Source of the DNA: an uncultured Ignavibacteriota bacterium
Lineage (GTDB): Bacteria; Bacteroidota; Ignavibacteria; UBA10030; UBA8401
NCBI GenBank assembly: GCA_903884005.1
Contig: CAISDA010000002.1
Location: 1-64,000, forward strand
Direction: 5' to 3'
DNA: 64,000 bases
Part shown: in pieces, positions 1-64,000 of the stretch
How the letters are laid out: each line of letters opens with the position of its first letter
How positions within the stretch are numbered: the first letter of the stretch is position 1
Translations under genes and position numbers: made by a program
Notes under the pieces: generated by a model
What the model saw: the letters and a program-made list of their open reading frames with translations, nothing else
What the model was told of the DNA's origin: nothing
Database searches by the model: none

Positions 1-1
1 A

Positions 2-2305
2 TCGCTCACGACCAAGCCCACAACGCTGTCCGGATATGGTATCACCGACGCTGTGGCGTCATCGGCATTCACTTGGGCGAATCTGGGCGGCAAACCATCG
101 ACGTTCACGCCAGCAACTCACGCCCATTACAATACCGATGTGTTCGACGAGAACAGTGATCAGCGCGCAGCTGGCAGTTTTGTTCAGATCCTCTCCAACG
201 GAAATTATTCTGTGGGAGCCTACAGCGCATCATCGTTCGCAATAGCGGGCCACGATCATAACAGCGCGTATGGACGGCTGGGTGTGGCGAATACGTGGAC
301 GGCGAATCAAGCAATGCCATCCCTTGCCGTCTATACGACAGGTGGATATGGGAATTATGGCGTTGCAACCGTGGCACGCGATATGACGAGTACAACAACG
401 GCAACGTTGACGTTAACAGGTAAGACGAATGAATTTAATAAAATGTTTCTTGGGTACCGCACTGATTTGAACGCGGGTTTTATTAGTGTGGCAACCGAAG
501 GAACTGCTAATCGACCGCTTGTGCTTGGCAATGGACAACCTGTTTATATCGGGGCAGATGCAACCACGGGCACGGGTTCGCTCTATGCGGGTGCGGGGAA
601 GTTCAGCGGAAGCGTCGGTATAGGAACCGCATCGCCAATCTCCTTATTGTCCAATTCAAGCCTTAACGATGGCAACGTAACGGCGAACGGTATTCAGTGG
701 ATAACTGCCAACACCGATAATTATGTAATGTACCTAAAAAGTCCAAAGTATGGATTACGGATTTGGGAAACAAGCGGAACGGGCAAGGCTCTTGTTGCTA
801 CTGGCGCAGTGGACATAATTGGCGCATTGAGTGTGACGGGTGCAGGGACGTTTGGTGGATTACAGATTAATGGAAACGTGTTAACCACGGGATTGACTCG
901 AATTGCAGAAAACCAGCCGCTTCAGTTCAAAGATGACCAGTTGCAACTGTATCGAAGTGCGGGAGTGTTTTATTGGACAGGAGCATCAGGAACAAACATA
1001 TTTTATATGAACACAGCAACAGGCAACGCCACATTCGCAGGTTCAGTCAGTGCGGGTGCAGGGACGTTTACGGGGCTTGTATCTCAACAGTTAAAATCCG
1101 CTTCCTCTGGCAATATCAATATGGATATTCGTTCAAGTGGCACAACTTCAATCGACTTAAATTATGCGGGTGGAACGGGAAGTCTGAATTTTTATGGTGG
1201 AGGAACATCGGCTGTATTTAGCGTTAGCAATGCTGGCTCGGTAAGTGCGGGTGCAGGGACGTTTAGCGGGGGAATATATTCAAACAGTGCGATGGCGCTA
1301 AAAATGTATAATGCGGTTGGCGCGACAGACAACAAGAATTGGCACTTCACGAATACAGGGCAGAATCTATATTTAGAGTCATACAGTGACAACGAGGTAT
1401 CGGCGCAGACGGCAATGAAGGTTGTGAAGACGGCGGGAAGTCATACGATTGCAAGCGTGGAATTTCCCAATGGCGCATTCTCTATTGGAGGCAACCTCAC
1501 TGTATCGGGAACAGGGACGAGTTCGTTTGCAGGAAACGTAGGCATCGGAACAACCGCGCCCGACTCCAATCTCACCGTCAACTATGGGCTGCACGTCAAA
1601 AGAGGAGTGCTGGTAGGAGGAAATGTAACGGCCACAAATTATTACGGTACATGGGCCGGATATAGTTTGCATTCCAACCAACTACTCGATGCCGAAGCAT
1701 CCCAGGATAAAGTGGGAAACTTTGTCATTATGAATTCATCAACGAATTATGCGACGAGCATATACGGTCCGTCGTCGTTTGCAATAGCTAGCCACAGTCA
1801 TACTTTCGCATCGCTCACGAGCAAGCCCACAACGCTATCGGGCTACGGTATCACGGATGCCGTGGCTTCATCGGCGTTCACCTGGACGAATCTCGGTGGC
1901 AAACCCACACTCTTCACGACGACCGATGAGACGGATCCGCAGTTCAGCGACTGGCACACATCACAGGATTATGCCGACCAGGTGGCTGCGTGGAACGCCA
2001 AGGCCACGTACGGCACGACGCTTGCCCACTATGGCATCACCGATGCCGTCGCATCATCGGCCTTCACCTGGACGAATCTTGGAGGCAAACCGACACTCTT
2101 CACGACGACCGATGAAGTGGATCCGCAGTTCTCCGCGTGGCTACCGGCCAACAATCAGGACACGCAGGACCTGTTCAACTCATGGACGGCAAAACAGAAT
2201 GCATTTTCAGGATTCACGGGCATGCTAACCGTCCGCATGGACGACGAATCTGCCTTGCGTTTGTATTTCGAGAATGGAATTTTAACCACGACGGAAGCGC
2301 CATAA
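2..2305 (+). CDS. Repetitive fibre-like surface protein, 5' end outside window
   Basis: The reading frame is open from the left edge, so the gene is cut by the window and the N-terminus is unseen; the first visible GTG at 53 is not a credible start because the same repeat motif (GYGITDAVASSAFTW) already runs across it. About 767 residues are visible. Three copies of a unit built on GYGITDAVASSAFTW-NLGGKPTLF lie at the N-terminal edge and twice near the C-terminus, and the centre carries repeated SAGAGTF and VGIGT-type units rich in Gly, Ser and Thr. Such compositions occur in trimeric phage tail-fibre-like and S74-chaperone-containing surface proteins of Bacteroidota. No S74 domain is visible at the C-terminus, which ends in TTTEAP before tandem TAA stops. 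Exact function is unknown; a structural extracellular fibre or adhesin is the most likely role. Confidence 0.7.
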   Translation, partial: SLTTKPTTLSGYGITDAVASSAFTWANLGGKPSTFTPATHAHYNTDVFDENSDQRAAGSFVQILSNGNYSVGAYSASSFAIAGHDHNSAYGRLGVANTWTANQAMPSLAVYTTGGYGNYGVATVARDMTSTTTATLTLTGKTNEFNKMFLGYRTDLNAGFISVATEGTANRPLVLGNGQPVYIGADATTGTGSLYAGAGKFSGSVGIGTASPISLLSNSSLNDGNVTANGIQWITANTDNYVMYLKSPKYGLRIWETSGTGKALVATGAVDIIGALSVTGAGTFGGLQINGNVLTTGLTRIAENQPLQFKDDQLQLYRSAGVFYWTGASGTNIFYMNTATGNATFAGSVSAGAGTFTGLVSQQLKSASSGNINMDIRSSGTTSIDLNYAGGTGSLNFYGGGTSAVFSVSNAGSVSAGAGTFSGGIYSNSAMALKMYNAVGATDNKNWHFTNTGQNLYLESYSDNEVSAQTAMKVVKTAGSHTIASVEFPNGAFSIGGNLTVSGTGTSSFAGNVGIGTTAPDSNLTVNYGLHVKRGVLVGGNVTATNYYGTWAGYSLHSNQLLDAEASQDKVGNFVIMNSSTNYATSIYGPSSFAIASHSHTFASLTSKPTTLSGYGITDAVASSAFTWTNLGGKPTLFTTTDETDPQFSDWHTSQDYADQVAAWNAKATYGTTLAHYGITDAVASSAFTWTNLGGKPTLFTTTDEVDPQFSAWLPANNQDTQDLFNSWTAKQNAFSGFTGMLTVRMDDESALRLYFENGILTTTEAP

Positions 2306-2350
2306 TAATCGTCTATTTACACCAACACCAATCAACCCAAAGGAGCTCCA

Positions 2351-2644
2351 ATGAAACGAATCACAGTTCTAATTTTACTCGCAATTGCAATGTTCACACT
2401 TACATCGCGTGCAACCGAGATCCCTCAACAAAAATCCGATTCTCTCATCGTGCAAAAGAAATCGGAAGTATTCAAAGGCCTGCAGGCGCAGTACGATTAT
2501 CATGAGCAAAAATTTCAGTCGTCGCTCACTAAAGAGCAGCGCGGCATGCAGGATGAAATGAAGGCTGTTTCGGTGCAGATGCTGATGATCGATATTGTCA
2601 AGTCGTCAACCGATACGACGATCACAACTGTCATGAAGCGATGA
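2351..2644 (+). CDS. Small exported protein of unknown function
   Basis: This 97-aa protein starts at an ATG 4 nt after an AGGAGC ribosome-binding site at 2341-2346. The first 21 residues form a Sec signal peptide (MKR, a hydrophobic stretch, then SRAT). The mature part is charged, helical and rich in Lys, Gln and Glu (for example QAQYDYHEQKFQSSLTKEQ), compatible with a short coiled coil. I recognise no family. It lies 45 bp after the fibre-like gene on the same strand and is followed by a strong terminator, so the two probably share a transcript and the small protein may act in the periplasm with the fibre protein. Confidence 0.7.
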   Translation: MKRITVLILLAIAMFTLTSRATEIPQQKSDSLIVQKKSEVFKGLQAQYDYHEQKFQSSLTKEQRGMQDEMKAVSVQMLMIDIVKSSTDTTITTVMKR

Positions 2645-2669
2645 GAAACTACGGTGCCTGAATTTAATC

Positions 2670-2705
2670 AAAATGCCCACTTCTGGAAGAGTGGGCATTT
2701 TGCGC
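2670..2705 (+). terminator. Rho-independent terminator after the fibre/small-protein genes
   Basis: An 11-bp perfect stem (AAAATGCCCAC at 2670-2680 and GTGGGCATTTT at 2691-2701) encloses a 10-nt loop. The T-run is contained in the 3' arm. It lies 26 bp after the stop codon of the small exported protein. Confidence 0.75.
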
Positions 2706-2756
2706 AGATACGTGGCAGAGAGTGCGCAGTTGCGTGGCAACTTACACTGCGGCCTG

Positions 2757-2815
2757 TATTTTTTTTTGAAGTAACCCGCGGCCGTTGCTTCGGTGCATTG
2801 CAAGTCGAGTTACCG
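2757..2815. repeat. Degenerate dispersed intergenic repeat
   Basis: A run of T followed by GAAGTAACCCGCGGCCGTTGC and a CGGTGCATTGCAAGTCGAG-like tail resembles 56495-56550, where TTTTTTTTTCGAAATAAC is followed by CTGCCGTTGC and GGTGCGCATGTAGGGCGAG. The 2.65-2.93 kb gap holds no plausible gene otherwise. The resemblance is by eye. Confidence 0.45.
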
Positions 2816-2933
2816 ATGAGTAGGTATGCTGTTCTAAGATGCGGGAGGTCGAACGATACAGGTTCACTGTCCACGACGGCCGGGACGTTAGACCGCCGTA
2901 GGAAGGAGTGCTGGAAGGAAGAAAACAACTACG

Positions 2934-3752
2934 CTAATAACCTTCGGCGTCTGTGGGGAACGTATTGTCTTTCACGTCGCCGATGTATGCCTGAAACGCC
3001 TCGCGCATGGTCTTGGCAAGATTGGCATACGGACGGACGAAGCGCGGATGGAATTGCTCGTTCATGCCGAGCATGTCGTTCACGACCAGTACCTGGCCGT
3101 CGCATCCCGGCCCGGCTCCAATGCCGATCGTGGCCGAGCGGATGCTCTTCGTCACTTCCGCCGCCAAGTCGCTCGGAATCTTTTCGAGCACGGTGGCAAA
3201 GACTCCGGCTTCAGAGAGTATCCGGGCGTCTTCCTTAAGAAGCTCGGCTTCTGCGCTGTCTTTCGCGCGCACTTCATACGTGCCGAATTTGTATATCGAT
3301 TGCGGTGTCAGTCCCAGATGCCCCATCACCGGAATGCCAATCTCGACCAACTGACGAATCAACACCTCGTTGCGCCGTCCTCCTTCCATCTTGACCGCTT
3401 CGGCGCCCGATTCTTTCAGCACGCGCCCGCAGTTGCGGACCGCTTCCTCGGTATTCACCTGGTACGACATGAAGGGCATGTCCGCCACGAGCATCGCTCG
3501 CTTCACCGCGCGCCGGACCACCTTGGTGTGATAGATAATTTCATCGAGCGTCACGGGGACCGTCGTTTCCAATCCCTGGAACACATTGGCAACGGAATCG
3601 CCCACAAGAATAATGTCGATCCCCGCCTCGTCCAATAATTTCGCGGTGAGAAAATCATACGCGGTCAGCATGGCGATCTTCTCACCCGTGTGTTTCATGG
3701 AGAGGATCGTTTTCGTGGTTACCCGCTTGTGTTCAGGCGCATGTACGCTCAT
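2934..3752 (-). CDS. panB: Ketopantoate hydroxymethyltransferase
   Basis: PanB transfers a hydroxymethyl group from 5,10-methylene-THF to 2-oxoisovalerate, giving ketopantoate for pantothenate and CoA synthesis in the cytoplasm. The 272-aa product has the family's TIM-barrel motifs in order: MLTAYDF, the metal-binding LVGDSVANV, VADMPFMSY, VKMEGG, PVMGHLGLTPQS and IGIGAGPGCDGQVLVVNDMLG. The start chosen is ATG at 3752 because GAGAGAGG stands just before it; a start at 3791 would lengthen the protein and overlap lipM. It begins 11 bp after lipM and closes the envelope gene run, so both cofactor genes (lipoyl and CoA) sit at its distal end. Length is normal and all motifs are intact. Confidence 0.96.
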   Translation of the reverse strand: MSVHAPEHKRVTTKTILSMKHTGEKIAMLTAYDFLTAKLLDEAGIDIILVGDSVANVFQGLETTVPVTLDEIIYHTKVVRRAVKRAMLVADMPFMSYQVNTEEAVRNCGRVLKESGAEAVKMEGGRRNEVLIRQLVEIGIPVMGHLGLTPQSIYKFGTYEVRAKDSAEAELLKEDARILSEAGVFATVLEKIPSDLAAEVTKSIRSATIGIGAGPGCDGQVLVVNDMLGMNEQFHPRFVRPYANLAKTMREAFQAYIGDVKDNTFPTDAEGY

Positions 3753-3763
3753 AACAGCCTCTC

Positions 3764-4519
3764 TCAGGACAGCGTGAAGTGAATACCCCATTGTTGCTCG
3801 AACCCGTTCCGCAGCGCATCGGCCGCCTCGTCCAGACCGACAGTCCTGCCGAGTATCGCTTCGAGTGTTGTTGTCTTTTCCCGTATCCCCGTCCTCATCA
3901 CATCGCGCTGGGCGCCGGTGATCGCAAGCACATCGATGAGCTGCTGATGCTCGGAGCCGACGAGGATCGACCCGTGCTGAAGCACAACTTCGGCGCCCGA
4001 GGGGGACGCGTAGCGGCGCTGCGCGCTGCCGACCAATTTTTTTCCGTCGAACTGAATTTCATGGCGGGCCGAACTGGCGAAGCACGGAATGGCGGCGGCC
4101 TGTTTGTAGAGCGATTGAAATTCGGGCTGCGCCGTTGCAAACTCCACGCGCGCTCCGAGCATCCGCAGCCCGCACGCCAGCGCCTCGCTGATGGAACTGT
4201 AGATATCATTGATGCTCCGCTCGTCGGAACGCATAGCGATGCTGTACGTCACTTCGTTCGCATGAAGGATGGCGCGTCCGCCGGTGGCACGCCGCACAAT
4301 GTCAATGCCGCGCTCACGGCAGGCATCCGCATCGATATCCGTTATTGCCTGATGATGGCCGAGCGACACCGCCCACGGGTCCCAGCCATAGATGCGCAGC
4401 GTCGGCGCCTGGTCGCCACGCTGCACCCGGTGCGCCATTTGTTCGTCGTAGTCCATATTGAACGCGCCCGAATGCAGGCCGGTATTGACGAAGCGCCACT
4501 CGTGGTCTTCGATCGTCAT
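3764..4519 (-). CDS. lipM: Octanoyltransferase LipM-like (lipoate/biotin ligase fold)
   Basis: The 251-aa protein belongs to the LplA/LipB/BirA cofactor-transferase superfamily and most resembles LipM, which moves octanoyl from acyl-carrier protein to lipoyl domains. Visible motifs are RRATGGRAILHANEVTYS (about residues 77-94), PCFASSARHEI with a Cys in the position of the LipM catalytic cysteine, and FDGKKLVGSAQRR with the Lys of the active site, followed by LQHGSI. LipB lacks the Cys arrangement. A lipoate-protein ligase A role cannot be excluded, but the Cys favours LipM. It lies 112 bp after lpxA and 11 bp before panB. Confidence 0.82.
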   Translation of the reverse strand: MTIEDHEWRFVNTGLHSGAFNMDYDEQMAHRVQRGDQAPTLRIYGWDPWAVSLGHHQAITDIDADACRERGIDIVRRATGGRAILHANEVTYSIAMRSDERSINDIYSSISEALACGLRMLGARVEFATAQPEFQSLYKQAAAIPCFASSARHEIQFDGKKLVGSAQRRYASPSGAEVVLQHGSILVGSEHQQLIDVLAITGAQRDVMRTGIREKTTTLEAILGRTVGLDEAADALRNGFEQQWGIHFTLS

Positions 4520-4631
4520 CAGTGATGAGTCCGCTTAGAATAAAGGTTCTGTTTCATTGCCCGCCATGTGCAGGATCCTCGTGCCGCCGTGCTGCCGACA
4601 TTGTTCGACCGCACAGGCGTGCTCAACCGGC

Positions 4632-5420
4632 TCAGTGGTGTTTTCCCGCAACGATCCCGCGTTTGCTCGCACGAATGAAATCGATGATCGATCTGACCTC
4701 GGGGATGATCACGGCTTCCTTCTCCAGCTGTTCCACAGCCTGGCTCACGTTCAATCCCGATCCGTAAATGACGTGATACGCCTGCGTGATCGCCGCGATC
4801 GTGTCGTTCGAAAACCCGCGGCGCCTCAAGCCCACCGAATTGATCCCCTCGAAGATCATGGGCTCCCTGCCCGCACGCACAAAGGGGGGAACATCTTTCG
4901 CCACACCCTTGAGTCCCTGGATCATGGCATGCGCCCCGATCGTCGAGAATTGATGCACGGCCGCCAGCCCTCCCACGATCGCCCAGTCCTGTATGGTCAC
5001 ATGCCCGCCCATCTGCACCGAGTTCGCAATGATCACGTTGTTGCCGATCGTGCAATCGTGCGCCACGTGGGCATAGGCCATCAGCAGACAATTGCTCCCG
5101 ATCACCGATTTCCAGTGCTCCGTCGTGCCCCGGTTCAGCGTGCAGAATTCGCGCACCGTCGTGTTGTCGCCGATCTCACATGTGGTGGGTTCATTTTTGT
5201 ATTTCAGGTCCTGCGGAGGCGTTGCGATCACGGCGCCCTTGTGCACGGCGCAGTTCTTGCCGATGCGCGCCCCGTCGGCGCAAAGAACCGAAGACCCGAT
5301 GACAGTCCCTTCGCCGATGACGACGTTGTCCTCAATGATCGTGAACGGTCCGACGCTGACGTTGTCTGCGATCTGCGCTTTCGGGCTGACGATTGCCGTA
5401 GAATGGATGGAGATGCTCAT
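4632..5420 (-). CDS. lpxA: UDP-N-acetylglucosamine O-acyltransferase
   Basis: LpxA carries out the first step of lipid A synthesis, adding a 3-hydroxyacyl chain from ACP to the 3-OH of UDP-GlcNAc. The 262-aa protein has a left-handed beta-helix of hexapeptide repeats across the first 190 residues and an alpha-helical C-terminal third. The catalytic histidine is His121 in AYAHVAHDC, corresponding to E. coli His125. Length matches the family (262 aa). It follows the lpxC/fabZ fusion by 45 bp on the same strand. No strong ribosome-binding site precedes the ATG, but the N-terminal SISIHSTAIV agrees with LpxA starts. Confidence 0.97.
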   Translation of the reverse strand: MSISIHSTAIVSPKAQIADNVSVGPFTIIEDNVVIGEGTVIGSSVLCADGARIGKNCAVHKGAVIATPPQDLKYKNEPTTCEIGDNTTVREFCTLNRGTTEHWKSVIGSNCLLMAYAHVAHDCTIGNNVIIANSVQMGGHVTIQDWAIVGGLAAVHQFSTIGAHAMIQGLKGVAKDVPPFVRAGREPMIFEGINSVGLRRRGFSNDTIAAITQAYHVIYGSGLNVSQAVEQLEKEAVIIPEVRSIIDFIRASKRGIVAGKHH

Positions 5421-5465
5421 GCGGTATCAAATAGTGTGAATGGGACAAGCAGTCGGTTGATTGTG

Positions 5466-6881
5466 TTACTGCACCGCGCCGGCATTGGGGCGGTCGACGA
5501 TCGACGCCATCATCTCGGCCTCGGCGACGAGCTGGCCGTCGACGAACGCCTTTCCAATGACCTGGCACACTTTGCTCTTGCGGTACCCCATGGTGACTTC
5601 GTACACCAGCTGGTCTCCGGGCACCACGGGCTTCCTGAATTTAACGTTATTCATGGACATAAAGTAGACAAGTTTTCCGTCGGTCCGGTCACTGCCGTCC
5701 AAGAGCAGCACGCCTCCGGCCTGCGCCATTCCTTCAACGATCATGACGCCGGGATACACCGGGGCTCCGGGGAAATGCCCCTGAAAGACCTGCTCGTTGA
5801 TCGTCACATTTTTCACGGCGACAATTTTTTCGTTCAGCTGGAAATCGATGATCTTGTCCACAAGCAGGAATGGATAGCGGTGCGGCAATATCCGCATCAG
5901 GGCGTTGACGTCGAACACGACGCCTTCCTTTTTATCATACTGATATTTCTTGATGATCTTTTTTTGCTGATAGAGTTTCCTCACCTTTTTGGCGAATTCG
6001 ACATTGCTCGCGTGCCCAGGCCGAGCCGCGAGGATTTGCGCCTTGATCGGCGCGCCGATCAGCGCGAGATCGCCGATCATGTCCAGCAGCTTATGCCGGG
6101 CCGGCTCGTTCTTGAAGTGGAGCGCTTTATTGCCGACTTGTCCGGTCGTGCCGAGGATCACGGATTCGGTCACGCCTAATTTTTCGGCGAGTTTGTCCAC
6201 TTCCCCGTCGTTGAGGTCACGGTCCACGATGACGATCGCATTGTTCAGATTTCCGCCGCGTATCAACCCCGCGTCGTGAAGCTGTTCGACCTCATGCAGG
6301 AAACAGAATGTGCGGCACATGGAAAATTCGCTCACGAATTCTTTTTCGAGATCGAACAGTCCGGTATGCTGGCTGCCGAGCACGGGATTATTGTAATCGA
6401 CCATGACCGTGATGCGGTAATCGTCCGTCGGCAGCGCAACGATATCCACTCCCTTGGCCTCGTTTTTATAATGGATGGCCTGGTCGATCACCAGATAATC
6501 CTTCGGCGCGTTCTGCACGTCGAACTCCGCTTTCATCAACGCTTCAACGAACACCTTGGCGCTCCCGTCTCCGACCGGCGGTTCGTTATTGTCAAGGTCG
6601 ATCATGATGTTGTCGATCTGCAGTCCCGCCACAGCCGCCAGCACGTGCTCGATCGTGTGCACGCGCACATCCCCGATGCCGATCGTCGTGCCGCGCGAAA
6701 TATCGACCACATAGTCCACGAGGGCCGGTATCTCAGGATCGCCGCCGAGATCGATTCGGCGGAACCGGATGCCGTAATCGACCGGCGCGGGCTTGAACGT
6801 CATGCTGCAGATGTTGCCTGTGTGCAGCCCGACGCCTGTAACGGTGACTGGTGTTTTGATCGTGCGCTGATGGACTAACAT
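5466..6881 (-). CDS. lpxC/fabZ: LpxC-FabZ bifunctional fusion (deacetylase / dehydratase)
   Basis: This 471-aa protein joins UDP-3-O-acyl-GlcNAc deacetylase (about 1-310), the committed step of lipid A synthesis, to 3-hydroxyacyl-ACP dehydratase (about 320-465). In the LpxC half the zinc ligands and catalytic residues are visible: Glu78-His79 (HTIEHV), His263 and Asp267 (ARHKLLDMIGD) and His290 (RPGHA). In the FabZ half the catalytic pair is His334 (LPHRYPFLLVD) and Glu383 (VEGMAQAGG). The fusion is typical of Bacteroidota/Chlorobiota and couples hydroxyacyl-ACP supply and consumption. A GGAG stands 7-8 nt before the ATG. It sits between lpxD and lpxA. Confidence 0.97.
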   Translation of the reverse strand: MLVHQRTIKTPVTVTGVGLHTGNICSMTFKPAPVDYGIRFRRIDLGGDPEIPALVDYVVDISRGTTIGIGDVRVHTIEHVLAAVAGLQIDNIMIDLDNNEPPVGDGSAKVFVEALMKAEFDVQNAPKDYLVIDQAIHYKNEAKGVDIVALPTDDYRITVMVDYNNPVLGSQHTGLFDLEKEFVSEFSMCRTFCFLHEVEQLHDAGLIRGGNLNNAIVIVDRDLNDGEVDKLAEKLGVTESVILGTTGQVGNKALHFKNEPARHKLLDMIGDLALIGAPIKAQILAARPGHASNVEFAKKVRKLYQQKKIIKKYQYDKKEGVVFDVNALMRILPHRYPFLLVDKIIDFQLNEKIVAVKNVTINEQVFQGHFPGAPVYPGVMIVEGMAQAGGVLLLDGSDRTDGKLVYFMSMNNVKFRKPVVPGDQLVYEVTMGYRKSKVCQVIGKAFVDGQLVAEAEMMASIVDRPNAGAVQ

Positions 6882-6972
6882 GCTTCACTCCTTCATAATT
6901 TTGCATTCGGCCGGTTGCGGCCTTTGACATGTGTATGCGTTACCGCCTGCAGAACACCTCGGTTGCCGTCGG

Positions 6973-8028
6973 CTATTTGTCTGATTTCGATTGCTCGAGT
7001 TCGGCGATTTTTTTTTCGAGCGTGTTTACGCGGCTGAGCAGCTCGGGCAGCTGGGACGTTGCGGCCTCGACCCGCTTTGCACGCATAAATTCCTTTGCAG
7101 GCCGTCCCCAATACGCCTTGTTCTCTTCGGTGATCGATTTTATCACCCCCGTCCCGGCGCCGAGTTTGGTGCCGTCGGCGATCGAGATATGGCCCGCAAT
7201 GGCGACCTGGCCGCCGATCATGACCTTGCTGCCGATCTTCGTGCTGCCGGCAATGCCCGTGCAGGCGGCGATCACGGTATCTTCGCCCACGGTGATGTTA
7301 TGCGCGATCTGCACGAGATTGTCGATCTTCGTGCCGCGTTTGATCCGTGTCTCTCCCATTACCGCGCGGTCCACGCAGCTGTTCGCCTGGATCTCCACAT
7401 CGTCTTCGAGTACGACAATGCCCAATTGCGGGATCTTCTGATATGCCCCCGAGCGCAGCGGAGCGAATCCGAATCCGTCCGAGCCGATAACGGCTCCGGG
7501 CTGAAGGATCACGCGGCTGCCGAGCACGCATTGCTCGCGCACGGACGAGTGCGGGTAGAGCGTGCACTCGTCGCCGATGCGGCAAAAATTTCCTATCACG
7601 ACAAGCGGAAAGATCATTGTGTTCCGGCCGATCGTGCAGCCCTCGCCGATCACGGCATACGCGCCGATCGATGCGCCCTCTCCGATGACGGCGCTCGGAT
7701 GGATCACCGCCGTCGGATGAATTCCCGCGTCCAGTTGCTTCACCGCAGGCTGAAATGTGCCGATGAGCACGACGAAGGATGCATACGGATCGGCAACCTG
7801 TATCACTGCCGGGGGCAGCGCGGCGTGCTTCGTCAAGTCGAGCGCACGGCTCACGAGCACAGCCCCGGCCTTCGTTTCTCCGAGAAATTTTTCGTATTTC
7901 GGATTGGACAAGAAGGAAATGTCCTGGGCCGACGCCTCTTCAATTTTGCCGATCCCGGTGATCACTCGATCTGCATCACCGACGACGTCGCCGTCGAGAA
8001 GCGCCGCTATTTCACGCACTGTGGCCAT
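6973..8028 (-). CDS. lpxD: UDP-3-O-acylglucosamine N-acyltransferase
   Basis: LpxD adds the second hydroxyacyl chain to UDP-3-O-acyl-glucosamine in lipid A synthesis. The 351-aa protein has the N-terminal uridine-binding domain (about 1-100, with [14 protein letters not shown]), a long hexapeptide-repeat beta-helix (about 105-300, many I-G-x-x-x-x units), and a C-terminal coiled helix ([20 protein letters not shown]). The catalytic histidine lies in [11 protein letters not shown]. It starts 21 bp after the distal skp gene and leads the lpxD-lpxC/fabZ-lpxA series. Confidence 0.96.
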
Positions 8029-8049
8029 GGCGGTCTCTTTAGGGGTGTG

Positions 8050-8574
8050 TTATTTTTGCGTCAATTTGGAGATGACCTTGCCGGTCAGATCGTGTTTGAC
8101 GTTGGCATACAGCAGAAGCGTCGTGCTCGTCTTGTCGAATACGTAATCGTACCCCTCTTCGTCGGCGACATCCTTCACCGCCTTGAATATTTTGTCCTGC
8201 ACAGGCTTCATGAGTTCGCTTTGCTTGGTGTACAACTCGCCGGTGCCGCCGAATTTCTGCGTCCTGAAGTCGACCATTTTTTTATCCATGTCCTGCAGTT
8301 CCTTTTCGATCTCGGAACGGCGCTTGTCCGACATGATTAATTTTTTCTTGTCGTATTCGTCGAATTTTTTCTGGAGGTCGGCCTGCATCTTGGTGAGATC
8401 GGTCTGCCACGTTCCCGTCAGGGCGTCCAATTGCTTTTGCGCGTCCTGCGCCTCGGGAAGCGCGGCGAGTATCGTTTCGCTGTTAATGAACGCCACTTTC
8501 GACTGCGCCTGCAGGTGTGCACCAAGCACCACCAGCGAGACGATGAGAACCGTGCGGACAACGAATGCTTTCAT
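8050..8574 (-). CDS. Periplasmic chaperone, OmpH/Skp family (distal copy)
   Basis: The 174-aa protein has a signal peptide (about residues 1-24, ending LQAQS) followed by the Skp signature KVAFINSETILAALPEAQDAQKQLD and a long charged coiled coil (about 50-130). Skp family members are jellyfish-shaped trimers that hold unfolded outer-membrane proteins on their way to BamA. AAAGGGG precedes the ATG. It is one of two tandem copies; a strong terminator separates it from the proximal one, so it may be transcribed with lpxD rather than with bamA. The two copies share layout but differ clearly in sequence. Confidence 0.9.
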   Translation of the reverse strand: MKAFVVRTVLIVSLVVLGAHLQAQSKVAFINSETILAALPEAQDAQKQLDALTGTWQTDLTKMQADLQKKFDEYDKKKLIMSDKRRSEIEKELQDMDKKMVDFRTQKFGGTGELYTKQSELMKPVQDKIFKAVKDVADEEGYDYVFDKTSTTLLLYANVKHDLTGKVISKLTQK

Positions 8575-8590
8575 GGCCAGCCCCTTTCAT

Positions 8591-8653
8591 AAAAAAAATC
8601 CACGAAGAACGCCGCGCGCACTCAAGGGCGGCGGCGGAGCGTTCTTCGTGGAT
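8591..8653 (-). terminator. Terminator between the two skp genes
   Basis: On the minus strand a 15-bp perfect stem (arms at 8653-8639 and 8612-8598, sequence ATCCACGAAGAACGC and its complement) with a GC-rich loop is followed by eight T. It divides uppS-bamA-skp from the downstream skp-lpx genes. Confidence 0.88.
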
Positions 8654-8665
8654 GACGGAATGGAA

Positions 8666-9208
8666 TTATTTAGTGCCGCGTTTTAAAAGATCGATAACTT
8701 TGTATGTATAGTCAAATGCGGGATCGGCGTAGAGCACCGGAATATCGGTGGCCTTGTCGAGCACGAAGGACAGCTTCTCCGTTTTCGCAACGGCTGCGAT
8801 CGCCTTGAACACTTTTTCCTGTATCGGCTTCATCACTTTTTCGCGCTGCACGGCCAGTTCGCCCTGCGTCCCGAATTTTTCCTGCTTGTATTGATTGATC
8901 TTCTGCTCTTCATCGACCAGTTCTTTCTGTTTCGTCTGCTTGGCCTGATCGTTCATCATGCTCTGCTGTTTCTGGTAATCTTCATATTTTCCCTGAAGCG
9001 CCTTGGACATTTTTTCCAATTCGTCCTGCCATCCTTTTACCACGCCTTCCAAATTTCCCTGGGCGGTCTTGGCTTCGGGCAATTCGCTCAACACTTTTTC
9101 GGAATTGACGTAGCCGATTTTTTGCTGGGCCGATGCCGGCTGAGAAAAAGCACAGAATGTGATGAGCGCGCAGACAGCGACATAATGAACGTACGATAAC
9201 TTTTGCAC
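8666..9208 (-). CDS. skp: Periplasmic chaperone, OmpH/Skp family (proximal copy)
   Basis: The 180-aa protein starts at GTG 9208 with GAGG five nt upstream. It has a signal peptide ending SAQQ, then KIGYVNSEKVLSELPEAKTAQGNLE and a coiled coil rich in Lys, Gln and Glu, the normal Skp/OmpH build. It lies 42 bp after bamA on the same strand, the classic bamA-skp pairing, and is followed by a terminator. It most likely carries outer-membrane proteins to the BAM complex. Confidence 0.93.
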   Translation of the reverse strand: MQKLSYVHYVAVCALITFCAFSQPASAQQKIGYVNSEKVLSELPEAKTAQGNLEGVVKGWQDELEKMSKALQGKYEDYQKQQSMMNDQAKQTKQKELVDEEQKINQYKQEKFGTQGELAVQREKVMKPIQEKVFKAIAAVAKTEKLSFVLDKATDIPVLYADPAFDYTYKVIDLLKRGTK

Positions 9209-11618
9209 TGGAACCTCGTTGTTGTATGATGATTGATGATTTAAGAAATGTTAAAATCCTTTGCCAAATTGAAAATGGAATTTCCACCCGTCCGGTGTTC
9301 CCTTGACGGCAACGTCGTCGAATCCATAGCCGTAATCGAATCCGAGCATGCCGATGGGATTAACCAGAATTCTTGCCCCGAATCCGGCCGACCGTTTCAG
9401 ATCCGTGAAATCCGCACCCTTCATTCCGGCCCAGACGTTGCCCGCTTCGGCAAACGTCAGGAAGTAGATCGGGATCGGATTCATCGAAAGATTGTAGCGA
9501 AGTTCGATAGTATTCTTGAGCATCACGGTGCCGTTGTAATATGGGCTCGCACCGACGCTGCGGTCTTCATAGCCGCGCAGCTGCGTATTGTTCACGAGTC
9601 CAAGGCCCGTGCCGCCCATGGTGTAGATCTCGGTCGGCGGCACATTCTTCAGGCTGTCGAATCCGAAGATGCCGCCAAAGTTCGTGCCGAGATAGAGCGC
9701 GAATTTCGGATTGTTGAAGACGGGCACATACCACTCGGCCGTCAACTGATGCTTGTTGTATTTGGCGGAGCCGGGAAGCAGCGGGCCGCCCGAAATTTCG
9801 GTCGACAACGAAATGTTGCTGCCGTCCGACGGGAAGGTCGGATTGTTGATGCTGTTGCGGCCGATCACTTCCGAAATACTGTATTGCGTGGTAATGCCCG
9901 AGTTATAATACACCGACGAATAGTTCTGGGCATCGATCCGCTGCACGCGAAGCGTCCAGTTGCCGCTGAAATAATCGTCCGGGAATTTAAATCGGCGTCC
10001 CAGCGACACCGTGCCGCCTGTCTGACGGATGTTGTACGTATACCGGAGTTCCGAATCATAGAGGCTGAATCCGAGCGATGTGGGTGTGTCGTACAGCCAC
10101 GGCTCGCGGAATGATATGGACAGCGTACGGTTCGAATATCCTTCGGTGCCGCCGAACTGCCAATCGAAGCCGAGCATTTGGCCGCCCCCGCCCGAGAACG
10201 GCTCGGAGAGCGCGAAATTATTGAACGTGAGGCCGATCGCGCCCGTGAAACCGAGCACGCCGCTGTAGCCGACAGACATATTGAATGTGTCGCTCGACTT
10301 CTCTTCCACTTCGTAGAGCACGTCCACGTTTTTATCGTCCACGAATTTCGTGTCCGGCTTGATCTTTTCCGGGTTGAAGTAATTCAGCACGGACAGCTGG
10401 CGGATGCTGCGTATGATCTTGGAACGGCTGAAAAAATCTCCGGGACGCGTGTACAATTCGCGCCTGATCACGCGCTCCTGCGTCTTCGTGTTCCCCTTGA
10501 TGTCCACTTTTGCGATGCGGAACTGATTGCGCTCGCGCACACGGATGACGATATCGATGCTGTCTTTGCCGACCTTCACTTCTTCCTGATCGAGCGACAT
10601 TGTCAGATAGCCGCTGTCGAGATAGAGCGAGGCGACATCGGTCTGGTCTTCATTCGAGCGCAGGTTGTGGTCGAACTTCTCCATATTATAGATCTCGCCC
10701 GGCTGCACGCCGAGCCGTTCTACAAGCGCTTCTTTCCTGAAAACGGTGTTCCCTTCCCAAATGATGTTTCTCACCTTGTACTGCGGCCCTTCATACACGA
10801 ACAATCGCAGCAGCAGACGGTTCGACTTCGTATCATACGTCATCGAATCGGTCATCAGTTCGGCATCGCGGTACCCGTTCTTCTTGTAGAAGGAAATGAT
10901 CTTCTTCTTGTCGTCGATGTACTTTTTCCTGTCCAGTTTGGCGCTTCGCCAGAATTTCCACCAGATTTTTTCATGCGTGTCTTCCATCGCACCCTTGAGA
11001 TCGTCGGCATCGAATGCCTTGTTCCCGTAAAAAATGATGGAGCCGACACGCGCATCTGACCCCTCATTGATGGTGACCCGCAGCACGACCTTGCCATGAG
11101 CCGACGAATCGGGGCTCGCGATGATCTCGGGCTTCACCGTGGTCTGCAGATACCCTTCGTCTTCGTACGCTTTTTTGATGATCTTCGTGAGCTTGGTGAT
11201 CTCCTGCGGAGAGACGATCTGGCCTCTCACGATCGACACTTTCTTCAAAATGTCGGATTCGCTGATTTCGTCGAGGCCGATGAATTCGATCTTATCGAGG
11301 CGGGGATTTTCCTCCACCTTGATGAGAAGGTAGGCCCCGTCACCGACAATGTTCTCCGCTTCGATCTGTATGTCCGAAAAAATGCGCAGCCCCCACAAAC
11401 GCGTCAGCGCGGTCCGGGTCTGTTCGCCCGGCACCGTGATCTCGTCGCCAACCTTGAGGCCCGAGTTCGCGATGATCGCGGCGCTTTCTGCCGATTTATT
11501 TCCGGAAACACTGAGACCCAGAATTTTATACGTGAGGGGTTTCGACGCTTGCGCATAACCGGACGCCAGCGGAAGAACCGCGGCAGCAAGGGCGAGAATT
11601 ACAAAGGAACGGATACTG

Positions 11619-12461
<843 letters not shown>

Positions 12462-12651
12462 GGTGTCAGCTCCTCTCTAAAAATAAAAATGCAATCGTAT
12501 ACCAAACATTAAATGTAACTGTTTATGGTCAAAAAATCAATCTTTGGAAAGTTCGGGGAAATTTCCTTTATTTAGGACGATATTTATCGCATTTTGTTCC
12601 TTCTTTTTGTGAAGTATTTTTCACTTTTACTCCCGCCTCACATTCTGCAGC

Positions 12652-13953
12652 GTGAGGCGGTGCGGGAATCACTTTATCGTGCACACGTCTCAATCCCCTC
12701 CCATAGTCGTTATCGGCGGCGGCGCAGCCGGCATACTCGCCGCATGGAGTGCATCCGCACACGGCGGCCGCGTCGTGCTCCTTGAAAAAAATTCCCGGCT
12801 CGGCCTCAAGATCCTCGTCTCGGGCGGAGGCAAGTGCAATGTGACGCATGCAGGAACGATGGAAGCAATGCGCTGTGAATTTCAGACGAACGAGGCGCGC
12901 TTTCTCAGGCACGCGTTCCATCGATTCTCGAATACTGACATTCGGCGCGTGCTTGCCGACAAGGGAGTGCCGACGTACGAGAGACCGAACGGAAAAGTAT
13001 TTCCTGTCAGCGAAAAAGCCGGCGACATCGTGCACGCGTTCAGGCGCATGATGGAGGAAGCCGGCGTCGACATCCGCTGCTCGACGCCCGTGCAGTGCAT
13101 CCGTCGCAACGCTCGCGGCATTGCCGGAGTTCAGACAGAAGCCGGCGTCATCGACGCTGCGCAGGTCATTCTCGCCTCCGGCGGAACATCGTATGCAAAA
13201 ACGGGCACGACCGGGGACGGGTACGTGTGGGCGCGCGAACTCGGACATACGATCGTACCGCTGTCTCCCGCGCTCGCGCCGATCGTGACAGATCCGACGC
13301 CTCCGGCACAATGGCAGGGAGTGGCCGTACGCGATGCACGCCTCGTCGCTCACGTGGGCGAGAGGATCCTCGCACACTACCGGGGAGACATCCTCTTCAC
13401 GCATTTCGGCATCTCGGGTCCCGCGGTCCTGGAATTAAGCCATCACATATTTCAGGCGGCACAGCAGCACGCGGACCTCCGCCTCGCCGTCGATTTCATT
13501 CCCGATTTGCAGGCCGATGCCATGGAAGCGCTCCTGCTCGCTCATGCACGAGTCCACGGAACACAGGCAATACGCACATGGCTCGAGCAGCTGCTGCCGC
13601 AGCGGCTCGTTCCGTATTTCTGCGACTCGCTTCCGTTAGACGGCGGCATGAAGTGCCATCAATTGAAAAAAGACGAGAGACGGAACATCGTCCGCGCGTT
13701 GAAACAATGGACATTCGGTGCGGTGAAAGAGATAGACATAGACCGGGGCGAGGTCACCTCGGGCGGCATCATGCTCTCCGAAGTCGACCCCAAAACGATG
13801 CGCTCCAGACTTGTTCCCGGCCTCTATCTGTGCGGCGAGGTCCTGGATATCGCCGGTCCCGTAGGAGGGTTCAATTTGCAGGCGGCCTTTTCCACGGGCG
13901 TCGTTGCAGGAATGTCTGCGGCGGCAGCCTCGGCAGCATTGCAGCGTTCATGA
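12652..13953 (+). CDS. BaiN/HI0933-family flavoprotein (FAD-dependent oxidoreductase)
   Basis: The 433-aa protein has an N-terminal dinucleotide-binding motif (VVIGGGAAGILAAWSA), the family signature KNSRLGLKILVSGGGKCNVTH, and the C-terminal FAD motif LYLCGEVLDIAGPVGGFNLQAAFSTG. The HI0933/BaiN family is widespread and mostly uncharacterised; one member reduces bile-acid intermediates, but that role should not be transferred here. The start is uncertain: GTG 12652 or GTG 12679, neither with a clear ribosome-binding site. Its stop codon falls inside the first bases of a dispersed repeat. It is divergent from uppS with a 190-bp AT-rich gap. Confidence 0.9.
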   Translation: MRRCGNHFIVHTSQSPPIVVIGGGAAGILAAWSASAHGGRVVLLEKNSRLGLKILVSGGGKCNVTHAGTMEAMRCEFQTNEARFLRHAFHRFSNTDIRRVLADKGVPTYERPNGKVFPVSEKAGDIVHAFRRMMEEAGVDIRCSTPVQCIRRNARGIAGVQTEAGVIDAAQVILASGGTSYAKTGTTGDGYVWARELGHTIVPLSPALAPIVTDPTPPAQWQGVAVRDARLVAHVGERILAHYRGDILFTHFGISGPAVLELSHHIFQAAQQHADLRLAVDFIPDLQADAMEALLLAHARVHGTQAIRTWLEQLLPQRLVPYFCDSLPLDGGMKCHQLKKDERRNIVRALKQWTFGAVKEIDIDRGEVTSGGIMLSEVDPKTMRSRLVPGLYLCGEVLDIAGPVGGFNLQAAFSTGVVAGMSAAAASAALQRS

Positions 13954-14139
13954 ATTCGGGATTCACCACCCCGCATGAAAATACCCGTTTCGCAGACGCA
14001 GCATTGTAGGGCGAGATGGTATCTCGCCCGTGCTTCACCTTTTTTCCTGTAGCGCTCGCTGATATCCCGCCCTGGACGGGCTAACAGCTCGTCCTACACG
14101 CGCCACATATGCCGCCGAGTATTTTCACAGCAGGGTGAA
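13949..14139 (+). repeat. Dispersed intergenic repeat R1 (two blocks)
   Basis: Block A (13949-14029) matches 18220-18300 and 21268-21345 at all but a handful of positions and contains a perfect 9-bp hairpin GGGCGAGAT-GGT-ATCTCGCCC (14009-14029). Block B (about 14073-14135; ACAGCTCGTCCTAC, CCACATATGCCG, AGTATTTTCA) recurs at 21353-21415. Block A begins within the stop codon of the flavoprotein gene. The rest of the 296-bp gap before purK holds no gene. Confidence 0.88.
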
Positions 14140-14249
14140 ATGTTGTCCCGCCCATACGTGACATCCAAAAACATGTCTTGATAATCCGCCCTTTTCGGAG
14201 TAAATTATATAATATATTTTTTTTATCGGCCATCGGCCGGAGCCTGCAC

Positions 14250-15422
14250 GTGAACGGCTTGCCATTATTTTTTTTTACCTTGCCATTGAATAATCATATC
14301 ACTATCGGCATTCTCGGCGGCGGACAGCTCGCGCGCATGTCTGCTCTCGCGGCCCATCGCCTGGGTGTGTCCGTGGCCATTCTTGAGCGCGAAAAACATT
14401 CCCCCGCCGGACAGGTCACCGCTCACGAATTCCTCGGTTCGGTGGACGATCACGACGTGCTCGAAAAATTTGCGCGCGCCTGCGATACCGTCACGCTCGA
14501 AAATGAATTCATCGACTATCATAAGCTTGAATATATCGAATCGCTGGGCAAGCCCGTGTTCCCCTCCTCCAGGACGATTGCGCTGATACAGGACAAACTG
14601 ACGCAGAAGGAAACTCTCGCGCAGCACGGCATTCCGATCCCGCTCTTCCTGCCGGTAACGCCGGCGACGCTGTGGAAAGAGATTGCCGTCCGGCTCGGTT
14701 CGCCGGTCATCATGAAGTCGCGCAAGATGGGGTACGACGGCTACGGCAATGCCGTGGTGCGTTCGCAGACAACCTTCGATGCGGCCAAGAAAAAATTATT
14801 GTCGCGGCATTCGGGGTTGATGGCCGAAGAGTTCGTGCCTTTTACCATGGAACTCGCGGTGATGGTCGCGCGCACGAAGAAAGAAACGCGCGTCTACCCC
14901 GTCGTGCAGACAATTCAAAAAAACCACATCTGCAATACCGTCATCGCGCCGGCGCCGATCGATAAGACGACCGCGCTGCGCGCTGCGCATTGTGCAGTCG
15001 CCTCTGTCGAAGCCGTGAACGGATTCGGACTCTTTGGCGTCGAATTATTTCTCACGCAGGAGAATGAACTGCTTGTTAACGAAATGGCGCCACGGCCCCA
15101 TAATTCGGGGCACTATACGATCGATGCGTGCGTGACGTCCCAATTTGAAAATCACATACGGGCCGTGCTGGGCCTGCCGCTGGGTTCGCCCCTGATGCAC
15201 GTGCCGGCAGCCGTCATGGTGAACCTTCTCGGTTCGGCAAGCCCGAAAAGCAGAACCGCAAATTATCGTCAGTCATGCAGCAATGAGAACGCGCACCTTC
15301 ACATCTACGGCAAGACGGCATCTCGTCCGGGCAGAAAAATGGGACACGTGACACTCACGGGCGCTTCGCTGCCGCAGTTGCTTGCTCAAGCCGAACGTCT
15401 GCAAAAGGGGATACATCTGTGA
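14250..15422 (+). CDS. purK: 5-(carboxyamino)imidazole ribonucleotide synthase
   Basis: PurK uses ATP and bicarbonate to carboxylate AIR to N5-CAIR in purine synthesis. The 390-aa ATP-grasp protein shows [45 protein letters not shown] (ATP-binding Lys), [18 protein letters not shown] and [20 protein letters not shown]. The start chosen is GTG 14250, which has CCGGAG 7 nt upstream; a TTG at 14280 is an alternative, and the frame stays open upstream to 14178. Its TGA overlaps the purE GTG by 4 bp, so the two are translationally coupled. Confidence 0.95.
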
Positions 15423-15910
15423 ACACTTTCAAACAGCCGCTCGTCGGCATTATCATGGGAAGCGATTCGGACCTTCCGACAATGAAGGAGGCCGCTGCCG
15501 TCTGTGATGAGTTCGGCATTGCCTATGAAATGAAGATCGTTTCAGCGCATCGGACCCCCGATGTAATGTCCCGATACGGTAAAACGGCGCATACGCGCGG
15601 CATCAAAATCATCATTGCCGGCGCCGGCGGCGCTGCCCATCTGCCCGGCATGACGGCGTCTCACTCTCCGCTTCCGGTCATCGGCGTGCCCATCCGGACG
15701 CACGCCCTCGACGGGCTCGATTCTCTGCTGTCCATCGCGCAGATGCCGGCCGGCGTTCCCGTTGCAACCGTGGCGATCGGCAGCGGCAAGAACGCGGGAC
15801 TCCTTGCCGTCCAAATGCTCGCGATGAACGATGCTGTGCTTCAACAAAAAATTATCGCCTATAAAAAAAAATTGGCGAAGGAATCGGCGGCCAAGAACAA
15901 GAACTTGTAA
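15419..15910 (+). CDS. purE: N5-CAIR mutase
   Basis: PurE moves the carboxylate of N5-CAIR from nitrogen to carbon to give CAIR, the step after PurK. The 163-aa protein has the class I signature [13 protein letters not shown], the catalytic His44 in [21 protein letters not shown] and PVIGVPI. The length is normal and the C-terminus is lysine-rich. The GTG start overlaps the purK stop. Confidence 0.97.
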
Positions 15911-15974
15911 TTCCCGACAGCGTGTATCGTAGAGGATAGCTCGTCATTACCCATATCATTAACAAAGGAACAGT

Positions 15975-18215
15975 ATGCCCGGAACAATATTGCTCTATAC
16001 TGCAATGGTCGCGTCTCTCGGATCCATCATCGCCTATTTTCTCTCCGGCGCCAACGGCGCGCCGCTGGTCAGGCCGGCGCGCATCGGCATCCTTGCCGCA
16101 GGCGCTGCTGTCATTGCCGCCTCCGGCATTCTGCTCACCGCAATTCTCTCTCACGATTTTTCCTATTCCTATGTCTTCGGCTACAGCTCGCGCTCGCTGC
16201 CTCTGCATTTTTTACTGTCCAGTTTTTACGCAGGCCAGGAAGGCAGCTTCCTCTTCTGGACGCTGTGCTCTGTTATCTTAAGTTTCATCCTCCTCGCATC
16301 GGTCAAGGACAAGCAGTCTGAAGCGCCGGTGATGATCGTTTTTTTGGCCACTCAGCTGTTCCTTCTCGTGCTTCTCTCGGCGAAATCTCCGTTCGAATCC
16401 ATCTGGAACGCATTTCCCGGCCAGCTCGCCCCGGGCCAGCTCCCCCAGGATGGGAAAGGACTCAATCCGCTGCTGCAGAATTTTTGGATGGTGATACATC
16501 CTCCCGTCTTATTCCTCGGCTTCGCGTTCACCGCGATCCCGTTCAGCTTCGCCGTCGCCGGGCTCTGGAAAAAAAATTATTCCCAATGGATCGTGAACGC
16601 GCTTCCGTGGACGATCGCCGCGGCCGTGCTGCTCGGGCTCGGCATTATGCTCGGCGCGTATTGGGCGTATGGCATTCTCGGCTGGGGCGGATATTGGGGA
16701 TGGGATCCCGTTGAAAACTCGTCACTCATTCCGTGGCTCCTCCTGATGGCGCTCCTTCACACGATGCTCATACAACTGCGCACGCAGAAATTGCCGCGCA
16801 CCAATTTCGGCCTCGCCATCATGTCGTTTGTGCTCGTGGTCTACAGCACGTTCCTCACGCGCAGCGGCGTGCTCGGAGATTCGAGCGTCCATTCATTTAC
16901 CGATCCGGGCAGCATCGTCTATGGGCTCCTCATCGCCTTCGTTGTCCTGTTCACGGTGCTGGGATTCGGATTCCTCCTCCTTCGCAACAAGGAGCTCAGC
17001 AATGCCGGCAAGCCGATGAATTATCTTTCACGCGAATTCGTGCTCTTCGCCGGTTCGTTCCTGCTGCTGCTTGTGGCCGCCGTGGTTTTTTTCGGCACCA
17101 ATGTTCCGCTTGTCTCGAAGGTGCGGGTCGAACCGTCGTTTTATGACAATACGACGCTCCCGTTCGCAGCAGTGATGACGCTGTTCATCGGCCTCAGTCT
17201 CATGATCCGCTGGGGCACCGACGAATACAAGATCGTCGCCGAAAAATCGCTCAAGGCATTCCTCTTCGGCGCACTCCTCACCGCCGTCGCTGCAGTGGCA
17301 TTCGGCATCACAGGCATCCCTGCGATCCTCCTCATCTTCGCCTCCTCATTCACCGTCGCTGTGAATCTCGAGGTCGCCTTCATGACGATGCAGGGAAACT
17401 GGCGGATGATGGGTGGCAAGGTCGCCCACATCGGACTCGGCCTCTTCTTCCTCGGCGTCATATTCAACGGGCTCTTGAAGGAAAAAAAGACTTTCTCTCT
17501 GCCGCAGAACACGACGGTCGACGTCTTCGACCACCGCGCAACGTTTACCGGATACAGATCCGTTGAGGGACAAAAAACCGCGTTCGATATCAAGGTTGAA
17601 AAAGGCGGCGAGTCGTTCGTACTCTCGCCGCTCATGTTCGAAACCGAATCGAGCGGTCTCATGCGGACCCCCGATCTGCATTCGTATCTCACGCGCGATT
17701 TTTATGTTTCGCCCGTGTCCATGGAAGAAAATTCGTCGCACCAGACGACGATCGGCGAAACGGTGGCCCTCGTGAAGGGAAAATCGGGCGCGCTCGCGGG
17801 CGCGACGGTGCGCTTCGTTCAATTTGAAATGGACACACACACCATGGCTTCGCCCACCGGCTCCACCGTGGGCACCGTGCTCGAGATCACCAAAGGCAAG
17901 AACACAGAAAAAGTTGTTCCTGCAATTTCGTACGATGCGTCGGGTGTGCCGAAATATACCGTGGCTGCATCGAAGCTGCTCGGATCGAACCTGCAGCTGC
18001 TCGACATGCACATCGGCACTGCCGGCGACGAATCGCAGATCACCATCGGTCTGGCCGCCGAAGCGGGAACGAAGCGAGCATCCGATACGTTGATTATCGA
18101 AGCCAGTGTGCACCCGTACATCGGGCTGCTGTGGATCGGTTCCGTGCTCATGTTCCTCGGCATGATCATCGCCTATGCCCGGCGCAAGAATGAAGAAACA
18201 TTATTGGCCGTGTAG
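15975..18215 (+). CDS. ccmF: Cytochrome c maturation heme lyase subunit, CcmF/NrfE family
   Basis: The 746-aa integral membrane protein has about 14 hydrophobic segments and the tryptophan-rich WWD motif WGGYWGWDPVENSSLIPWLL (about residues 237-256) that binds heme on the periplasmic face. Further family marks are FYAGQEGSFLFW and FWMVIHPPVLFLGFAFTAIPFSFAVAG. CcmF catalyses or assists covalent attachment of heme to apocytochrome c. It starts 64 bp after purE with AAAGGA seven nt upstream. The C-terminal 250 residues form a soluble periplasmic beta domain followed by a last membrane span. No other ccm gene is adjacent in this window. Confidence 0.93.
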   Translation: MPGTILLYTAMVASLGSIIAYFLSGANGAPLVRPARIGILAAGAAVIAASGILLTAILSHDFSYSYVFGYSSRSLPLHFLLSSFYAGQEGSFLFWTLCSVILSFILLASVKDKQSEAPVMIVFLATQLFLLVLLSAKSPFESIWNAFPGQLAPGQLPQDGKGLNPLLQNFWMVIHPPVLFLGFAFTAIPFSFAVAGLWKKNYSQWIVNALPWTIAAAVLLGLGIMLGAYWAYGILGWGGYWGWDPVENSSLIPWLLLMALLHTMLIQLRTQKLPRTNFGLAIMSFVLVVYSTFLTRSGVLGDSSVHSFTDPGSIVYGLLIAFVVLFTVLGFGFLLLRNKELSNAGKPMNYLSREFVLFAGSFLLLLVAAVVFFGTNVPLVSKVRVEPSFYDNTTLPFAAVMTLFIGLSLMIRWGTDEYKIVAEKSLKAFLFGALLTAVAAVAFGITGIPAILLIFASSFTVAVNLEVAFMTMQGNWRMMGGKVAHIGLGLFFLGVIFNGLLKEKKTFSLPQNTTVDVFDHRATFTGYRSVEGQKTAFDIKVEKGGESFVLSPLMFETESSGLMRTPDLHSYLTRDFYVSPVSMEENSSHQTTIGETVALVKGKSGALAGATVRFVQFEMDTHTMASPTGSTVGTVLEITKGKNTEKVVPAISYDASGVPKYTVAASKLLGSNLQLLDMHIGTAGDESQITIGLAAEAGTKRASDTLIIEASVHPYIGLLWIGSVLMFLGMIIAYARRKNEETLLAV

Positions 18216-18219
18216 TGTA

Positions 18220-18300
18220 CATGAATCTGGGGTTCACCACCCCGCATGAAAATACCCGTTTCGCAGATGCAGCATTGTAGGGCGAGACGGTATCTCGCCC
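18220..18300 (+). repeat. Dispersed intergenic repeat R2 (block A)
   Basis: This is a near-identical copy of block A of 13949-14029, starting 5 bp after the ccmF stop, with hairpin GGGCGAGA-CGGTA-TCTCGCCC at 18280-18300. Block B is missing. Confidence 0.88.
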
Positions 18301-18333
18301 CGCACCGCGAAGCGGTGCGGGTTTCTGTTTGTT
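18299..18333 (+). terminator. Terminator after ccmF
   Basis: A 10-bp perfect GC stem (CCCGCACCGC at 18299-18308, GCGGTGCGGG at 18312-18321, loop GAA) is followed by TTTCTGTTTGTT. It abuts the hairpin of repeat R2. Confidence 0.75.
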
Positions 18334-18351
18334 ATTTATGAGCAATAACAA
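18329..18351. promoter_or_regulatory. Palindrome upstream of ferredoxin gene
   Basis: A perfect 8-bp inverted repeat TTGTTATT-N7-AATAACAA lies 36 nt before the ferredoxin ATG. It is too AT-rich and lacks a T-run to be a good terminator, and its symmetry suits a dimeric regulator. The regulator is unknown. Confidence 0.4.
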
Positions 18352-18387
18352 TTCCACCATTATCAATTCATCAAGGAGGGCGCGCGT

Positions 18388-18636
18388 ATGAGCGGAACAA
18401 ATGAATCTGAATCCCTGCGCTTCAACGAACCGGGACGCTTCCATACAACAGTTCAATGCGACGGCTGCGGACAATGCATCCATGTCGCCGGTGATATGAT
18501 CACGTTCGACTCATCGGAAGTGTTTTGCTACCTCTATCGCCAGCCAGAGACGCCTGAAGAAGTGGAACGGTTGAAAAATCTTGAGCTTGAATGTCCGATG
18601 CGCGCGCTCAGAGACAAGGCCGACGAACTTTCCTGA
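18388..18636 (+). CDS. Small single-cluster ferredoxin
   Basis: The 82-aa protein carries CDGCGQC (C-x2-C-x2-C) at about residues 25-31 and a distal CP in ELECPMRAL (about 69-77), the ligand pattern of one [4Fe-4S] or [3Fe-4S] cluster. It is a divergent monocluster ferredoxin without the second CxxCxxCxxxCP motif. AAGGAGG stands at 18374-18380, giving a confident ATG. It lies alone between a palindrome and a terminator, so it is probably monocistronic. Its electron partner is not evident from the neighbours. Confidence 0.85.
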   Translation: MSGTNESESLRFNEPGRFHTTVQCDGCGQCIHVAGDMITFDSSEVFCYLYRQPETPEEVERLKNLELECPMRALRDKADELS

Positions 18637-18643
18637 TCAGCGG

Positions 18644-18676
18644 CACGAGTGCCGGGGAACTCCCGGCACTCGCTTT
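18644..18676 (+). terminator. Terminator after ferredoxin gene
   Basis: An 11-bp perfect stem (CGAGTGCCGGG at 18644-18654 and its complement at 18660-18670) with a 5-nt loop is followed by CTTTTT. Confidence 0.88.
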
Positions 18677-18821
18677 TTGAGATCACGTATCGCTCGGTAT
18701 CCCCTGTACAGCCGCGTGTCACGTAAACAACCGATCCGGCAACCGGTCAGATTTTCCGCCGTTCGTTTTTTCTTGTCTCGCCGAATTCCCTTTACAAAAT
18801 TGTCCACTTTCCCCTGTCCCC

Positions 18822-21239
18822 ATGAATGCACCACTTGTCGATTTACTCACGCTCACCGATGTCGAACCGCCCAGCGGCGATCTCGGCATCAAGGAAAACG
18901 TCTCGCACTGCCGCGCACTCTGGACAGTTCCGATTGCAGATGAAGCCGGGGCACCGGACCATCGCATTATTCATGCACGTACGCTCCAATTGCACGCGCC
19001 GGCGCAATTGCATCGCCTGGGACTGCGACTGGCGCAAGGGTATCACAAATGCGGAAGTCATATCGAACAAGACTGGGTCTCATCTGTCCGCGTGCTTGTG
19101 TGGAACGATGAGCAATGGCACGTGCTCTTTACCAGGAACGATATTCCTTGTCCCGCCGATGAGTTCGATATATGCTGGTTCGACCTCGGCGGGCATGCAA
19201 CATCCTCCGTGCTTATAGAAATACGCCGTTGCGGAATCGACACCTGGTGGCCATCGTGGAACCTCGCATCAGGCGCGTTCGTACTCCTGGGAATACCTCC
19301 TGCGCTTCCAGCTCCCAAACACGAACGCCGCCTTTCTTCCACTGTCGGTTCTTTCGCGCAGCTTCCGCACGGTGTGACGGCCGAGCAGCTCAATGGAGAG
19401 GTCCGGTACCGCACACGATATTATGAGGCAGGCTTCTGCCTCGGCCGCACTGGCTTCTCCTACCTCTCAGTCGACGACGAAGGCGCGGGGCGCACGGGCA
19501 CGAATCTGTTGCGCCTGAGTCCAGGAATATTTCTTCAGGGCATTCGCCTTCACCCGGTGGGCAGCGCGGCAAACGCCTCTCCGCTCATTCGCTACGACGC
19601 GCGAGGCACGACGGTCGTCGACGGCAATGTGGTCATTTACACGGTCGATTTTCCCGACGCGGGCCAGCAGTATTCACTCACGTTTACGATGTATGAGGAT
19701 CATCTGCATCTGAGAGCCTCCAGGACGGGGCGTAAGGATCTTCGGGCATGGGAAAGTTCCGCATGGGTGACCGCGATGAATGCGTCAGTCAGCGCATCCA
19801 CAGTGCTCGGAAAAATTATTCGCACAGGCCAGTCTGGCACGCTCGTCCCGCCGGCCTATATGCATGCCCCCGGATTCGGCAGTTTCGCACTCGAGACCGG
19901 CTCGCCTTCCGTGCTCTTGCATTCCGATGCATTCCGGTCCATGAATGTCGGACTGAGCGAAATCAAGCTCGGCGAAATTCCCCAGCCCGAAGGCGATTAC
20001 CTGCTGCAGGCGGGCACGTACACTGCCGACATAGAATTCCGTGTCGCACAGATCGCGATCCCGCTCCAAGCGGACACGCCGATCGAGGTTGCCCGCGCCG
20101 TCAATCGCTGCGCACTGACGTCACTCTCGTATCGGGCGGACACGTCCACGCTGAGCAATAACGGCAATTCAATGCACTGCCCGATCTGCATGGATACGTG
20201 GTCCGCCGCGGCGCTGCAGATCGGAAATATTTTTCCCGGATTCCCCGCGATGGATCTTGTGCGCGATTCGATCGAACGATGGCTCGACGGCGGTCCCGGA
20301 TATGCAAGCGGCCGCATGCTGCAGTATGGCGAGATGCATTACGCGGAGGACAAATACCTGATGACCGGCACCGCCGCCCTGCTCGGGCTCGCCGACTTTC
20401 TTGAAGCCGGCGGCACGGCAGACTGGGTAACTCGCTTCGAGAAACAGATCGGCGCGCAATTGTCTCTTATGCGGGCGCGCGATCTGGACAGCGACGGACT
20501 CATTGAAAGTGATTTTCGACAGGGCGTTGCGGGGGAAATGCACTGGAGCACGAACTGGTTCGATGTCATCTCGTTCGGATGGAAGGATGCGTTCGCCAAT
20601 GCGCTGCTCTACGCAGCACTCGAAAAATTATCGCGCGCCCTTCCCACGCTCGGCGCGGTGCAACTCGCCGACGGCCTGAAGGAATGGGCATCGCTGCTGA
20701 AGAGCAATTACACGCAGACATTTTTTAATCCCGCAACCGGATGGCTGGCCGGATGGCGCTGCAAGGATGACAACCTGCACGACTATGCATTTCTCGCCGT
20801 GAACGGCGCCGCTGTGTGTTCCGGCGTGCTGGACGAAAAAATGTCGAAGAGCATCATCGCGCGCTTGTACAGGGAAATGCTGAAGGTCGGACTCGACTCG
20901 TATCGCAACGGCCTGCCGGGCAATCTCTGGTGCGTGCCCGATGCAGATATGACAGAAATCATGCAGGGATTTTCGATGGGATATTACGCCAACGGTGGCT
21001 TGACGCATTCGCAGTCGCGCCATTTTGTCGCCGCGCTGTATCAGGTGGGAATGACGCAGGAAGCGGATGAAATGCTGCGGCAGCTCTGCGACACGCTCGG
21101 CAGCGGAACGGCGTTCGGCGGTTCGAAGTCCGGTGTCGACTGGCGCTTCTGGGACGGCTGGCCCTGCGGCTACGAAGGCCTGCTCACCGATCAGTTCGGC
21201 ATACTCGCCGTTGCCATACAAAGGTATTCACGTCGATGA
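18822..21239 (+). CDS. Six-hairpin glycosidase-like protein, cytoplasmic
   Basis: The 805-aa protein has an N-terminal beta-sandwich-like region (about 1-400) and a C-terminal alpha/alpha barrel (about 430-800) with aromatic and acidic motifs such as GEMHYAEDKYLMTG, RARDLDSDGLIESDF, GEMHWSTNWFDVISFGWKDAFANALLY and GVDWRFWDGWPCGYEG. This build occurs in GH15-, GH78- and GH94-like enzymes; I cannot assign the family or substrate. Glu and Asp residues in those motifs are candidates for catalysis. No signal peptide is visible at MNAPLVDLLTLTD, so the protein is probably cytoplasmic. It is flanked by a terminator and repeat R3. The ATG has no strong ribosome-binding site. Confidence 0.72.
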   Translation: MNAPLVDLLTLTDVEPPSGDLGIKENVSHCRALWTVPIADEAGAPDHRIIHARTLQLHAPAQLHRLGLRLAQGYHKCGSHIEQDWVSSVRVLVWNDEQWHVLFTRNDIPCPADEFDICWFDLGGHATSSVLIEIRRCGIDTWWPSWNLASGAFVLLGIPPALPAPKHERRLSSTVGSFAQLPHGVTAEQLNGEVRYRTRYYEAGFCLGRTGFSYLSVDDEGAGRTGTNLLRLSPGIFLQGIRLHPVGSAANASPLIRYDARGTTVVDGNVVIYTVDFPDAGQQYSLTFTMYEDHLHLRASRTGRKDLRAWESSAWVTAMNASVSASTVLGKIIRTGQSGTLVPPAYMHAPGFGSFALETGSPSVLLHSDAFRSMNVGLSEIKLGEIPQPEGDYLLQAGTYTADIEFRVAQIAIPLQADTPIEVARAVNRCALTSLSYRADTSTLSNNGNSMHCPICMDTWSAAALQIGNIFPGFPAMDLVRDSIERWLDGGPGYASGRMLQYGEMHYAEDKYLMTGTAALLGLADFLEAGGTADWVTRFEKQIGAQLSLMRARDLDSDGLIESDFRQGVAGEMHWSTNWFDVISFGWKDAFANALLYAALEKLSRALPTLGAVQLADGLKEWASLLKSNYTQTFFNPATGWLAGWRCKDDNLHDYAFLAVNGAAVCSGVLDEKMSKSIIARLYREMLKVGLDSYRNGLPGNLWCVPDADMTEIMQGFSMGYYANGGLTHSQSRHFVAALYQVGMTQEADEMLRQLCDTLGSGTAFGGSKSGVDWRFWDGWPCGYEGLLTDQFGILAVAIQRYSRR

Positions 21240-21267
21240 ACCGCCGGCCGACGAACATTGTAGCGTG

Positions 21268-21428
21268 CATGAATGTGGGGTTCACCACCCCGCATGAAAA
21301 TACCGGTTTCGCAGACGCAGCATTGCAGGGCAAGATGGTATTTCGCGAGAGGACGAGCCAACAGCTCGTCCTACGCGCACCACATATGCCGCGAAGTATT
21401 TTCATAGCAGGGCGAGCTGTGAGTCGCC
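21268..21428 (+). repeat. Dispersed intergenic repeat R3 (two blocks)
   Basis: Block A (21268-21345) and block B (about 21353-21415) recur in the same order and spacing class as in 13949-14139. The hairpin is decayed here (GGGCAAGAT with ATTTCGCG). Together with about 110 bp of sequence without recognisable features, it fills the 302-bp gap between the glycosidase-like gene and the convergent T9SS cargo gene. Confidence 0.85.
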
Positions 21429-21541
21429 AGTCGCTGCACAAAATCGATGCTGCCTGTTATCGTATGCATTTTAGATTCTTCGGTCGCTACGCTCCCTCAG
21501 AATGACATGGATTATAGATTACGCTGAGATACGTTGCGGCG

Positions 21542-24184
21542 TTATTTGATATACTGCATTTTCATCAACTGCGTCCTGCCGCCATATTCCAAACGCGAAA
21601 AAAGGATCCCCGACGCGCGGCCCGATGCATCGAACCGCACGGTATTGCTGATTCCCGCCCTCGCTTCGCCGTTAAAAATTAATGCAAGTTCCTGTCCGAG
21701 TGCGTTGTAGATCTTCAGCGTCGCATGGCCGTCGGCCGGCACGGTGAATGAAATGCTCGTCGAAGGATTGAATGGATTGGGGTAATTCTGGTCGAGATGA
21801 AATTGCCATGGAAGGGTTGCCGTGTGGGCAAGAATGCCGGTACTCGTTCCTTCAAAATATGCGATCGCATTTTTGATCACGGAATTCATTGCCGCATTAT
21901 CGCCGGCGGTTTCCAGTGCGAACGAAAGATAAATCAATTTTCCAACCGCTTTTGATAGGCCGAAGGTACCGGTGAATTGGACCCCGGCGACTTTATTGTT
22001 GTCGTATCGCAGGCAGACTACACCGCCGGCCCCTGCGGTAATTTCGTCGGGATAATCTTCAACGTATACCTGCCCCAGAGTGAAGGCACCGCCTCCGTAA
22101 AAACCTCCGGCTTCATTTTTCACGACAGACGATAATGCATTGTCGGCTTTATAGACTGCTTTGAGATATGCGGAATAAAATTCTTTGTCCGTTGCCGATC
22201 CGTTAGCCGAAAGATCCCATCCAACTTCGCTCCCGGTCACGAATACATGTTTGCCGTTCTCCAGATACGACTTGAGCATTGTCTGCTCCTGAGCGGAAAA
22301 CGTTTCCTGTTCCGTTCCTTCGTCGCCCAGAAACCAGATCACTCCGTTATACGCCGAGAGCGCAGCGGTATCGGAGACGGCGAGATAATTTTTCATAGTG
22401 GAAAATGTGACTCCCCCCTCCTTCGCAGCCGCACCATACCGGACGGCAAATGTATGCGCGGTGCTCTGCCAGCTTCCGGTAAGCCGTTCAAATCCGTCGA
22501 TGATCAGATAATGCGCCGCGCCGCGCACGCGCGAAGCCCCCATCGCGTTCGACCAGTCGCTCTCCGTCCGGGCACCGTCATTTTTCACGCTGGCGATGCG
22601 ATAGTATTCCGCATCAGCGGACATGGGAATGATAAATTTCGTCACCAGTCCCACGGACGATTCATTCTTCACAAGCGTCCATTGCGCGCCGTCGGTCGAT
22701 GAATAGATGCGGTAGCCGAGCACTCCGGTGGTATCGCAAGCCCACGTGAGCGCGCCCCTGTCTCCGCCGATCGTGAGCACGCTCGTGAGCGTCGGGCGCT
22801 GGAACGAATAATTTTTTTCCATCGAATTATAGGACCGGGGCGTGTACACTCCCTGCAGATCGGAAGGCGCGAACGTCCAATAGCTCACATCCCAGTTGCG
22901 CCCCGCCGATTCGACAACGCGGAATCCGCCGTTGGCGGACCGTTCGATGAACAAACGGACATGCCCGATCTTGTGGATCGCATCGCCGGGCTTCAGACTG
23001 TCCCAGCTTGCATACTCCGTCGTGATCGACGGCATCATGCTGGTGGAATATTGGGATGTCATCTGCCAGCAGCGGCTGACAAATCCGGAGCAGTCCACGC
23101 CCACCGAATACGATGACACGCCGGCCGTGTTGATATCGCCGGCATATTTTCCCGATTTCAATCCCGCATCGAATTGTGCAAGCGTTGAAAAGCCGCCCCA
23201 CATATACGGAACGCGCGCATTCGTCCCCGCGAGGAGCCACGGCGGTGTCCGGACAACATCGCCGTCCGGGCCTGTCACATTCGACGGCGAGAGATTCGAA
23301 GCACCGCATGTATATTGGTGCATCGCGTACGTTTCGCCTATCCGCAGCGCAGCCGTCCGGCTTGCCACAGCGGCCGGCTGAGATGCCGAAACACCCGGCG
23401 CCTCCGCTGTCGTCACGAAATTATTATAATGAAGCGAATACGAATACTCCGAAGGATAGACGATGGGCTCTGCATGAAACACGGTCAGATCCGGCCATTT
23501 GAAAATGATCAGACGGTCGGCGGTCGTCATCATGTGATAAAGATTTCCGTCCGCATCGATGCGAAAATCTTTGTCCGTCGATAAATATTTGATATTGGGA
23601 ATTTCCAACACAGAGAGGCGCCGGCCTGCGGTATCGATTGTCACGACTTCGCGCCGTATCGTGAGCGGAATTTCCGATACATACCGTTCCGTCAGCACAA
23701 ACACATCGCCGGCTGCGTCGATCCCGATTAATTCGGCATAGGCAAGGTCCCCGGGAAATGGCAGCCGATTCTCCGTGGGTGTTCCGGAGATATCGGAAGC
23801 GATCACCAGTGTGTTCCGTCCCACGGTCCTCAGTGACACATGCGTCCCGAGCGCATCCGAGTACCTCCCGTCGCGGTCGTCTGTGAGCGAACGAAGGCCA
23901 CGCGAATACGATTCGGCGGAAAATACGGCGCGAGCGTTCCCGGAGGACGGAGCCTGTTTTTTCAGCACGCCGCCGCTCTCCACGGCATACACCTCGTGCC
24001 TGTCGGTCGTCACAAGGTTGACAGATGCGCCTGTAATGGTGAATGTGGCGATCGCATACACGCCTGAATTTTCAGTTCTCGCAGCGCATGGAAGCGCCTG
24101 GTAAGGGAGGTCGATAATTTTTACGGGAACCATCTGCGCTGAAAGCACTTGTGCGAGAAGGAGGAGCGGTAGTATTTTTTTCAT
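21542..24184 (-). CDS. T9SS-exported protein with propeller, NlpC/P60-like, FN3 and amidotransferase-like regions
   Basis: The 880-aa protein begins with a signal peptide (MKKILPLLLLAQVLSAQ). The first 270 residues look like a beta-propeller. Next is an NlpC/P60-like cysteine-peptidase region with GVDCSGFVSRCW (candidate Cys) and AIHKIGHVRLFIE (candidate His), then an FN3-like domain (LTWACDTTGVLGYRIYSS), then a flavodoxin/amidotransferase-like region (YLIIDGFERL, VIWFLGDEGT, HVFVTGSEVGWDL). The C-terminus is a T9SS type A sorting domain starting QNYPNPFNPSTSISF. It should cross the inner membrane by Sec and the outer membrane by T9SS. The start is ATG 24184 because it gives the signal peptide; the frame is open to 24313. 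A role in peptidoglycan or glycopeptide cleavage is inference. Confidence 0.8.
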   Translation of the reverse strand: MKKILPLLLLAQVLSAQMVPVKIIDLPYQALPCAARTENSGVYAIATFTITGASVNLVTTDRHEVYAVESGGVLKKQAPSSGNARAVFSAESYSRGLRSLTDDRDGRYSDALGTHVSLRTVGRNTLVIASDISGTPTENRLPFPGDLAYAELIGIDAAGDVFVLTERYVSEIPLTIRREVVTIDTAGRRLSVLEIPNIKYLSTDKDFRIDADGNLYHMMTTADRLIIFKWPDLTVFHAEPIVYPSEYSYSLHYNNFVTTAEAPGVSASQPAAVASRTAALRIGETYAMHQYTCGASNLSPSNVTGPDGDVVRTPPWLLAGTNARVPYMWGGFSTLAQFDAGLKSGKYAGDINTAGVSSYSVGVDCSGFVSRCWQMTSQYSTSMMPSITTEYASWDSLKPGDAIHKIGHVRLFIERSANGGFRVVESAGRNWDVSYWTFAPSDLQGVYTPRSYNSMEKNYSFQRPTLTSVLTIGGDRGALTWACDTTGVLGYRIYSSTDGAQWTLVKNESSVGLVTKFIIPMSADAEYYRIASVKNDGARTESDWSNAMGASRVRGAAHYLIIDGFERLTGSWQSTAHTFAVRYGAAAKEGGVTFSTMKNYLAVSDTAALSAYNGVIWFLGDEGTEQETFSAQEQTMLKSYLENGKHVFVTGSEVGWDLSANGSATDKEFYSAYLKAVYKADNALSSVVKNEAGGFYGGGAFTLGQVYVEDYPDEITAGAGGVVCLRYDNNKVAGVQFTGTFGLSKAVGKLIYLSFALETAGDNAAMNSVIKNAIAYFEGTSTGILAHTATLPWQFHLDQNYPNPFNPSTSISFTVPADGHATLKIYNALGQELALIFNGEARAGISNTVRFDASGRASGILFSRLEYGGRTQLMKMQYIK

Positions 24185-24327
24185 AACGTCGTGATTGCCA
24201 TGTGCGCGCGGTGGGAGAAAAATAATTTGATGCGCTAATGTACACATATTCCGTTCGGAATAACATATACGAGTGTGAAATTGTAATTTCACTGTATCAC
24301 ATGGAGCAATCATTTACGCAAATTCGA

Positions 24328-25146
24328 TCAGCGTTCCACGATCAAATGCTTCTGCAAATAGTTTTTCATGGAGCAGTTGATGTCGAAAAAATCGGACACG
24401 GGTGCCTGCGAGTATGGGAGTTTCCAGGTATACGGTATGGGACCGAATTCAGGCGTGATCGTCAGGTATTCCCGGCCATTGTTCGCGAACCTGTCGGCCA
24501 CGTTCTGCCACCAGGAGGTAAAGGTTTTCACGTGCGGTTCCCATTCAGGCGCGCGCGGATCGGGTATTTGAGGCCCCTGTTCATGCCCGACACGCGCATG
24601 AATGTGTTCCGTTCTTCCTATTGCCTGCGCAAGAATTTCCGGCTGGTCTTCCAACATCGTTTCAGAAACGCACGTCCAGTGAGAAAAGTCCGCAGTGATT
24701 TTTAGTTCCGGATAGTGCTCAAAAAATTGCCTGGCCGTGAGTGTGGAAAACAAAAAATGCTTCCGGTGCGTTTCATGGTATATGTTAACACCGGTCATCT
24801 GTTGCACTTCAAATCCGACTTCGCACACCTTCCTATTCTGTTCGAACGTCCAGTAGTCCCTGCCTGAATGGGAATTAATAAAGAGCGGACCGGCTTGAGC
24901 GGCTTGGAGCAGTGACGCACGGAAGGAATGCAGATACTCGACAAAATCGCCTTTCGCCTGGTACTGATGCGCTATCAACAAAAGGTCCAGATCCTTTAGC
25001 GTATCGCGCAATAACAGACGCTCACGCGGATCGGCGGGGATTCCCGTTTCCACGCCGTCGAATCCCGCGTTTTTAATTTTCCCCAGCATCGATTCAATGC
25101 CTAGATGATCGATCCCCCACGAGGCGCAGAAATATTTTATTGTCAT
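24328..25146 (-). CDS. Sugar phosphate isomerase/epimerase-like TIM barrel
   Basis: The 272-aa protein has the xylose-isomerase-like (AP endonuclease 2) barrel pattern: KNAGFDGVETGIP, a central LFINSHSGRDYW, YHETHRKHFLF with conserved His/Glu, ITADFSHWTCVSE (metal-binding Asp/His), HIHARVGHEQGPQ and a final Glu in TITPEFGP. These are the usual divalent-metal ligands. The substrate is unknown; the family covers inositol, tagatose and hydroxypyruvate isomerases. It begins 3 bp after the PhyH gene stop, so the two are one operon and probably act in one catabolic route. Confidence 0.85.
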   Translation of the reverse strand: MTIKYFCASWGIDHLGIESMLGKIKNAGFDGVETGIPADPRERLLLRDTLKDLDLLLIAHQYQAKGDFVEYLHSFRASLLQAAQAGPLFINSHSGRDYWTFEQNRKVCEVGFEVQQMTGVNIYHETHRKHFLFSTLTARQFFEHYPELKITADFSHWTCVSETMLEDQPEILAQAIGRTEHIHARVGHEQGPQIPDPRAPEWEPHVKTFTSWWQNVADRFANNGREYLTITPEFGPIPYTWKLPYSQAPVSDFFDINCSMKNYLQKHLIVER

Positions 25147-25149
25147 TGG

Positions 25150-25974
25150 TCATTCCTGCGTTCGGTGATAGATTAATGGATTTTGTCCTTCGTTATTGAG
25201 CATGTCGCCTATTTTCAACGTCTTAACATAGTCTTCGGTCAAAATGTTTTTTATGCCATTGAATGTACTGCCATCAGGCATAAAAGCACACGTCATTGCG
25301 CGCCGCGGGCGTGCCGTCATATTGGGGCCTGCTCCGTGGATGCAGAGTCCGTTATGAAACGTGCAGCTCCCGGCTTTCAGTGGAGCAGAGACGGGGTTCA
25401 CCGTCTTTAAATTCGGATAATGATCGAAGATGGCATCCATGTTTTTTCCGATGCCGTAATTTTCAAACGTTGTGTGTTTATGTGAACCGGGGACAAAGAA
25501 CAGGGATCCATTTTCAACCGTTGCATCGTCCAGCGCGATCCAGATGGAAAGAGCCTTCCGATGGTGAAAGGACCAGAACGGCGAATCGACGTGCCATGCC
25601 GTTGGGTTTGCCCATGGCCGCTTGAATAACGCCTGATCATGCCACGGACGAATTCCATCCACTTCTGCGAGGTCTGCCGCGATCCTGCCGATGCGCTGAT
25701 CAAGGATAAGGTCCTTTACGCCCGCGTCGGTCTGCCACAGGTTGATGATCTGATCGAACACTTTGCCATAATAATCGGCATCCGCATTGATCCCGTCATC
25801 CTCCCCTGTTTTCGTCATCGATCCGGGCATCTTCACGCCTGCCCGGTCTTCGACCGCCTTAAACACCGTTTCTCTCCACGTTCCCAACTCCTTGGCATCA
25901 AGAAAATCGTTGATGACGACAAATCCATTTTCCTGATATGAATCTATCTCGTGCTGGCTCACTCGTTCGCGCAT
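25150..25974 (-). CDS. Phytanoyl-CoA dioxygenase (PhyH) family oxygenase
   Basis: The 274-aa protein is a non-heme Fe(II)/2-oxoglutarate dioxygenase. The facial triad is visible as HVD in TAWHVDSPFW and a distal His in CIHGAGPNMTARPRRAM, whose Arg would bind 2-oxoglutarate. The start is ATG 25974, with a perfect AGGAGG 6 nt upstream; the longer open frame up to 26238 lacks such support. Substrates of bacterial PhyH proteins are diverse and cannot be told here. It is the first gene of a pair with the epimerase-like gene. Confidence 0.87.
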   Translation of the reverse strand: MRERVSQHEIDSYQENGFVVINDFLDAKELGTWRETVFKAVEDRAGVKMPGSMTKTGEDDGINADADYYGKVFDQIINLWQTDAGVKDLILDQRIGRIAADLAEVDGIRPWHDQALFKRPWANPTAWHVDSPFWSFHHRKALSIWIALDDATVENGSLFFVPGSHKHTTFENYGIGKNMDAIFDHYPNLKTVNPVSAPLKAGSCTFHNGLCIHGAGPNMTARPRRAMTCAFMPDGSTFNGIKNILTEDYVKTLKIGDMLNNEGQNPLIYHRTQE

Positions 25975-26252
25975 TACCGCCTCCTGAAGAGATGTTATAG
26001 TGAAAGGTTCATGAATAGTGGCAGGATAACAAATACATGAACAACATTTCGGGAAGTTTTGTTCGTTTGAACGGCGCTGCGCACGCCCTCCCGTCACCGT
26101 TGATAAGACCGTGATAACAACGGAAAAATTGGCCGCCTCCGGCTCAGCGCACGTATTAACATAGTAGTAATATGCACGTAAAGATTTGATAACAATCATG
26201 GAGTATCTTGAACCTGAACGGCACCTCAACTGATACAATCACAGGATCCGCC

Positions 26253-27974
26253 ATGGAATATGAAAAAAAAGCAGAGGTCATCAATGCATTGTACGTGCCA
26301 ACAGGACAAATGGAACTTATCACGCACGTCCCTTCCATCACGCCGGACTTTTTATGTGGAAAATTAAAGCAGTTTTTTGAGGAACATGATACGGAAACAG
26401 TTGCTGTAACCCTCAATAATATTCCCATCGGATTTCTCTCTTACAAAAATATCGCCCACCATTTTTTAACCCAATTCGGATATGCCCTCTTTCAGTTCCG
26501 GCCTGTGCTGGAGATGATGACTGTTGAATTTTTAATGGTCGATGCGGATGAAGACATCTTGACGATAGTCAATAAAGCGCTGGGCCGTTCACCGGCGACA
26601 GTCTATGACGATATTGTCATTGTTCGCCAAGGCCAATACCTGGGGCTTGTCTCCATCGCCCGTCTACTCCTGGAACAGCATATACGGATCACGCACCAGG
26701 TAGACCTCCTCGAACAGAATAAACGGCTCTTGGAAACGATGAATGGAAATCTTGAAACTGCGTTAGGCAATCTACGCCATGCTGAAGCCCAGGTCATTCA
26801 GTCCGAAAAAATGGCGGGCATAGGAACTCTTGCCGCGGGCATAGCACACGACTTCAACAATGTGCTCAATGTGATCCTGACCAGTTCCCAAATCCTTTCC
26901 AGGAAATTGCCCGCGGACTCTCCGCTGCTCAAATATTGCACATCCATTGAACAGGCAACGAACAGATCGACGGGACTGACCAAACAGCTGCTGGCATATT
27001 CACAAAAAGATGCGAGTGTGATGCATCATACGTCACTCAATGCCATTGTCACAGACACGATGAGGCTCCTGGGACGTTCACTCGATAAAAGTATCGTCCC
27101 TGTGATCCAGTGTACAGACACGATCCCGCTCGTCACCGTGGATGAAACACAAATCCAGCAGGTGATCCTCAATCTTGCGTTAAATGCCCGCGACGCGATG
27201 AATGGCAGAGGAACATTGACGGTGACAACCTCGTCCATTGTCATCGCAACGGAATGCATCGCCGTCGACGGGAAAGCTGTCGAATACGGGAATTATGTCC
27301 GGTTGACGATAACCGATACTGGCAGTGGCATCCCCCGTGAGCTTTTAAAAAAAATATTCGATCCGTTTTTTACGACAAAAGAAATCGGCAAAGGAAGCGG
27401 ACTCGGCCTATCCGTCGTCTATGGCATCATCTCCAAACACCATGGATACATCACCGTAGACTCATCAATGGGAGTAGGCACAACATTCACCGTGTACTTA
27501 AAACCTGCCGCTGCCGACAGGGCACCGGCATCCCACATCCATTTGCGGTCGACAACGCCTCTCAACACCTGTACCGGAACAATTCTGCTCGTCGATGACG
27601 AGCCCGTCGTACTGAACATCAATGCCGAGCTTCTCGAATCATTTGGATATGACATCATCAAGGCGGAGAGTGGAATCCGTGCCGTTGAAATATTCATGGC
27701 ACGGCACGACGAGATAGGGATTGTGCTTCTTGATATGATGATGCCCGGCATGGATGGCTACCAAACATTTTGCGCCCTCAAGAAAATTCGCGAAGATGTG
27801 AAAGTGATCTTTGTCAGCGGTTATGGCGAAGAAGAACGATTTGCGTCGGCATTGGAAGAAGGCGCTTTGGGAGTGTGCAACAAACCGATTGACGGCACGA
27901 CCCTGTCAAAGAGGATCAACGAAGCTCTGTTTTCCGAAAATGAACCGGGAAGAGCGACTCTGTTTTTAAATTAA
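26253..27974 (+). CDS. Hybrid sensor histidine kinase / response regulator
   Basis: The 573-aa soluble protein has an N-terminal CBS-pair-like region (about 1-140, with IPIGFLSYKNIAHHFLTQFG and ALFQFRPVLEMM), a coiled linker, a HisKA domain with phospho-His in LAAGIAHDFNNVLN, an HATPase domain (NLALNARDAMNG, DTGSGIP, FDPFFTTKEIGKGSGLGLSVVYGI), and a C-terminal receiver (ILLVDDEPVVL, phospho-Asp in IVLLDMMMPGMDGY, final Lys in NKPIDG). No membrane span is seen, so it senses an intracellular signal. ATG 26253 is chosen because AGGA lies 6 nt before it; TTG 26208 is an alternative. It is 60 bp upstream of the TPR gene. Its output partner is not visible. Confidence 0.92.
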   Translation: MEYEKKAEVINALYVPTGQMELITHVPSITPDFLCGKLKQFFEEHDTETVAVTLNNIPIGFLSYKNIAHHFLTQFGYALFQFRPVLEMMTVEFLMVDADEDILTIVNKALGRSPATVYDDIVIVRQGQYLGLVSIARLLLEQHIRITHQVDLLEQNKRLLETMNGNLETALGNLRHAEAQVIQSEKMAGIGTLAAGIAHDFNNVLNVILTSSQILSRKLPADSPLLKYCTSIEQATNRSTGLTKQLLAYSQKDASVMHHTSLNAIVTDTMRLLGRSLDKSIVPVIQCTDTIPLVTVDETQIQQVILNLALNARDAMNGRGTLTVTTSSIVIATECIAVDGKAVEYGNYVRLTITDTGSGIPRELLKKIFDPFFTTKEIGKGSGLGLSVVYGIISKHHGYITVDSSMGVGTTFTVYLKPAAADRAPASHIHLRSTTPLNTCTGTILLVDDEPVVLNINAELLESFGYDIIKAESGIRAVEIFMARHDEIGIVLLDMMMPGMDGYQTFCALKKIREDVKVIFVSGYGEEERFASALEEGALGVCNKPIDGTTLSKRINEALFSENEPGRATLFLN

Positions 27975-28034
27975 GCAGCGGGACCCATCGACGAGGCCCG
28001 CACATCAACACATATGTAGACAAAAGGATCACTT

Positions 28035-28757
28035 GTGCCAATGCTATTTCTTTTTTTCCTCACCGTCGCATGCAATTCCGAACAACTGGCGGCCGGTGAT
28101 CATGCGTTTGAACACGAACGATATGACGAAGCCATTCACTGCTACGAATCGGCACTGCACGATGCGGACGATGAACCGGCAGCCCGATGGAAGTTGGCCC
28201 GGTCGATCGTCTGCCGTGCCGATGTGGCCCCTGTGTCTGAGCAGGCCGAGGCGTATCAAACAGCGATGAAAGATGCCGAGCGGGCGATCGCACTCGATCC
28301 CCGCAGCAGTGACGCGCACACGTGGTACGCAATTGCGCTCGGATATGTGGCGATCGGTGAAGGCGTGCGCTCGCAGATCCGGATCGCCTACCTGATCAAG
28401 GCAGAAGTAGAAGAAGCGATCCGTCTCGACGCGCGCAACGATGTCGCATATTCCATTGAAGGAACATTATTCCGCAGTCTGGGCAATGTCGGATGGGTCG
28501 AGCGGCAGCTGGCGGCCGTACTTATCGGGAAGCTTCCCGACGGCGGCTATATCGAATCCGAACAGGCTCTCCGCACCGCCATAGCACTTGCACCGAACGT
28601 GATTCGGCACCGCTATGAACTCGGCCTGCTCTACATGGATTGGAGTAAAAATAGTGAGGCAAAAAAAGTGTTCGTCGATGCCGTCTCGCTGAAACCCGCG
28701 ATCGCAAGCGACAGATCCCGTCTTGCCGACATGCAGAAACGGCTGCAAAAGTTATAA
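28035..28757 (+). CDS. TPR protein resembling the RMDN (FAM82) family
   Basis: The 240-aa protein starts at GTG 28035 with AAAGGA 6 nt upstream. A short N-terminal hydrophobic stretch ends in a Cys (FLTVACNSEQ) that could be a weak lipobox or signal peptide. The rest is TPR-like helices (ADHAFEHERYDEAIHCYESAL, AERAIALDPRSSDAHTWYAIALG). The middle, with WYAIALG, EGVRSQIRIAYLIKAEVEEAI, VGWVERQLAAVLIGKLPDG and EQALRTAIALAP, has the word order I associate with RMDN/FAM82 proteins. That resemblance is from memory and needs a profile search. It sits between the hybrid kinase and the YbhN-type gene, with small gaps. Confidence 0.7.
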   Translation: MPMLFLFFLTVACNSEQLAAGDHAFEHERYDEAIHCYESALHDADDEPAARWKLARSIVCRADVAPVSEQAEAYQTAMKDAERAIALDPRSSDAHTWYAIALGYVAIGEGVRSQIRIAYLIKAEVEEAIRLDARNDVAYSIEGTLFRSLGNVGWVERQLAAVLIGKLPDGGYIESEQALRTAIALAPNVIRHRYELGLLYMDWSKNSEAKKVFVDAVSLKPAIASDRSRLADMQKRLQKL

Positions 28758-28800
28758 CCAGCGTTCACCGGACCAATGGAAAGTACACGCAGCATTGACT

Positions 28801-29856
28801 ATGCAGACAAACGTTAAAAAATGGCTCCTCCGGGGAGGCTTTGTCGCCGGTGGAATAACGGTCATGATCCTGCTCTTCAACGATGTCGACGTCGGGGCGG
28901 TGACTCGCTCCGTGGCCGGCATCGGATGGTCCTTCATCGGCATCCTCGCAGTCTACTTCATCGGGTGCGTGTTCGATGTGCTGGCATGGCGTCGGCTTAT
29001 GCCCGCACCGTTCAGCACTATTTCATTTTTCCGATTGCTCGCCATCCATATTGCGGGAGAATCGTTCTATCGGTTCATCCCCGCAGGCGTCGTTATCGGA
29101 GACAGCATGAAAATTTACCTGTTAAGAAAGCACTTTCCCATGGGGTATTCGCAGGCTGTTTCAAGTTTGGTCTTGAGGAAACTCTTCATGGGCATCGCCC
29201 AGGTTTTGTATATCGGTTGGGCGGTCGTCCTGGGAATAGTTCTGCACGCGTCGGGAAACATGGGCCCCATGGAATACACAGGCGAAATACTTGCTGTGCT
29301 ATTATTCGTTCTCTTTGCGTCGATGGGCTACTGGATCGTGAAGGGGACATTATGTTCATCACTCTATTCCATGCTCATCAGGCTGCCATCGAAAAAACTT
29401 CGCGCGCTGATCGAAACAGAGAAACACGTATTTATCGCGACGGATGTGCTGCTTCGCGATGCGTTGCAGAATCGCCGATCGGATGTACTTGCCGCGACCC
29501 TGCTCTTTGTGTGCAACTGGATGACCGAATTGACGGAAACGATTGTTATCCTCTTTTCATTGAGCGCGGCAGTATCCGCAACGGGAGTCATGCTCTTCGA
29601 ACCCGTCATCTCTCTCGTCCGATCGATCGCATTTATTTTCCCAGGAGGTCTGGGTATCATGGACGCCGGATATGTATCGGCATTACGCCTGTTCGGATTG
29701 GGCAACGCCGGGGTAATTGCCGCCGCATTCATCGTGATCAAACGGTCGAAGGAACTATTCTGGATCATCGTGGGCCTTGCCCTGGCCATGGTCTTGGGCG
29801 GTTATCGGGTGGAGGCGTCATTCGAGGATCGTCAACTCGGAATTGTGCAAAATTGA
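28801..29856 (+). CDS. YbhN/UPF0104-type membrane protein (flippase-like domain)
   Basis: The 351-aa protein has about eight hydrophobic segments and the lysylphosphatidylglycerol-synthase TM region pattern: GCVFDVLAWRRLM, ESFYRFIPAGVVIGDSMKIYLL, RKLFMGIAQVLY, and FPGGLGIMDAGYVSALRLFG near the end. The family is proposed to move or flip lipids or lipid-linked sugars, with no soluble synthase domain here. ATG 28801 follows the TPR gene by 43 bp; no clear ribosome-binding site is present. It lies 100 bp before ppk1 but is separated from it by ppk1's own promoter. Confidence 0.82.
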   Translation: MQTNVKKWLLRGGFVAGGITVMILLFNDVDVGAVTRSVAGIGWSFIGILAVYFIGCVFDVLAWRRLMPAPFSTISFFRLLAIHIAGESFYRFIPAGVVIGDSMKIYLLRKHFPMGYSQAVSSLVLRKLFMGIAQVLYIGWAVVLGIVLHASGNMGPMEYTGEILAVLLFVLFASMGYWIVKGTLCSSLYSMLIRLPSKKLRALIETEKHVFIATDVLLRDALQNRRSDVLAATLLFVCNWMTELTETIVILFSLSAAVSATGVMLFEPVISLVRSIAFIFPGGLGIMDAGYVSALRLFGLGNAGVIAAAFIVIKRSKELFWIIVGLALAMVLGGYRVEASFEDRQLGIVQN

Positions 29857-29893
29857 CCATAAAACACAGGCAGTGGTCACTGAACTGTTCTCC

Positions 29894-29945
29894 TTAACAA
29901 TTTCCTTAACAATTTGTTAACTTGGATATGAGATGAAAGTATAGT
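29894..29945 (+). promoter_or_regulatory. ppk1 promoter with Pho-box-like direct repeats
   Basis: Three half-sites, TTAACA (29894-29899), TTAACA (29906-29911) and TTAACT (29917-29922), are spaced 12 and 11 bp apart. The last is 17 bp before TATAGT (29940-29945), a good -10 hexamer, so it can double as the -35 element. Direct repeats at about 11-bp period are the form PhoB/PhoP operators take. Confidence 0.65.
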
Positions 29946-29956
29946 ATGTTGCCTGC

Positions 29957-32158
29957 ATGAATACCTCGCTAGAACAAGAGTTTTCATATGCCGTTCCCCC
30001 GAACGAGGGGAAAATGCCGGCAAAAAAAAAGAAAAAGAATATATTGCCCTATATTCCCAAGGGAAGTTCTACGTTGGACCCGGCATTGTTTATCAATCGC
30101 GAACTCAGCTGGCTTGAATTCAACCATCGGGTCCTGGAGGAAGCGTGTGATCATCGGCACCCGCTGCTGGAGAGAGTAAAATTTTTATCAATCGTCAGTT
30201 CCAATCTCGATGAATTTTTTATGATCCGGGTGGCCGGCATCAAAGAACAGATCCTCGCTGACTTCGTAGAATACTCCCCTGACGGCCTGGTCCCGCTTCA
30301 GCAAATCCGCTCGATTCACGATCGAGTGTCGCTCATGTTGAAACAAATGAGCGATTGTTTTTGGAAAGATCTGCATCCGCGTTTGCATACGGAAGGCATC
30401 GATTTGCTGAGAATGGGACAGGTTTCAGAACATGAGCGAACCGCGCTTGCACGGTATTTTGAAAAAGAAATATTTCCTGTCCTGACTCCCTTAGCTTTTG
30501 ACCCTGAGCATCCATTCCCGTACATTTCGAATCTCAGCATCAATTTAGCCGTGGTTGTCGTCTCACAAAACGGCAACGAGAAATTCGCACGCGTCAAAGT
30601 TCCCGACGTCCTCCCGCGATTAGTGCTAATACCGAATGACCATCCTGAATTTACGACGTACCGCTATGTATGGCTCGAAGACCTTATCGCGTCACATCTG
30701 CATTTCCTCTTCCCCGGCATGACAGTGAAAGAGTCCTATGTCTTTCGCATTACACGGAATGCCGACACCGAGATCCAGGAAGATGAGGCGGAAGACCTTA
30801 TCAGTTCGATCGAAGAATCGATCCGACTTCGGAGATTCGGTTCCGTCGTTCGGGTAGCTGTGCAAGAGACGATGCCGGCGCGCATCAAGAACATTTTAAT
30901 TGAAAATCTGGAAGTGACGAAGGAGGACGTGTATCCGATACAACAGCCCTTCGGCTTGAGCCATCTGATGAGCCTGTTGAAGATTCCCCGGCCTGATCTG
31001 AAGGATACTCCCTTCACCCCCGCCTCTCTTCACACGGAGAATGAACACGAAGACTTTTTCGCCATTATCCAGCGAGGCGATGTGCTGCTGCACCATCCGT
31101 ACGATTCGTTTTCTTCCGTCGTACACTTCATCCAACAGGCGGTCAACGATCCGACGGTGCTTGCGATCAAACAGACATTGTACAGGATCGGGAAAGAATC
31201 GCCCCTTGTCCCCCTGCTCATCGAAGCGGCAGAAAACGGCAAACAGGTGGCGGTGCTCGTTGAACTGAAGGCGCGGTTCGATGAGGAGAACAACATCGAA
31301 TGGGCGAAGCAGCTTGAACGCGCGGGCGTGCATGTGGTCTACGGCGTCGTGGGGTTAAAGACCCACGGGAAAATGCTGCTCATCGTTCGCAAGGAGGAAC
31401 ACGGCATTCAGCGGTATGTTCATCTGGGGACGGGAAACTATAATCCGGTCAATGCGCGGATCTATACGGACTACAGCTATTTTACGCAGCGTGAAGATAT
31501 TGCACGGGATGTGTCCGAAGTCTTCAATTTCCTGACCGGATATTCGAAGAAGGAAAATTTCGAGCGGTTGGGCGTTGCACCGATCAACCTGCGTGAAACT
31601 ATGACGACGTTGATTGATCGGGAGATCGGCCATGCGAAACAGGGGAAAGCATCCCGGTTGATCTTCAAGATGAATTCGTTGACCGACGTCAAGATCATCG
31701 AGAAACTCTATGAAGCCTCGCAGGCTGGTATTACGATCGATCTGATCATCCGGGGGATCTGCTGCCTCCGTCCCGGCGTGAAAGGTGTCAGCGATACCAT
31801 TCGAGTCATCAGCATCGTCGGCCGATACCTCGAACACAGCCGTGTTTTTTATTTTCACAACAACGGCGAGTACGAACTGTACTTGAGCAGTGCCGATCTC
31901 ATGGCACGGAATTTGGACCGACGCGTCGAGCTCCTCTTCCCGATTTTGGATACAACCCTGGCAGACCAGGTCATCAGCGAAACGCTGGAGAATGCGCTCT
32001 TCGACAATGTGGGTGCGCGCATCCTTCATTCCGATGGGCTGTATTCGAGGGTTGTGCGGAACAATGACGACCCCATCATTGAAAGCCAGTATGTGATCGC
32101 CCAAACGCGGACGCGCAGGCTCTCGCATATTAAGGCGGTCCCGCGGCTCCTGCCGTGA
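29957..32158 (+). CDS. ppk1: Polyphosphate kinase 1
   Basis: PPK1 reversibly builds long-chain polyphosphate from the gamma-phosphate of ATP. The 733-aa protein shows the N-domain FINRELSWLEFNHRVLEEA, SNLDEFFMIRVAG, ALDPEHPFPY-like region, the catalytic LKTHGKMLLIVRKEE with the autophosphorylated His, VHLGTGNYNPVNARIYTDYSYFT, and the second active-site His in EHSRVFYFHNNGE followed by LSSADLMARNLDRRVELLFPI. Length and order are normal. The N-terminus has an extra 30 residues with a Lys-rich run. Its promoter has Pho-box-like repeats, and PPK2, PPX and CHAD genes follow within 14 kb. Confidence 0.97.
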   Translation: MNTSLEQEFSYAVPPNEGKMPAKKKKKNILPYIPKGSSTLDPALFINRELSWLEFNHRVLEEACDHRHPLLERVKFLSIVSSNLDEFFMIRVAGIKEQILADFVEYSPDGLVPLQQIRSIHDRVSLMLKQMSDCFWKDLHPRLHTEGIDLLRMGQVSEHERTALARYFEKEIFPVLTPLAFDPEHPFPYISNLSINLAVVVVSQNGNEKFARVKVPDVLPRLVLIPNDHPEFTTYRYVWLEDLIASHLHFLFPGMTVKESYVFRITRNADTEIQEDEAEDLISSIEESIRLRRFGSVVRVAVQETMPARIKNILIENLEVTKEDVYPIQQPFGLSHLMSLLKIPRPDLKDTPFTPASLHTENEHEDFFAIIQRGDVLLHHPYDSFSSVVHFIQQAVNDPTVLAIKQTLYRIGKESPLVPLLIEAAENGKQVAVLVELKARFDEENNIEWAKQLERAGVHVVYGVVGLKTHGKMLLIVRKEEHGIQRYVHLGTGNYNPVNARIYTDYSYFTQREDIARDVSEVFNFLTGYSKKENFERLGVAPINLRETMTTLIDREIGHAKQGKASRLIFKMNSLTDVKIIEKLYEASQAGITIDLIIRGICCLRPGVKGVSDTIRVISIVGRYLEHSRVFYFHNNGEYELYLSSADLMARNLDRRVELLFPILDTTLADQVISETLENALFDNVGARILHSDGLYSRVVRNNDDPIIESQYVIAQTRTRRLSHIKAVPRLLP

Positions 32159-32319
32159 TAGGCGCAAGCTTATAGGTGAATACTCCCGGCCCGATGAGAA
32201 GCACAAAGAAAAATTAGTAGCGATACGGAAACTTCTTGAACCTTCGTGAGATTTGCGTATTCGAAGCATCGTGAGCATGGAGGCACGTCTTCATCGAAAC
32301 AGACAGACTGCACTGGAAC

Positions 32320-32353
32320 GGGGGAATGCATCGTGTGCATTCCCCCTTTTTTT
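32320..32353 (+). terminator. Terminator after ppk1
   Basis: An 11-bp perfect stem (GGGGGAATGCA at 32320-32330, complement at 32336-32346) with a 5-nt loop is followed by seven T. It lies between the convergent ppk1 and phosphatase genes. Confidence 0.85.
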
Positions 32354-32370
32354 AATTACTCTCGATATGA

Positions 32371-33369
32371 TCATTTTTTTATTTCGTATTCGTAGACCTG
32401 CTCGCCATTATCATTGACAAAACTGAATCGCATAACATTCCGGGTCAGTGAAACTGCTCCAAACCCGAGCGACGCTTTGCTGAACTTCGTGAACGCTTTT
32501 TGTCCCGCCGGCCTTGTTTCCGATCCGCCCCCGCATCCGAAGTACTCGATTGTAGAATGTTCCGGATGCGAATGCTGAAGATCGTGATCATGACCTGAGA
32601 AACAGGCGTCGACCTTATATTTTTCAAACAACGGAACCATAAGGACTTGAATCTCTTTTGTGCTGCCGTGTTTTGATGAGGCGGAGTATGCGGGATGATG
32701 AAAAACGGCAAACTTCCATTGTGCAGTCGATGCGCTCAGCACGCTATCGGCCCACAGTATCTGTGCAACAACGTTCTGTCCCTTCACATGGTGTCCGTCC
32801 TCCGGTTCATTAACGTATTCCTGCACGAAAGGAGATGAGTCGAGCACAAGGAAAAGCACTGCAGTTGAATCAGGAAGCTTTTTTGTGAAGCTAAAATACC
32901 GTGCAGGTTCGATCCAGCGATTGCTTGTCTTCGCATACGCGAGTTCCGCTTCAGCATTACCCCCGTTGTCATGATTGCCAAGCGCGATGTACCATGGGAT
33001 CATCAGTGATTGATCGGCATATACTTTTTCAAAGTTCACACTCCACAGCGCATCTGTCACCGTCGGAACGCCTTTACCGTGAAAATTATCTCCGCATGAA
33101 ACGATGAACGACGGCTTAAAGTTCATTGCGGTTGCGCCAAACTGTTTGGCAACTTTAAGTTGCCCCGGCATTTTCTTCGATGTGTCGTCGATCCCATCCC
33201 TGCCCCAGTCGCTAATCACGAAAAAATTGAGGACTTCGCCGCCTTGAGAGAGCGCTTGTGCGATGACGGGAGATGATTGAGCATGCAGTCCGGTACATAC
33301 TGCTGCGATCAATATGACCGAGGCAATCGCACGGAATCTTGCAATGAATGGTGATCGTGGGTTCTTCAT
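32371..33369 (-). CDS. Secreted purple-acid-phosphatase-like metallophosphoesterase
   Basis: The 332-aa protein has a signal peptide (to about residue 31, LHAQ) and the layout of the small, TRAP/ACP5-type purple acid phosphatases: DWGRDG, VSCGDNFHGKGV, a PWYIALGNHDNGGN block, VFHHPAYSA and GHDHDLQH, which provide the two-metal ligands. It would release phosphate from organic esters in the periplasm or outside. One odd point is His where the family has Tyr after GDNF; that Tyr is the Fe(III) ligand that gives the purple colour. GGAG lies 8 nt before the ATG. It is divergent from the TonB receptor. Confidence 0.86.
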   Translation of the reverse strand: MKNPRSPFIARFRAIASVILIAAVCTGLHAQSSPVIAQALSQGGEVLNFFVISDWGRDGIDDTSKKMPGQLKVAKQFGATAMNFKPSFIVSCGDNFHGKGVPTVTDALWSVNFEKVYADQSLMIPWYIALGNHDNGGNAEAELAYAKTSNRWIEPARYFSFTKKLPDSTAVLFLVLDSSPFVQEYVNEPEDGHHVKGQNVVAQILWADSVLSASTAQWKFAVFHHPAYSASSKHGSTKEIQVLMVPLFEKYKVDACFSGHDHDLQHSHPEHSTIEYFGCGGGSETRPAGQKAFTKFSKASLGFGAVSLTRNVMRFSFVNDNGEQVYEYEIKK

Positions 33370-33739
33370 GTTGTTGCTCCTATGTAATAGTAAAAGAGAT
33401 GCATTGCCAAAATATAACTCAATACCATTATGTGAACATTATGCCCTGATTACCGAATCATTAATTCCACTCCAACCGACATTCTGCTTTTAAATATTGG
33501 TTAGGCGATCATCGGCACTATTTTGTGAAGCGATAGTACATCCGCCAACTTACTGATACGCGAAGAATTCCTTATCAATCCCTGAACAATAGGGTCACAC
33601 ATATATTCCGATGCCGTAACAATGGGGTAACATTCCATGAGTATCTTACTTGCCGAAGCTATGCATTAGGGCGGTCCTCGGATCCCTTTCCGCGGAGTAC
33701 ATTCATGCCGCTCCTCCCATATTACCATATCACTACTCT
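33370..33739. other. Divergent intergenic region, phosphatase / TonB receptor
   Basis: This 370-bp gap has no convincing gene. Its right half holds the Pho-box-like array at 33583-33632; the left half is AT-rich and presumably carries the phosphatase promoter, though I could not pick out a clear one. Confidence 0.5.
33583..33632 (+). promoter_or_regulatory. Phased Pho-box-like array upstream of TonB receptor
   Basis: TGAACA (33583), GTCACA (33594), GTAACA (33616) and GTAACA (33627) all fall on one 11-bp phase, with only the register at 33605 unmatched. The spacing and hexamers match the sites before pstC, ppk1 and the porin. A TATCTT at 33642-33647 could be the -10, which favours translation start at 33740 rather than at TTG 33650. 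Confidence 0.6.
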
Positions 33740-36613
33740 ATGCGCGACTCGAGATACTCTGATCACGAATCCTTCTGCACATCGGTATTTTTACGCGTGG
33801 ACCGCGCGCGCATCCTTTCACCGTTAACTTTTGTGACATCATTTCTGCAGCGTTGCGGACTCTGGATTGCTGCATTCCTTCTCCTTGAGCTTTTCTCGTA
33901 CACAGCCTCGGCCGGAACGATTCATGGCTCGGTGCGAGGAAAAGTAAAGAATGAGCCTATTCCCGGCGCAAACATCACCATCCAGGGAACCCGTCTCGGT
34001 GCGTCAAGCGATCAGGCTGGAGTTTTCATTATCCGGCATGTATCAGTTGGTGCGTATACGATCCATGTGCGCATACTTGGGTATACGGAAATGGAATCCA
34101 AGCGCATCACTGTGGCTACGGATACATCTTCGGTGAACATTGATATGCTGCTGGAGGAATCCATCTTAAGCATGGGGGAAATGGTCGTGCAGGCGCGGGC
34201 GAACCGCGAGCTTGAAATTTCGGGCATACAAAGTGAGTATGACGCAAAAAATATCATCAACGTCATCACGGCCCAGACGATCGAACGATCCACGGACAGA
34301 ACCGCAGCGGACGTTCTTCAAAGGGTCCCGGGTATCTCCCTTATCCGGAGCAATGGCGGAGAAGGACGTTATGTCATTGTTCGCGGCCTCGAACAGCGGT
34401 ACAACAACACACTTGTTGATGGAATGAAGATCCCCAGTCCTGAATCGAAGGACCGATTTGTCCCCCTCGATATATTTCCCTCCGCACTCTTCGAACGCAT
34501 TGAGGTGACGAAAGCTCTGACCCCTGACCTGGCCGGTGATGCGATTGGCGGAACGACCAATATCATATTCCGCAGAGCACCGGAAGAGTTCGTGTTTTCT
34601 GCAAGTGCCGCAAGAGGGTACAGTTCCGGGCTCTATAATAAAAAATTTACAACATTCGATGCCGGCACTGTTCCTGAACTCGATCCGGATCGGCTCCATA
34701 ACACTGTCAACGACAACGATCCGGTGGCACAGCTCGGGCCGCGTTATCACACCAGCGCTTCCGATTTCACCGTTAAAAATCTCAAGACGACCGACCGGAC
34801 GGCTCCTCTCGACGGGATGTATTCTATCGTTACCGGCAATCGATTTCTCGACTCACGGCTCGGCATCATGGCTGCCGGGAGCTACCAAAACACATCAAAC
34901 CTTACATCATCGGAATATTATTCTCTCGGAACGAATGTAAACAGCAACCTGAAGCCGTTTGAAGCCACGCTCGATCAGCGCGTGACGAGCAGCCGCAAGA
35001 TGCGTTCGGGAGCAACCGTCAAAGCCGATTTTATCATACAGTTCGATCATCAACTCTCGGCGTCGTTCATCTATCTTAATCAGACGGAAGAATTGGTGCG
35101 TGAGGGTCTTCAGACGACACTCGACGGATCGAGGGGTGCATCCGATCTTTCGTATTCTTACCGCACAGCTCTTCGCACCCAGAATGTATCTAATTATTCC
35201 CTCTCGGGCGAGCACTTTACCTCCTCACCCGTCGTTCTTCGCTGGACGGCCAATTATACCGATGCCGTTCAGGATCGTCCTGATGAGGCTGATTACACAC
35301 TGCTCCAAAATTTCGATCAGAAAGGAAACCTTCAGCCATTTCAAGGTCTCGGCCAGGTTGACCATTCGTGGCGAAAAAACACGGATAAGCAATATCTGGG
35401 AAAAGCTGATATTTCGTGGCGTCTGACGGATGACAATGCGCATGCCATTCAGACCGGTGGAAGCTTTCAAAAACTCCAACGCGTTAATTTTCAGAATGAC
35501 TTCAAATTGAATCCGGCAATTGTCAACGGACGGACGGAGGCCTTCATATCGCTTGATAGTGTGCATCTGGTTCCCGTGGGATTCGGCGGAACACCCGTAT
35601 TTGGATTTCAGAACTATAAGGCGCAGGAAGCTCTCTGGTCAGTATACTTTCAGTATGTCCTCAACACCGGCGCTCTCCAAATCCTCGCCGGAGTCCGTTG
35701 GGAACAGACGCGAGATATGTATTGGACGCAGGCGCCGGTAACGGCAGGCCGGACGCAGGACACTGTGATGTTCGTCGATTTCCTGCCGAGCATCCACATA
35801 CGCTATGCGTTTTCACCCGAACATACGCTCCGATTATCAGTCACCCGAACCATGAGCCGTCCCAGCTATTTCGAACTCGTTCCTGCGACGGATAAACAGG
35901 ATGATCGGCAAACGAATGGCAACCCGGACCTACTTGCAGCACACTCGACAAACGTGGATGTGCGGTATGAATACTCTCCGTCGTACGCGGACCAGTTTTC
36001 CATCGGAGTCTACTCCAAACGCATTACCGACCCGATCGAGAATCAGTTCAATGCAAGCGGCGTTGTGTTCACAACTACCAAGGCCAACGGCAATCCGGCT
36101 GATGTCTACGGCCTTGAGGTGGCCGCTGCGACCCATTATGGCGACCTCGGCGTGTCGGCAAACTATACATATGTCTTCTCGCGCATGGAACAATTGACCC
36201 TTGTCCCGACGCTCGATGCGTACGGTGATCCCATTATTCCAGTACCAAACTACACACGAACTCGTGCGCTTCAGGCTCAATCGCCGAGCATTGTAAACGC
36301 CTCCATTTCGTATACAAATAAGGATTGGGGTACCGGTGTGCATGTGTCGTATAATTATACAGGTAAGCGCCTCATGGCCGTCTCGGCCATCGACGGATGG
36401 GATACGTATGAAGATGGTATCGGCGAGATGGATTGTTCAGCGGATCAGGATCTCTTGCCTGGCTTCAAGGTATCCCTGAAGCTCATCAATCTCCTGAATG
36501 CCGTCGCAGTGACGGAGGTTCCCTCCGGTGACCGCACAACGCATCCCGATCTCGTGGTCCAGCGGGACTTTAACAAATTACGGGGTTCCATCGGAATCAC
36601 TTATCACTTTTAA
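33740..36613 (+). CDS. TonB-dependent outer membrane receptor
   Basis: The 957-aa protein has a signal region (hydrophobic IAAFLLLELF, cleavage near TASAG), a CarboxypepD_reg-like domain (GTIHGSVRGKVKNEPIPGANITIQGTRLG is the start of it), and a plug with VLQRVPGISLIRSNGGEGR, VIVRGLEQRYNNTLVDG and KALTPDLAGDAIGGTTN, close to the TonB-Xanth-Caul type. The C-terminal 22-strand barrel ends in Phe (GITYHF). Ligand is unknown. ATG 33740 is preferred; the frame stays open to TTG 33650, which would lie on the predicted promoter. It is followed by a T9SS beta-helix gene (54 bp) and a beta-propeller gene, and is divergent from a phosphatase. Confidence 0.92.
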   Translation: MRDSRYSDHESFCTSVFLRVDRARILSPLTFVTSFLQRCGLWIAAFLLLELFSYTASAGTIHGSVRGKVKNEPIPGANITIQGTRLGASSDQAGVFIIRHVSVGAYTIHVRILGYTEMESKRITVATDTSSVNIDMLLEESILSMGEMVVQARANRELEISGIQSEYDAKNIINVITAQTIERSTDRTAADVLQRVPGISLIRSNGGEGRYVIVRGLEQRYNNTLVDGMKIPSPESKDRFVPLDIFPSALFERIEVTKALTPDLAGDAIGGTTNIIFRRAPEEFVFSASAARGYSSGLYNKKFTTFDAGTVPELDPDRLHNTVNDNDPVAQLGPRYHTSASDFTVKNLKTTDRTAPLDGMYSIVTGNRFLDSRLGIMAAGSYQNTSNLTSSEYYSLGTNVNSNLKPFEATLDQRVTSSRKMRSGATVKADFIIQFDHQLSASFIYLNQTEELVREGLQTTLDGSRGASDLSYSYRTALRTQNVSNYSLSGEHFTSSPVVLRWTANYTDAVQDRPDEADYTLLQNFDQKGNLQPFQGLGQVDHSWRKNTDKQYLGKADISWRLTDDNAHAIQTGGSFQKLQRVNFQNDFKLNPAIVNGRTEAFISLDSVHLVPVGFGGTPVFGFQNYKAQEALWSVYFQYVLNTGALQILAGVRWEQTRDMYWTQAPVTAGRTQDTVMFVDFLPSIHIRYAFSPEHTLRLSVTRTMSRPSYFELVPATDKQDDRQTNGNPDLLAAHSTNVDVRYEYSPSYADQFSIGVYSKRITDPIENQFNASGVVFTTTKANGNPADVYGLEVAAATHYGDLGVSANYTYVFSRMEQLTLVPTLDAYGDPIIPVPNYTRTRALQAQSPSIVNASISYTNKDWGTGVHVSYNYTGKRLMAVSAIDGWDTYEDGIGEMDCSADQDLLPGFKVSLKLINLLNAVAVTEVPSGDRTTHPDLVVQRDFNKLRGSIGITYHF

Positions 36614-36667
36614 TCGCACCAGATCTACCACAACCCACTACAACACTATACATGTTAAAGAGGAATT

Positions 36668-38119
36668 ATGCGCGCACTACGAATACTTTTTTTACTCGCG
36701 TTGCCTGTTATCATGCAGGCGCAGACACTTAGCTCCGGACCCTTCTCCGGCGTTATCAAAGGAACCACACTTCCGAATAAAACCTATGTCGTCACAGACT
36801 CCATTCTTGTCAACGCAGGCGATACACTGCGCATCGCCGCGGGCGACACACTCATCATGAAGAGCGTAAACGGCGCCATTTTCATCAAGGGTAATTTCTA
36901 TTGTGAAGGCACCTCGACCAACCCCATCGTTATCACGGTTCCGCCGGAGCGCCGGACGCTCGGTCCGGGCCAATGGGGCGGCATTATGGTTGATTCCGCA
37001 AAAATCTTCAGCATGAAATTCACGAAAATCCTGTGGGCCGGCGGCACGGATCTTGGCGGACATGCATATCGGACAATCAATGTGACTTCGGATTATCTCA
37101 ATGGCACGACGACAACGTTCACAGACAACACAATCATCGGCACTGTCGATGACTGCATCGGGATCATGGGCGGCAAGGCGAGCATCCTCCGAAATACCAT
37201 TAAATGGTGCGGCGCTCCCGATGGCGATAATATCAACATCAAGAACGGCGCAATCGGCGAGATCGCATATAACGTCATCTGGGGCTCGGGCGGAAATGCG
37301 ATCAAGCTGAACTCCGATAAGAACGGCCTGACGCGTCTCACCAACATGTGCATCCACAATAATACGCTTATTGCCGGCGGCTGGCGGCGTGTCGAGGAAT
37401 TAGGCTACGGCATTCTCGTCGATGTGAACGCCCGAGCGCAGATCTACAACAACATCATCGGCGATTTCTATCAGGATCTTGAAATCACGGTAGCATCGGA
37501 CACGGCGCGCGTCGTGTACGACAACAATCTCTTCTTCGGCTCAGCAGACAGCCTTAGTGCTATGAATATCTTCTACGCCTCCGACGGTGTCGCCCGCAAA
37601 CAGGCGCACGATATTTTCCTCGGCAAAGCCGGCAGTCCGTTCGCCCGTTATAAGCCATTCTTCACAACAAATTGGAACACTGCCGACAGCACCAACGATT
37701 ATCACCTCTTTGCGCTGTACGGCAACAAAGGTTTCACACCACCGTCGACCTGGGTGAATCCGTCGATCACAGGACAGCTTCCAGGTGATGCAAATGTCGG
37801 TGCTTTCGGTGTCTCGACAACTGCCGCCGTACACAATGTTTCCACATCAGGCCCGACGACATTCGACCTGCAACAGAACTACCCAAACCCATTCAACCCG
37901 TCGACGGTGATCAAGTATGCACTGCCGAACACAGACATGGTGACACTCACCGTGTTCAATCTCCTCGGACAGCCGGTACGGACGCTTGTGAGCGAGATCC
38001 AGGCAGCGGGTATGCACACCGTACAGTTCGACGCTTCAGGGTTGTCCTCTGGTATGTACTTGTATAAACTCCAATCAGGCGCGATGGCAAAGGTGAACCG
38101 TATGACGCTGCTGAAGTAA
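36668..38119 (+). CDS. T9SS-exported right-handed beta-helix protein
   Basis: The 483-aa protein has a signal peptide (MRALRILFLLALPVIMQAQ), a repetitive body typical of parallel beta-helices (DNTIIGTVDDCIGIMGG, ILRNTIKWCGAPDGD, EIAYNVIWGSGGNAIKL, ICHNN-type rungs) and a type A sorting domain starting QNYPNPFNPSTVIKYALP. AGAGGAA precedes the ATG by 4 nt. It would be anchored or released at the cell surface next to the TonB receptor encoded just upstream, a SusD-like partner position, although it is not SusD. Beta-helix proteins often bind or cleave polysaccharide; no catalytic set is recognised. Confidence 0.85.
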   Translation: MRALRILFLLALPVIMQAQTLSSGPFSGVIKGTTLPNKTYVVTDSILVNAGDTLRIAAGDTLIMKSVNGAIFIKGNFYCEGTSTNPIVITVPPERRTLGPGQWGGIMVDSAKIFSMKFTKILWAGGTDLGGHAYRTINVTSDYLNGTTTTFTDNTIIGTVDDCIGIMGGKASILRNTIKWCGAPDGDNINIKNGAIGEIAYNVIWGSGGNAIKLNSDKNGLTRLTNMCIHNNTLIAGGWRRVEELGYGILVDVNARAQIYNNIIGDFYQDLEITVASDTARVVYDNNLFFGSADSLSAMNIFYASDGVARKQAHDIFLGKAGSPFARYKPFFTTNWNTADSTNDYHLFALYGNKGFTPPSTWVNPSITGQLPGDANVGAFGVSTTAAVHNVSTSGPTTFDLQQNYPNPFNPSTVIKYALPNTDMVTLTVFNLLGQPVRTLVSEIQAAGMHTVQFDASGLSSGMYLYKLQSGAMAKVNRMTLLK

Positions 38120-38159
38120 TCGGTACGATTATGCATCTGTTGCTCTGCATTTCATGAGA

Positions 38160-38200
38160 AACGGCGATGCAGCCTTCGGGGTTGCATCGCCGTTCTTTCA
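38160..38200 (+). terminator. Hairpin between beta-helix and propeller genes
   Basis: A 12-bp perfect stem (AACGGCGATGCA at 38160-38171, complement at 38183-38194) with an 11-nt loop is followed by CTTTC. The weak T-run suggests partial read-through into the propeller gene. Confidence 0.65.
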
Positions 38201-38244
38201 TACAACACACACTCTCACTTTTTTTTATAGACAAAGGAATGCAC

Positions 38245-39252
38245 ATGGTACGTACGATCTTACGAATGCTTCTCCTCACATCGCTCTGTTGCGGCGCGTC
38301 ACAAGTTGGTTTTGCCCAATCCCCCCTTCCGGTCGTCCTCGACACGATCTCCGTTGGCGGTGTTGGTGGAATTGACTATATCACATGCGATACGGCGGCT
38401 CACCGCTTGTACATTTCTCACAGCACGCGCATCGAAGTCGTCCGATACGATAAGAAGACTCGCATCGGCGGCATCGATAGTACGCCCGGAGTCCATGGCG
38501 TGGCCCTCGCTCCTGAATTCACGCGCGGCTTCACGAGCAACGGCAAAGACGGCAGTGTCACCGTATTCGACACCAAGACCCTTGTTGTCATTAAGACGAT
38601 CCAAACACAAGGGAAGAAACCCGATGCTCTCACCTATGAACCCTTGTCGAAGCGCGTCTTTATCTTCAACGGCGACAGTGAGGATTGCACTGCGATCGAT
38701 GCCGCCACGATGACCGTTGTTGGCACGCTCGCCCTCGGGGGCGGACCCGAAGCGCCTGTTGCCGACGGTAAAGGAGACATTTATGTGAACATCGAGACAA
38801 CGAACGAAGTCGTACGGTTCGATGCCGGGACGCTCAAGATTAAATCCCGATGGCCTGTTGCTCCGGCTGAAACACCAACGGGTATTTCAATGGACCGTGC
38901 CAACCGCATTCTGTTTATCGGCGGACGGAACCAGATATTCGCCGCCCTGAGTGCTGATGACGGCCATGTTCTGGCTAACTTTCCGATAGGCAAGGGTGTG
39001 GATGGCACGGCATTCGATGCCGCAACGGGAATGATTTACATTTCGAACAAAGACGGTAGTCTCGATATAATCCGTGAAAACGGACCCTCAAAATTCACAC
39101 CCGTTGGCAAAGTTCTGACGACTCCAGGCGCAAAAACCCTCGCGCTCGATGCACGATCTCATCGAGTGTACCTGCCGGCAACCCGCCAGGTGGACGGACC
39201 AAAGGGAACAAAGAAGGGCGAAATGATGGTGATCGTGGTTGGAACTCGGTAA
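38245..39252 (+). CDS. Exported YVTN-type beta-propeller protein
   Basis: The 335-aa protein has a signal peptide (MVRTILRMLLLTSLCCGASQ then VGFAQ) and repeated blades with YVTN-like words (HRLYISHST, GSVTVFDTKTLVVIKTI, DIYVNIETTNEVVRFDAGTL, GMIYISNKDGSLDII, HRVYLPATR). ATG 38245 is chosen because AAAGGA lies 6 nt upstream; ATG 38239 would abut it. Such propellers are usually periplasmic or surface binding proteins. The gene is the last of the TonB receptor set and is followed by a terminator. Confidence 0.85.
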   Translation: MVRTILRMLLLTSLCCGASQVGFAQSPLPVVLDTISVGGVGGIDYITCDTAAHRLYISHSTRIEVVRYDKKTRIGGIDSTPGVHGVALAPEFTRGFTSNGKDGSVTVFDTKTLVVIKTIQTQGKKPDALTYEPLSKRVFIFNGDSEDCTAIDAATMTVVGTLALGGGPEAPVADGKGDIYVNIETTNEVVRFDAGTLKIKSRWPVAPAETPTGISMDRANRILFIGGRNQIFAALSADDGHVLANFPIGKGVDGTAFDAATGMIYISNKDGSLDIIRENGPSKFTPVGKVLTTPGAKTLALDARSHRVYLPATRQVDGPKGTKKGEMMVIVVGTR

Positions 39253-39337
39253 GCGAATGCCGGATCTGCACGTCATCTCCATCGTAACGAAAACAGCGAC
39301 GGAAACACCACGATTCACAAGCGGACATTGTTACTCA

Positions 39338-39364
39338 AATCCCCAAGACCATTGGGGATTTTTT
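39338..39364 (+). terminator. Terminator after propeller gene
   Basis: A 9-bp stem (AATCCCCAA at 39338-39346, complement at 39352-39360) with a 5-nt loop is followed by TTTT. It lies between convergent genes. Confidence 0.8.
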
Positions 39365-39460
39365 GTACTTTGAAGCAGCCATAATTCCCCGCACAATACA
39401 GTCAAAAGAAGACGCCGGGTAGTATCGTTGAGTAGCACGATTCCCGATGCTGTAAAAAGA

Positions 39461-41011
39461 TCAATTTTTAAATTTGACGCGTGTGTTGTATGTTTCTTCG
39501 AAGAGTTCCTTTTTCCGCTCCGCTCCCCAGATCTCCAGATCGTCTCCCGTTAATTTGTTCTTGAGAAGTGTGAACGTCAGCACATCTTTGAAACGCCTGC
39601 ATCGCACCTCCTTGATCACTCCTGAATGCGTCCGGTCGAGCCCGTCGGCTATGCGGAGAATCGATGCAAGTTTATGGACGATCGCCTGCTCCTCCGCATC
39701 CAGTTTATTGTATCCTTCGTGCTTAATTTTGGGATGGCTTTTCCTATGATAGCGGGCCACATTGGCGACGATCTCTTTTTCATTTTCAGTGAACCCGAGC
39801 AGTTCAGCGTTTCGAATGAGATAATATGAATGCCTGTGATGCTGCGTGTGCGAAATGAATAATCCCACTTCGTGAAGCAGCGCGGCTGCTTCTAAATATA
39901 CCCGCTCATTTATCCCGAGATGGTGAAGTGTTTCCGTTTGGTCGTAGATCTGCAAGGCGAGACGTGCTACCTGTTGGGCGTGATTCTTTTCGTACTGAAA
40001 GTTTTCCGCAATATGAAGCACACTCGAATACCGTATATCATGGAGGTGGTCAAGTTTTTTTTTACGATAAAATTTTTCGATCGTATCGAGGATGATTCCT
40101 TCTCTCAGCGCAAAATCGGATATGGTCATAGACTTGAGATCGAGCACATCGAAGATCTCGTCGAGGATCACCGCTCCGGCGACAATAATGTCTGCCCGTG
40201 CCGGATCGAGCCCCGGGATCCTGCTGCGTTCCTCGTTGGTCGCACAGGACACGATCGTGTCTACGGCAATCGCCAATTCCTTGCGGGAGAATGTGAAGCC
40301 GTTCAACGGCATATCCGGACTGTTGCCCTTCGACACGCTGATGAGCTGCGCCAGATTCGTGATCGTGCCCGATGAACCGATCGCAATATCAAACCTGTAT
40401 TCATGGAGCCCGCGTTCCACTGGACTGAGTATGCCCCGCACATAATGACGGCATTCGGCGATGGTATCCGATAGCTCTTTGCCGTTCTTAAAATATTTTT
40501 CTGTCAACCGCACGGCGCCGAGTTTCAGGCTGTTGTTAAACAGCACCTTGCGTTCCTGTCCGAGAAGAAACTCAGTGCTCCCGCCGCCGATGTCTATCAT
40601 GAGATGACGCTTCTTAAAGACTGGGAGCGCCTGAAGCACACCGAGATGAATCAGCCGCGCTTCCTCAACACCCGATGCTATTTCAACCCTGATGCCCGTC
40701 TCCGTTCGTACACGCCTGACGAATTCATCCTTATTCAGCGCTTCGCGTACGGCGCTCGTCGCAATCGCGCGCACCTGCGCGTTTAACGAATCGGCGATTT
40801 TTTTGAAGCGCCTCAGCGAAAGAAGCGCCCGGTCCATCGCCGACTCGGAGAGATATTTCATATCGGTCGATCCCAGGCCAAGACGCACAAGGTCTTTTTG
40901 GCGTACCAATGTTCTGAATCGGCCCGTGTCGGGATCGATCTCCGCTACAATCAGGTGTATCGAATTTGTGCCGATATCGATGGCGGCAAGGTTTCTCTTT
41001 TCTATCTTCAT
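39461..41011 (-). CDS. ppx: Exopolyphosphatase / pppGpp phosphohydrolase family
   Basis: Ppx/GppA enzymes remove terminal phosphate from polyphosphate or convert pppGpp to ppGpp. The 516-aa protein begins AAIDIGTNSIHLIVAEI (ASKHA phosphate-1 motif), with ATSAVREALN, LMIDIGGGSTEFLLGQ (phosphate-2) and AVILDEIFDV, then a C-terminal HD-type domain (about 320-500) with AALLHEVGLFISHTQHHRHS and ARYHRK. The two-domain length fits Ppx. It is 63 bp after the SixA-like gene on the same strand, and CHAD and PPK2 genes follow, so polyphosphate is the more likely substrate. Confidence 0.93.
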   Translation of the reverse strand: MKIEKRNLAAIDIGTNSIHLIVAEIDPDTGRFRTLVRQKDLVRLGLGSTDMKYLSESAMDRALLSLRRFKKIADSLNAQVRAIATSAVREALNKDEFVRRVRTETGIRVEIASGVEEARLIHLGVLQALPVFKKRHLMIDIGGGSTEFLLGQERKVLFNNSLKLGAVRLTEKYFKNGKELSDTIAECRHYVRGILSPVERGLHEYRFDIAIGSSGTITNLAQLISVSKGNSPDMPLNGFTFSRKELAIAVDTIVSCATNEERSRIPGLDPARADIIVAGAVILDEIFDVLDLKSMTISDFALREGIILDTIEKFYRKKKLDHLHDIRYSSVLHIAENFQYEKNHAQQVARLALQIYDQTETLHHLGINERVYLEAAALLHEVGLFISHTQHHRHSYYLIRNAELLGFTENEKEIVANVARYHRKSHPKIKHEGYNKLDAEEQAIVHKLASILRIADGLDRTHSGVIKEVRCRRFKDVLTFTLLKNKLTGDDLEIWGAERKKELFEETYNTRVKFKN

Positions 41012-41074
41012 TATGTGCGATCGCTTAAATTATACTCAGCGTGCTCCCATGCGGGAGCGCGCTGAGCCGGTACA

Positions 41075-41719
41075 TTATTTACCGAGCTGGCGCAACTGCT
41101 TCGGCTGCATGAGCCACACAAGTTTGCCTTTCGTGCGGCCTGTGAGCGTCGGGATCTCAATGCAGCATGCGGCTCCTTTTTTCAGTTCGACGCTTAAGGA
41201 CTCTGAACCAAGCAGCGCAGCGGCCACGGCGTTCAAATCAGGCGTATGTCCAACGAGCATGATGTGACCGCGGGTCTTATATTTCGCGAGCGCTTTCAAT
41301 AATAGCGGATACGATGTTCCGGGAGCGAGTTCGGGGCAGAGTTTGACTTTTCTTTCACATCCCAACGCCTCGGCAGTGATCTGTGCCGTTTCCTTTGCGC
41401 GCAGCAGCGGGCTCGTTAATATTATATCGATGGGAGTGGGGATGAGGCGATCAAGCCCGTGAGCCGCATTCATCATTTTTTTTCTTCCATCTTTCGTCAG
41501 AGGCCGGTCTTCATCAGGCACTATGTGTGTGCCGACGACTTTCGGTTGAGGCGTGGCGTCGATCGGCGTTTTTACTTCGATCGTCTCGGTTGAGCCCTGT
41601 ACAGGCTCAGCAACAGCGACAGGCATCGTTTTCTCTTTCTTTTGCTGCTGACCCTGTGTAGGCTGGCTCGCCTCGGCAGATTCAACTGCCACTGCATGTC
41701 GTAGAAGATAGATGAACAT
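41075..41719 (-). CDS. SixA-like histidine phosphatase with long insertion
   Basis: The 214-aa protein starts YLLRHAVAVE (catalytic His8) and continues with RPLTKDGRKKM, ILTSPLLRAKETAQ and MLVGHTPDLNAV (second catalytic His), the SixA set. SixA proteins are near 160 aa; here about 50 extra residues rich in Gln, Pro, Lys, Glu and Thr separate the first His motif from RPLT. SixA removes phosphate from phosphohistidine on phosphotransfer proteins. A polyphosphate-related role is inferred only from its place between ppx and the CHAD gene. Confidence 0.85.
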   Translation of the reverse strand: MFIYLLRHAVAVESAEASQPTQGQQQKKEKTMPVAVAEPVQGSTETIEVKTPIDATPQPKVVGTHIVPDEDRPLTKDGRKKMMNAAHGLDRLIPTPIDIILTSPLLRAKETAQITAEALGCERKVKLCPELAPGTSYPLLLKALAKYKTRGHIMLVGHTPDLNAVAAALLGSESLSVELKKGAACCIEIPTLTGRTKGKLVWLMQPKQLRQLGK

Positions 41720-41744
41720 AGGATGCCCTCTTTAGTTTAGTGAA

Positions 41745-42716
41745 TTATTGTATCATTGACTGTATAACGATCTCTGTAAATTTTTCACGATCGAAGCGCT
41801 TGAGCTTCTCCCCCATTTCCTTAAACAATAGGGTGCGGCGACGCCTGAGCCCTCTTAAATATCCTTCGAGTCCCTGCACTCGAATCCGCTCCGAACGAAT
41901 CGATCGGTGCGCGTTAAAGGACCGTATTTCTTCGCATTGCTGTATGATCTTTGGAATATGCACATCGCAGTCGTGTATCGATCCCATGATATCGAGCAGC
42001 GTTTTCATCTCTTCCAGACAGCGAGTATATTCGCCGCCGAATATTTCCGAGAAAATTTCCATCCCATACCGCACGCGTTTGCCATCGATGCGCATTCCGT
42101 GCAGTTTTTCTTTTTTCCGGGGATGGGAAAGCACATCACTCCCCTGCGACAAAAAGACACCAAGGAGATCAGGAACAATAAAACGTGCGGACTCATATAA
42201 AGATTGTTCATGCGGCGCAGCCGTTTTTTGCTTTGCTGTGTGTTTCAGTGATGCGTGGACAAATGCGTCGAACCGTTTCATGCAGTGTTTCTCATTCAAA
42301 GCCTGCAGCAATTTTTTAAGACGCTTTCTGTGAATATTTCGCGCATGCTCTTCGTTTTCAATGATCATATCCAGCGCGGTACGATCCGGTTCTTTAACCG
42401 CCTCCGTACATGCAACAAGTGATGCGATAAAGATATCTCCATCACGCACGTTTCCCAATGCCTGTAACAGAAATTTCAACCTTGTGTTTAGCTTTTTAAG
42501 GGGGGTGGGTTCAAAATGCAACCGGTAAATAGTCAAGATCGCTTTTAGGCGCCGTACCGCAACGCGCATGTCATGCACGGCCTCAATATCCTCGTGTGTA
42601 AGTGCCGGGATCTGATACGAAAAGACCTCATTCACTCTCGTGTGTAGAATTTTTTTCAGGCAGGAATGTACACTCTTGTTCGGGTCAAGGTTGTGTATTT
42701 TCCACGGCTGTGCCAT
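41745..42716 (-). CDS. CHAD domain protein
   Basis: The 323-aa all-helical protein carries the conserved histidine alpha-helical domain: HDMRVAVRRLKAILTIYR, LKFLLQALGNVRDGDIFIASL, KLHGMRIDGKRVRYGMEIF and LDIMGSIHDCDVH. CHAD domains bind polyphosphate through basic grooves and target proteins to polyphosphate granules. It lies 25 bp upstream of the sixA-like gene on the same strand and is divergent from ppk2. This variant has no CYTH domain. Confidence 0.92.
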   Translation of the reverse strand: MAQPWKIHNLDPNKSVHSCLKKILHTRVNEVFSYQIPALTHEDIEAVHDMRVAVRRLKAILTIYRLHFEPTPLKKLNTRLKFLLQALGNVRDGDIFIASLVACTEAVKEPDRTALDMIIENEEHARNIHRKRLKKLLQALNEKHCMKRFDAFVHASLKHTAKQKTAAPHEQSLYESARFIVPDLLGVFLSQGSDVLSHPRKKEKLHGMRIDGKRVRYGMEIFSEIFGGEYTRCLEEMKTLLDIMGSIHDCDVHIPKIIQQCEEIRSFNAHRSIRSERIRVQGLEGYLRGLRRRRTLLFKEMGEKLKRFDREKFTEIVIQSMIQ

Positions 42717-42922
42717 GTGAAAGTTCCCTCATGGCGATCTCGATCAGTCGCCGGCAACGTGCGGCTTTCAGGATGAACTAAGAGAAAATAACGTGTGCTG
42801 CAATACCCCGTATAAAATGATACTAAAGAATGCATACACATGCAACCGCCCCAATTTGCCCATCTTGCTATAGTCGGAACGAATGGTTATGTTTCAGAAA
42901 ATTAGTGAGAGGACTAAAAACA

Positions 42923-43792
42923 ATGAAAACATCAATCGACGATTTCCGCGTGAAGGAAGGCAGGAAAGTCAACCTCAAAAAATGGCCCACGGTCGTGGAT
43001 CCGGTTTATGATGGAAAACAACCGTATAAAAAAATATTAAAAGCGCACACCAAATCCCTCAGCGAACGTCAGAGCCTTCTCTATGCGGCGAACCGCTATT
43101 CGGTGCTGGTCATCGTCCAGGCGATGGATGCGGCAGGCAAAGACGGTATTATCAAGCATGTCATGTCGGGCATCAACCCGCAAGGATGCCAGGTCTTCAG
43201 CTTCAAACAACCCAGCACGCAGGAACTCCAGCACGACTTCCTCTGGCGCACAATTGTCTCCTTGCCTGAACGCGGGCGCATCGGAATATTCAACCGATCC
43301 TATTATGAAGAAGTGCTCATTGTGCGTGTCCATCCAGAGATCCTCAAGGCACAGGGCCTGCCGCCTGAGACCCTCAAAAAGAAATCCGTCTGGAAGGATC
43401 GGTTCAAATCGATCAACGATATGGAAGCCCACCTCCACCGCAATGGTACGCGCATCATAAAATTTTTCCTTCATCTCTCAAAAAAGGAACAGGGCAAACG
43501 TTTCCTCGATCGCATCGATAATACGGATAAGAACTGGAAATTCAGTGCCGCCGACATTCAGGAACGAGAGTTGTGGGACAACTACCAATCAGCATACGAG
43601 GACTGCCTGAGTTCGACAAGCACCGGGCACGCTCCCTGGTACATCGTACCCGCAGATGATAAGGCGAACGCGAGACTCATCGTCTCCCAGGTAATTCTTG
43701 ACACGCTCAAAGGCTTGAAGATGGCATATCCCCGGCCCGACGACAAGCGCCGCGAAGAACTGCTTTCGATACGAAAGCACATCGAACCATAG
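42923..43792 (+). CDS. ppk2: Polyphosphate kinase 2 (class I-like)
   Basis: PPK2 uses polyphosphate to phosphorylate nucleoside mono- or diphosphates. The 289-aa protein has Walker A MDAAGKDG at residues 68-75, the lid-adjacent [19 protein letters not shown] and [21 protein letters not shown], and a C-terminal [20 protein letters not shown] 42923 is chosen because GAGAGGA precedes it by about 9 nt. It is divergent from CHAD-sixA-ppx. The substrate class (AMP or ADP) cannot be fixed from motif reading alone. Confidence 0.94.
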
Positions 43793-43984
43793 TCTCCGAA
43801 ATGATAACATGCATGCGCTGCTCTGAGCGCACCCCTGTACACAACAAATCTGAGGAATCAGCATGATATGCATTGATGCCTGAATGGACCAATTCCTGAG
43901 ACCACACAAGTAAGGGGATGGCGCCAAGGAAATACCATGGTACCGAAAGCAGAATGAAGAACAACGCAGGTGCACGAACGATGG

Positions 43985-44398
43985 TCATGAAAAGATATCG
44001 AGCGCTTCCTGAATGAGCGGATAGCCTAAGTCTTTTGCCTTCGTAATGTCTCCAAGTGCATCGGCCTTGTTTCCAAGCAGAAAATGTGCCCATGCCCTGT
44101 TCAGGTAAGCCTCGGCATAGTCAGGTTTCAGAGTAATTGCCTTGCTGAGATCATCAATGGCGCCCTGATAGTCGTCGAGTTGATACTTAGCCGTTCCGCA
44201 GCAGTAGTATGCATGTTCCTGATTTCTTTTCAATCGAATAGCTTTTGAATATTTAGCTATCGTCCTGCGCAGGTAAGCTTTGACGCTAATTTCTGCATTT
44301 ATTGGCCAATCGGCGTGTTTTTTTTCTCTTTTATCCCAGGAATTAAAGTTGAGATCGGAGCCGACGGCGGTTCCGTCCGATAAGACGAGATCTTCCAT
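43985..44398 (-). CDS. TPR protein
   Basis: The 137-aa protein has about two and a half tetratricopeptide repeats: IAKYSKAIRLKRNQEHAYYCCGTAKYQLDDYQ-type and the consensus AIDDLSKAITLKPDYAEAYLNRAWAHFLLGNKADALGD. The N-terminal 45 residues are not TPR. No signal peptide is seen. It resembles the TPR gene at 44600-45058 and likely arose from the same family; its partner is unknown. The 192-bp gap to ppk2 holds no gene. Confidence 0.7.
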   Translation of the reverse strand: MEDLVLSDGTAVGSDLNFNSWDKREKKHADWPINAEISVKAYLRRTIAKYSKAIRLKRNQEHAYYCCGTAKYQLDDYQGAIDDLSKAITLKPDYAEAYLNRAWAHFLLGNKADALGDITKAKDLGYPLIQEALDIFS

Positions 44399-44599
44399 TA
44401 TTTTCCTTTAGATTTGTGATATATCTGATTCCAGGACAATAATATTTTTCGGCTAAATATACGTACATGCACTGTTGAAGTCAATCCGGAGCGATATTGG
44501 AACCACCGATGGAATCCGGAAAACGATCATTTATATTGAACACATTTGGGGAAAATAAATTTAACAATTTAATAACATTGGAAGTTCAATCTCAGCAGC

Positions 44600-45058
44600 C
44601 TATGTGCATCTCTCCCAGACCCCTTGAGGAATCCGAATACCTGATTGTTTCGCTTTCAGGAAGTCCGCTACTGCTTCTATTTTTTGTCCAATTCCAAGGA
44701 ATGCGATGGCCCTGTTAAAATATGCCATTGCGTAGTTTGGATCCAGCTCGACGGTCTTGGTAAAATCGCCAATGGCTCCATGATAATCTTTATACTCAGA
44801 TTTAATGCCTCCCCTGAAACAATAGTGTTTAGCGTGGGCAGGTTCCAGTTCGACCGCCTTTGAATAATCGTCGATGGCGCCCTTGTAATCACCCAAGCCA
44901 TGCTTTGCACGGCCTCTATTAAAGTATGCGTCGGCAAATTCGGGTCTGAGCTTGATCGCATTCGAATAATCGGCCAGAGCGCCGCGATAGTCATCGACGA
45001 GAAGTTTTCTATCCCCGTTCTTCACATAATTAATTGCGCTGATTTTGTCTTCATTCAT
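44600..45058 (-). CDS. TPR protein
   Basis: The 152-aa protein is almost entirely TPR: four repeats with units like ALADYSNAIKLRPEFADAYFNRG, AIDDYSKAVELEPAHAKHYC and AIGDFTKTVELDPNYAMAYFNRA. GAGG stands a few nt before the ATG. Cytoplasmic, probably a protein-binding scaffold. It is separated from the 43985-44398 TPR gene by 200 AT-rich bp without features. Confidence 0.75.
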   Translation of the reverse strand: MNEDKISAINYVKNGDRKLLVDDYRGALADYSNAIKLRPEFADAYFNRGRAKHGLGDYKGAIDDYSKAVELEPAHAKHYCFRGGIKSEYKDYHGAIGDFTKTVELDPNYAMAYFNRAIAFLGIGQKIEAVADFLKAKQSGIRIPQGVWERCT

Positions 45059-45138
45059 TGTTCGTTTTCCTCGTTGTGTATTGATTTTTTTTCCGTGAGT
45101 ATCAATCGTGGATGTTAACAGCTTTCTTTATGCGTTGT

Positions 45139-45369
45139 TCAGGTACAATCATCGATATGCTCCCGGCGAGTCATAGTACAAGAGACGTCATCGACAAGGC
45201 CGACTCCTTTTGTTATTCCGTGGGCACGCAGAAATCTATTGATGCGGGGAAGATATTCTATCCGGCTGAGAACGCGGAGAATGGCGATGCGAAGAAAGGA
45301 CGGCAGACAGTTCAGACCACCCGCATTTTTGGTTTTCAGGAGGTCGTCGAGATTGAGATCGTTTATCAT
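45139..45369 (-). pseudogene. Possible remnant of a hemolysin-type acyltransferase
   Basis: A 76-aa frame starts at ATG 45369 with GGAAG 5 nt upstream. The text LPSFLRIAILRVL, then INRFLRAHGITKGVGLVDDV, resembles the N-terminal region of PlsC-type acyltransferases called putative hemolysins in Bacteroidota (INDFLRxHxxxxGxxF). The acyltransferase domain with HxxxxD is missing and the frame ends in unrelated sequence, so this looks like a truncated gene. It could instead be a small intact gene; I give that a minority chance. Confidence 0.4.
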
Positions 45370-45504
45370 GAACACTTCCATTAAGGGAGATTAACGTACG
45401 TATCGCAATCAACATACTCAATGAAAATCACGTCATGATAAAAATCATGTTAAGAAATAGTGATCATATCTTATAGAGAAATGCCATCACGGCGTTTGTT
45501 ATGG

Positions 45505-46311
45505 TCACTTTTCCGGTGCCGCCGGCGGTGCAGTGTTCACTTTGATGGCGAGGCAATCGTACAACACCCGGCCGGCCTGATAATCGACCGAACTTCGCTT
45601 AATAATTCTCCATCCATTTATTTCAAAATATCCTTTGCCGGCAACAGATTCGGACAATCCGCTGGCACCATCGAGCATGTCAACTAAGAGTTTGTTCTGC
45701 CCAAGAACGACATGGCCTTGCATCGGGGAAACAACGACGGTGAGCGCTTCAACAAGCAAATTGGAAAGTGTCTGCGCATCTGCGCTTTGTGCGGCCTCCG
45801 CCCGGCTTTCAAGCTGTATCATGCGCGCACGCGTACCCGTGCCGGTCGCGCTTTTCGTTGTGCTCACCAGGTCCAACAAATAATTGCGAACCGAATCCAG
45901 ATTCATCGCCCCACCGAGCGCATCCGTGCCGGCAGCCATCAGTGCTTTGGCAAGCGTCGAGATTTCCTTCAGGTAATGATTGCGCTGATTATCGGGCACA
46001 AGGTACATTATGACAATATGTACCGGTGTGCTATCCACGCCTCCGTAGTCGATGCCCTGCGGGCTCCACCCGACCGAACAGATCAGATCGTCGTCGTACG
46101 GCACACGAGCATGCGGGCAGGCAAACCCCATTCCCAAACCAGTTATCGAACTTTTTTCGCGTGTCAGGACCAGTCCAGCGACATCAGTGCCGCTGCGAAC
46201 CGAGGGAATTGCCTCTATAATGTGCGCCAGAAACTGCAGCACATGATCCTTACTATTGTCGGGCAGTTCAATGAGCCGCCCTTCCTGCAGTGCATCGAGC
46301 AGACTGTCCAT
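45505..46311 (-). CDS. Protein with PTS EIIA-2-like domain, paired with mgtA
   Basis: The 268-aa protein has an N-terminal EIIA type-2 (fructose/nitrogen) domain, about 1-150, with phospho-His67 in MGFACPHARV and the following VHIVIMYLVPDN and KEISTLAKAL. The C-terminal 115 residues, including VVVSPMQGHVVLGQNKLLVDML, are not recognised. There is no EIIB/EIIC, so a regulatory rather than sugar-transport role is likely. Its start lies 2 bp beyond the mgtA stop codon, so it is probably translated with mgtA, and a regulatory link to Mg2+ uptake is inferred. Confidence 0.82.
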   Translation of the reverse strand: MDSLLDALQEGRLIELPDNSKDHVLQFLAHIIEAIPSVRSGTDVAGLVLTREKSSITGLGMGFACPHARVPYDDDLICSVGWSPQGIDYGGVDSTPVHIVIMYLVPDNQRNHYLKEISTLAKALMAAGTDALGGAMNLDSVRNYLLDLVSTTKSATGTGTRARMIQLESRAEAAQSADAQTLSNLLVEALTVVVSPMQGHVVLGQNKLLVDMLDGASGLSESVAGKGYFEINGWRIIKRSSVDYQAGRVLYDCLAIKVNTAPPAAPEK

Positions 46312-46313
46312 GC

Positions 46314-48974
46314 TTATATTCCACCGTATTTTTTATGAAACCATACTTTCACGAAATGCGTGAGCACCGAATACGATGCGAGAAATGCCGCGATCCATAC
46401 CCAATACACATACGGCAGGGGTACGAAGCCGAACGACGACGCAAACGGCGAATACGGAAGCCATGCTCCGATGCTCATGATGAAAAGCGTCGTCAGCGTC
46501 ATCCCCCATGACGCCCTGCTCTGAAAGAACGGAATGCGCCGCGTTCGAATGATATGGACGATGAGCGTTTGCGTGAGCAGCGATTCCACAAACCAACCGG
46601 TTTGAAACATATGCTCGAAATAACTTCTTCCTGATACGCTGAGCAACGGAGTAAGATAGGCGCTGCACCCGAAGAAGAACCACATGAGTGCGAATGTCGC
46701 ATAATCGAAGAGCGAACTTATGGGCCCGATGAACATCATGAACTGCTTGATGTTGCCTATATTCCATTTGAGAGGGTTGACAGTCAGTTCCTGGTCGACA
46801 TTGTCGGACGGTATGCCGGTTTGCGAAAAATCGTAGAGGAGATTGTTCACTAAGATCTGCACAGGCAGCATCGGCAGGAAGGGGAACAGATAACTTGCGC
46901 CGACCACGCTGAACATGTTCCCAAAATTGGAACTCGAACCCATGCGTATGTATTTGAGGATATTGGCGAAGACGCGTCTGCCCTCGAGTATCCCCTCTTC
47001 AAGCACCATCAGGCTCTTTTCTAACAGAATGATATCGGCGGCTTCTTTTGCGACATCAACGCCGCTGTCCACAGAGATGCCGACATCAGCCGCCCGCAAC
47101 GACGGTGAATCGTTGATGCCGTCGCCCATATATCCAACGACGTGCCCCGCCTGCCGAAGCGCATGGATGACCTGTTCTTTCTGAACGGGAGAAAGTTTGG
47201 CGAACACGTCCACATGCTCGACGGCTTTAGCGAATTCATCCTGATCCATCCGGTTGAGGTCCTGGCCGGTGAGAATATGTTCGACATCGATTCCCACATC
47301 GCGGCAGACCTTTCGCGTCACGATAGAGTTGTCACCTGTCAGGATTTTCACGCGAACGCCCAGACTTTTAAGCCCCGCGATGGCATCGGCTGCCGATTCT
47401 TTGGGAGGATCGAAGAATGCAATATAGCCGAGCAGGATGAGTTTGTTTTCGTCTTCGATCTTGAATGTTTCACGATCGGACGGAAACTCGCGATACGCGA
47501 TGCCGAGCACGCGGTATCCGTCGTTATTGAGCTTGTCGACTTCCTCGAACATGTCGTACTGCATCATTTCGATAAGCGGATAAATCTCGCCGTCCACCTG
47601 GTAGCGGTCGCAGAGCGAATAAATTTCTTCCACCGCGCCCTTGCAGATCAGTACATAATCGCCCTCGTAGTCCACCACCACGGACATTCTCCGCCGCTCA
47701 AAATCGAACGGGAGCTCGTCGACAAGCCGGCATTTGCCTTCAACATTGAGATCGATGCGGGTCAGAATGGCCCTGTCGATCAGGTTCCTCGTTCCGGTCT
47801 GATAGAAACTGTTCAGATAGGCGTACTGCAGGACATCATCGCTCTCCCCTCCCGTAATATCGACGTGTTTTTCGAGCACGACGTGATCCTGGGTGAGCGT
47901 TCCGGTCTTGTCTGTGCACAGAATGTCGATGGCGCCGAAATTTTGTATCGAAGAGAGATGCTTAATGATCACCTTCTTCTTCGACATCGCCAGCGCCCCC
48001 TTAGCCAGATTCACGGTGACGATCATCGGAAGCATTTCGGGCGTTAGGCCGACGGCAATGGAAAGGCCGAAGAGAAGCGCCTCGATCCAATTGCCTTTCG
48101 TGAGTCCCACGATCATGAACACGGCGAACACCATCACCACCATGAATCGGATCATGAGCCACGTGAACGACTTGACCCCCGTATCGAAACTCGTGTCGGC
48201 CCGTTTGCCGCTCAGCCGTTCGGAGATCGATCCGAAAAATGTATTCACCGACGTATTCACGACAATGCCGCGGGCTGTGCCGCTCAGCACGTTGCTTCCC
48301 TGAAAACATGCATTTGCCAATTCGAAGACGAACCCGCTTGCGAGTGTGCATGCCTCGGCGTTCTTCTCCAGCGGCATGGACTCGCCTGAAAGCACGGACT
48401 GACTCACGAAAAAATCCTTCGCATACGTGAGCCGCAGATCGGCGGGAATAATTGATCCTGCCTGAAGCAGCACAATATCACCCGGGACGACTTCGGACAT
48501 TGGCAGCTCGACTTCTTTTCCGTCCCGCAAGAGCACCGTGCGAGACTGCACACGTTTGCCAAGGGCCTCAACCGCGCGCGATGATTTTTTGTCGAGGATA
48601 AACGAGAGTCCCACGCTCAGGAATACCATGCAGGTCACGATCAATGTCGATTTTATTTCGCCGATAAAGCCTGAGATGACGGCGATAAGAATGAGCTGCA
48701 CTACGAGCGGGCTGCGGCATCTGTTGAAGAGATCGGCCCAGATGCCGATCGTTTTCATGTGGGCGAGTTCGTTGCGCCCGTATTCTTTCATACGTTCTTC
48801 AGCGTCGGATGAGGAAAGACCGCCGGTTTGACTTGTTAATTGAGCGATCGCATCCTGCACGCTGTTACCGCAAAGCTCAATGAGCAACCGTTCCGCATCA
48901 GACGCCGTATGCGGAGCTTTGGCTTCCTTGGAAAACGTCAGCGGAGATATTTTCGAAAAAATGGATCGGACCAT
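46314..48974 (-). CDS. mgtA: Mg2+-importing P-type ATPase
   Basis: MgtA pumps Mg2+ from periplasm to cytoplasm. The 886-aa P3B ATPase shows the actuator SVLSGESMPLEK, the phosphorylated Asp in CTDKTGTLTQD, the nucleotide-binding KGAVEEIYSLC, and the hinge YMGDGINDSPSLRAADVGISVDSGVDVAKEAADIILLE, with about ten membrane spans (last six in the C-terminal 220 residues). Lengths and motifs are those of MgtA/MgtB. It lies 236 bp after the PhoB-like gene. ATP and polyphosphate are Mg2+ salts, so placement beside the phosphate genes makes sense. Confidence 0.95.
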   Translation of the reverse strand: MVRSIFSKISPLTFSKEAKAPHTASDAERLLIELCGNSVQDAIAQLTSQTGGLSSSDAEERMKEYGRNELAHMKTIGIWADLFNRCRSPLVVQLILIAVISGFIGEIKSTLIVTCMVFLSVGLSFILDKKSSRAVEALGKRVQSRTVLLRDGKEVELPMSEVVPGDIVLLQAGSIIPADLRLTYAKDFFVSQSVLSGESMPLEKNAEACTLASGFVFELANACFQGSNVLSGTARGIVVNTSVNTFFGSISERLSGKRADTSFDTGVKSFTWLMIRFMVVMVFAVFMIVGLTKGNWIEALLFGLSIAVGLTPEMLPMIVTVNLAKGALAMSKKKVIIKHLSSIQNFGAIDILCTDKTGTLTQDHVVLEKHVDITGGESDDVLQYAYLNSFYQTGTRNLIDRAILTRIDLNVEGKCRLVDELPFDFERRRMSVVVDYEGDYVLICKGAVEEIYSLCDRYQVDGEIYPLIEMMQYDMFEEVDKLNNDGYRVLGIAYREFPSDRETFKIEDENKLILLGYIAFFDPPKESAADAIAGLKSLGVRVKILTGDNSIVTRKVCRDVGIDVEHILTGQDLNRMDQDEFAKAVEHVDVFAKLSPVQKEQVIHALRQAGHVVGYMGDGINDSPSLRAADVGISVDSGVDVAKEAADIILLEKSLMVLEEGILEGRRVFANILKYIRMGSSSNFGNMFSVVGASYLFPFLPMLPVQILVNNLLYDFSQTGIPSDNVDQELTVNPLKWNIGNIKQFMMFIGPISSLFDYATFALMWFFFGCSAYLTPLLSVSGRSYFEHMFQTGWFVESLLTQTLIVHIIRTRRIPFFQSRASWGMTLTTLFIMSIGAWLPYSPFASSFGFVPLPYVYWVWIAAFLASYSVLTHFVKVWFHKKYGGI

Positions 48975-49210
48975 TTATCTCAATGATGGTGATAAAAAAA
49001 TGCCGTAGCAAGTCAAAGGGCCATGCTCGGGTGAGCATTGCATCAAACATGCAATCCACCGGGATTCTTGGAACATCTATCGAATATTTTTTGTCCCTCA
49101 ATCACATTTATATGGTAACACGAGGAGTGAAACTTTAATTCGTGCGGCTTCTTGATGACCGTATGCGGCGAATTGCGTATGTAACGACCGATGAGGCAAG
49201 GAGCATGGTA
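48975..49210 (-). other. Leader region of mgtA, no gene
   Basis: This 236-bp stretch separates the PhoB-like gene from mgtA on the same strand. I see short self-complementary runs (such as GCTCGGGTGAGC, 49027-49038) but no M-box consensus that I can defend, and no convincing Pho-box spacing. Confidence 0.4.
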
Positions 49211-49906
49211 TCACTCATTTTCATTCATTCTGTATCCCACGCCCTTGATCGTGTTGATATAGGACGAGCACTCGCCCAGTTTTTCCCGAATCTTGCGTAT
49301 GTGTACATCAATCGTCCTGTCCACAACGCGGACATCGGTGCCCCATATGGCACTAAGCAGCGATTCACGTGTGACCACCTTGCCGCTGTGGCTGACAAAA
49401 TACGCGAGAACTTCGAATTCTTTTTTCGGAAAAAACACGTCCCGGCCCGCAACAGATACACGATGATGTGCACGGTTGATCTCGATCAATCCATGTGAAA
49501 GGATTTCCTCAGTTGTATCCGTAACCGTTGCCGGTAGCGTTCGTGTTCTGAGTGCAGACTTGATGCGTGCAATGAGTTTCGGAACGCTGATCGGCTTTGT
49601 GATATAGTCGTCGGCCCCGAGTTCGAGTCCGATCACTTCATCCAATTCGGAGGTGCGGGCTGTCAGAAAAATGACAGGGATCGAGGCGGTAGATGGGTCG
49701 GTTTTTAATGCACGGACGACATCATGCCCGTTCATTTCGGGCATCATCACATCGAGTAGAATGAGGTCCGGATTTTTTCTCGCCTGAAGGAGGGCCTCTC
49801 TGCCGTTCGATGCGGTGAGAATTTCGAATCCTTCTTTTTCAAGGTTGTATTTCAAAATATCGATGATGTCGCGTTCATCGTCGGCAACCAGCAGCTTTTG
49901 TTTCAT
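49211..49906 (-). CDS. phoB: OmpR/PhoB-type response regulator
   Basis: The 231-aa protein has a receiver domain (VADDERDI, phospho-Asp in LILLDVMMPEMNG, KPISVPKL) and a winged-helix effector domain (KEFEVLAYFVSHSGKVVTRESLLSAIWG, RTIDVHIRKIREKLG, IKGVGYRM). Its place directly after phoU, in the order pstC-pstA-pstB-phoU, makes it the likely regulator of the phosphate regulon. No PhoR kinase follows; the partner must be elsewhere. The 91-bp gap to phoU has no terminator. It should bind direct repeats of about 11-bp period. Confidence 0.88.
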   Translation of the reverse strand: MKQKLLVADDERDIIDILKYNLEKEGFEILTASNGREALLQARKNPDLILLDVMMPEMNGHDVVRALKTDPSTASIPVIFLTARTSELDEVIGLELGADDYITKPISVPKLIARIKSALRTRTLPATVTDTTEEILSHGLIEINRAHHRVSVAGRDVFFPKKEFEVLAYFVSHSGKVVTRESLLSAIWGTDVRVVDRTIDVHIRKIREKLGECSSYINTIKGVGYRMNENE

Positions 49907-49997
49907 TGTGTGGTAATTTTCCGATATGATTGGCAGTGTCCACCGAGAATAATAGCGTCCTGCGAATCACAAAAATTGCAGCGAATCGAAGCGCCGT

Positions 49998-50672
49998 TTA
50001 CTTTGGCAACGGATCGCCTGCGTGGTGTTTGATCACTTTGGCTCGGGCGATAAAGACCACTTCTTCTGCGATGTTGGTTGCAAGATCGGCCACTCGCTCC
50101 AGGTTGCGGCTCACGCGTATCCATTCGATCGCCTGTTCAACGCTTTCAGGATCGACTTTCATCAGTTCCATCAACTCATGCGTCACTTTTCGGTTCAAGT
50201 TGTCAACAGAATCATCCATTAACACAACCGCTTCGCCGATATTGGGGTCGAGGTGGATGAATGCATCCACCGCATCCGACAGCATTCTGCGGGCAAGCTG
50301 CGACATGCGCGCAATGTCGTCGCGCTGCGCCAAAGGTTTGCTTTTTGAATGGATCGTCAGTCCCGATTCGGCAAGGTTCACAGCATGGTCGCCGATGCGT
50401 TCGAGGTCGTTGTTGATCTTCGACGCGGCAAGGATCAGCCGAAGGTCTGAAGCCACAGGTTGCTGCAATGCGAGGAGTTCAACAATGAGACTATCAATTT
50501 GCATTTCCATCGTGTTGATCGGTTCATCGCCCTGTGCAACCGATGCGGCAAGGTCTTTGTTTTCCGTGAGAACCGATTCCATGGCTTTCTCAACCGCATC
50601 TTCAGCCATCGATGCCATCTTAATCAATGCCGATTTTAATTCCTGCAAAATGTGTTCGAAATGTCTCTGCAT
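49998..50672 (-). CDS. phoU: Phosphate signalling protein PhoU
   Basis: PhoU couples the Pst transporter to the PhoR-PhoB pathway and limits phosphate entry. The 224-aa protein has two three-helix PhoU repeats, each with the metal-binding E/DxxxD pattern: SKINNDLERIGDHAVNLAE and SRNLERVADLATNIAEEV. ATG 50672 is chosen because GAGGAG lies about 5 nt upstream; the frame is open to 50792, overlapping pstB. It follows pstB by 116 bp. Confidence 0.95.
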   Translation of the reverse strand: MQRHFEHILQELKSALIKMASMAEDAVEKAMESVLTENKDLAASVAQGDEPINTMEMQIDSLIVELLALQQPVASDLRLILAASKINNDLERIGDHAVNLAESGLTIHSKSKPLAQRDDIARMSQLARRMLSDAVDAFIHLDPNIGEAVVLMDDSVDNLNRKVTHELMELMKVDPESVEQAIEWIRVSRNLERVADLATNIAEEVVFIARAKVIKHHAGDPLPK

Positions 50673-50788
50673 AGAGCTCCTCGTAAGCGCTAAATTAACG
50701 TCAAATGTCCGTGGAAACCTTGGTCCAGGACGCGGACCTTCCTCACGTTGGAATGACAGTGTGGTTTTACGGTTGAAAACAATTTCCA

Positions 50789-51565
50789 TCAACCGAAGCG
50801 GCCTGTGATATAATCTTCGGTCTGCTTTTTTCCCGGCGTCGTAAAAATTGTTTTCGTCAGATCGTATTCGATCAGTTCACCCATATAAAAGAACGCTGTA
50901 AAGTCGCTGACCCGGGCAGCCTGTTGCATATTGTGAGTAACAACGACGATTGTGTACTGACTTTTCAGCTCGTACATCAGTTCCTCGATCTTCGCCGTCG
51001 AGATCGGATCGAGCGCACTCGCGGGCTCGTCCATTAGCAGCACTTCCGGATCTACCGCCACAGCTCGGGCGATGCATAAGCGCTGCTGCTGGCCTCCCGA
51101 AATGGCAAGGCCGCTTTTGTGCAGATCGTCTTTCACTTCATCCCATAATGCGGCGCGCTTAAGGCTGCGTTCCACAATTTCTTCGAGTTGTCGTTTATCC
51201 TTGATTCCATTGATGCGAGGTCCATAGGCGACATTATCGAAAATCGATTTGGGAAACGGATTGGATTTTTGAAAGATCATGCCAATTTTTTTTCGGAGTT
51301 GCACGACATCAACGTCCGGACCGTAAATATTCGTTCCCTCAAGAAAAACGTCACCTTCGATCCGAACAGAATCGATGAGATCGTTCATGCGGTTGAGTGT
51401 GCGAAGATACGTGGACTTTCCACATCCGGAGGGTCCGATGAGCGCCGTCACATGGTTCCGGGGGATGCTCATGGTAATATTGTGGAGCGCCTGTTTTGCA
51501 CCATAATACAGGTTGAGGTTGGACGTGGTGATCTTCGGTTCTATGTCGGTCATCGGTGTTGTCAT
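50789..51565 (-). CDS. pstB: Phosphate ABC transporter ATP-binding protein
   Basis: The 258-aa ATPase drives PstSCA phosphate import. Walker [11 protein letters not shown]-loop in [10 protein letters not shown], signature [15 protein letters not shown], Walker [13 protein letters not shown] and the switch His in [15 protein letters not shown] are intact, as is the PstB-specific [13 protein letters not shown] start. Its ATG overlaps the pstA stop by 1 bp (TAATG), showing translational coupling. Confidence 0.98.
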
Positions 51566-52467
51566 TAATTAAATGCTCGTGTGCGGATCTTATACCGCAG
51601 GAAGATTGCCGAAAAATTGAGCGTGAATGTGAGTCCGAGCAACACGAGAGTCGTGGCGTACTGAATACCCCGCGTCGCCTCGACGTCCGGCGATTGTGTT
51701 GCCATGATGTACACGTGATAGCCAAGCTCCATGAACTGGTCTGAAAGGGACCCGGGAAGATGTGGAAGAAAATACGCCGCGCCGACGAAGAGGATCGGGG
51801 CAACCTCACCCGCTCCGCGGCTCACTGCGAGGATCGCGCCGGTCAGGATCCCGCCCACGGAATTCGGAAGCACCACTTTCCAGATCGTTTCCCATTTCGT
51901 CGCGCCGAGTGCGAGACTCGCCTCGCGCAGTTCGCGGGGCACTGCTTTGACGGCCTCTTCTACTGAAACAATGACGACCGGCAGTGTGAGGAGCGCCATC
52001 GTCAGGCTCGCCCACAGCAGGTTTGGCTGTCCCCATTTCAAATCAGCGCTGCCGCTCACATGATCGATAGACCCGCCGATAAATTGAACGAAGAATCCGA
52101 GCCCGAACAGGCCGAACACGATCGCCGGCACACCCGAGAGCGTATTGACGGCAAAGCGAATGCTCCGTCCGAGGATCGATCGTGTGCTCGCATATTCGGT
52201 GAGGTAGATCGCAGTGATCGTGCCGATCGGCACGCCGACAATTGACATGATCATGACAAGAAGGAACGTGCCGAAGATCGCGGGGAAAATTCCACCCTCC
52301 GTCATGCCGTTCGTCGGTGCGGTGGAAATGAATTTCCATGAGAGCGTGCTCCAGCCGCCTATCGCGATATCGCCGATGATAATGGCGACGATAATGATGA
52401 GGAGGAAGGCGGAGAAGGCGGTGATCGTCGTAACAGAAGCTCCGAGCATTTTTTTCCGAATGTTCAC
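51565..52467 (-). CDS. pstA: Phosphate ABC transporter permease PstA
   Basis: The 300-aa inner-membrane protein has six hydrophobic segments and the EAA loop [31 protein letters not shown]. It starts at GTG 52467, directly after the pstC stop codon, and ends overlapping pstB. With PstC it forms the phosphate channel. Confidence 0.96.
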
Positions 52468-53517
52468 TTAGATTCCCTCGAATCGTTTCATCAGACGTTG
52501 ACGAATAAATACTTCTGCGATGGCATTCAGCGTAAAGGCAAAGGCAAAAAGAATGGAACCGATGAGAAAGAGGACGTTATAATGAGTATCGCCGAAGACC
52601 ACTTCTGCCATTTCCGCACCAATCGTCGCTGTCATGCTCCGTACGGGTTCAAAGAGATTCCACGAAAGCATAGCCGCATTTCCGGTAGCCATGAGCACGA
52701 TCATTGTTTCGCCGAACGCTCTCCCGATGCCCAGCAACACTGCAGCGAAGACCCCCGGTGTTGCCGCCGGCAGTATGACAAAAAGAGCTGTCTGCCATTT
52801 CGTTGCACCCAGTGCCAGGCTGGCTTCGGTCATGACCTTGGGCACGCGCGTCAGCGCGTCTTCTGTGATTGTGTAAATGATAGGCATGACCGCCAACGAA
52901 AGCGCCACTCCACCCACGAACGCATTCAATCGATAGGTGTATCCGAACACATTTTGGAAAAATGAGGCGAGAACGATCAATGCAAAGAATCCGATAACGA
53001 CGGATGGGATACCTGCCAGAATTTCAATTGCCGGTTTCATCAGTTCCTGCGCCCATCGCGGCGCGAACACGGAAGTAAAAAGGGCGGCAAGGATCCCGAA
53101 GGGTGCAGCAATGAGAATTGCAATGAGGGTCACTTTAAGGCTGCCGACAATAAGCGGGATCAATCCGAATTTGGGTTGTCCGGATACTGGCTGCCATTCG
53201 CGGCCCGTTAAGTTTTTCAGTGACGCATCGCCTTCGACAGCGTCCACTCCTTTATTCGCCGATACCGATGATGAACTGGTCGGTTCCCCATAGGTTTCTT
53301 GCACTTCTTCCTTCGCAATAACCGAGGGTGCCGCGTTGTGCGAAGAAAAAATCGGGAAGGTTTCTCGGAAAACAAATATAATGATGAGCACTATCATCGC
53401 CAGAGAGACAAATGCGATGCTCCGGATGGCCTGTTCGATCAAAAATTCCCCGATTCGGAATTTCCTTTTCATCAATGCGGAAGAACGTTGTTGTCCACTA
53501 TCGTTTGTATTCGTCAT
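52468..53517 (-). CDS. pstC: Phosphate ABC transporter permease PstC
   Basis: The 349-aa protein has six hydrophobic segments, one near the N-terminus (AFVSLAMIVLIIIFVFRETF) and the rest after residue 115, with the EAA loop [30 protein letters not shown]. Between the first and second segments is a periplasmic stretch of about 65 residues (Ser/Glu-rich, then GREWQPVSGQPKFG), longer than in E. coli PstC but normal for this subgroup. ATG 53517 is chosen by homology of the N-terminus; no strong ribosome-binding site is present. It is the first gene of pstC-pstA-pstB-phoU. Confidence 0.94.
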   Translation of the reverse strand: MTNTNDSGQQRSSALMKRKFRIGEFLIEQAIRSIAFVSLAMIVLIIIFVFRETFPIFSSHNAAPSVIAKEEVQETYGEPTSSSSVSANKGVDAVEGDASLKNLTGREWQPVSGQPKFGLIPLIVGSLKVTLIAILIAAPFGILAALFTSVFAPRWAQELMKPAIEILAGIPSVVIGFFALIVLASFFQNVFGYTYRLNAFVGGVALSLAVMPIIYTITEDALTRVPKVMTEASLALGATKWQTALFVILPAATPGVFAAVLLGIGRAFGETMIVLMATGNAAMLSWNLFEPVRSMTATIGAEMAEVVFGDTHYNVLFLIGSILFAFAFTLNAIAEVFIRQRLMKRFEGI

Positions 53518-53591
53518 TGTTGGGAATCGTTCGTTCAGTGAAAGTGAAGGCCGTCGGCACGGTATCGTCGTTATACAAAGATACAAATCCT

Positions 53592-53631
53592 ATATTACTC
53601 TAATATTATCCACATGTTAATAAATTGTTAA
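53592..53631 (-). promoter_or_regulatory. pstC promoter with Pho-box-like direct repeats
   Basis: On the minus strand TTAACA (53631-53626), ATTTA, TTAACA (53620-53615) form a direct repeat with exactly 11-bp period. After 17 bp comes TAATAT (53597-53592), a good -10 hexamer, so the second TTAACA can act as -35. The same -35/-10 geometry is found before ppk1. It lies downstream of the pstS terminator, so pstC has its own promoter. Confidence 0.7.
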
Positions 53632-53662
53632 GGGCTCTTACCCTCACGCGGGGTTCGCGTTT

Positions 53663-53690
53663 AAAAAAAATCCCGGTGCAACACCGGGAT
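53663..53690 (-). terminator. Terminator after pstS
   Basis: On the minus strand a 10-bp stem (ATCCCGGTG arm at 53690-53681 and its complement at 53678-53670) is followed by eight T. It separates porin-pstS from pstCAB. Confidence 0.88.
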
Positions 53691-53725
53691 CTCTTTGTAT
53701 GTTCACGATTTTCCGATAACAACTC

Positions 53726-54550
53726 TTATTTAACGGGGAAATATCCAACCTTTACGACGATCTCCTGTCCTTCGGATGAAAGGATCCAATCGATATATTC
53801 CTTCATCGCACCCGTCGGACGGCTCTTCGTATACATAAAGAGGTAACGGGAAATGGGATAGTTGCCGCTTTTCACGTTCTCTGCCGTCGGTTCATAGGCC
53901 GGTGAAGATGCGTCTTTTTTAACTCCCACCATACGGATTCCTTTTGCATATGCCGCTCCGCCGTACCCGACGCCGTATTTGTCTTTCGCAATCGCATTCA
54001 CTACTGCCGCCGTGCCAGGCATATTCTGCGCGCTGGGTGAGAAATCCTCGCCGCCGAGCACATTATCCTTCATATACACGTATGTGCCGGAATTATTTTC
54101 ACGGCTGTAAAGGATGATCTTCGCGTCCGGTCCGCCTACTTGTTTCCAATTGGTGAAATTGCCCGTATAGATCTTTTTTATTTGATCGAGCGTCAATTCT
54201 TTCACCGGATTCGACTCGTTGACGTAGATGGACAATCCGTCTTTCGCCGATTTGATCTCGACGCCGAGCGAATTAAAGCGGATCTTCAGTTTATCTTTTT
54301 CGCCTTTTTTCATCGGGCGCGACGAATTGCAGATATCGGTCGTGCCATTGACAAGTGCCGAGATACCGGTGCCCGAACCGCCGCCCGTTACCTGAATGAC
54401 GGTGCCGGGGTGTTTTGCCATGTAAATTTCAGCCCAGCGTTGAGCAAGAATGACCATTGTATCAGATCCCTTGACGGTGATCGATTCGGCCGACACCACG
54501 CTTCCAAGAAGCACGAGAGCGGTCAGTGTAAGAAGTGCTAATTTTTTCAT
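53726..54550 (-). CDS. pstS: Phosphate-binding periplasmic protein
   Basis: PstS captures phosphate and hands it to PstCA. The 274-aa protein has a signal peptide (MKKLALLTLTALVLLGSVVSAES) and the PBP-like phosphate pocket: ITVKGSDTMVILAQRWAE, QVTGGGSGTGISALVNGTTDICNSSRPMK, LYSRENNSGTYVYMKDNVL and GTAAVVNAIAKDKYGVGYGG. Gene order is porin-pstS-terminator-pstC; the 63-bp gap to the porin has no terminator, so both probably share one message. Confidence 0.95.
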   Translation of the reverse strand: MKKLALLTLTALVLLGSVVSAESITVKGSDTMVILAQRWAEIYMAKHPGTVIQVTGGGSGTGISALVNGTTDICNSSRPMKKGEKDKLKIRFNSLGVEIKSAKDGLSIYVNESNPVKELTLDQIKKIYTGNFTNWKQVGGPDAKIILYSRENNSGTYVYMKDNVLGGEDFSPSAQNMPGTAAVVNAIAKDKYGVGYGGAAYAKGIRMVGVKKDASSPAYEPTAENVKSGNYPISRYLFMYTKSRPTGAMKEYIDWILSSEGQEIVVKVGYFPVK

Positions 54551-54613
54551 ATAAGTCCTTTTGTGAAAAATATTTTAAAATAGTTTCGTATCGAATGATC
54601 GGAAATGCGCCGA

Positions 54614-55939
54614 TTAGAACTTGTACTGCATACGAACGGTCAACACGTTGTCTTTCAAGTCATTCGTAAAGGGATAGAGGGCCGCTGTTTTCGTGCCGCT
54701 GTAGACCTTTTCGTTCGTGACCATATCATAATACACGGTAAATTTCACGTTTGCATCCCAATGGTAGATCCAGCCAACGCCCAATGTCGTATACTTCACG
54801 TCATTCGCCGACGTCGTGTTATCGAGACCGATGGATGAACCTTCAATGTCAGTGTTGGGATCGAACTCATCATACTTCAGGACGAACTGATTCTTCATGC
54901 CAATGTTCTGAATGTAATTTATGTAAAATCCTGCAAAGTTTCTCATGTATAAGGGAGTTCCCGCTGCAGGCGAGGTGACCCAGCCATTGTTATAAAAGCT
55001 GTTCGATGCTGCCGTGCCGGGCTGCTTACCTGTAATGTATTCACCACGAAGCGCCATACCGCCAATGACGGGGAGATCGTAGGTCAACTGGAGATCGGCA
55101 CCAATGTATGTGCGTTCAGCATATTTACCATAATTGGTAAGCGAACTGTCGACGGTGAATTTACTGTTCGCCATCGTCCAATATGCGCGCGAATTGCTGC
55201 GAACATTGCCCGAATACATGGATACGCCGCCATCAACAGACAGATTGGCTTCGTCAAACGGAAGGGAAAGGCCGAGCCGGCCGATGAAATCCTTATTATT
55301 GTCGTTCTCGACAGTATTTTCACGCGTGCCGTTGAAGAATCCGCCCTTGAAATTCAGGAAGCTTAACGGACCGCTTTCGGGAGCCGCTTCGATCTTCACG
55401 CCGAGATCGCGTTCGCCGGGGAACAGTGTCTGATACATGCGAGTGCGTTCGGGAGCTTCGCGGTTGGATGAGGAATAGGATATTTCAAAACCGAACGGGC
55501 GATCGAACACGCCGGAGGTCAATGTAAACGTGCGCAGCCATGGTTCCTTGATCGAGATGTATGCATCCTTGATCGCCAAGCCGGTCTGAGCGACGTCGAT
55601 CTGTAATACGAATTGCGTCAGATCGTTGTCATAGTTCATTTTCAAACGCGCGCGGCGCAAATGAAACCGCTGGTGAAGGCCTGCCGCAAAATCGCCGCCT
55701 GCAAAACCTTTCACGCCGTCGCTGTCTGCGACCTGGAACTGCGACTGGATGTACCCTGTGAATTTGATTTTGGCCAGCGCCTGAAGTGTGGGCAGCATGC
55801 CGAGCACTGTTTCGTTGACGCCGTCGACAGCGTCCTTCACTGCCTGGACTTCAGATTTAGTGGCCAATGTGTCTGCTTCCTGCGCCCGCATCGAAACTGC
55901 GAGAAGAAAAATTGCCGCTATTGTTGCTAAATATTTCAT
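54614..55939 (-). CDS. Phosphate-selective porin, OprO/OprP-like
   Basis: The 441-aa protein has a signal peptide (to about residue 19, SMRAQ), a short coiled coil, and a beta-barrel with the OprP/O signature (FKFTGYIQSQFQ-like, HQRFHLRRARLKMNYDNDLTQFVLQIDVAQTG, DRPFGFEISYSSSNREAPERT, ERDLGVKIEA) ending in aromatic MQYKF. OprP-type trimers pass phosphate across the outer membrane. Ligand selectivity (phosphate or pyrophosphate/polyphosphate) cannot be told. It precedes pstS, consistent with phosphate. Confidence 0.9.
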   Translation of the reverse strand: MKYLATIAAIFLLAVSMRAQEADTLATKSEVQAVKDAVDGVNETVLGMLPTLQALAKIKFTGYIQSQFQVADSDGVKGFAGGDFAAGLHQRFHLRRARLKMNYDNDLTQFVLQIDVAQTGLAIKDAYISIKEPWLRTFTLTSGVFDRPFGFEISYSSSNREAPERTRMYQTLFPGERDLGVKIEAAPESGPLSFLNFKGGFFNGTRENTVENDNNKDFIGRLGLSLPFDEANLSVDGGVSMYSGNVRSNSRAYWTMANSKFTVDSSLTNYGKYAERTYIGADLQLTYDLPVIGGMALRGEYITGKQPGTAASNSFYNNGWVTSPAAGTPLYMRNFAGFYINYIQNIGMKNQFVLKYDEFDPNTDIEGSSIGLDNTTSANDVKYTTLGVGWIYHWDANVKFTVYYDMVTNEKVYSGTKTAALYPFTNDLKDNVLTVRMQYKF

Positions 55940-56024
55940 GGATGCTCCATTGTGATTGTGTTGAGTGAGAATGCGTGGTCTGAAGAATTCGTTGCGTTAA
56001 TATACTGAGACTTCATTACTGTGC

Positions 56025-56041
56025 TGTTACGGGATTGTTAT
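56025..56041 (-). promoter_or_regulatory. Pho-box-like repeat upstream of porin-pstS
   Basis: On the minus strand ATAACA (56041-56036), ATCCC, GTAACA (56030-56025) form an 11-bp-period repeat 85 bp before the porin ATG. It overlaps the stop codon of the winged-helix gene. The -10 is not clear; TATATT lies 20 bp downstream (56004-55999). Confidence 0.5.
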
Positions 56042-56365
56042 GAAATCATTAAGTATGATCACATTGATCCCATCGTGGATCTTATACCCGACACCTTTCA
56101 GTACCCTGATCGTCTGGTTCCCGCCGTACGGTCCCACTTTTTTCCGGATGTGGCTGATATGAACATCGATCGTGCGAAGATAGGATATGGGCTCCCCACT
56201 CCAGACGGCGTGTGCAATTTGTTCGCGGGTCAGGATCCGGCCTCGCGCCGCGGCAATGAGCGCCAGAATGCGAAATTCCGTCTTCGTCAACTGGATTGTC
56301 GTGTCGTCCCGGTACACGAGGTACCGTTCGGAATCGATGATGAGATGATTTGTTGTTTGTTCCAT
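56027..56365 (-). CDS. Stand-alone OmpR-type winged-helix DNA-binding protein
   Basis: The 112-aa protein is a complete trans_reg_C domain without a receiver: IQLTKTEFRILALIAAARGRILTREQIAHAVWSG, RTIDVHISHIRKKVG and IRVLKGVGYKI match the effector half of PhoB-type regulators. The ATG follows a 215-bp intergenic region with repeat R4, so there is no missing receiver just upstream. It sits just before the porin and pstS. It may bind the same operators as PhoB. Confidence 0.85.
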   Translation of the reverse strand: MEQTTNHLIIDSERYLVYRDDTTIQLTKTEFRILALIAAARGRILTREQIAHAVWSGEPISYLRTIDVHISHIRKKVGPYGGNQTIRVLKGVGYKIHDGINVIILNDFITIP

Positions 56366-56492
56366 TCGGCCGCCTGACAGATTTTAATTTGATCTTCGTA
56401 TGTAAACATACGAAGCAGGAATGAACGAATGATGATGAACGTGTTAAGAAATGATGAACATTAATATTTGAGCTCAGTCCGTTCGCCTACGG

Positions 56493-56575
56493 CATTTTTT
56501 TTTCGAAATAACTCGCTGCCGTTGCATTGGTGCGCATGTAGGGCGAGATGTTGTCTCGCCCGCTCGGGCGAAGCG
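56493..56575 (+). repeat. Dispersed intergenic repeat R4
   Basis: A T-run with CGAAATAAC and CTGCCGTTGC resembles 2757-2815, and the following GGGCGAGA-TGTTG-TCTCGCCC hairpin (56541-56561) is the one carried by R1 and R2. It lies in the gap between the glycosyltransferase stop and the winged-helix start and could work as a terminator. Confidence 0.65.
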
Positions 56576-56580
56576 GTGCA

Positions 56581-57717
56581 TCACGCTGCCGCGGTGAGAG
56601 CGCCCGCACCTGTCGCAATCGAATACAGCGAAAGCATCCGATCGATAATGGAATCCCAACTCTGTTCCTGTGCGAAGTACGATGCGTTCTCGACGAGCTT
56701 TTCACGGCGTTTTGGGTGATACATCACCTGTTCGATCGCGCGGACAAATCCGTTCACATCGCCGGGCTCCGGAGAGTAACCATTGATGTTGTTGATGATA
56801 AGATCCTTTGCTCCGCCGGCGGCTGCACAGATCGGCACTGTGCCGCATGCCATTGCCTCGAGCGTGACATTGCCGAATGTTTCGGTGCGCGAAGGAAAGA
56901 TGAATGCATCGCTCGACGCATATGCTTCAGCCAATTGGTGCGAGTTGAGATGGCCCAAAAATAGTGCCTCCGGCATGCGTTTCTGCAGTTCCGCGCGTGC
57001 CGGACCATCACCGGCCAGGACGAACTGCACACGATCGTATTTTCGGCGCAGCGCGTCGCTGATCAATGGCAGAAGATGAAGATCCTTCTCCCAGACCAGG
57101 CGGCCGGCATATAAAAGCACAAACGTGGACTCGGCTCCCACGTTTTTTTTCCATGCTGGGGAACGGAAGGACGGATTGAATTGTGTCGTATCTACCCCGT
57201 GAGGCAGATAGACCAGATTTTGAAGCCTGCCCTTTTCCAACTCATCAATGATCGGCAGCGACGGCACATAGACTTGCGCACATCTGTCGTACATCTTGTG
57301 ATAGAGCTTCCAACAGGCGTCTGTGAGCGCCGTGAGCTTGTAGTAGGTTGCGTAGCTTAAAAAATGCGTGTGATACGTGGAGACAACCGGAATGTCATGC
57401 TTGCGGCCGTATTTCAGAGCCGCAAATGCCAGCGGACAGGGGCTGTTGAAGTGTATGATGTCCGGTTTGAACGCATCGAGGACTGAATCAAAATTCTTCA
57501 CAGTCGGCAGAGCGACACGATAATCCTTATATAAGGGGAAAGGAAACGAGGAGACCTGGAACATGGGAACGGACTGTTCCGCTTTCGGGGGCACATCGGC
57601 GGCGAGAAAAATATGCTCGATATTTTTCTTCAGCAGCGTTTCGTTCCATTTATACATCACACGCGTGACACCGTCGAACCCTTCACGCATCATTCCCGCA
57701 GTATAGGCGATCTTCAT
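56581..57717 (-). CDS. GT4 family glycosyltransferase
   Basis: The 378-aa protein has two Rossmann halves of the GT-B fold: AYTAGMMREGFDGVTRV near the start, KPDIIHFNSPCPLAFAALK and DIPVVSTYHTHFLSYATYY, then LYAGRLVWEKDLHLL, FVLAGDGPARAEL, FIFPSRTETFGNVTLEAMACGTVPICAAAGG (E-x7-E donor motif). The opening resembles the SqdX/MgtA-like group that glycosylates diacylglycerol, but the acceptor cannot be fixed. ATG 57717 starts the conserved KIAYTAG. A Pho-box-like repeat lies about 85 bp upstream. Confidence 0.86.
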   Translation of the reverse strand: MKIAYTAGMMREGFDGVTRVMYKWNETLLKKNIEHIFLAADVPPKAEQSVPMFQVSSFPFPLYKDYRVALPTVKNFDSVLDAFKPDIIHFNSPCPLAFAALKYGRKHDIPVVSTYHTHFLSYATYYKLTALTDACWKLYHKMYDRCAQVYVPSLPIIDELEKGRLQNLVYLPHGVDTTQFNPSFRSPAWKKNVGAESTFVLLYAGRLVWEKDLHLLPLISDALRRKYDRVQFVLAGDGPARAELQKRMPEALFLGHLNSHQLAEAYASSDAFIFPSRTETFGNVTLEAMACGTVPICAAAGGAKDLIINNINGYSPEPGDVNGFVRAIEQVMYHPKRREKLVENASYFAQEQSWDSIIDRMLSLYSIATGAGALTAAA

Positions 57718-57792
57718 GGACGTCTCCCATTCATAATGTTTGTACAACTAACATACGAATGGAGCATTAAGCCTGCATGAAGACAGTATTAT

Positions 57793-57814
57793 TAAATTGT
57801 GAGCTGATTGTGAA
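57793..57814 (-). promoter_or_regulatory. Pho-box-like repeat upstream of glycosyltransferase
   Basis: On the minus strand TTCACA (57814-57809), ATCAG, CTCACA (57803-57798) form an 11-bp-period repeat. TTCACA is 17 bp before TAATAC, a possible -10. The hexamers are less like TTAACA than those at ppk1 and pstC. Confidence 0.4.
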
Positions 57815-57837
57815 GGATCGTTCTAGAGAAGCGGCGA

Positions 57838-60294
57838 TCATCGTTTCGTCAGAATGATGCACGCTCCGGGAGCCAGAAGGATCTCCGTTTCATCGTGCGG
57901 CGTGATGCGGAAGGCGGACGCGGCTCCATCGATGACGACGGAAGACGCGCGGTACGGAAGGATCACCAGCCACCTGGTGTGATGGCTGAAGGCGTGCGGC
58001 TCCCAGTCGATGATGATATGAGTGCCCTGCACATTGTTGTAAACGGCGATGCCGGCTTTTCCGGAATGCGTCGGAGCATTCCGCAGAAAGAATTGCTGTT
58101 CATTCCGGTACCACTCCTCCGGCGTACCCGAGAGGAATCGCACTTCATGCGCGGTTTCGAGTATGAACATGGCCCGCACCGCCAGCATGAATTCGGCCGC
58201 AGCCCATCCATGGTGGCCGTCCCCCATCGAGCCGCCCCCGGTCATTGGATGGATGGCTTCGGGATATGTGCCGGTCGGTGAAGCGTGACGAACAACGGAA
58301 GATAGAATACGGGCAAATCTTTTCCGGTCCCCCAGCAGAAGACACGAATGGGCGACCTGAAGAGACAGATAAATATTTTTCCCCGAATGAATGAAGTGCT
58401 GAAAGAATACATCGTCGATGCAATATCGTCTTGTGATCTCGTCGACGGTTGCTTCTAGATTTTCCGGCCCCAGCTCGAACAACTGCAGCGGATACGATGC
58501 TGAAAGCGAACCGATCATGCCACAGTCGATGTTTCGCCGCGGTGCGGCCGGGATCGCCGCGCTCGAGAGCCTGCTGCGATCGCGCATGAGTGACGCTGTT
58601 ATATCACACAGATAGTCGTCGAACAGGCGCTGCCCATAGTGCTGATCATCGTTTGCTGAAACGATCGAGCACAGCGCATTGAACGACCGCACTCCGGCCA
58701 GGGACCAAAAATTATCCCAATAATAATGATCGGCCAATCCCAGGTGTTCGGCGCTCAATCCAGCGGGCATGAGTCCGAAATACGGCTGCTCGCTCTGCGC
58801 GATCCCCTTCATACGCTGATGGTCGATCCATTCAACGGCTTTTCGCAGCGCGGAAAAATGTGCGGCCACGCACGCATCCGAACCGGTCAGAAGAGTGTGT
58901 TGATGGATCACCCATAACGCCTGGCCGTTCGAATCCCATTCACCTTTTTGCGAACGGAAATACCCGTTCGACTCCTGATGGCTGAAAAAATTTTCGATGA
59001 TGGGGCGTGTACGTTCATGATGACCGAATGAGTCTAACGCATGGATCATGAAGGCGGCGTCACGGAACCAGAAATGATGATACGACGAGGGACCAGGCGT
59101 GATCGTCGGACCATCGCAGAGCATCACGAGTGTAATGAGATTGCTTTTTATGGACGCGGTGAGTACTGCATCGGGCGTCTCGATGGCGGTGCCCCGGACG
59201 AGTTGATCATCCCAGTACTTGGTGACATTCCCGAGGCGGCCTGACGATATATCTGCACTGTGGACAGGAACTATTCGGTCTGCTTCGTCGAGTGGAACAC
59301 TCATCACAATTTCCATCTCCTTGCCTGCCTCAAGTAAAACGGGAAATCGAAGGAAACCGTTTGCCAGACCGACTTCGCACATTGACGACGGACGGTTGCC
59401 GCCGTCGGCATCCCCAGACATCCAGGCGGAGTCGCCGTCTGCATAGTTCGAACACCACGACTGTGATGGAGCGGTGGAAAAATTCACTGATTGAGAACCA
59501 TTGACGATCACCCGCCGTTCAGCTTCGCGATACTCAAGCGATGTGATCATACCGACGCCTTCCGGATTAAAAGGACGTATGGCAGCCAGGATCGATCCTG
59601 AAAACCGGTCGGAGCCTTGATTGATCACTCTGAGTGAATGCAGCAATGTTGTGCGATCGACGAATGTGGAGAGACGGAGAAGAATGGGATCGATCGCGCA
59701 CTCCGTGATAACGACAGGATAGTGCTCGTGCAGGCTTTGCCGTGCGGGACTGCGGGAAGGGTAGTACGTCTTTTTGTCCACAGCGACCCACACATCGATC
59801 GACCATCCGTCGCGGAACGGCGTCACTAAGCCGCGCGGATCCACAATGGGTTCAGTGGAGCATTCGGGTGTCCCGACTGCGGTCCAATTCCGATGTGTCA
59901 CGTTCATCGAAAGTCCGAGATGAGCTCGGGGGATGAATGAAGAGTCTCCGGGGTCAAACTGCCGCACGGCCCAATAGGGGAAGATCCAGTCCATATTGCT
60001 CTGAAAGAAAGAAAAATTCAGGATTCCGCGTGAAAATTGGAGTGCATTGAGCGACACCAATTCTGTGGGGAGCGACTTTTTTTCGATACCGCTCATCGTA
60101 TTGGCCGCACGCAGCATCTCGACGGCTGCAGTCGGCACACGGAGCAGCGCGGCTAAGCGGTTGAGAATGAAAGAGGAAAGACTCAATGATGTCCTGTTAT
60201 AGTTGGCCGTATCAATATGCCCCGCCGGAAATGCAATTCCAAGGAGAAATATCACCTTAACAATAAGATAATATTGCAGCAATACCCTGTTCAT
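57838..60294 (-). CDS. Six-hairpin glycosidase (glucoamylase-like)
   Basis: The 818-aa protein has an N-terminal hydrophobic segment (YYLIVKVIFLLGIAF) that may be a signal or anchor, a beta-sandwich region (about 100-380) and an alpha/alpha barrel (about 400-750) with TPGPSSYHHFWFRDAAFMIHALD, SQKGEWDSNGQALWVIHQH and GGGSMGDGHHGWAAAEF. This resembles GH15/GH63-like amylo-glucosidases and related enzymes; specific activity unknown. ATG 60294 is chosen because it gives the hydrophobic start; the frame is open to 60372, overlapping the divergent metallophosphoesterase upstream region. Confidence 0.75.
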   Translation of the reverse strand: MNRVLLQYYLIVKVIFLLGIAFPAGHIDTANYNRTSLSLSSFILNRLAALLRVPTAAVEMLRAANTMSGIEKKSLPTELVSLNALQFSRGILNFSFFQSNMDWIFPYWAVRQFDPGDSSFIPRAHLGLSMNVTHRNWTAVGTPECSTEPIVDPRGLVTPFRDGWSIDVWVAVDKKTYYPSRSPARQSLHEHYPVVITECAIDPILLRLSTFVDRTTLLHSLRVINQGSDRFSGSILAAIRPFNPEGVGMITSLEYREAERRVIVNGSQSVNFSTAPSQSWCSNYADGDSAWMSGDADGGNRPSSMCEVGLANGFLRFPVLLEAGKEMEIVMSVPLDEADRIVPVHSADISSGRLGNVTKYWDDQLVRGTAIETPDAVLTASIKSNLITLVMLCDGPTITPGPSSYHHFWFRDAAFMIHALDSFGHHERTRPIIENFFSHQESNGYFRSQKGEWDSNGQALWVIHQHTLLTGSDACVAAHFSALRKAVEWIDHQRMKGIAQSEQPYFGLMPAGLSAEHLGLADHYYWDNFWSLAGVRSFNALCSIVSANDDQHYGQRLFDDYLCDITASLMRDRSRLSSAAIPAAPRRNIDCGMIGSLSASYPLQLFELGPENLEATVDEITRRYCIDDVFFQHFIHSGKNIYLSLQVAHSCLLLGDRKRFARILSSVVRHASPTGTYPEAIHPMTGGGSMGDGHHGWAAAEFMLAVRAMFILETAHEVRFLSGTPEEWYRNEQQFFLRNAPTHSGKAGIAVYNNVQGTHIIIDWEPHAFSHHTRWLVILPYRASSVVIDGAASAFRITPHDETEILLAPGACIILTKR

Positions 60295-60355
60295 ATATCC
60301 GTGGTATTTTGAACACGTGAGACAGGACGTTCTAATAACCAAGGACCCGATATTT

Positions 60356-61297
60356 ATGAAGTCAACGATCATCGCACATCTTTCCGACCTTCATATCAAT
60401 CGTAAATACTATCCCGAGCGTTCGGCAATGCTGCACCAGACACTTCGCGACTGCAACGATCGGAACGTCGATCATCTCGTGATCACAGGAGATCTGTCGC
60501 ACTTGGGCGAGCAGGAGGAGCTCGAAGAGTGCGCATCGATCCTGCGCAAGCACGGCTATTGGGACAGCAGCCGGCTGACGGTAACAATAGGAAACCATGA
60601 TATTTTCGGCGGTCCGTACTTCGCCGAAGATGTGCTCACATTTCCCGGCCGATGCAGGGAAATTGATTATGAGGCAAAAGTAAAGACCTTCAACGATATC
60701 TTTGCGCCTTCATTCGAATCGGCCATCCATCCATCGGGAAATGCCTTCTTTCCGTTCGTCAAGTTGATCGGCGATATTGCCATGATCGGCATCAATACCA
60801 TTGCGCAGTGGAGCGCCATAAAAAATCCACTTGGCTCGAATGGCGATGTCGACGATCTTCAATTCAGCCGGTTGAACGGGATACTCAACGACAGCCGTTT
60901 GTTCGGCCGACGGATCTTCGTCCTCACGCACCATCATTTTCACACTCCTAAATATCTGGAGACGTGTTCCATGATGGGAAAATTGTGGCAGAGGATCGAG
61001 GGACAGACGTTGAAATTACGAGGCAAAAAAAGGTTGCTCGGATTATTGCGACTGCACGGCGTCGAAAAGATTTTGCACGGCCATGTGCATGAACACACGG
61101 AATATCGCGCGGGCGGCGTTACATGCCTCAATGCGGGAGCCTCCATGCTGCCCGCAGATGAGCACCCGCGAATGTTTCATGTCATCGGCGCCGATGCCCG
61201 TGGAAGGAACAAGAAGACGATGGAACAACGGCGGCCCGAGTTATACCGGCCTCCGAGCACAAAAGCGATAATGCCGCGCTATATTTTTTCGACATGA
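60356..61297 (+). CDS. Calcineurin-like metallophosphoesterase
   Basis: The 313-aa cytoplasmic enzyme has all five metal motifs of the family: AHLSDLHINRKYY, ITGDLSHLGEQEE, TIGNHDIFGG, VLTHHHFHTP and LHGHVHEHTEY. Substrate may be a cyclic nucleotide, phospholipid or UDP-sugar; it cannot be fixed. ATG 60356 is chosen by AAGGA about 11 nt upstream. It overlaps the following gene by 4 bp (ATGA), and is divergent from the glycosidase. Confidence 0.9.
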   Translation: MKSTIIAHLSDLHINRKYYPERSAMLHQTLRDCNDRNVDHLVITGDLSHLGEQEELEECASILRKHGYWDSSRLTVTIGNHDIFGGPYFAEDVLTFPGRCREIDYEAKVKTFNDIFAPSFESAIHPSGNAFFPFVKLIGDIAMIGINTIAQWSAIKNPLGSNGDVDDLQFSRLNGILNDSRLFGRRIFVLTHHHFHTPKYLETCSMMGKLWQRIEGQTLKLRGKKRLLGLLRLHGVEKILHGHVHEHTEYRAGGVTCLNAGASMLPADEHPRMFHVIGADARGRNKKTMEQRRPELYRPPSTKAIMPRYIFST

Positions 61298-61740
61298 TAC
61301 CACGGGGAAAGGCCACAGGGATGAAGAAGCAGGCCATGCACGAAACCAATTTCTACGAAATGTGGTCGAGCATTTATACGCTTGAAGCACTTCTCGAATC
61401 GTCGCCCGATCAGACGATAAAATCGGGGAACCAGAAAATGTGGCGGATACTCTGGGATGATGCATCTGCGAAGATCACGACGTACTTGCATCGGTCGCCG
61501 ATGTACGACGGTAGTGAGGAATCCCTGACAGGCGAAATGCTGGCGGCAGAACGGTCGAAGCTGCATAAAGAGATACAAAAAATATCGACCTTCAACACGG
61601 AGGCCGGCGAAGCCTTGTGGAAAAATTCCGCGGCCCGTTACATGGTGTCCACCAATATACGATTTTTAGTCCACGCACTTCGAACCTATCTGGAACAGGA
61701 ACGGCGGCTCATGATGCCGCAGAAAGGAGCTGCAGTATGA
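61294..61740 (+). CDS. Conserved-looking helical protein of unknown function
   Basis: The 148-aa protein is predicted helical (YEMWSSIYTLEALLESS, SLTGEMLAAERSKLHKEIQ, RYMVSTNIRFLVHALRTYLEQERR) with no motif I recognise. Its ATG overlaps the metallophosphoesterase stop, and its own TGA overlaps the next gene's ATG, so all three are translationally coupled. A role with the phosphoesterase is inferred. Confidence 0.75.
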   Translation: MIPRGKATGMKKQAMHETNFYEMWSSIYTLEALLESSPDQTIKSGNQKMWRILWDDASAKITTYLHRSPMYDGSEESLTGEMLAAERSKLHKEIQKISTFNTEAGEALWKNSAARYMVSTNIRFLVHALRTYLEQERRLMMPQKGAAV

Positions 61741-61832
61741 TCGGCATCCAGTCGGTAATCGCAGTCTTGCTCATGGTGATCAGCATCTTCATTCTTCCGT
61801 CCAAAAAGAAAAAAGGGCCGAGGCACGTCTAG
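61737..61832 (+). CDS. 31-aa single-span membrane microprotein
   Basis: ATG 61737 overlaps the previous stop (ATGA) and has AAAGGAG seven nt upstream. The product begins with a hydrophobic span of about 18 residues (IQSVIAVLLMVISIFILP) and ends in a basic tail SKKKKGPRHV, a typical N-out/C-in small membrane protein. The good ribosome-binding site, coupling and composition argue for a real gene. Function unknown; it may tether or regulate the phosphoesterase. Confidence 0.65.
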   Translation: MIGIQSVIAVLLMVISIFILPSKKKKGPRHV

Positions 61833-61939
61833 CGTATATGACCTTGTGCAGGTGAAAAATATTGTCCTTGGTTTTTTGGCGGTTTATGTGTACCTTTTTT
61901 AATATATCGATATGATATGCGAAAACAGCGTACATCCAT

Positions 61940-62014
61940 GGACGCTTAGCTCAGTTGGTTTAGAGCGCCGTGCTTACACCGCGGAGGTCGTAGGTTCAAG
62001 CCCTACAGCGTCCA
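61940..62014 (+). tRNA. tRNA-Val (anticodon UAC)
   Basis: A full cloverleaf can be drawn: acceptor GGACGCT with AGCGTCC, D arm GCTC/GAGC, anticodon stem CCGTG/CGCGG with loop CTTACAC (anticodon TAC), and T arm GTAGG/CCTAC with loop TTCAAGC. The discriminator is A; CCA is not encoded. A terminator follows. Confidence 0.95.
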
Positions 62015-62017
62015 CAA

Positions 62018-62043
62018 ACAGGCCTATTGGGCCTGTTTTTTTT
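62018..62043 (+). terminator. Terminator after tRNA-Val
   Basis: A 7-bp stem (ACAGGCC at 62018-62024, GGCCTGT at 62030-62036) is followed by a run of T to about 62043. Confidence 0.88.
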
Positions 62044-62140
62044 TGCTCGTCAGCCGAGCGGAGATCGCGTGAAGAAAGATTGGGACCATTTCGGCAGCTG
62101 CCGGCAACAGTATTGAAGAGGCTTGGGAACTGGTGGAACA

Positions 62141-62181
62141 TAACAATGCCGCGCAGATATGTTCACTGCGCGGCATTGTTA
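62141..62181 (-). terminator. Hairpin downstream of the glycosidase gene
   Basis: A 16-bp perfect inverted repeat (arms 62141-62156 and 62166-62181, core GCCGCGCAG) lies 12 bp after the stop of the minus-strand glycosidase gene. The T-run is weak on both strands. Confidence 0.65.
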
Positions 62182-62193
62182 TATTATCTGTAT

Positions 62194-64000
62194 CTATCCG
62201 GCAATGTTGAATTCGATCGTGAGTGTGCCTTGTGAAGGATACGGTATTTTTATTGCTCCGTCCTTCACGACAATATTTTTTCCGTTGACGCGGGCCGATG
62301 AATCACCCTTCGTCCGAACGACATGGAGTGTGACTGGAATTTTTCGGACAATGAATGTCGCGCGAAGATCGTCAATCCCCGTCAGCAAGTGGGGATTCAC
62401 CACGAGGTTGTTGAGCTCGGGACGGAATCCCGCGATCTGCTGTGTGTAGAGAGCCATGATCTCGTACCAGACCCAACCCACAATACCGACGGGAGGAGCC
62501 GGCGGCGTAATGCTGGATCCAAGATGCTCGAACCAGGATCCTGATTTTCCGGTGGGAAGATTCGTAAGCCAGTCCAGCACGCGCCATACCTTGTCGTCAT
62601 TGCCGGCTTCCGCGTGGGCGCGGGCGACCATGACAGAGTTGAACGGCCAGGCGGCGGGCGGATCGGGCTCGCTATGGGAATTGTAGCGCGAGTATCCTCC
62701 GCCTTCCCATTGCTGCCCCCACAGAGTGTCTACCGATTCCAGTGTTCTGCGGGCAAGGTCGCTTTTAGGATCGATCAAACCGAAGATGATGGGAAACATC
62801 GTCACGGTGTCCGGATCAAACTCGTTCTTCTGATCGGTCGACAGGGGCGAGCCCGGAGGCATTGTGCTGCGGTTCGGCGGTGTGCAGAGCTTCTGCCACT
62901 CTCCGTTCCTCCGTCTTCGTTTGATGAGCCGGCCGTCTTCGATCATTTTGAATGTCGGATCGTTGAGGAACGAGTCTTTCATTTCGCGGGATTTCGCTCT
63001 CCACTTCCGTGCCGTGGCTTTGTCGTCCAGCACATCGGCGATCTCGGCCCCTTTTTCCAGTCCCATGATGATCCAGAATTGGTACGCCATCTCAAACCCG
63101 TCTTCGATACCGTGAGTATCATTCCGTTCCCAGAATTCACGTTTATTGTGGACCATCCTCGCCCGTTTGTCGTAGAATACTTTCTGCAGAGGAAATTCGG
63201 CGCACAACTTGATCTTGTCCCAGTTTTTTCGTGCAAGTTCAAAATCGCCCGTCCAGCAGAGGTATTCCCACAGACTGTGCACGAGGCTCCCGTTCTGATT
63301 CAACTCGGTATAGTCGTACCCAAACCACCGGCTCGATTCTATGGTTCGACCGTCGAACCCGATCGCGTGCTGGAGATTATTCTCAAAGAGCAGCCGCGCT
63401 TCATCCACAAATCCGGCACGGAGAAATCCGATGGCCGCCCACATATGATCGATCACCCACTCCATGCAGTATTCCCACACACCGGCATCCATGCGGGCGT
63501 TATTGCCCAGCACCGAACGAAGGCTGGTCTTGGAAACATTCCAGAGCGCATCGAATTCCTTATTGCCGGTGACCATGCTTCCTTTCGCGTTCCAGTACCG
63601 CACCGTATTCTTCCAGAGAACGTTGTAATTTTTTTTCTTGAAAATTTTTTCGCCGTTGTTAAGACAGTAGACGTAGGTGACCTGACCCGACGCGCCGGCC
63701 GGAATGACGCCGGCATCAACGTCGACATTGTAGCGTCCCGATACAGACACATTTTTCTCCAGCGAGAAGAGCTTCATCTTTGCAAGGCCGCGCGCGTATG
63801 CCGCTTTATCTTTTTCGTCCACGAAGATCTGGTCGAAGAGGCCGAAGTTTGCATACAGCGAGAGCCCCGTTTGGATGTGGAGACTGCGGGCAGAATTGTT
63901 CTTGATCGTGGCACGCCGGAACAGGATCGATCCTTCACTCGGAGCAAAGAACTCTTCCTCAATGTCACACTCTCCTGCCTTCCAGCAAAGGGAGACGATA
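62194..64000 (-). CDS. Six-hairpin glycosidase-like protein, 5' end outside window
   Basis: The frame is open to the right edge, so the N-terminus is not seen; about 602 residues are visible. The first part continues a beta-sandwich (text such as NNSARSLHIQTGLSLYANFGLFD), followed by an alpha/alpha barrel with MEWVIDHMWAAIGFLRAG, FWERNDTHGIEDGFEMAYQFW (candidate acid residues), FDPDTVTMFPIIFGL, QQWEGGGYSRYNSHSEPDPP and WFEHLGSSITPPAPPVGIVGWVWYEI, then a C-terminal beta-sandwich. This is the layout of GH15/GH78/GH94-like enzymes; substrate unknown. The GTG at 63822 is not a start because coding clearly continues upstream. Confidence 0.75.
   Translation of the reverse strand, partial: IVSLCWKAGECDIEEEFFAPSEGSILFRRATIKNNSARSLHIQTGLSLYANFGLFDQIFVDEKDKAAYARGLAKMKLFSLEKNVSVSGRYNVDVDAGVIPAGASGQVTYVYCLNNGEKIFKKKNYNVLWKNTVRYWNAKGSMVTGNKEFDALWNVSKTSLRSVLGNNARMDAGVWEYCMEWVIDHMWAAIGFLRAGFVDEARLLFENNLQHAIGFDGRTIESSRWFGYDYTELNQNGSLVHSLWEYLCWTGDFELARKNWDKIKLCAEFPLQKVFYDKRARMVHNKREFWERNDTHGIEDGFEMAYQFWIIMGLEKGAEIADVLDDKATARKWRAKSREMKDSFLNDPTFKMIEDGRLIKRRRRNGEWQKLCTPPNRSTMPPGSPLSTDQKNEFDPDTVTMFPIIFGLIDPKSDLARRTLESVDTLWGQQWEGGGYSRYNSHSEPDPPAAWPFNSVMVARAHAEAGNDDKVWRVLDWLTNLPTGKSGSWFEHLGSSITPPAPPVGIVGWVWYEIMALYTQQIAGFRPELNNLVVNPHLLTGIDDLRATFIVRKIPVTLHVVRTKGDSSARVNGKNIVVKDGAIKIPYPSQGTLTIEFNIAG

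Follow-up and report, generated by a model that had tools for sequence, protein, structure and literature searches.

The window, by which we mean the whole 64,000-nucleotide stretch of DNA that was analysed from an uncultured Ignavibacteriota bacterium, probably encodes a PhoB-controlled system for organic phosphate that works in the manner of SusCD, with a right-handed beta-helix protein in the position of SusD. At its centre are four genes, encoding a metallophosphatase, a TonB-dependent receptor (TBDR), a T9SS-secreted right-handed beta-helix protein and a 7-bladed YVTN propeller. A sequence-only reading of the same DNA had proposed a surface system for organic phosphate, and this main proposal is supported here by gene-order conservation and by the promoter pattern. 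Bacteroidota contribute strongly to phosphorus mobilisation in soil and the rhizosphere, and outer-membrane uptake of organic phosphorus is, to our knowledge, poorly understood. As one TBDR clade and one beta-helix family remain constant while unrelated phosphatases interchange around them, it can be argued that the pair itself handles organic phosphate. The TBDR-helix pair could therefore act as a genetic marker for organic-phosphate systems, and the four-promoter Pho regulon provides a precise prediction that is easy to test.

Gene content and phosphorus context

All four genes were recovered where the sequence-only reading had placed them and on the same strands, as were the flanking ppk1 and ppx genes, which were identified with Pfam and NCBIfam models (Table 1). 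Two start codons were revised. The TBDR had been read from a TTG at 33650, but this coincides with the predicted transcription start, making an ATG at about 33740 or a GTG at about 33797 more likely, while the propeller, previously read from 38167, probably begins at about 38239-38245.

Table 1 Features of the phosphate locus and its surroundings, in window coordinates.
Feature	Position	Strand	Basis
ppk1, polyphosphate kinase (context)	29957..32158	+	TIGR03705
Exported calcineurin-like phosphatase	32371..33369	-	PF00149, E 2e-18
Pho-type promoter of phosphatase, ATAATG-N5-ATAATG-N9-TATATT	33411..33442	-	1 of 4 sites in 4.53 Mb
Pho-type promoter of TBDR operon, GTAACA-N5-GTAACA-N9-TATCTT	33616..33647	+	Genome pattern search
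TBDR: CarboxypepD_reg domain, plug, barrel	33740..36613	+	Pfam/NCBIfam
Right-handed beta-helix (residues about 20-330) with T9SS C-terminal sorting domain (405-476)	36668..38119	+	
Exported 7-bladed YVTN/YncE-like beta-propeller	38239..39252	+	Pfam/NCBIfam, predicted structure
ppx/gppA-type exopolyphosphatase (context)	39461..41011	-	Pfam/NCBIfam
SixA-type phosphohistidine phosphatase (context)	41075..41719	-	TIGR00249, above cut-off
CHAD-domain protein (context)	41745..42716	-	Pfam
PPK2 polyphosphate kinase (context)	42830..43792	+	NF042973, above cut-off
PhoB-type response regulator, likely regulator	49211..49906	-	Response_reg + Trans_reg_C, behind phoU
phoU, pstB, pstA, pstC	49998..53586	-	
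Pho-type promoter before pstC, ATAATA-N5-GTAATA-N9-TATCTT	53578..53609	-	Genome pattern search
pstS and upstream porin gene (441 aa)	53726..55939	-	
Pho-type promoter before porin-pstS, GTAACA-N5-GTAATG-N9-TATATT	55999..56030	-	Genome pattern search

The window additionally holds phoB, phoU, pstB, pstA, pstC, pstS and a porin gene (49211-55939), none of which featured in the sequence-only reading. The porin gene beside pstS had no Pfam match and is OprP-like by position and reading. The phoB gene has no adjoining phoR-type kinase within the window; in locus L081, from another family, a phoB-phoR pair lies beside the TBDR. Between the four genes and phoB, sixA, CHAD and ppk2 group with ppx (41075-43792), and the CHAD protein, we presume, may bind polyphosphate. 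Directly upstream of the porin-pstS operon, a free-standing winged-helix Trans_reg_C protein that lacks a receiver domain is encoded on the minus strand (56025-56362), and the Pho box of porin-pstS overlaps the 3' end of its gene. This protein could be a second regulator of phosphate genes.

Pho-type promoters

The Pho-box-like array described in the sequence-only reading proved to be real (GTAACA-N5-GTAACA at 33616-33632, before the TBDR), and phosphate control is supported at the promoter level in the genome itself, in a second genome of the order (G245) and among relatives across the phylum. A separate copy of the box, belonging to the phosphatase, lies on the minus strand (33442-33411); it was first spotted by eye and had not been described in the sequence-only reading. 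The composite promoter consists of two 11-bp-spaced RTAAYR half-sites, the last of which starts 15 nt before the -10 box, and it shares with Pho boxes the directly repeated half-sites at this spacing, a fixed distance to the -10 box and occurrence at pst promoters. The corresponding pattern, RTAAYR-N5-RTAAYR-N9-TATMTT, which was derived from three of its four own-genome sites (the pstC site not among them), had exactly four matches in the 4.53-Mb genome, all of them inside this window and at phosphate promoters, namely those of the phosphatase, the TBDR operon, pstC and porin-pstS, the last with one more half-site upstream. A reversed-pattern control gave 0 matches in the same genome, and a looser pattern gave one extra match, elsewhere in the genome. 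Judged by these promoter sequences, the four transcripts are most likely under PhoB control.

In G245, which belongs to another family of the same order, the pattern had only two matches, one preceding the orthologous phosphatase (64% identical to that of the window) and the other a porin-like gene with pstS behind it; the TBDR of this genome is preceded by a near-match of identical spacing. The exact pattern was not found in most other genomes of the class, suggesting that the motif letters drift, and the phylum-wide count therefore used a looser TTAACA-type repeat in its place. This half-site is known from Bacillus PhoP boxes. TTAACA-type 11-bp repeats were present in 21 of 98 TBDR upstream regions in relatives, versus 2.2 expected from shuffles (maximum 6), and several of these regions contained three or four half-sites in phase.

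In two further genomes (G012 and G017), the genes downstream of pattern matches are other TBDR-like genes or unrelated ones, and these matches may be chance. TGTCA-type repeats with E. coli spacing were not found at the TBDR promoter, their sole match in the window lying elsewhere. Further TAACA-type 11-bp repeats occur at 44562-44577 (+) and in locus L097 (G000:C13:109256-109282), the latter an array of three half-sites in phase; neither is assigned to a phosphate gene.

Conservation of the TBDR-helix pair and its neighbours

Searches with the whole helix protein matched mostly T9SS sorting domains of unrelated cargo, so the T9SS tail was removed from the helix queries. Close relatives were then found in 15 of the 245 sampled genomes of the class, indicating that the TBDR-helix system is an accessory module, and relatives were also present in 80 named Bacteroidota loci, including those of Mucilaginibacter, Pedobacter, Chitinophaga, Ferruginibacter and Ignavibacteriae MAGs. 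Weaker matches from across the phylum (E about 1e-11 to 1e-18) were kept out of the family; unrelated beta-helix proteins are among them. Across the Bacteroidota, a same-strand TBDR directly precedes the helix open reading frame (ORF) in 99 of 103 distinct cases. By BLAST, at least 70 of the 103 helix loci had a phosphatase no more than four ORFs away and about a third had none; the propeller recurs in 30, 21 of which also have a phosphatase. Of the proposed gene-order conservation, the TBDR-helix pair therefore stood, whereas the four-gene set is not fixed, as loci differ in phosphatase type and many lack the propeller.

The gene next to the pair (n = 82) belonged to PF00149 in 18 cases, His_Phos_2 in 13, beta-propeller phytase in seven and PF04185 in six, so that these four distinct phosphatase families account for at least 44 of the 82. 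PafA, PhoY, PF01663 and PAP2 gave single matches each, and YVTN/YncE propellers accounted for about 19-26 of the 82, depending on the model. PF00149 was also found in 19 of 42 second genes after the pair and in 7 of 48 divergent upstream genes. By comparison, 18 other TBDRs of the same genome as the window are followed by 36 genes from 30 families, and the 25 families that were listed included no phosphatase. Two Chitinophagaceae loci (L107 and L109) repeat the layout of the window, with ppk1-ppx-TBDR-helix-phosphatase and then phoB-phoU.

A lipoprotein-like gene with no clear Pfam family recurs directly behind TBDR-helix pairs in several lineages (L092:10711-11661, L214:10260-11210, L216:8245-9183 and L221:5613-6629), and is possibly another phosphatase or a binding protein.

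The receptor and its beta-helix partner

The TBDR reached only 35.5 of the 368 bits required for the SusC/RagA type (TIGR04056), and its best NCBIfam model was TIGR01782 (260 bits versus a cut-off of 310). Its nearest solved structures are siderophore and heme receptors, with the match confined to the plug. In a tree that compared approximately 38 helix-paired TBDRs with 20 further TBDRs encoded by the window's genome and with three taken from PUSIV-type loci, the helix-paired TBDRs formed one clade (support 0.973), and the three sampled PUSIV-type receptors fell outside it.

The only confident Pfam match of the helix protein is its T9SS sorting tail, which scored 38.5 bits against TIGR04183 (cut-off 23). 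The protein has a signal peptide without a lipobox in addition to this C-terminal domain, and the genome encodes SprA, so both the sorting domain and the secretion system expected for a T9SS cargo are present. Most of the helix core was predicted at a pLDDT of about 90 or higher, and while Foldseek by itself returned no confident match, a second structure aligner aligned the core with pectate lyases, alginate lyases and NosD (Z about 22-24). More distant helix relatives lack the sorting tail but have a lipobox-like motif near the start and lie directly behind a TBDR, so there seem to be two routes by which the helix reaches the surface. As some lineages rely on lipidation and others on T9SS, selection appears to maintain the extracellular place of the protein. 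As these distant relatives look like lipoproteins directly behind a TBDR, the earlier suggestion that the beta-helix takes the position of SusD is strengthened.

Phosphatase and propeller

The closest solved relatives of the phosphatase are the tartrate-resistant/purple acid phosphatases (PDB 1qhw, E 5e-34 over the whole domain), and the dinuclear-metal motifs of the mammalian purple acid phosphatase (DWG, GDN, GNHD, HHP and GHDH) are all present. However, the iron-binding Tyr of purple acid phosphatase is absent from the window's enzyme, which has His in its place (GDNFH). This motif is shared by the enzyme of L081, while other relatives show Y, H or Q at that position.

The propeller was predicted to adopt a 7-bladed fold (mean pLDDT 90) and did not reach the cut-off of the YncE equivalog model NF052280 (36.8 of 400 bits). 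Every blade opens its inner strand with a residue that is invariant across all 23 sequences compared (D46, H86, D129, E171, T214, D255 and K299, numbered from 38239), and together these residues form a ring that is conceptually similar to the central channel of beta-propeller phytases. Some loci instead carry a 900-residue protein that combines a YVTN-type propeller domain with a PF04185 phosphoesterase domain. The window's propeller is only 25-32% identical to the fused propeller part over short stretches, and with parts so distantly alike the fusion carries little weight as a Rosetta-stone argument. Nevertheless, a propeller that holds the gene position of a phosphatase, lies near a phosphatase in most loci, has a distant PF04185-fused counterpart and conserves an invariant ring might, as a tentative suggestion, be an undescribed metal-dependent phosphohydrolase or a phosphate-ester-binding protein.

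Relation to known systems

The window system follows the working principle of SusCD, and its nearest members are the PUSIII/PUSIV and ElpS pairs. As in SusCD glycan importers, the TBDR has a surface partner encoded directly downstream; unlike in SusCD, this partner is a beta-helix with a T9SS domain, and no SusD-like lipoprotein is directly downstream. In Flavobacterium johnsoniae, PUSIII and PUSIV are TBDT-lipoprotein pairs that are strongly induced by low phosphate, and their lipoproteins, FI and FII, adopt a fold like that of polygalacturonase and are similar to Caulobacter ElpS (Lidbury et al., PMC8115612). The window pair likewise joins a TBDT gene to one for a pectin-lyase-fold surface protein, and has a Pho-type promoter where the PUS pairs are under phosphate control, with PUSIV adjoining phoBR/OprP. 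In contrast to PUSIII/PUSIV, the window's helix has a T9SS signal and no lipid anchor, and the set includes a phosphatase and a propeller. As both the anchor type and the TBDR clade differ, the window pair does not belong to PUSIV. In a profile comparison, presumed FII orthologues, recognised by OprP-phoR-phoB-TBDR gene order, matched the helix family at a probability of 99.5% (hhalign, E 3e-22), although an unpaired beta-helix family also reached 97.9% (E 4e-13). The lipoproteins matched in this way come from one genus, where six PUSIV-like loci (L248-L252 and L263) have phoB with a divergent TBDR and helix-type lipoprotein, and four of them show the PUSIV layout with an OprP relative across phoB; these loci are conserved in the genus though their TBDR lies outside the clade of the window's receptor.

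In Caulobacter crescentus, the phosphate-starvation surface lipoprotein ElpS (CC0170) adjoins the TonB receptor CC0171, which is constitutively expressed according to its authors (PMC2996285), a point against the phosphate control proposed here. Through these literature descriptions, the likeness lies in a surface protein beside a TBDR and a link to phosphatase, but ElpS is released through T2SS action whereas the window's helix would be placed by T9SS. Plasmid searches for proteobacterial (ElpS-like) helix relatives yielded nothing useful. BtuB-BtuG and similar Bacteroides TBDR-propeller pairs (e.g. PMC10404256) offer a precedent for non-SusD partners, with a surface beta-propeller encoded in a TBDR operon. 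Unlike those propellers, that of the window has no evident lipobox, does not adjoin the TBDR and is accompanied by phosphatases.

Proposed mechanism and alternatives

Under low phosphate, PhoB would bind the 11-bp-spaced half-sites and switch on four transcripts, namely porin-pstS, pstCAB-phoU-phoB, the phosphatase and the TBDR-helix-propeller operon. Secreted by T9SS, the beta-helix protein would come to lie on the outside of the cell, where it may cap or feed the TBDR as SusD does SusC and capture an organic molecule carrying phosphate, perhaps one resembling a glycan given that the helix shares its fold with pectate and alginate lyases. Phosphate would be freed by the phosphatase, and perhaps also by the propeller, either at the cell surface or in the periplasm once TonB-driven uptake has taken place; PstSCAB would then import the phosphate, and Ppk and Ppx would store and retrieve it.

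A different role for the helix is suggested by the proposal made for ElpS, in which the surface protein holds or activates a phosphatase and the TBDR imports only the product or serves otherwise. Overexpression of ElpS raised extracellular alkaline phosphatase activity while the purified protein had none (PMC2996285), and the type of phosphatase beside the helix changes freely, as a general scaffold would predict. However, the constant partner of the helix is the TBDR (99 of 103, in one clade) and not the phosphatase, which a receptor-lid pair fits better, and we consider the phosphatase-helper role rather unlikely.

The cargo of a receptor-lid pair could also differ from the one proposed. TBDRs often import metal chelates, the plug resembles those of siderophore and heme receptors, and the acidic ring of the propeller could bind metal, all of which would suit import of a metal complex (iron, calcium or lanthanide phosphate) freed in phosphate starvation, with the phosphatases merely sharing PhoB control. 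Phosphatases of several unrelated folds, phytases included, are nevertheless encoded directly downstream, and siderophore or iron gene families are not prominent among the neighbours, making a metal cargo improbable. It is very improbable that the system serves a glycan as a carbon source in an incidental phosphorus context, since its promoters are of the Pho type, its neighbours are phosphatases and no glycoside hydrolase family is prominent among them, even though the helix fold is that of polysaccharide lyases and hydrolases and GFO_IDH_MocA genes lie upstream in four loci. Capture and import of organic phosphate thus remains the preferred reading of the locus.

Two minor observations may be added. 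In G004, an assembly break falls inside the helix gene (L094/L095; C3 and C15), such that the TBDR and the start of the helix end one contig, while the end of the helix, two phosphatases and the propeller lie at the end of another. At the left end of the window, a repetitive, tail-fibre-like open frame spans 53-2305 (+).
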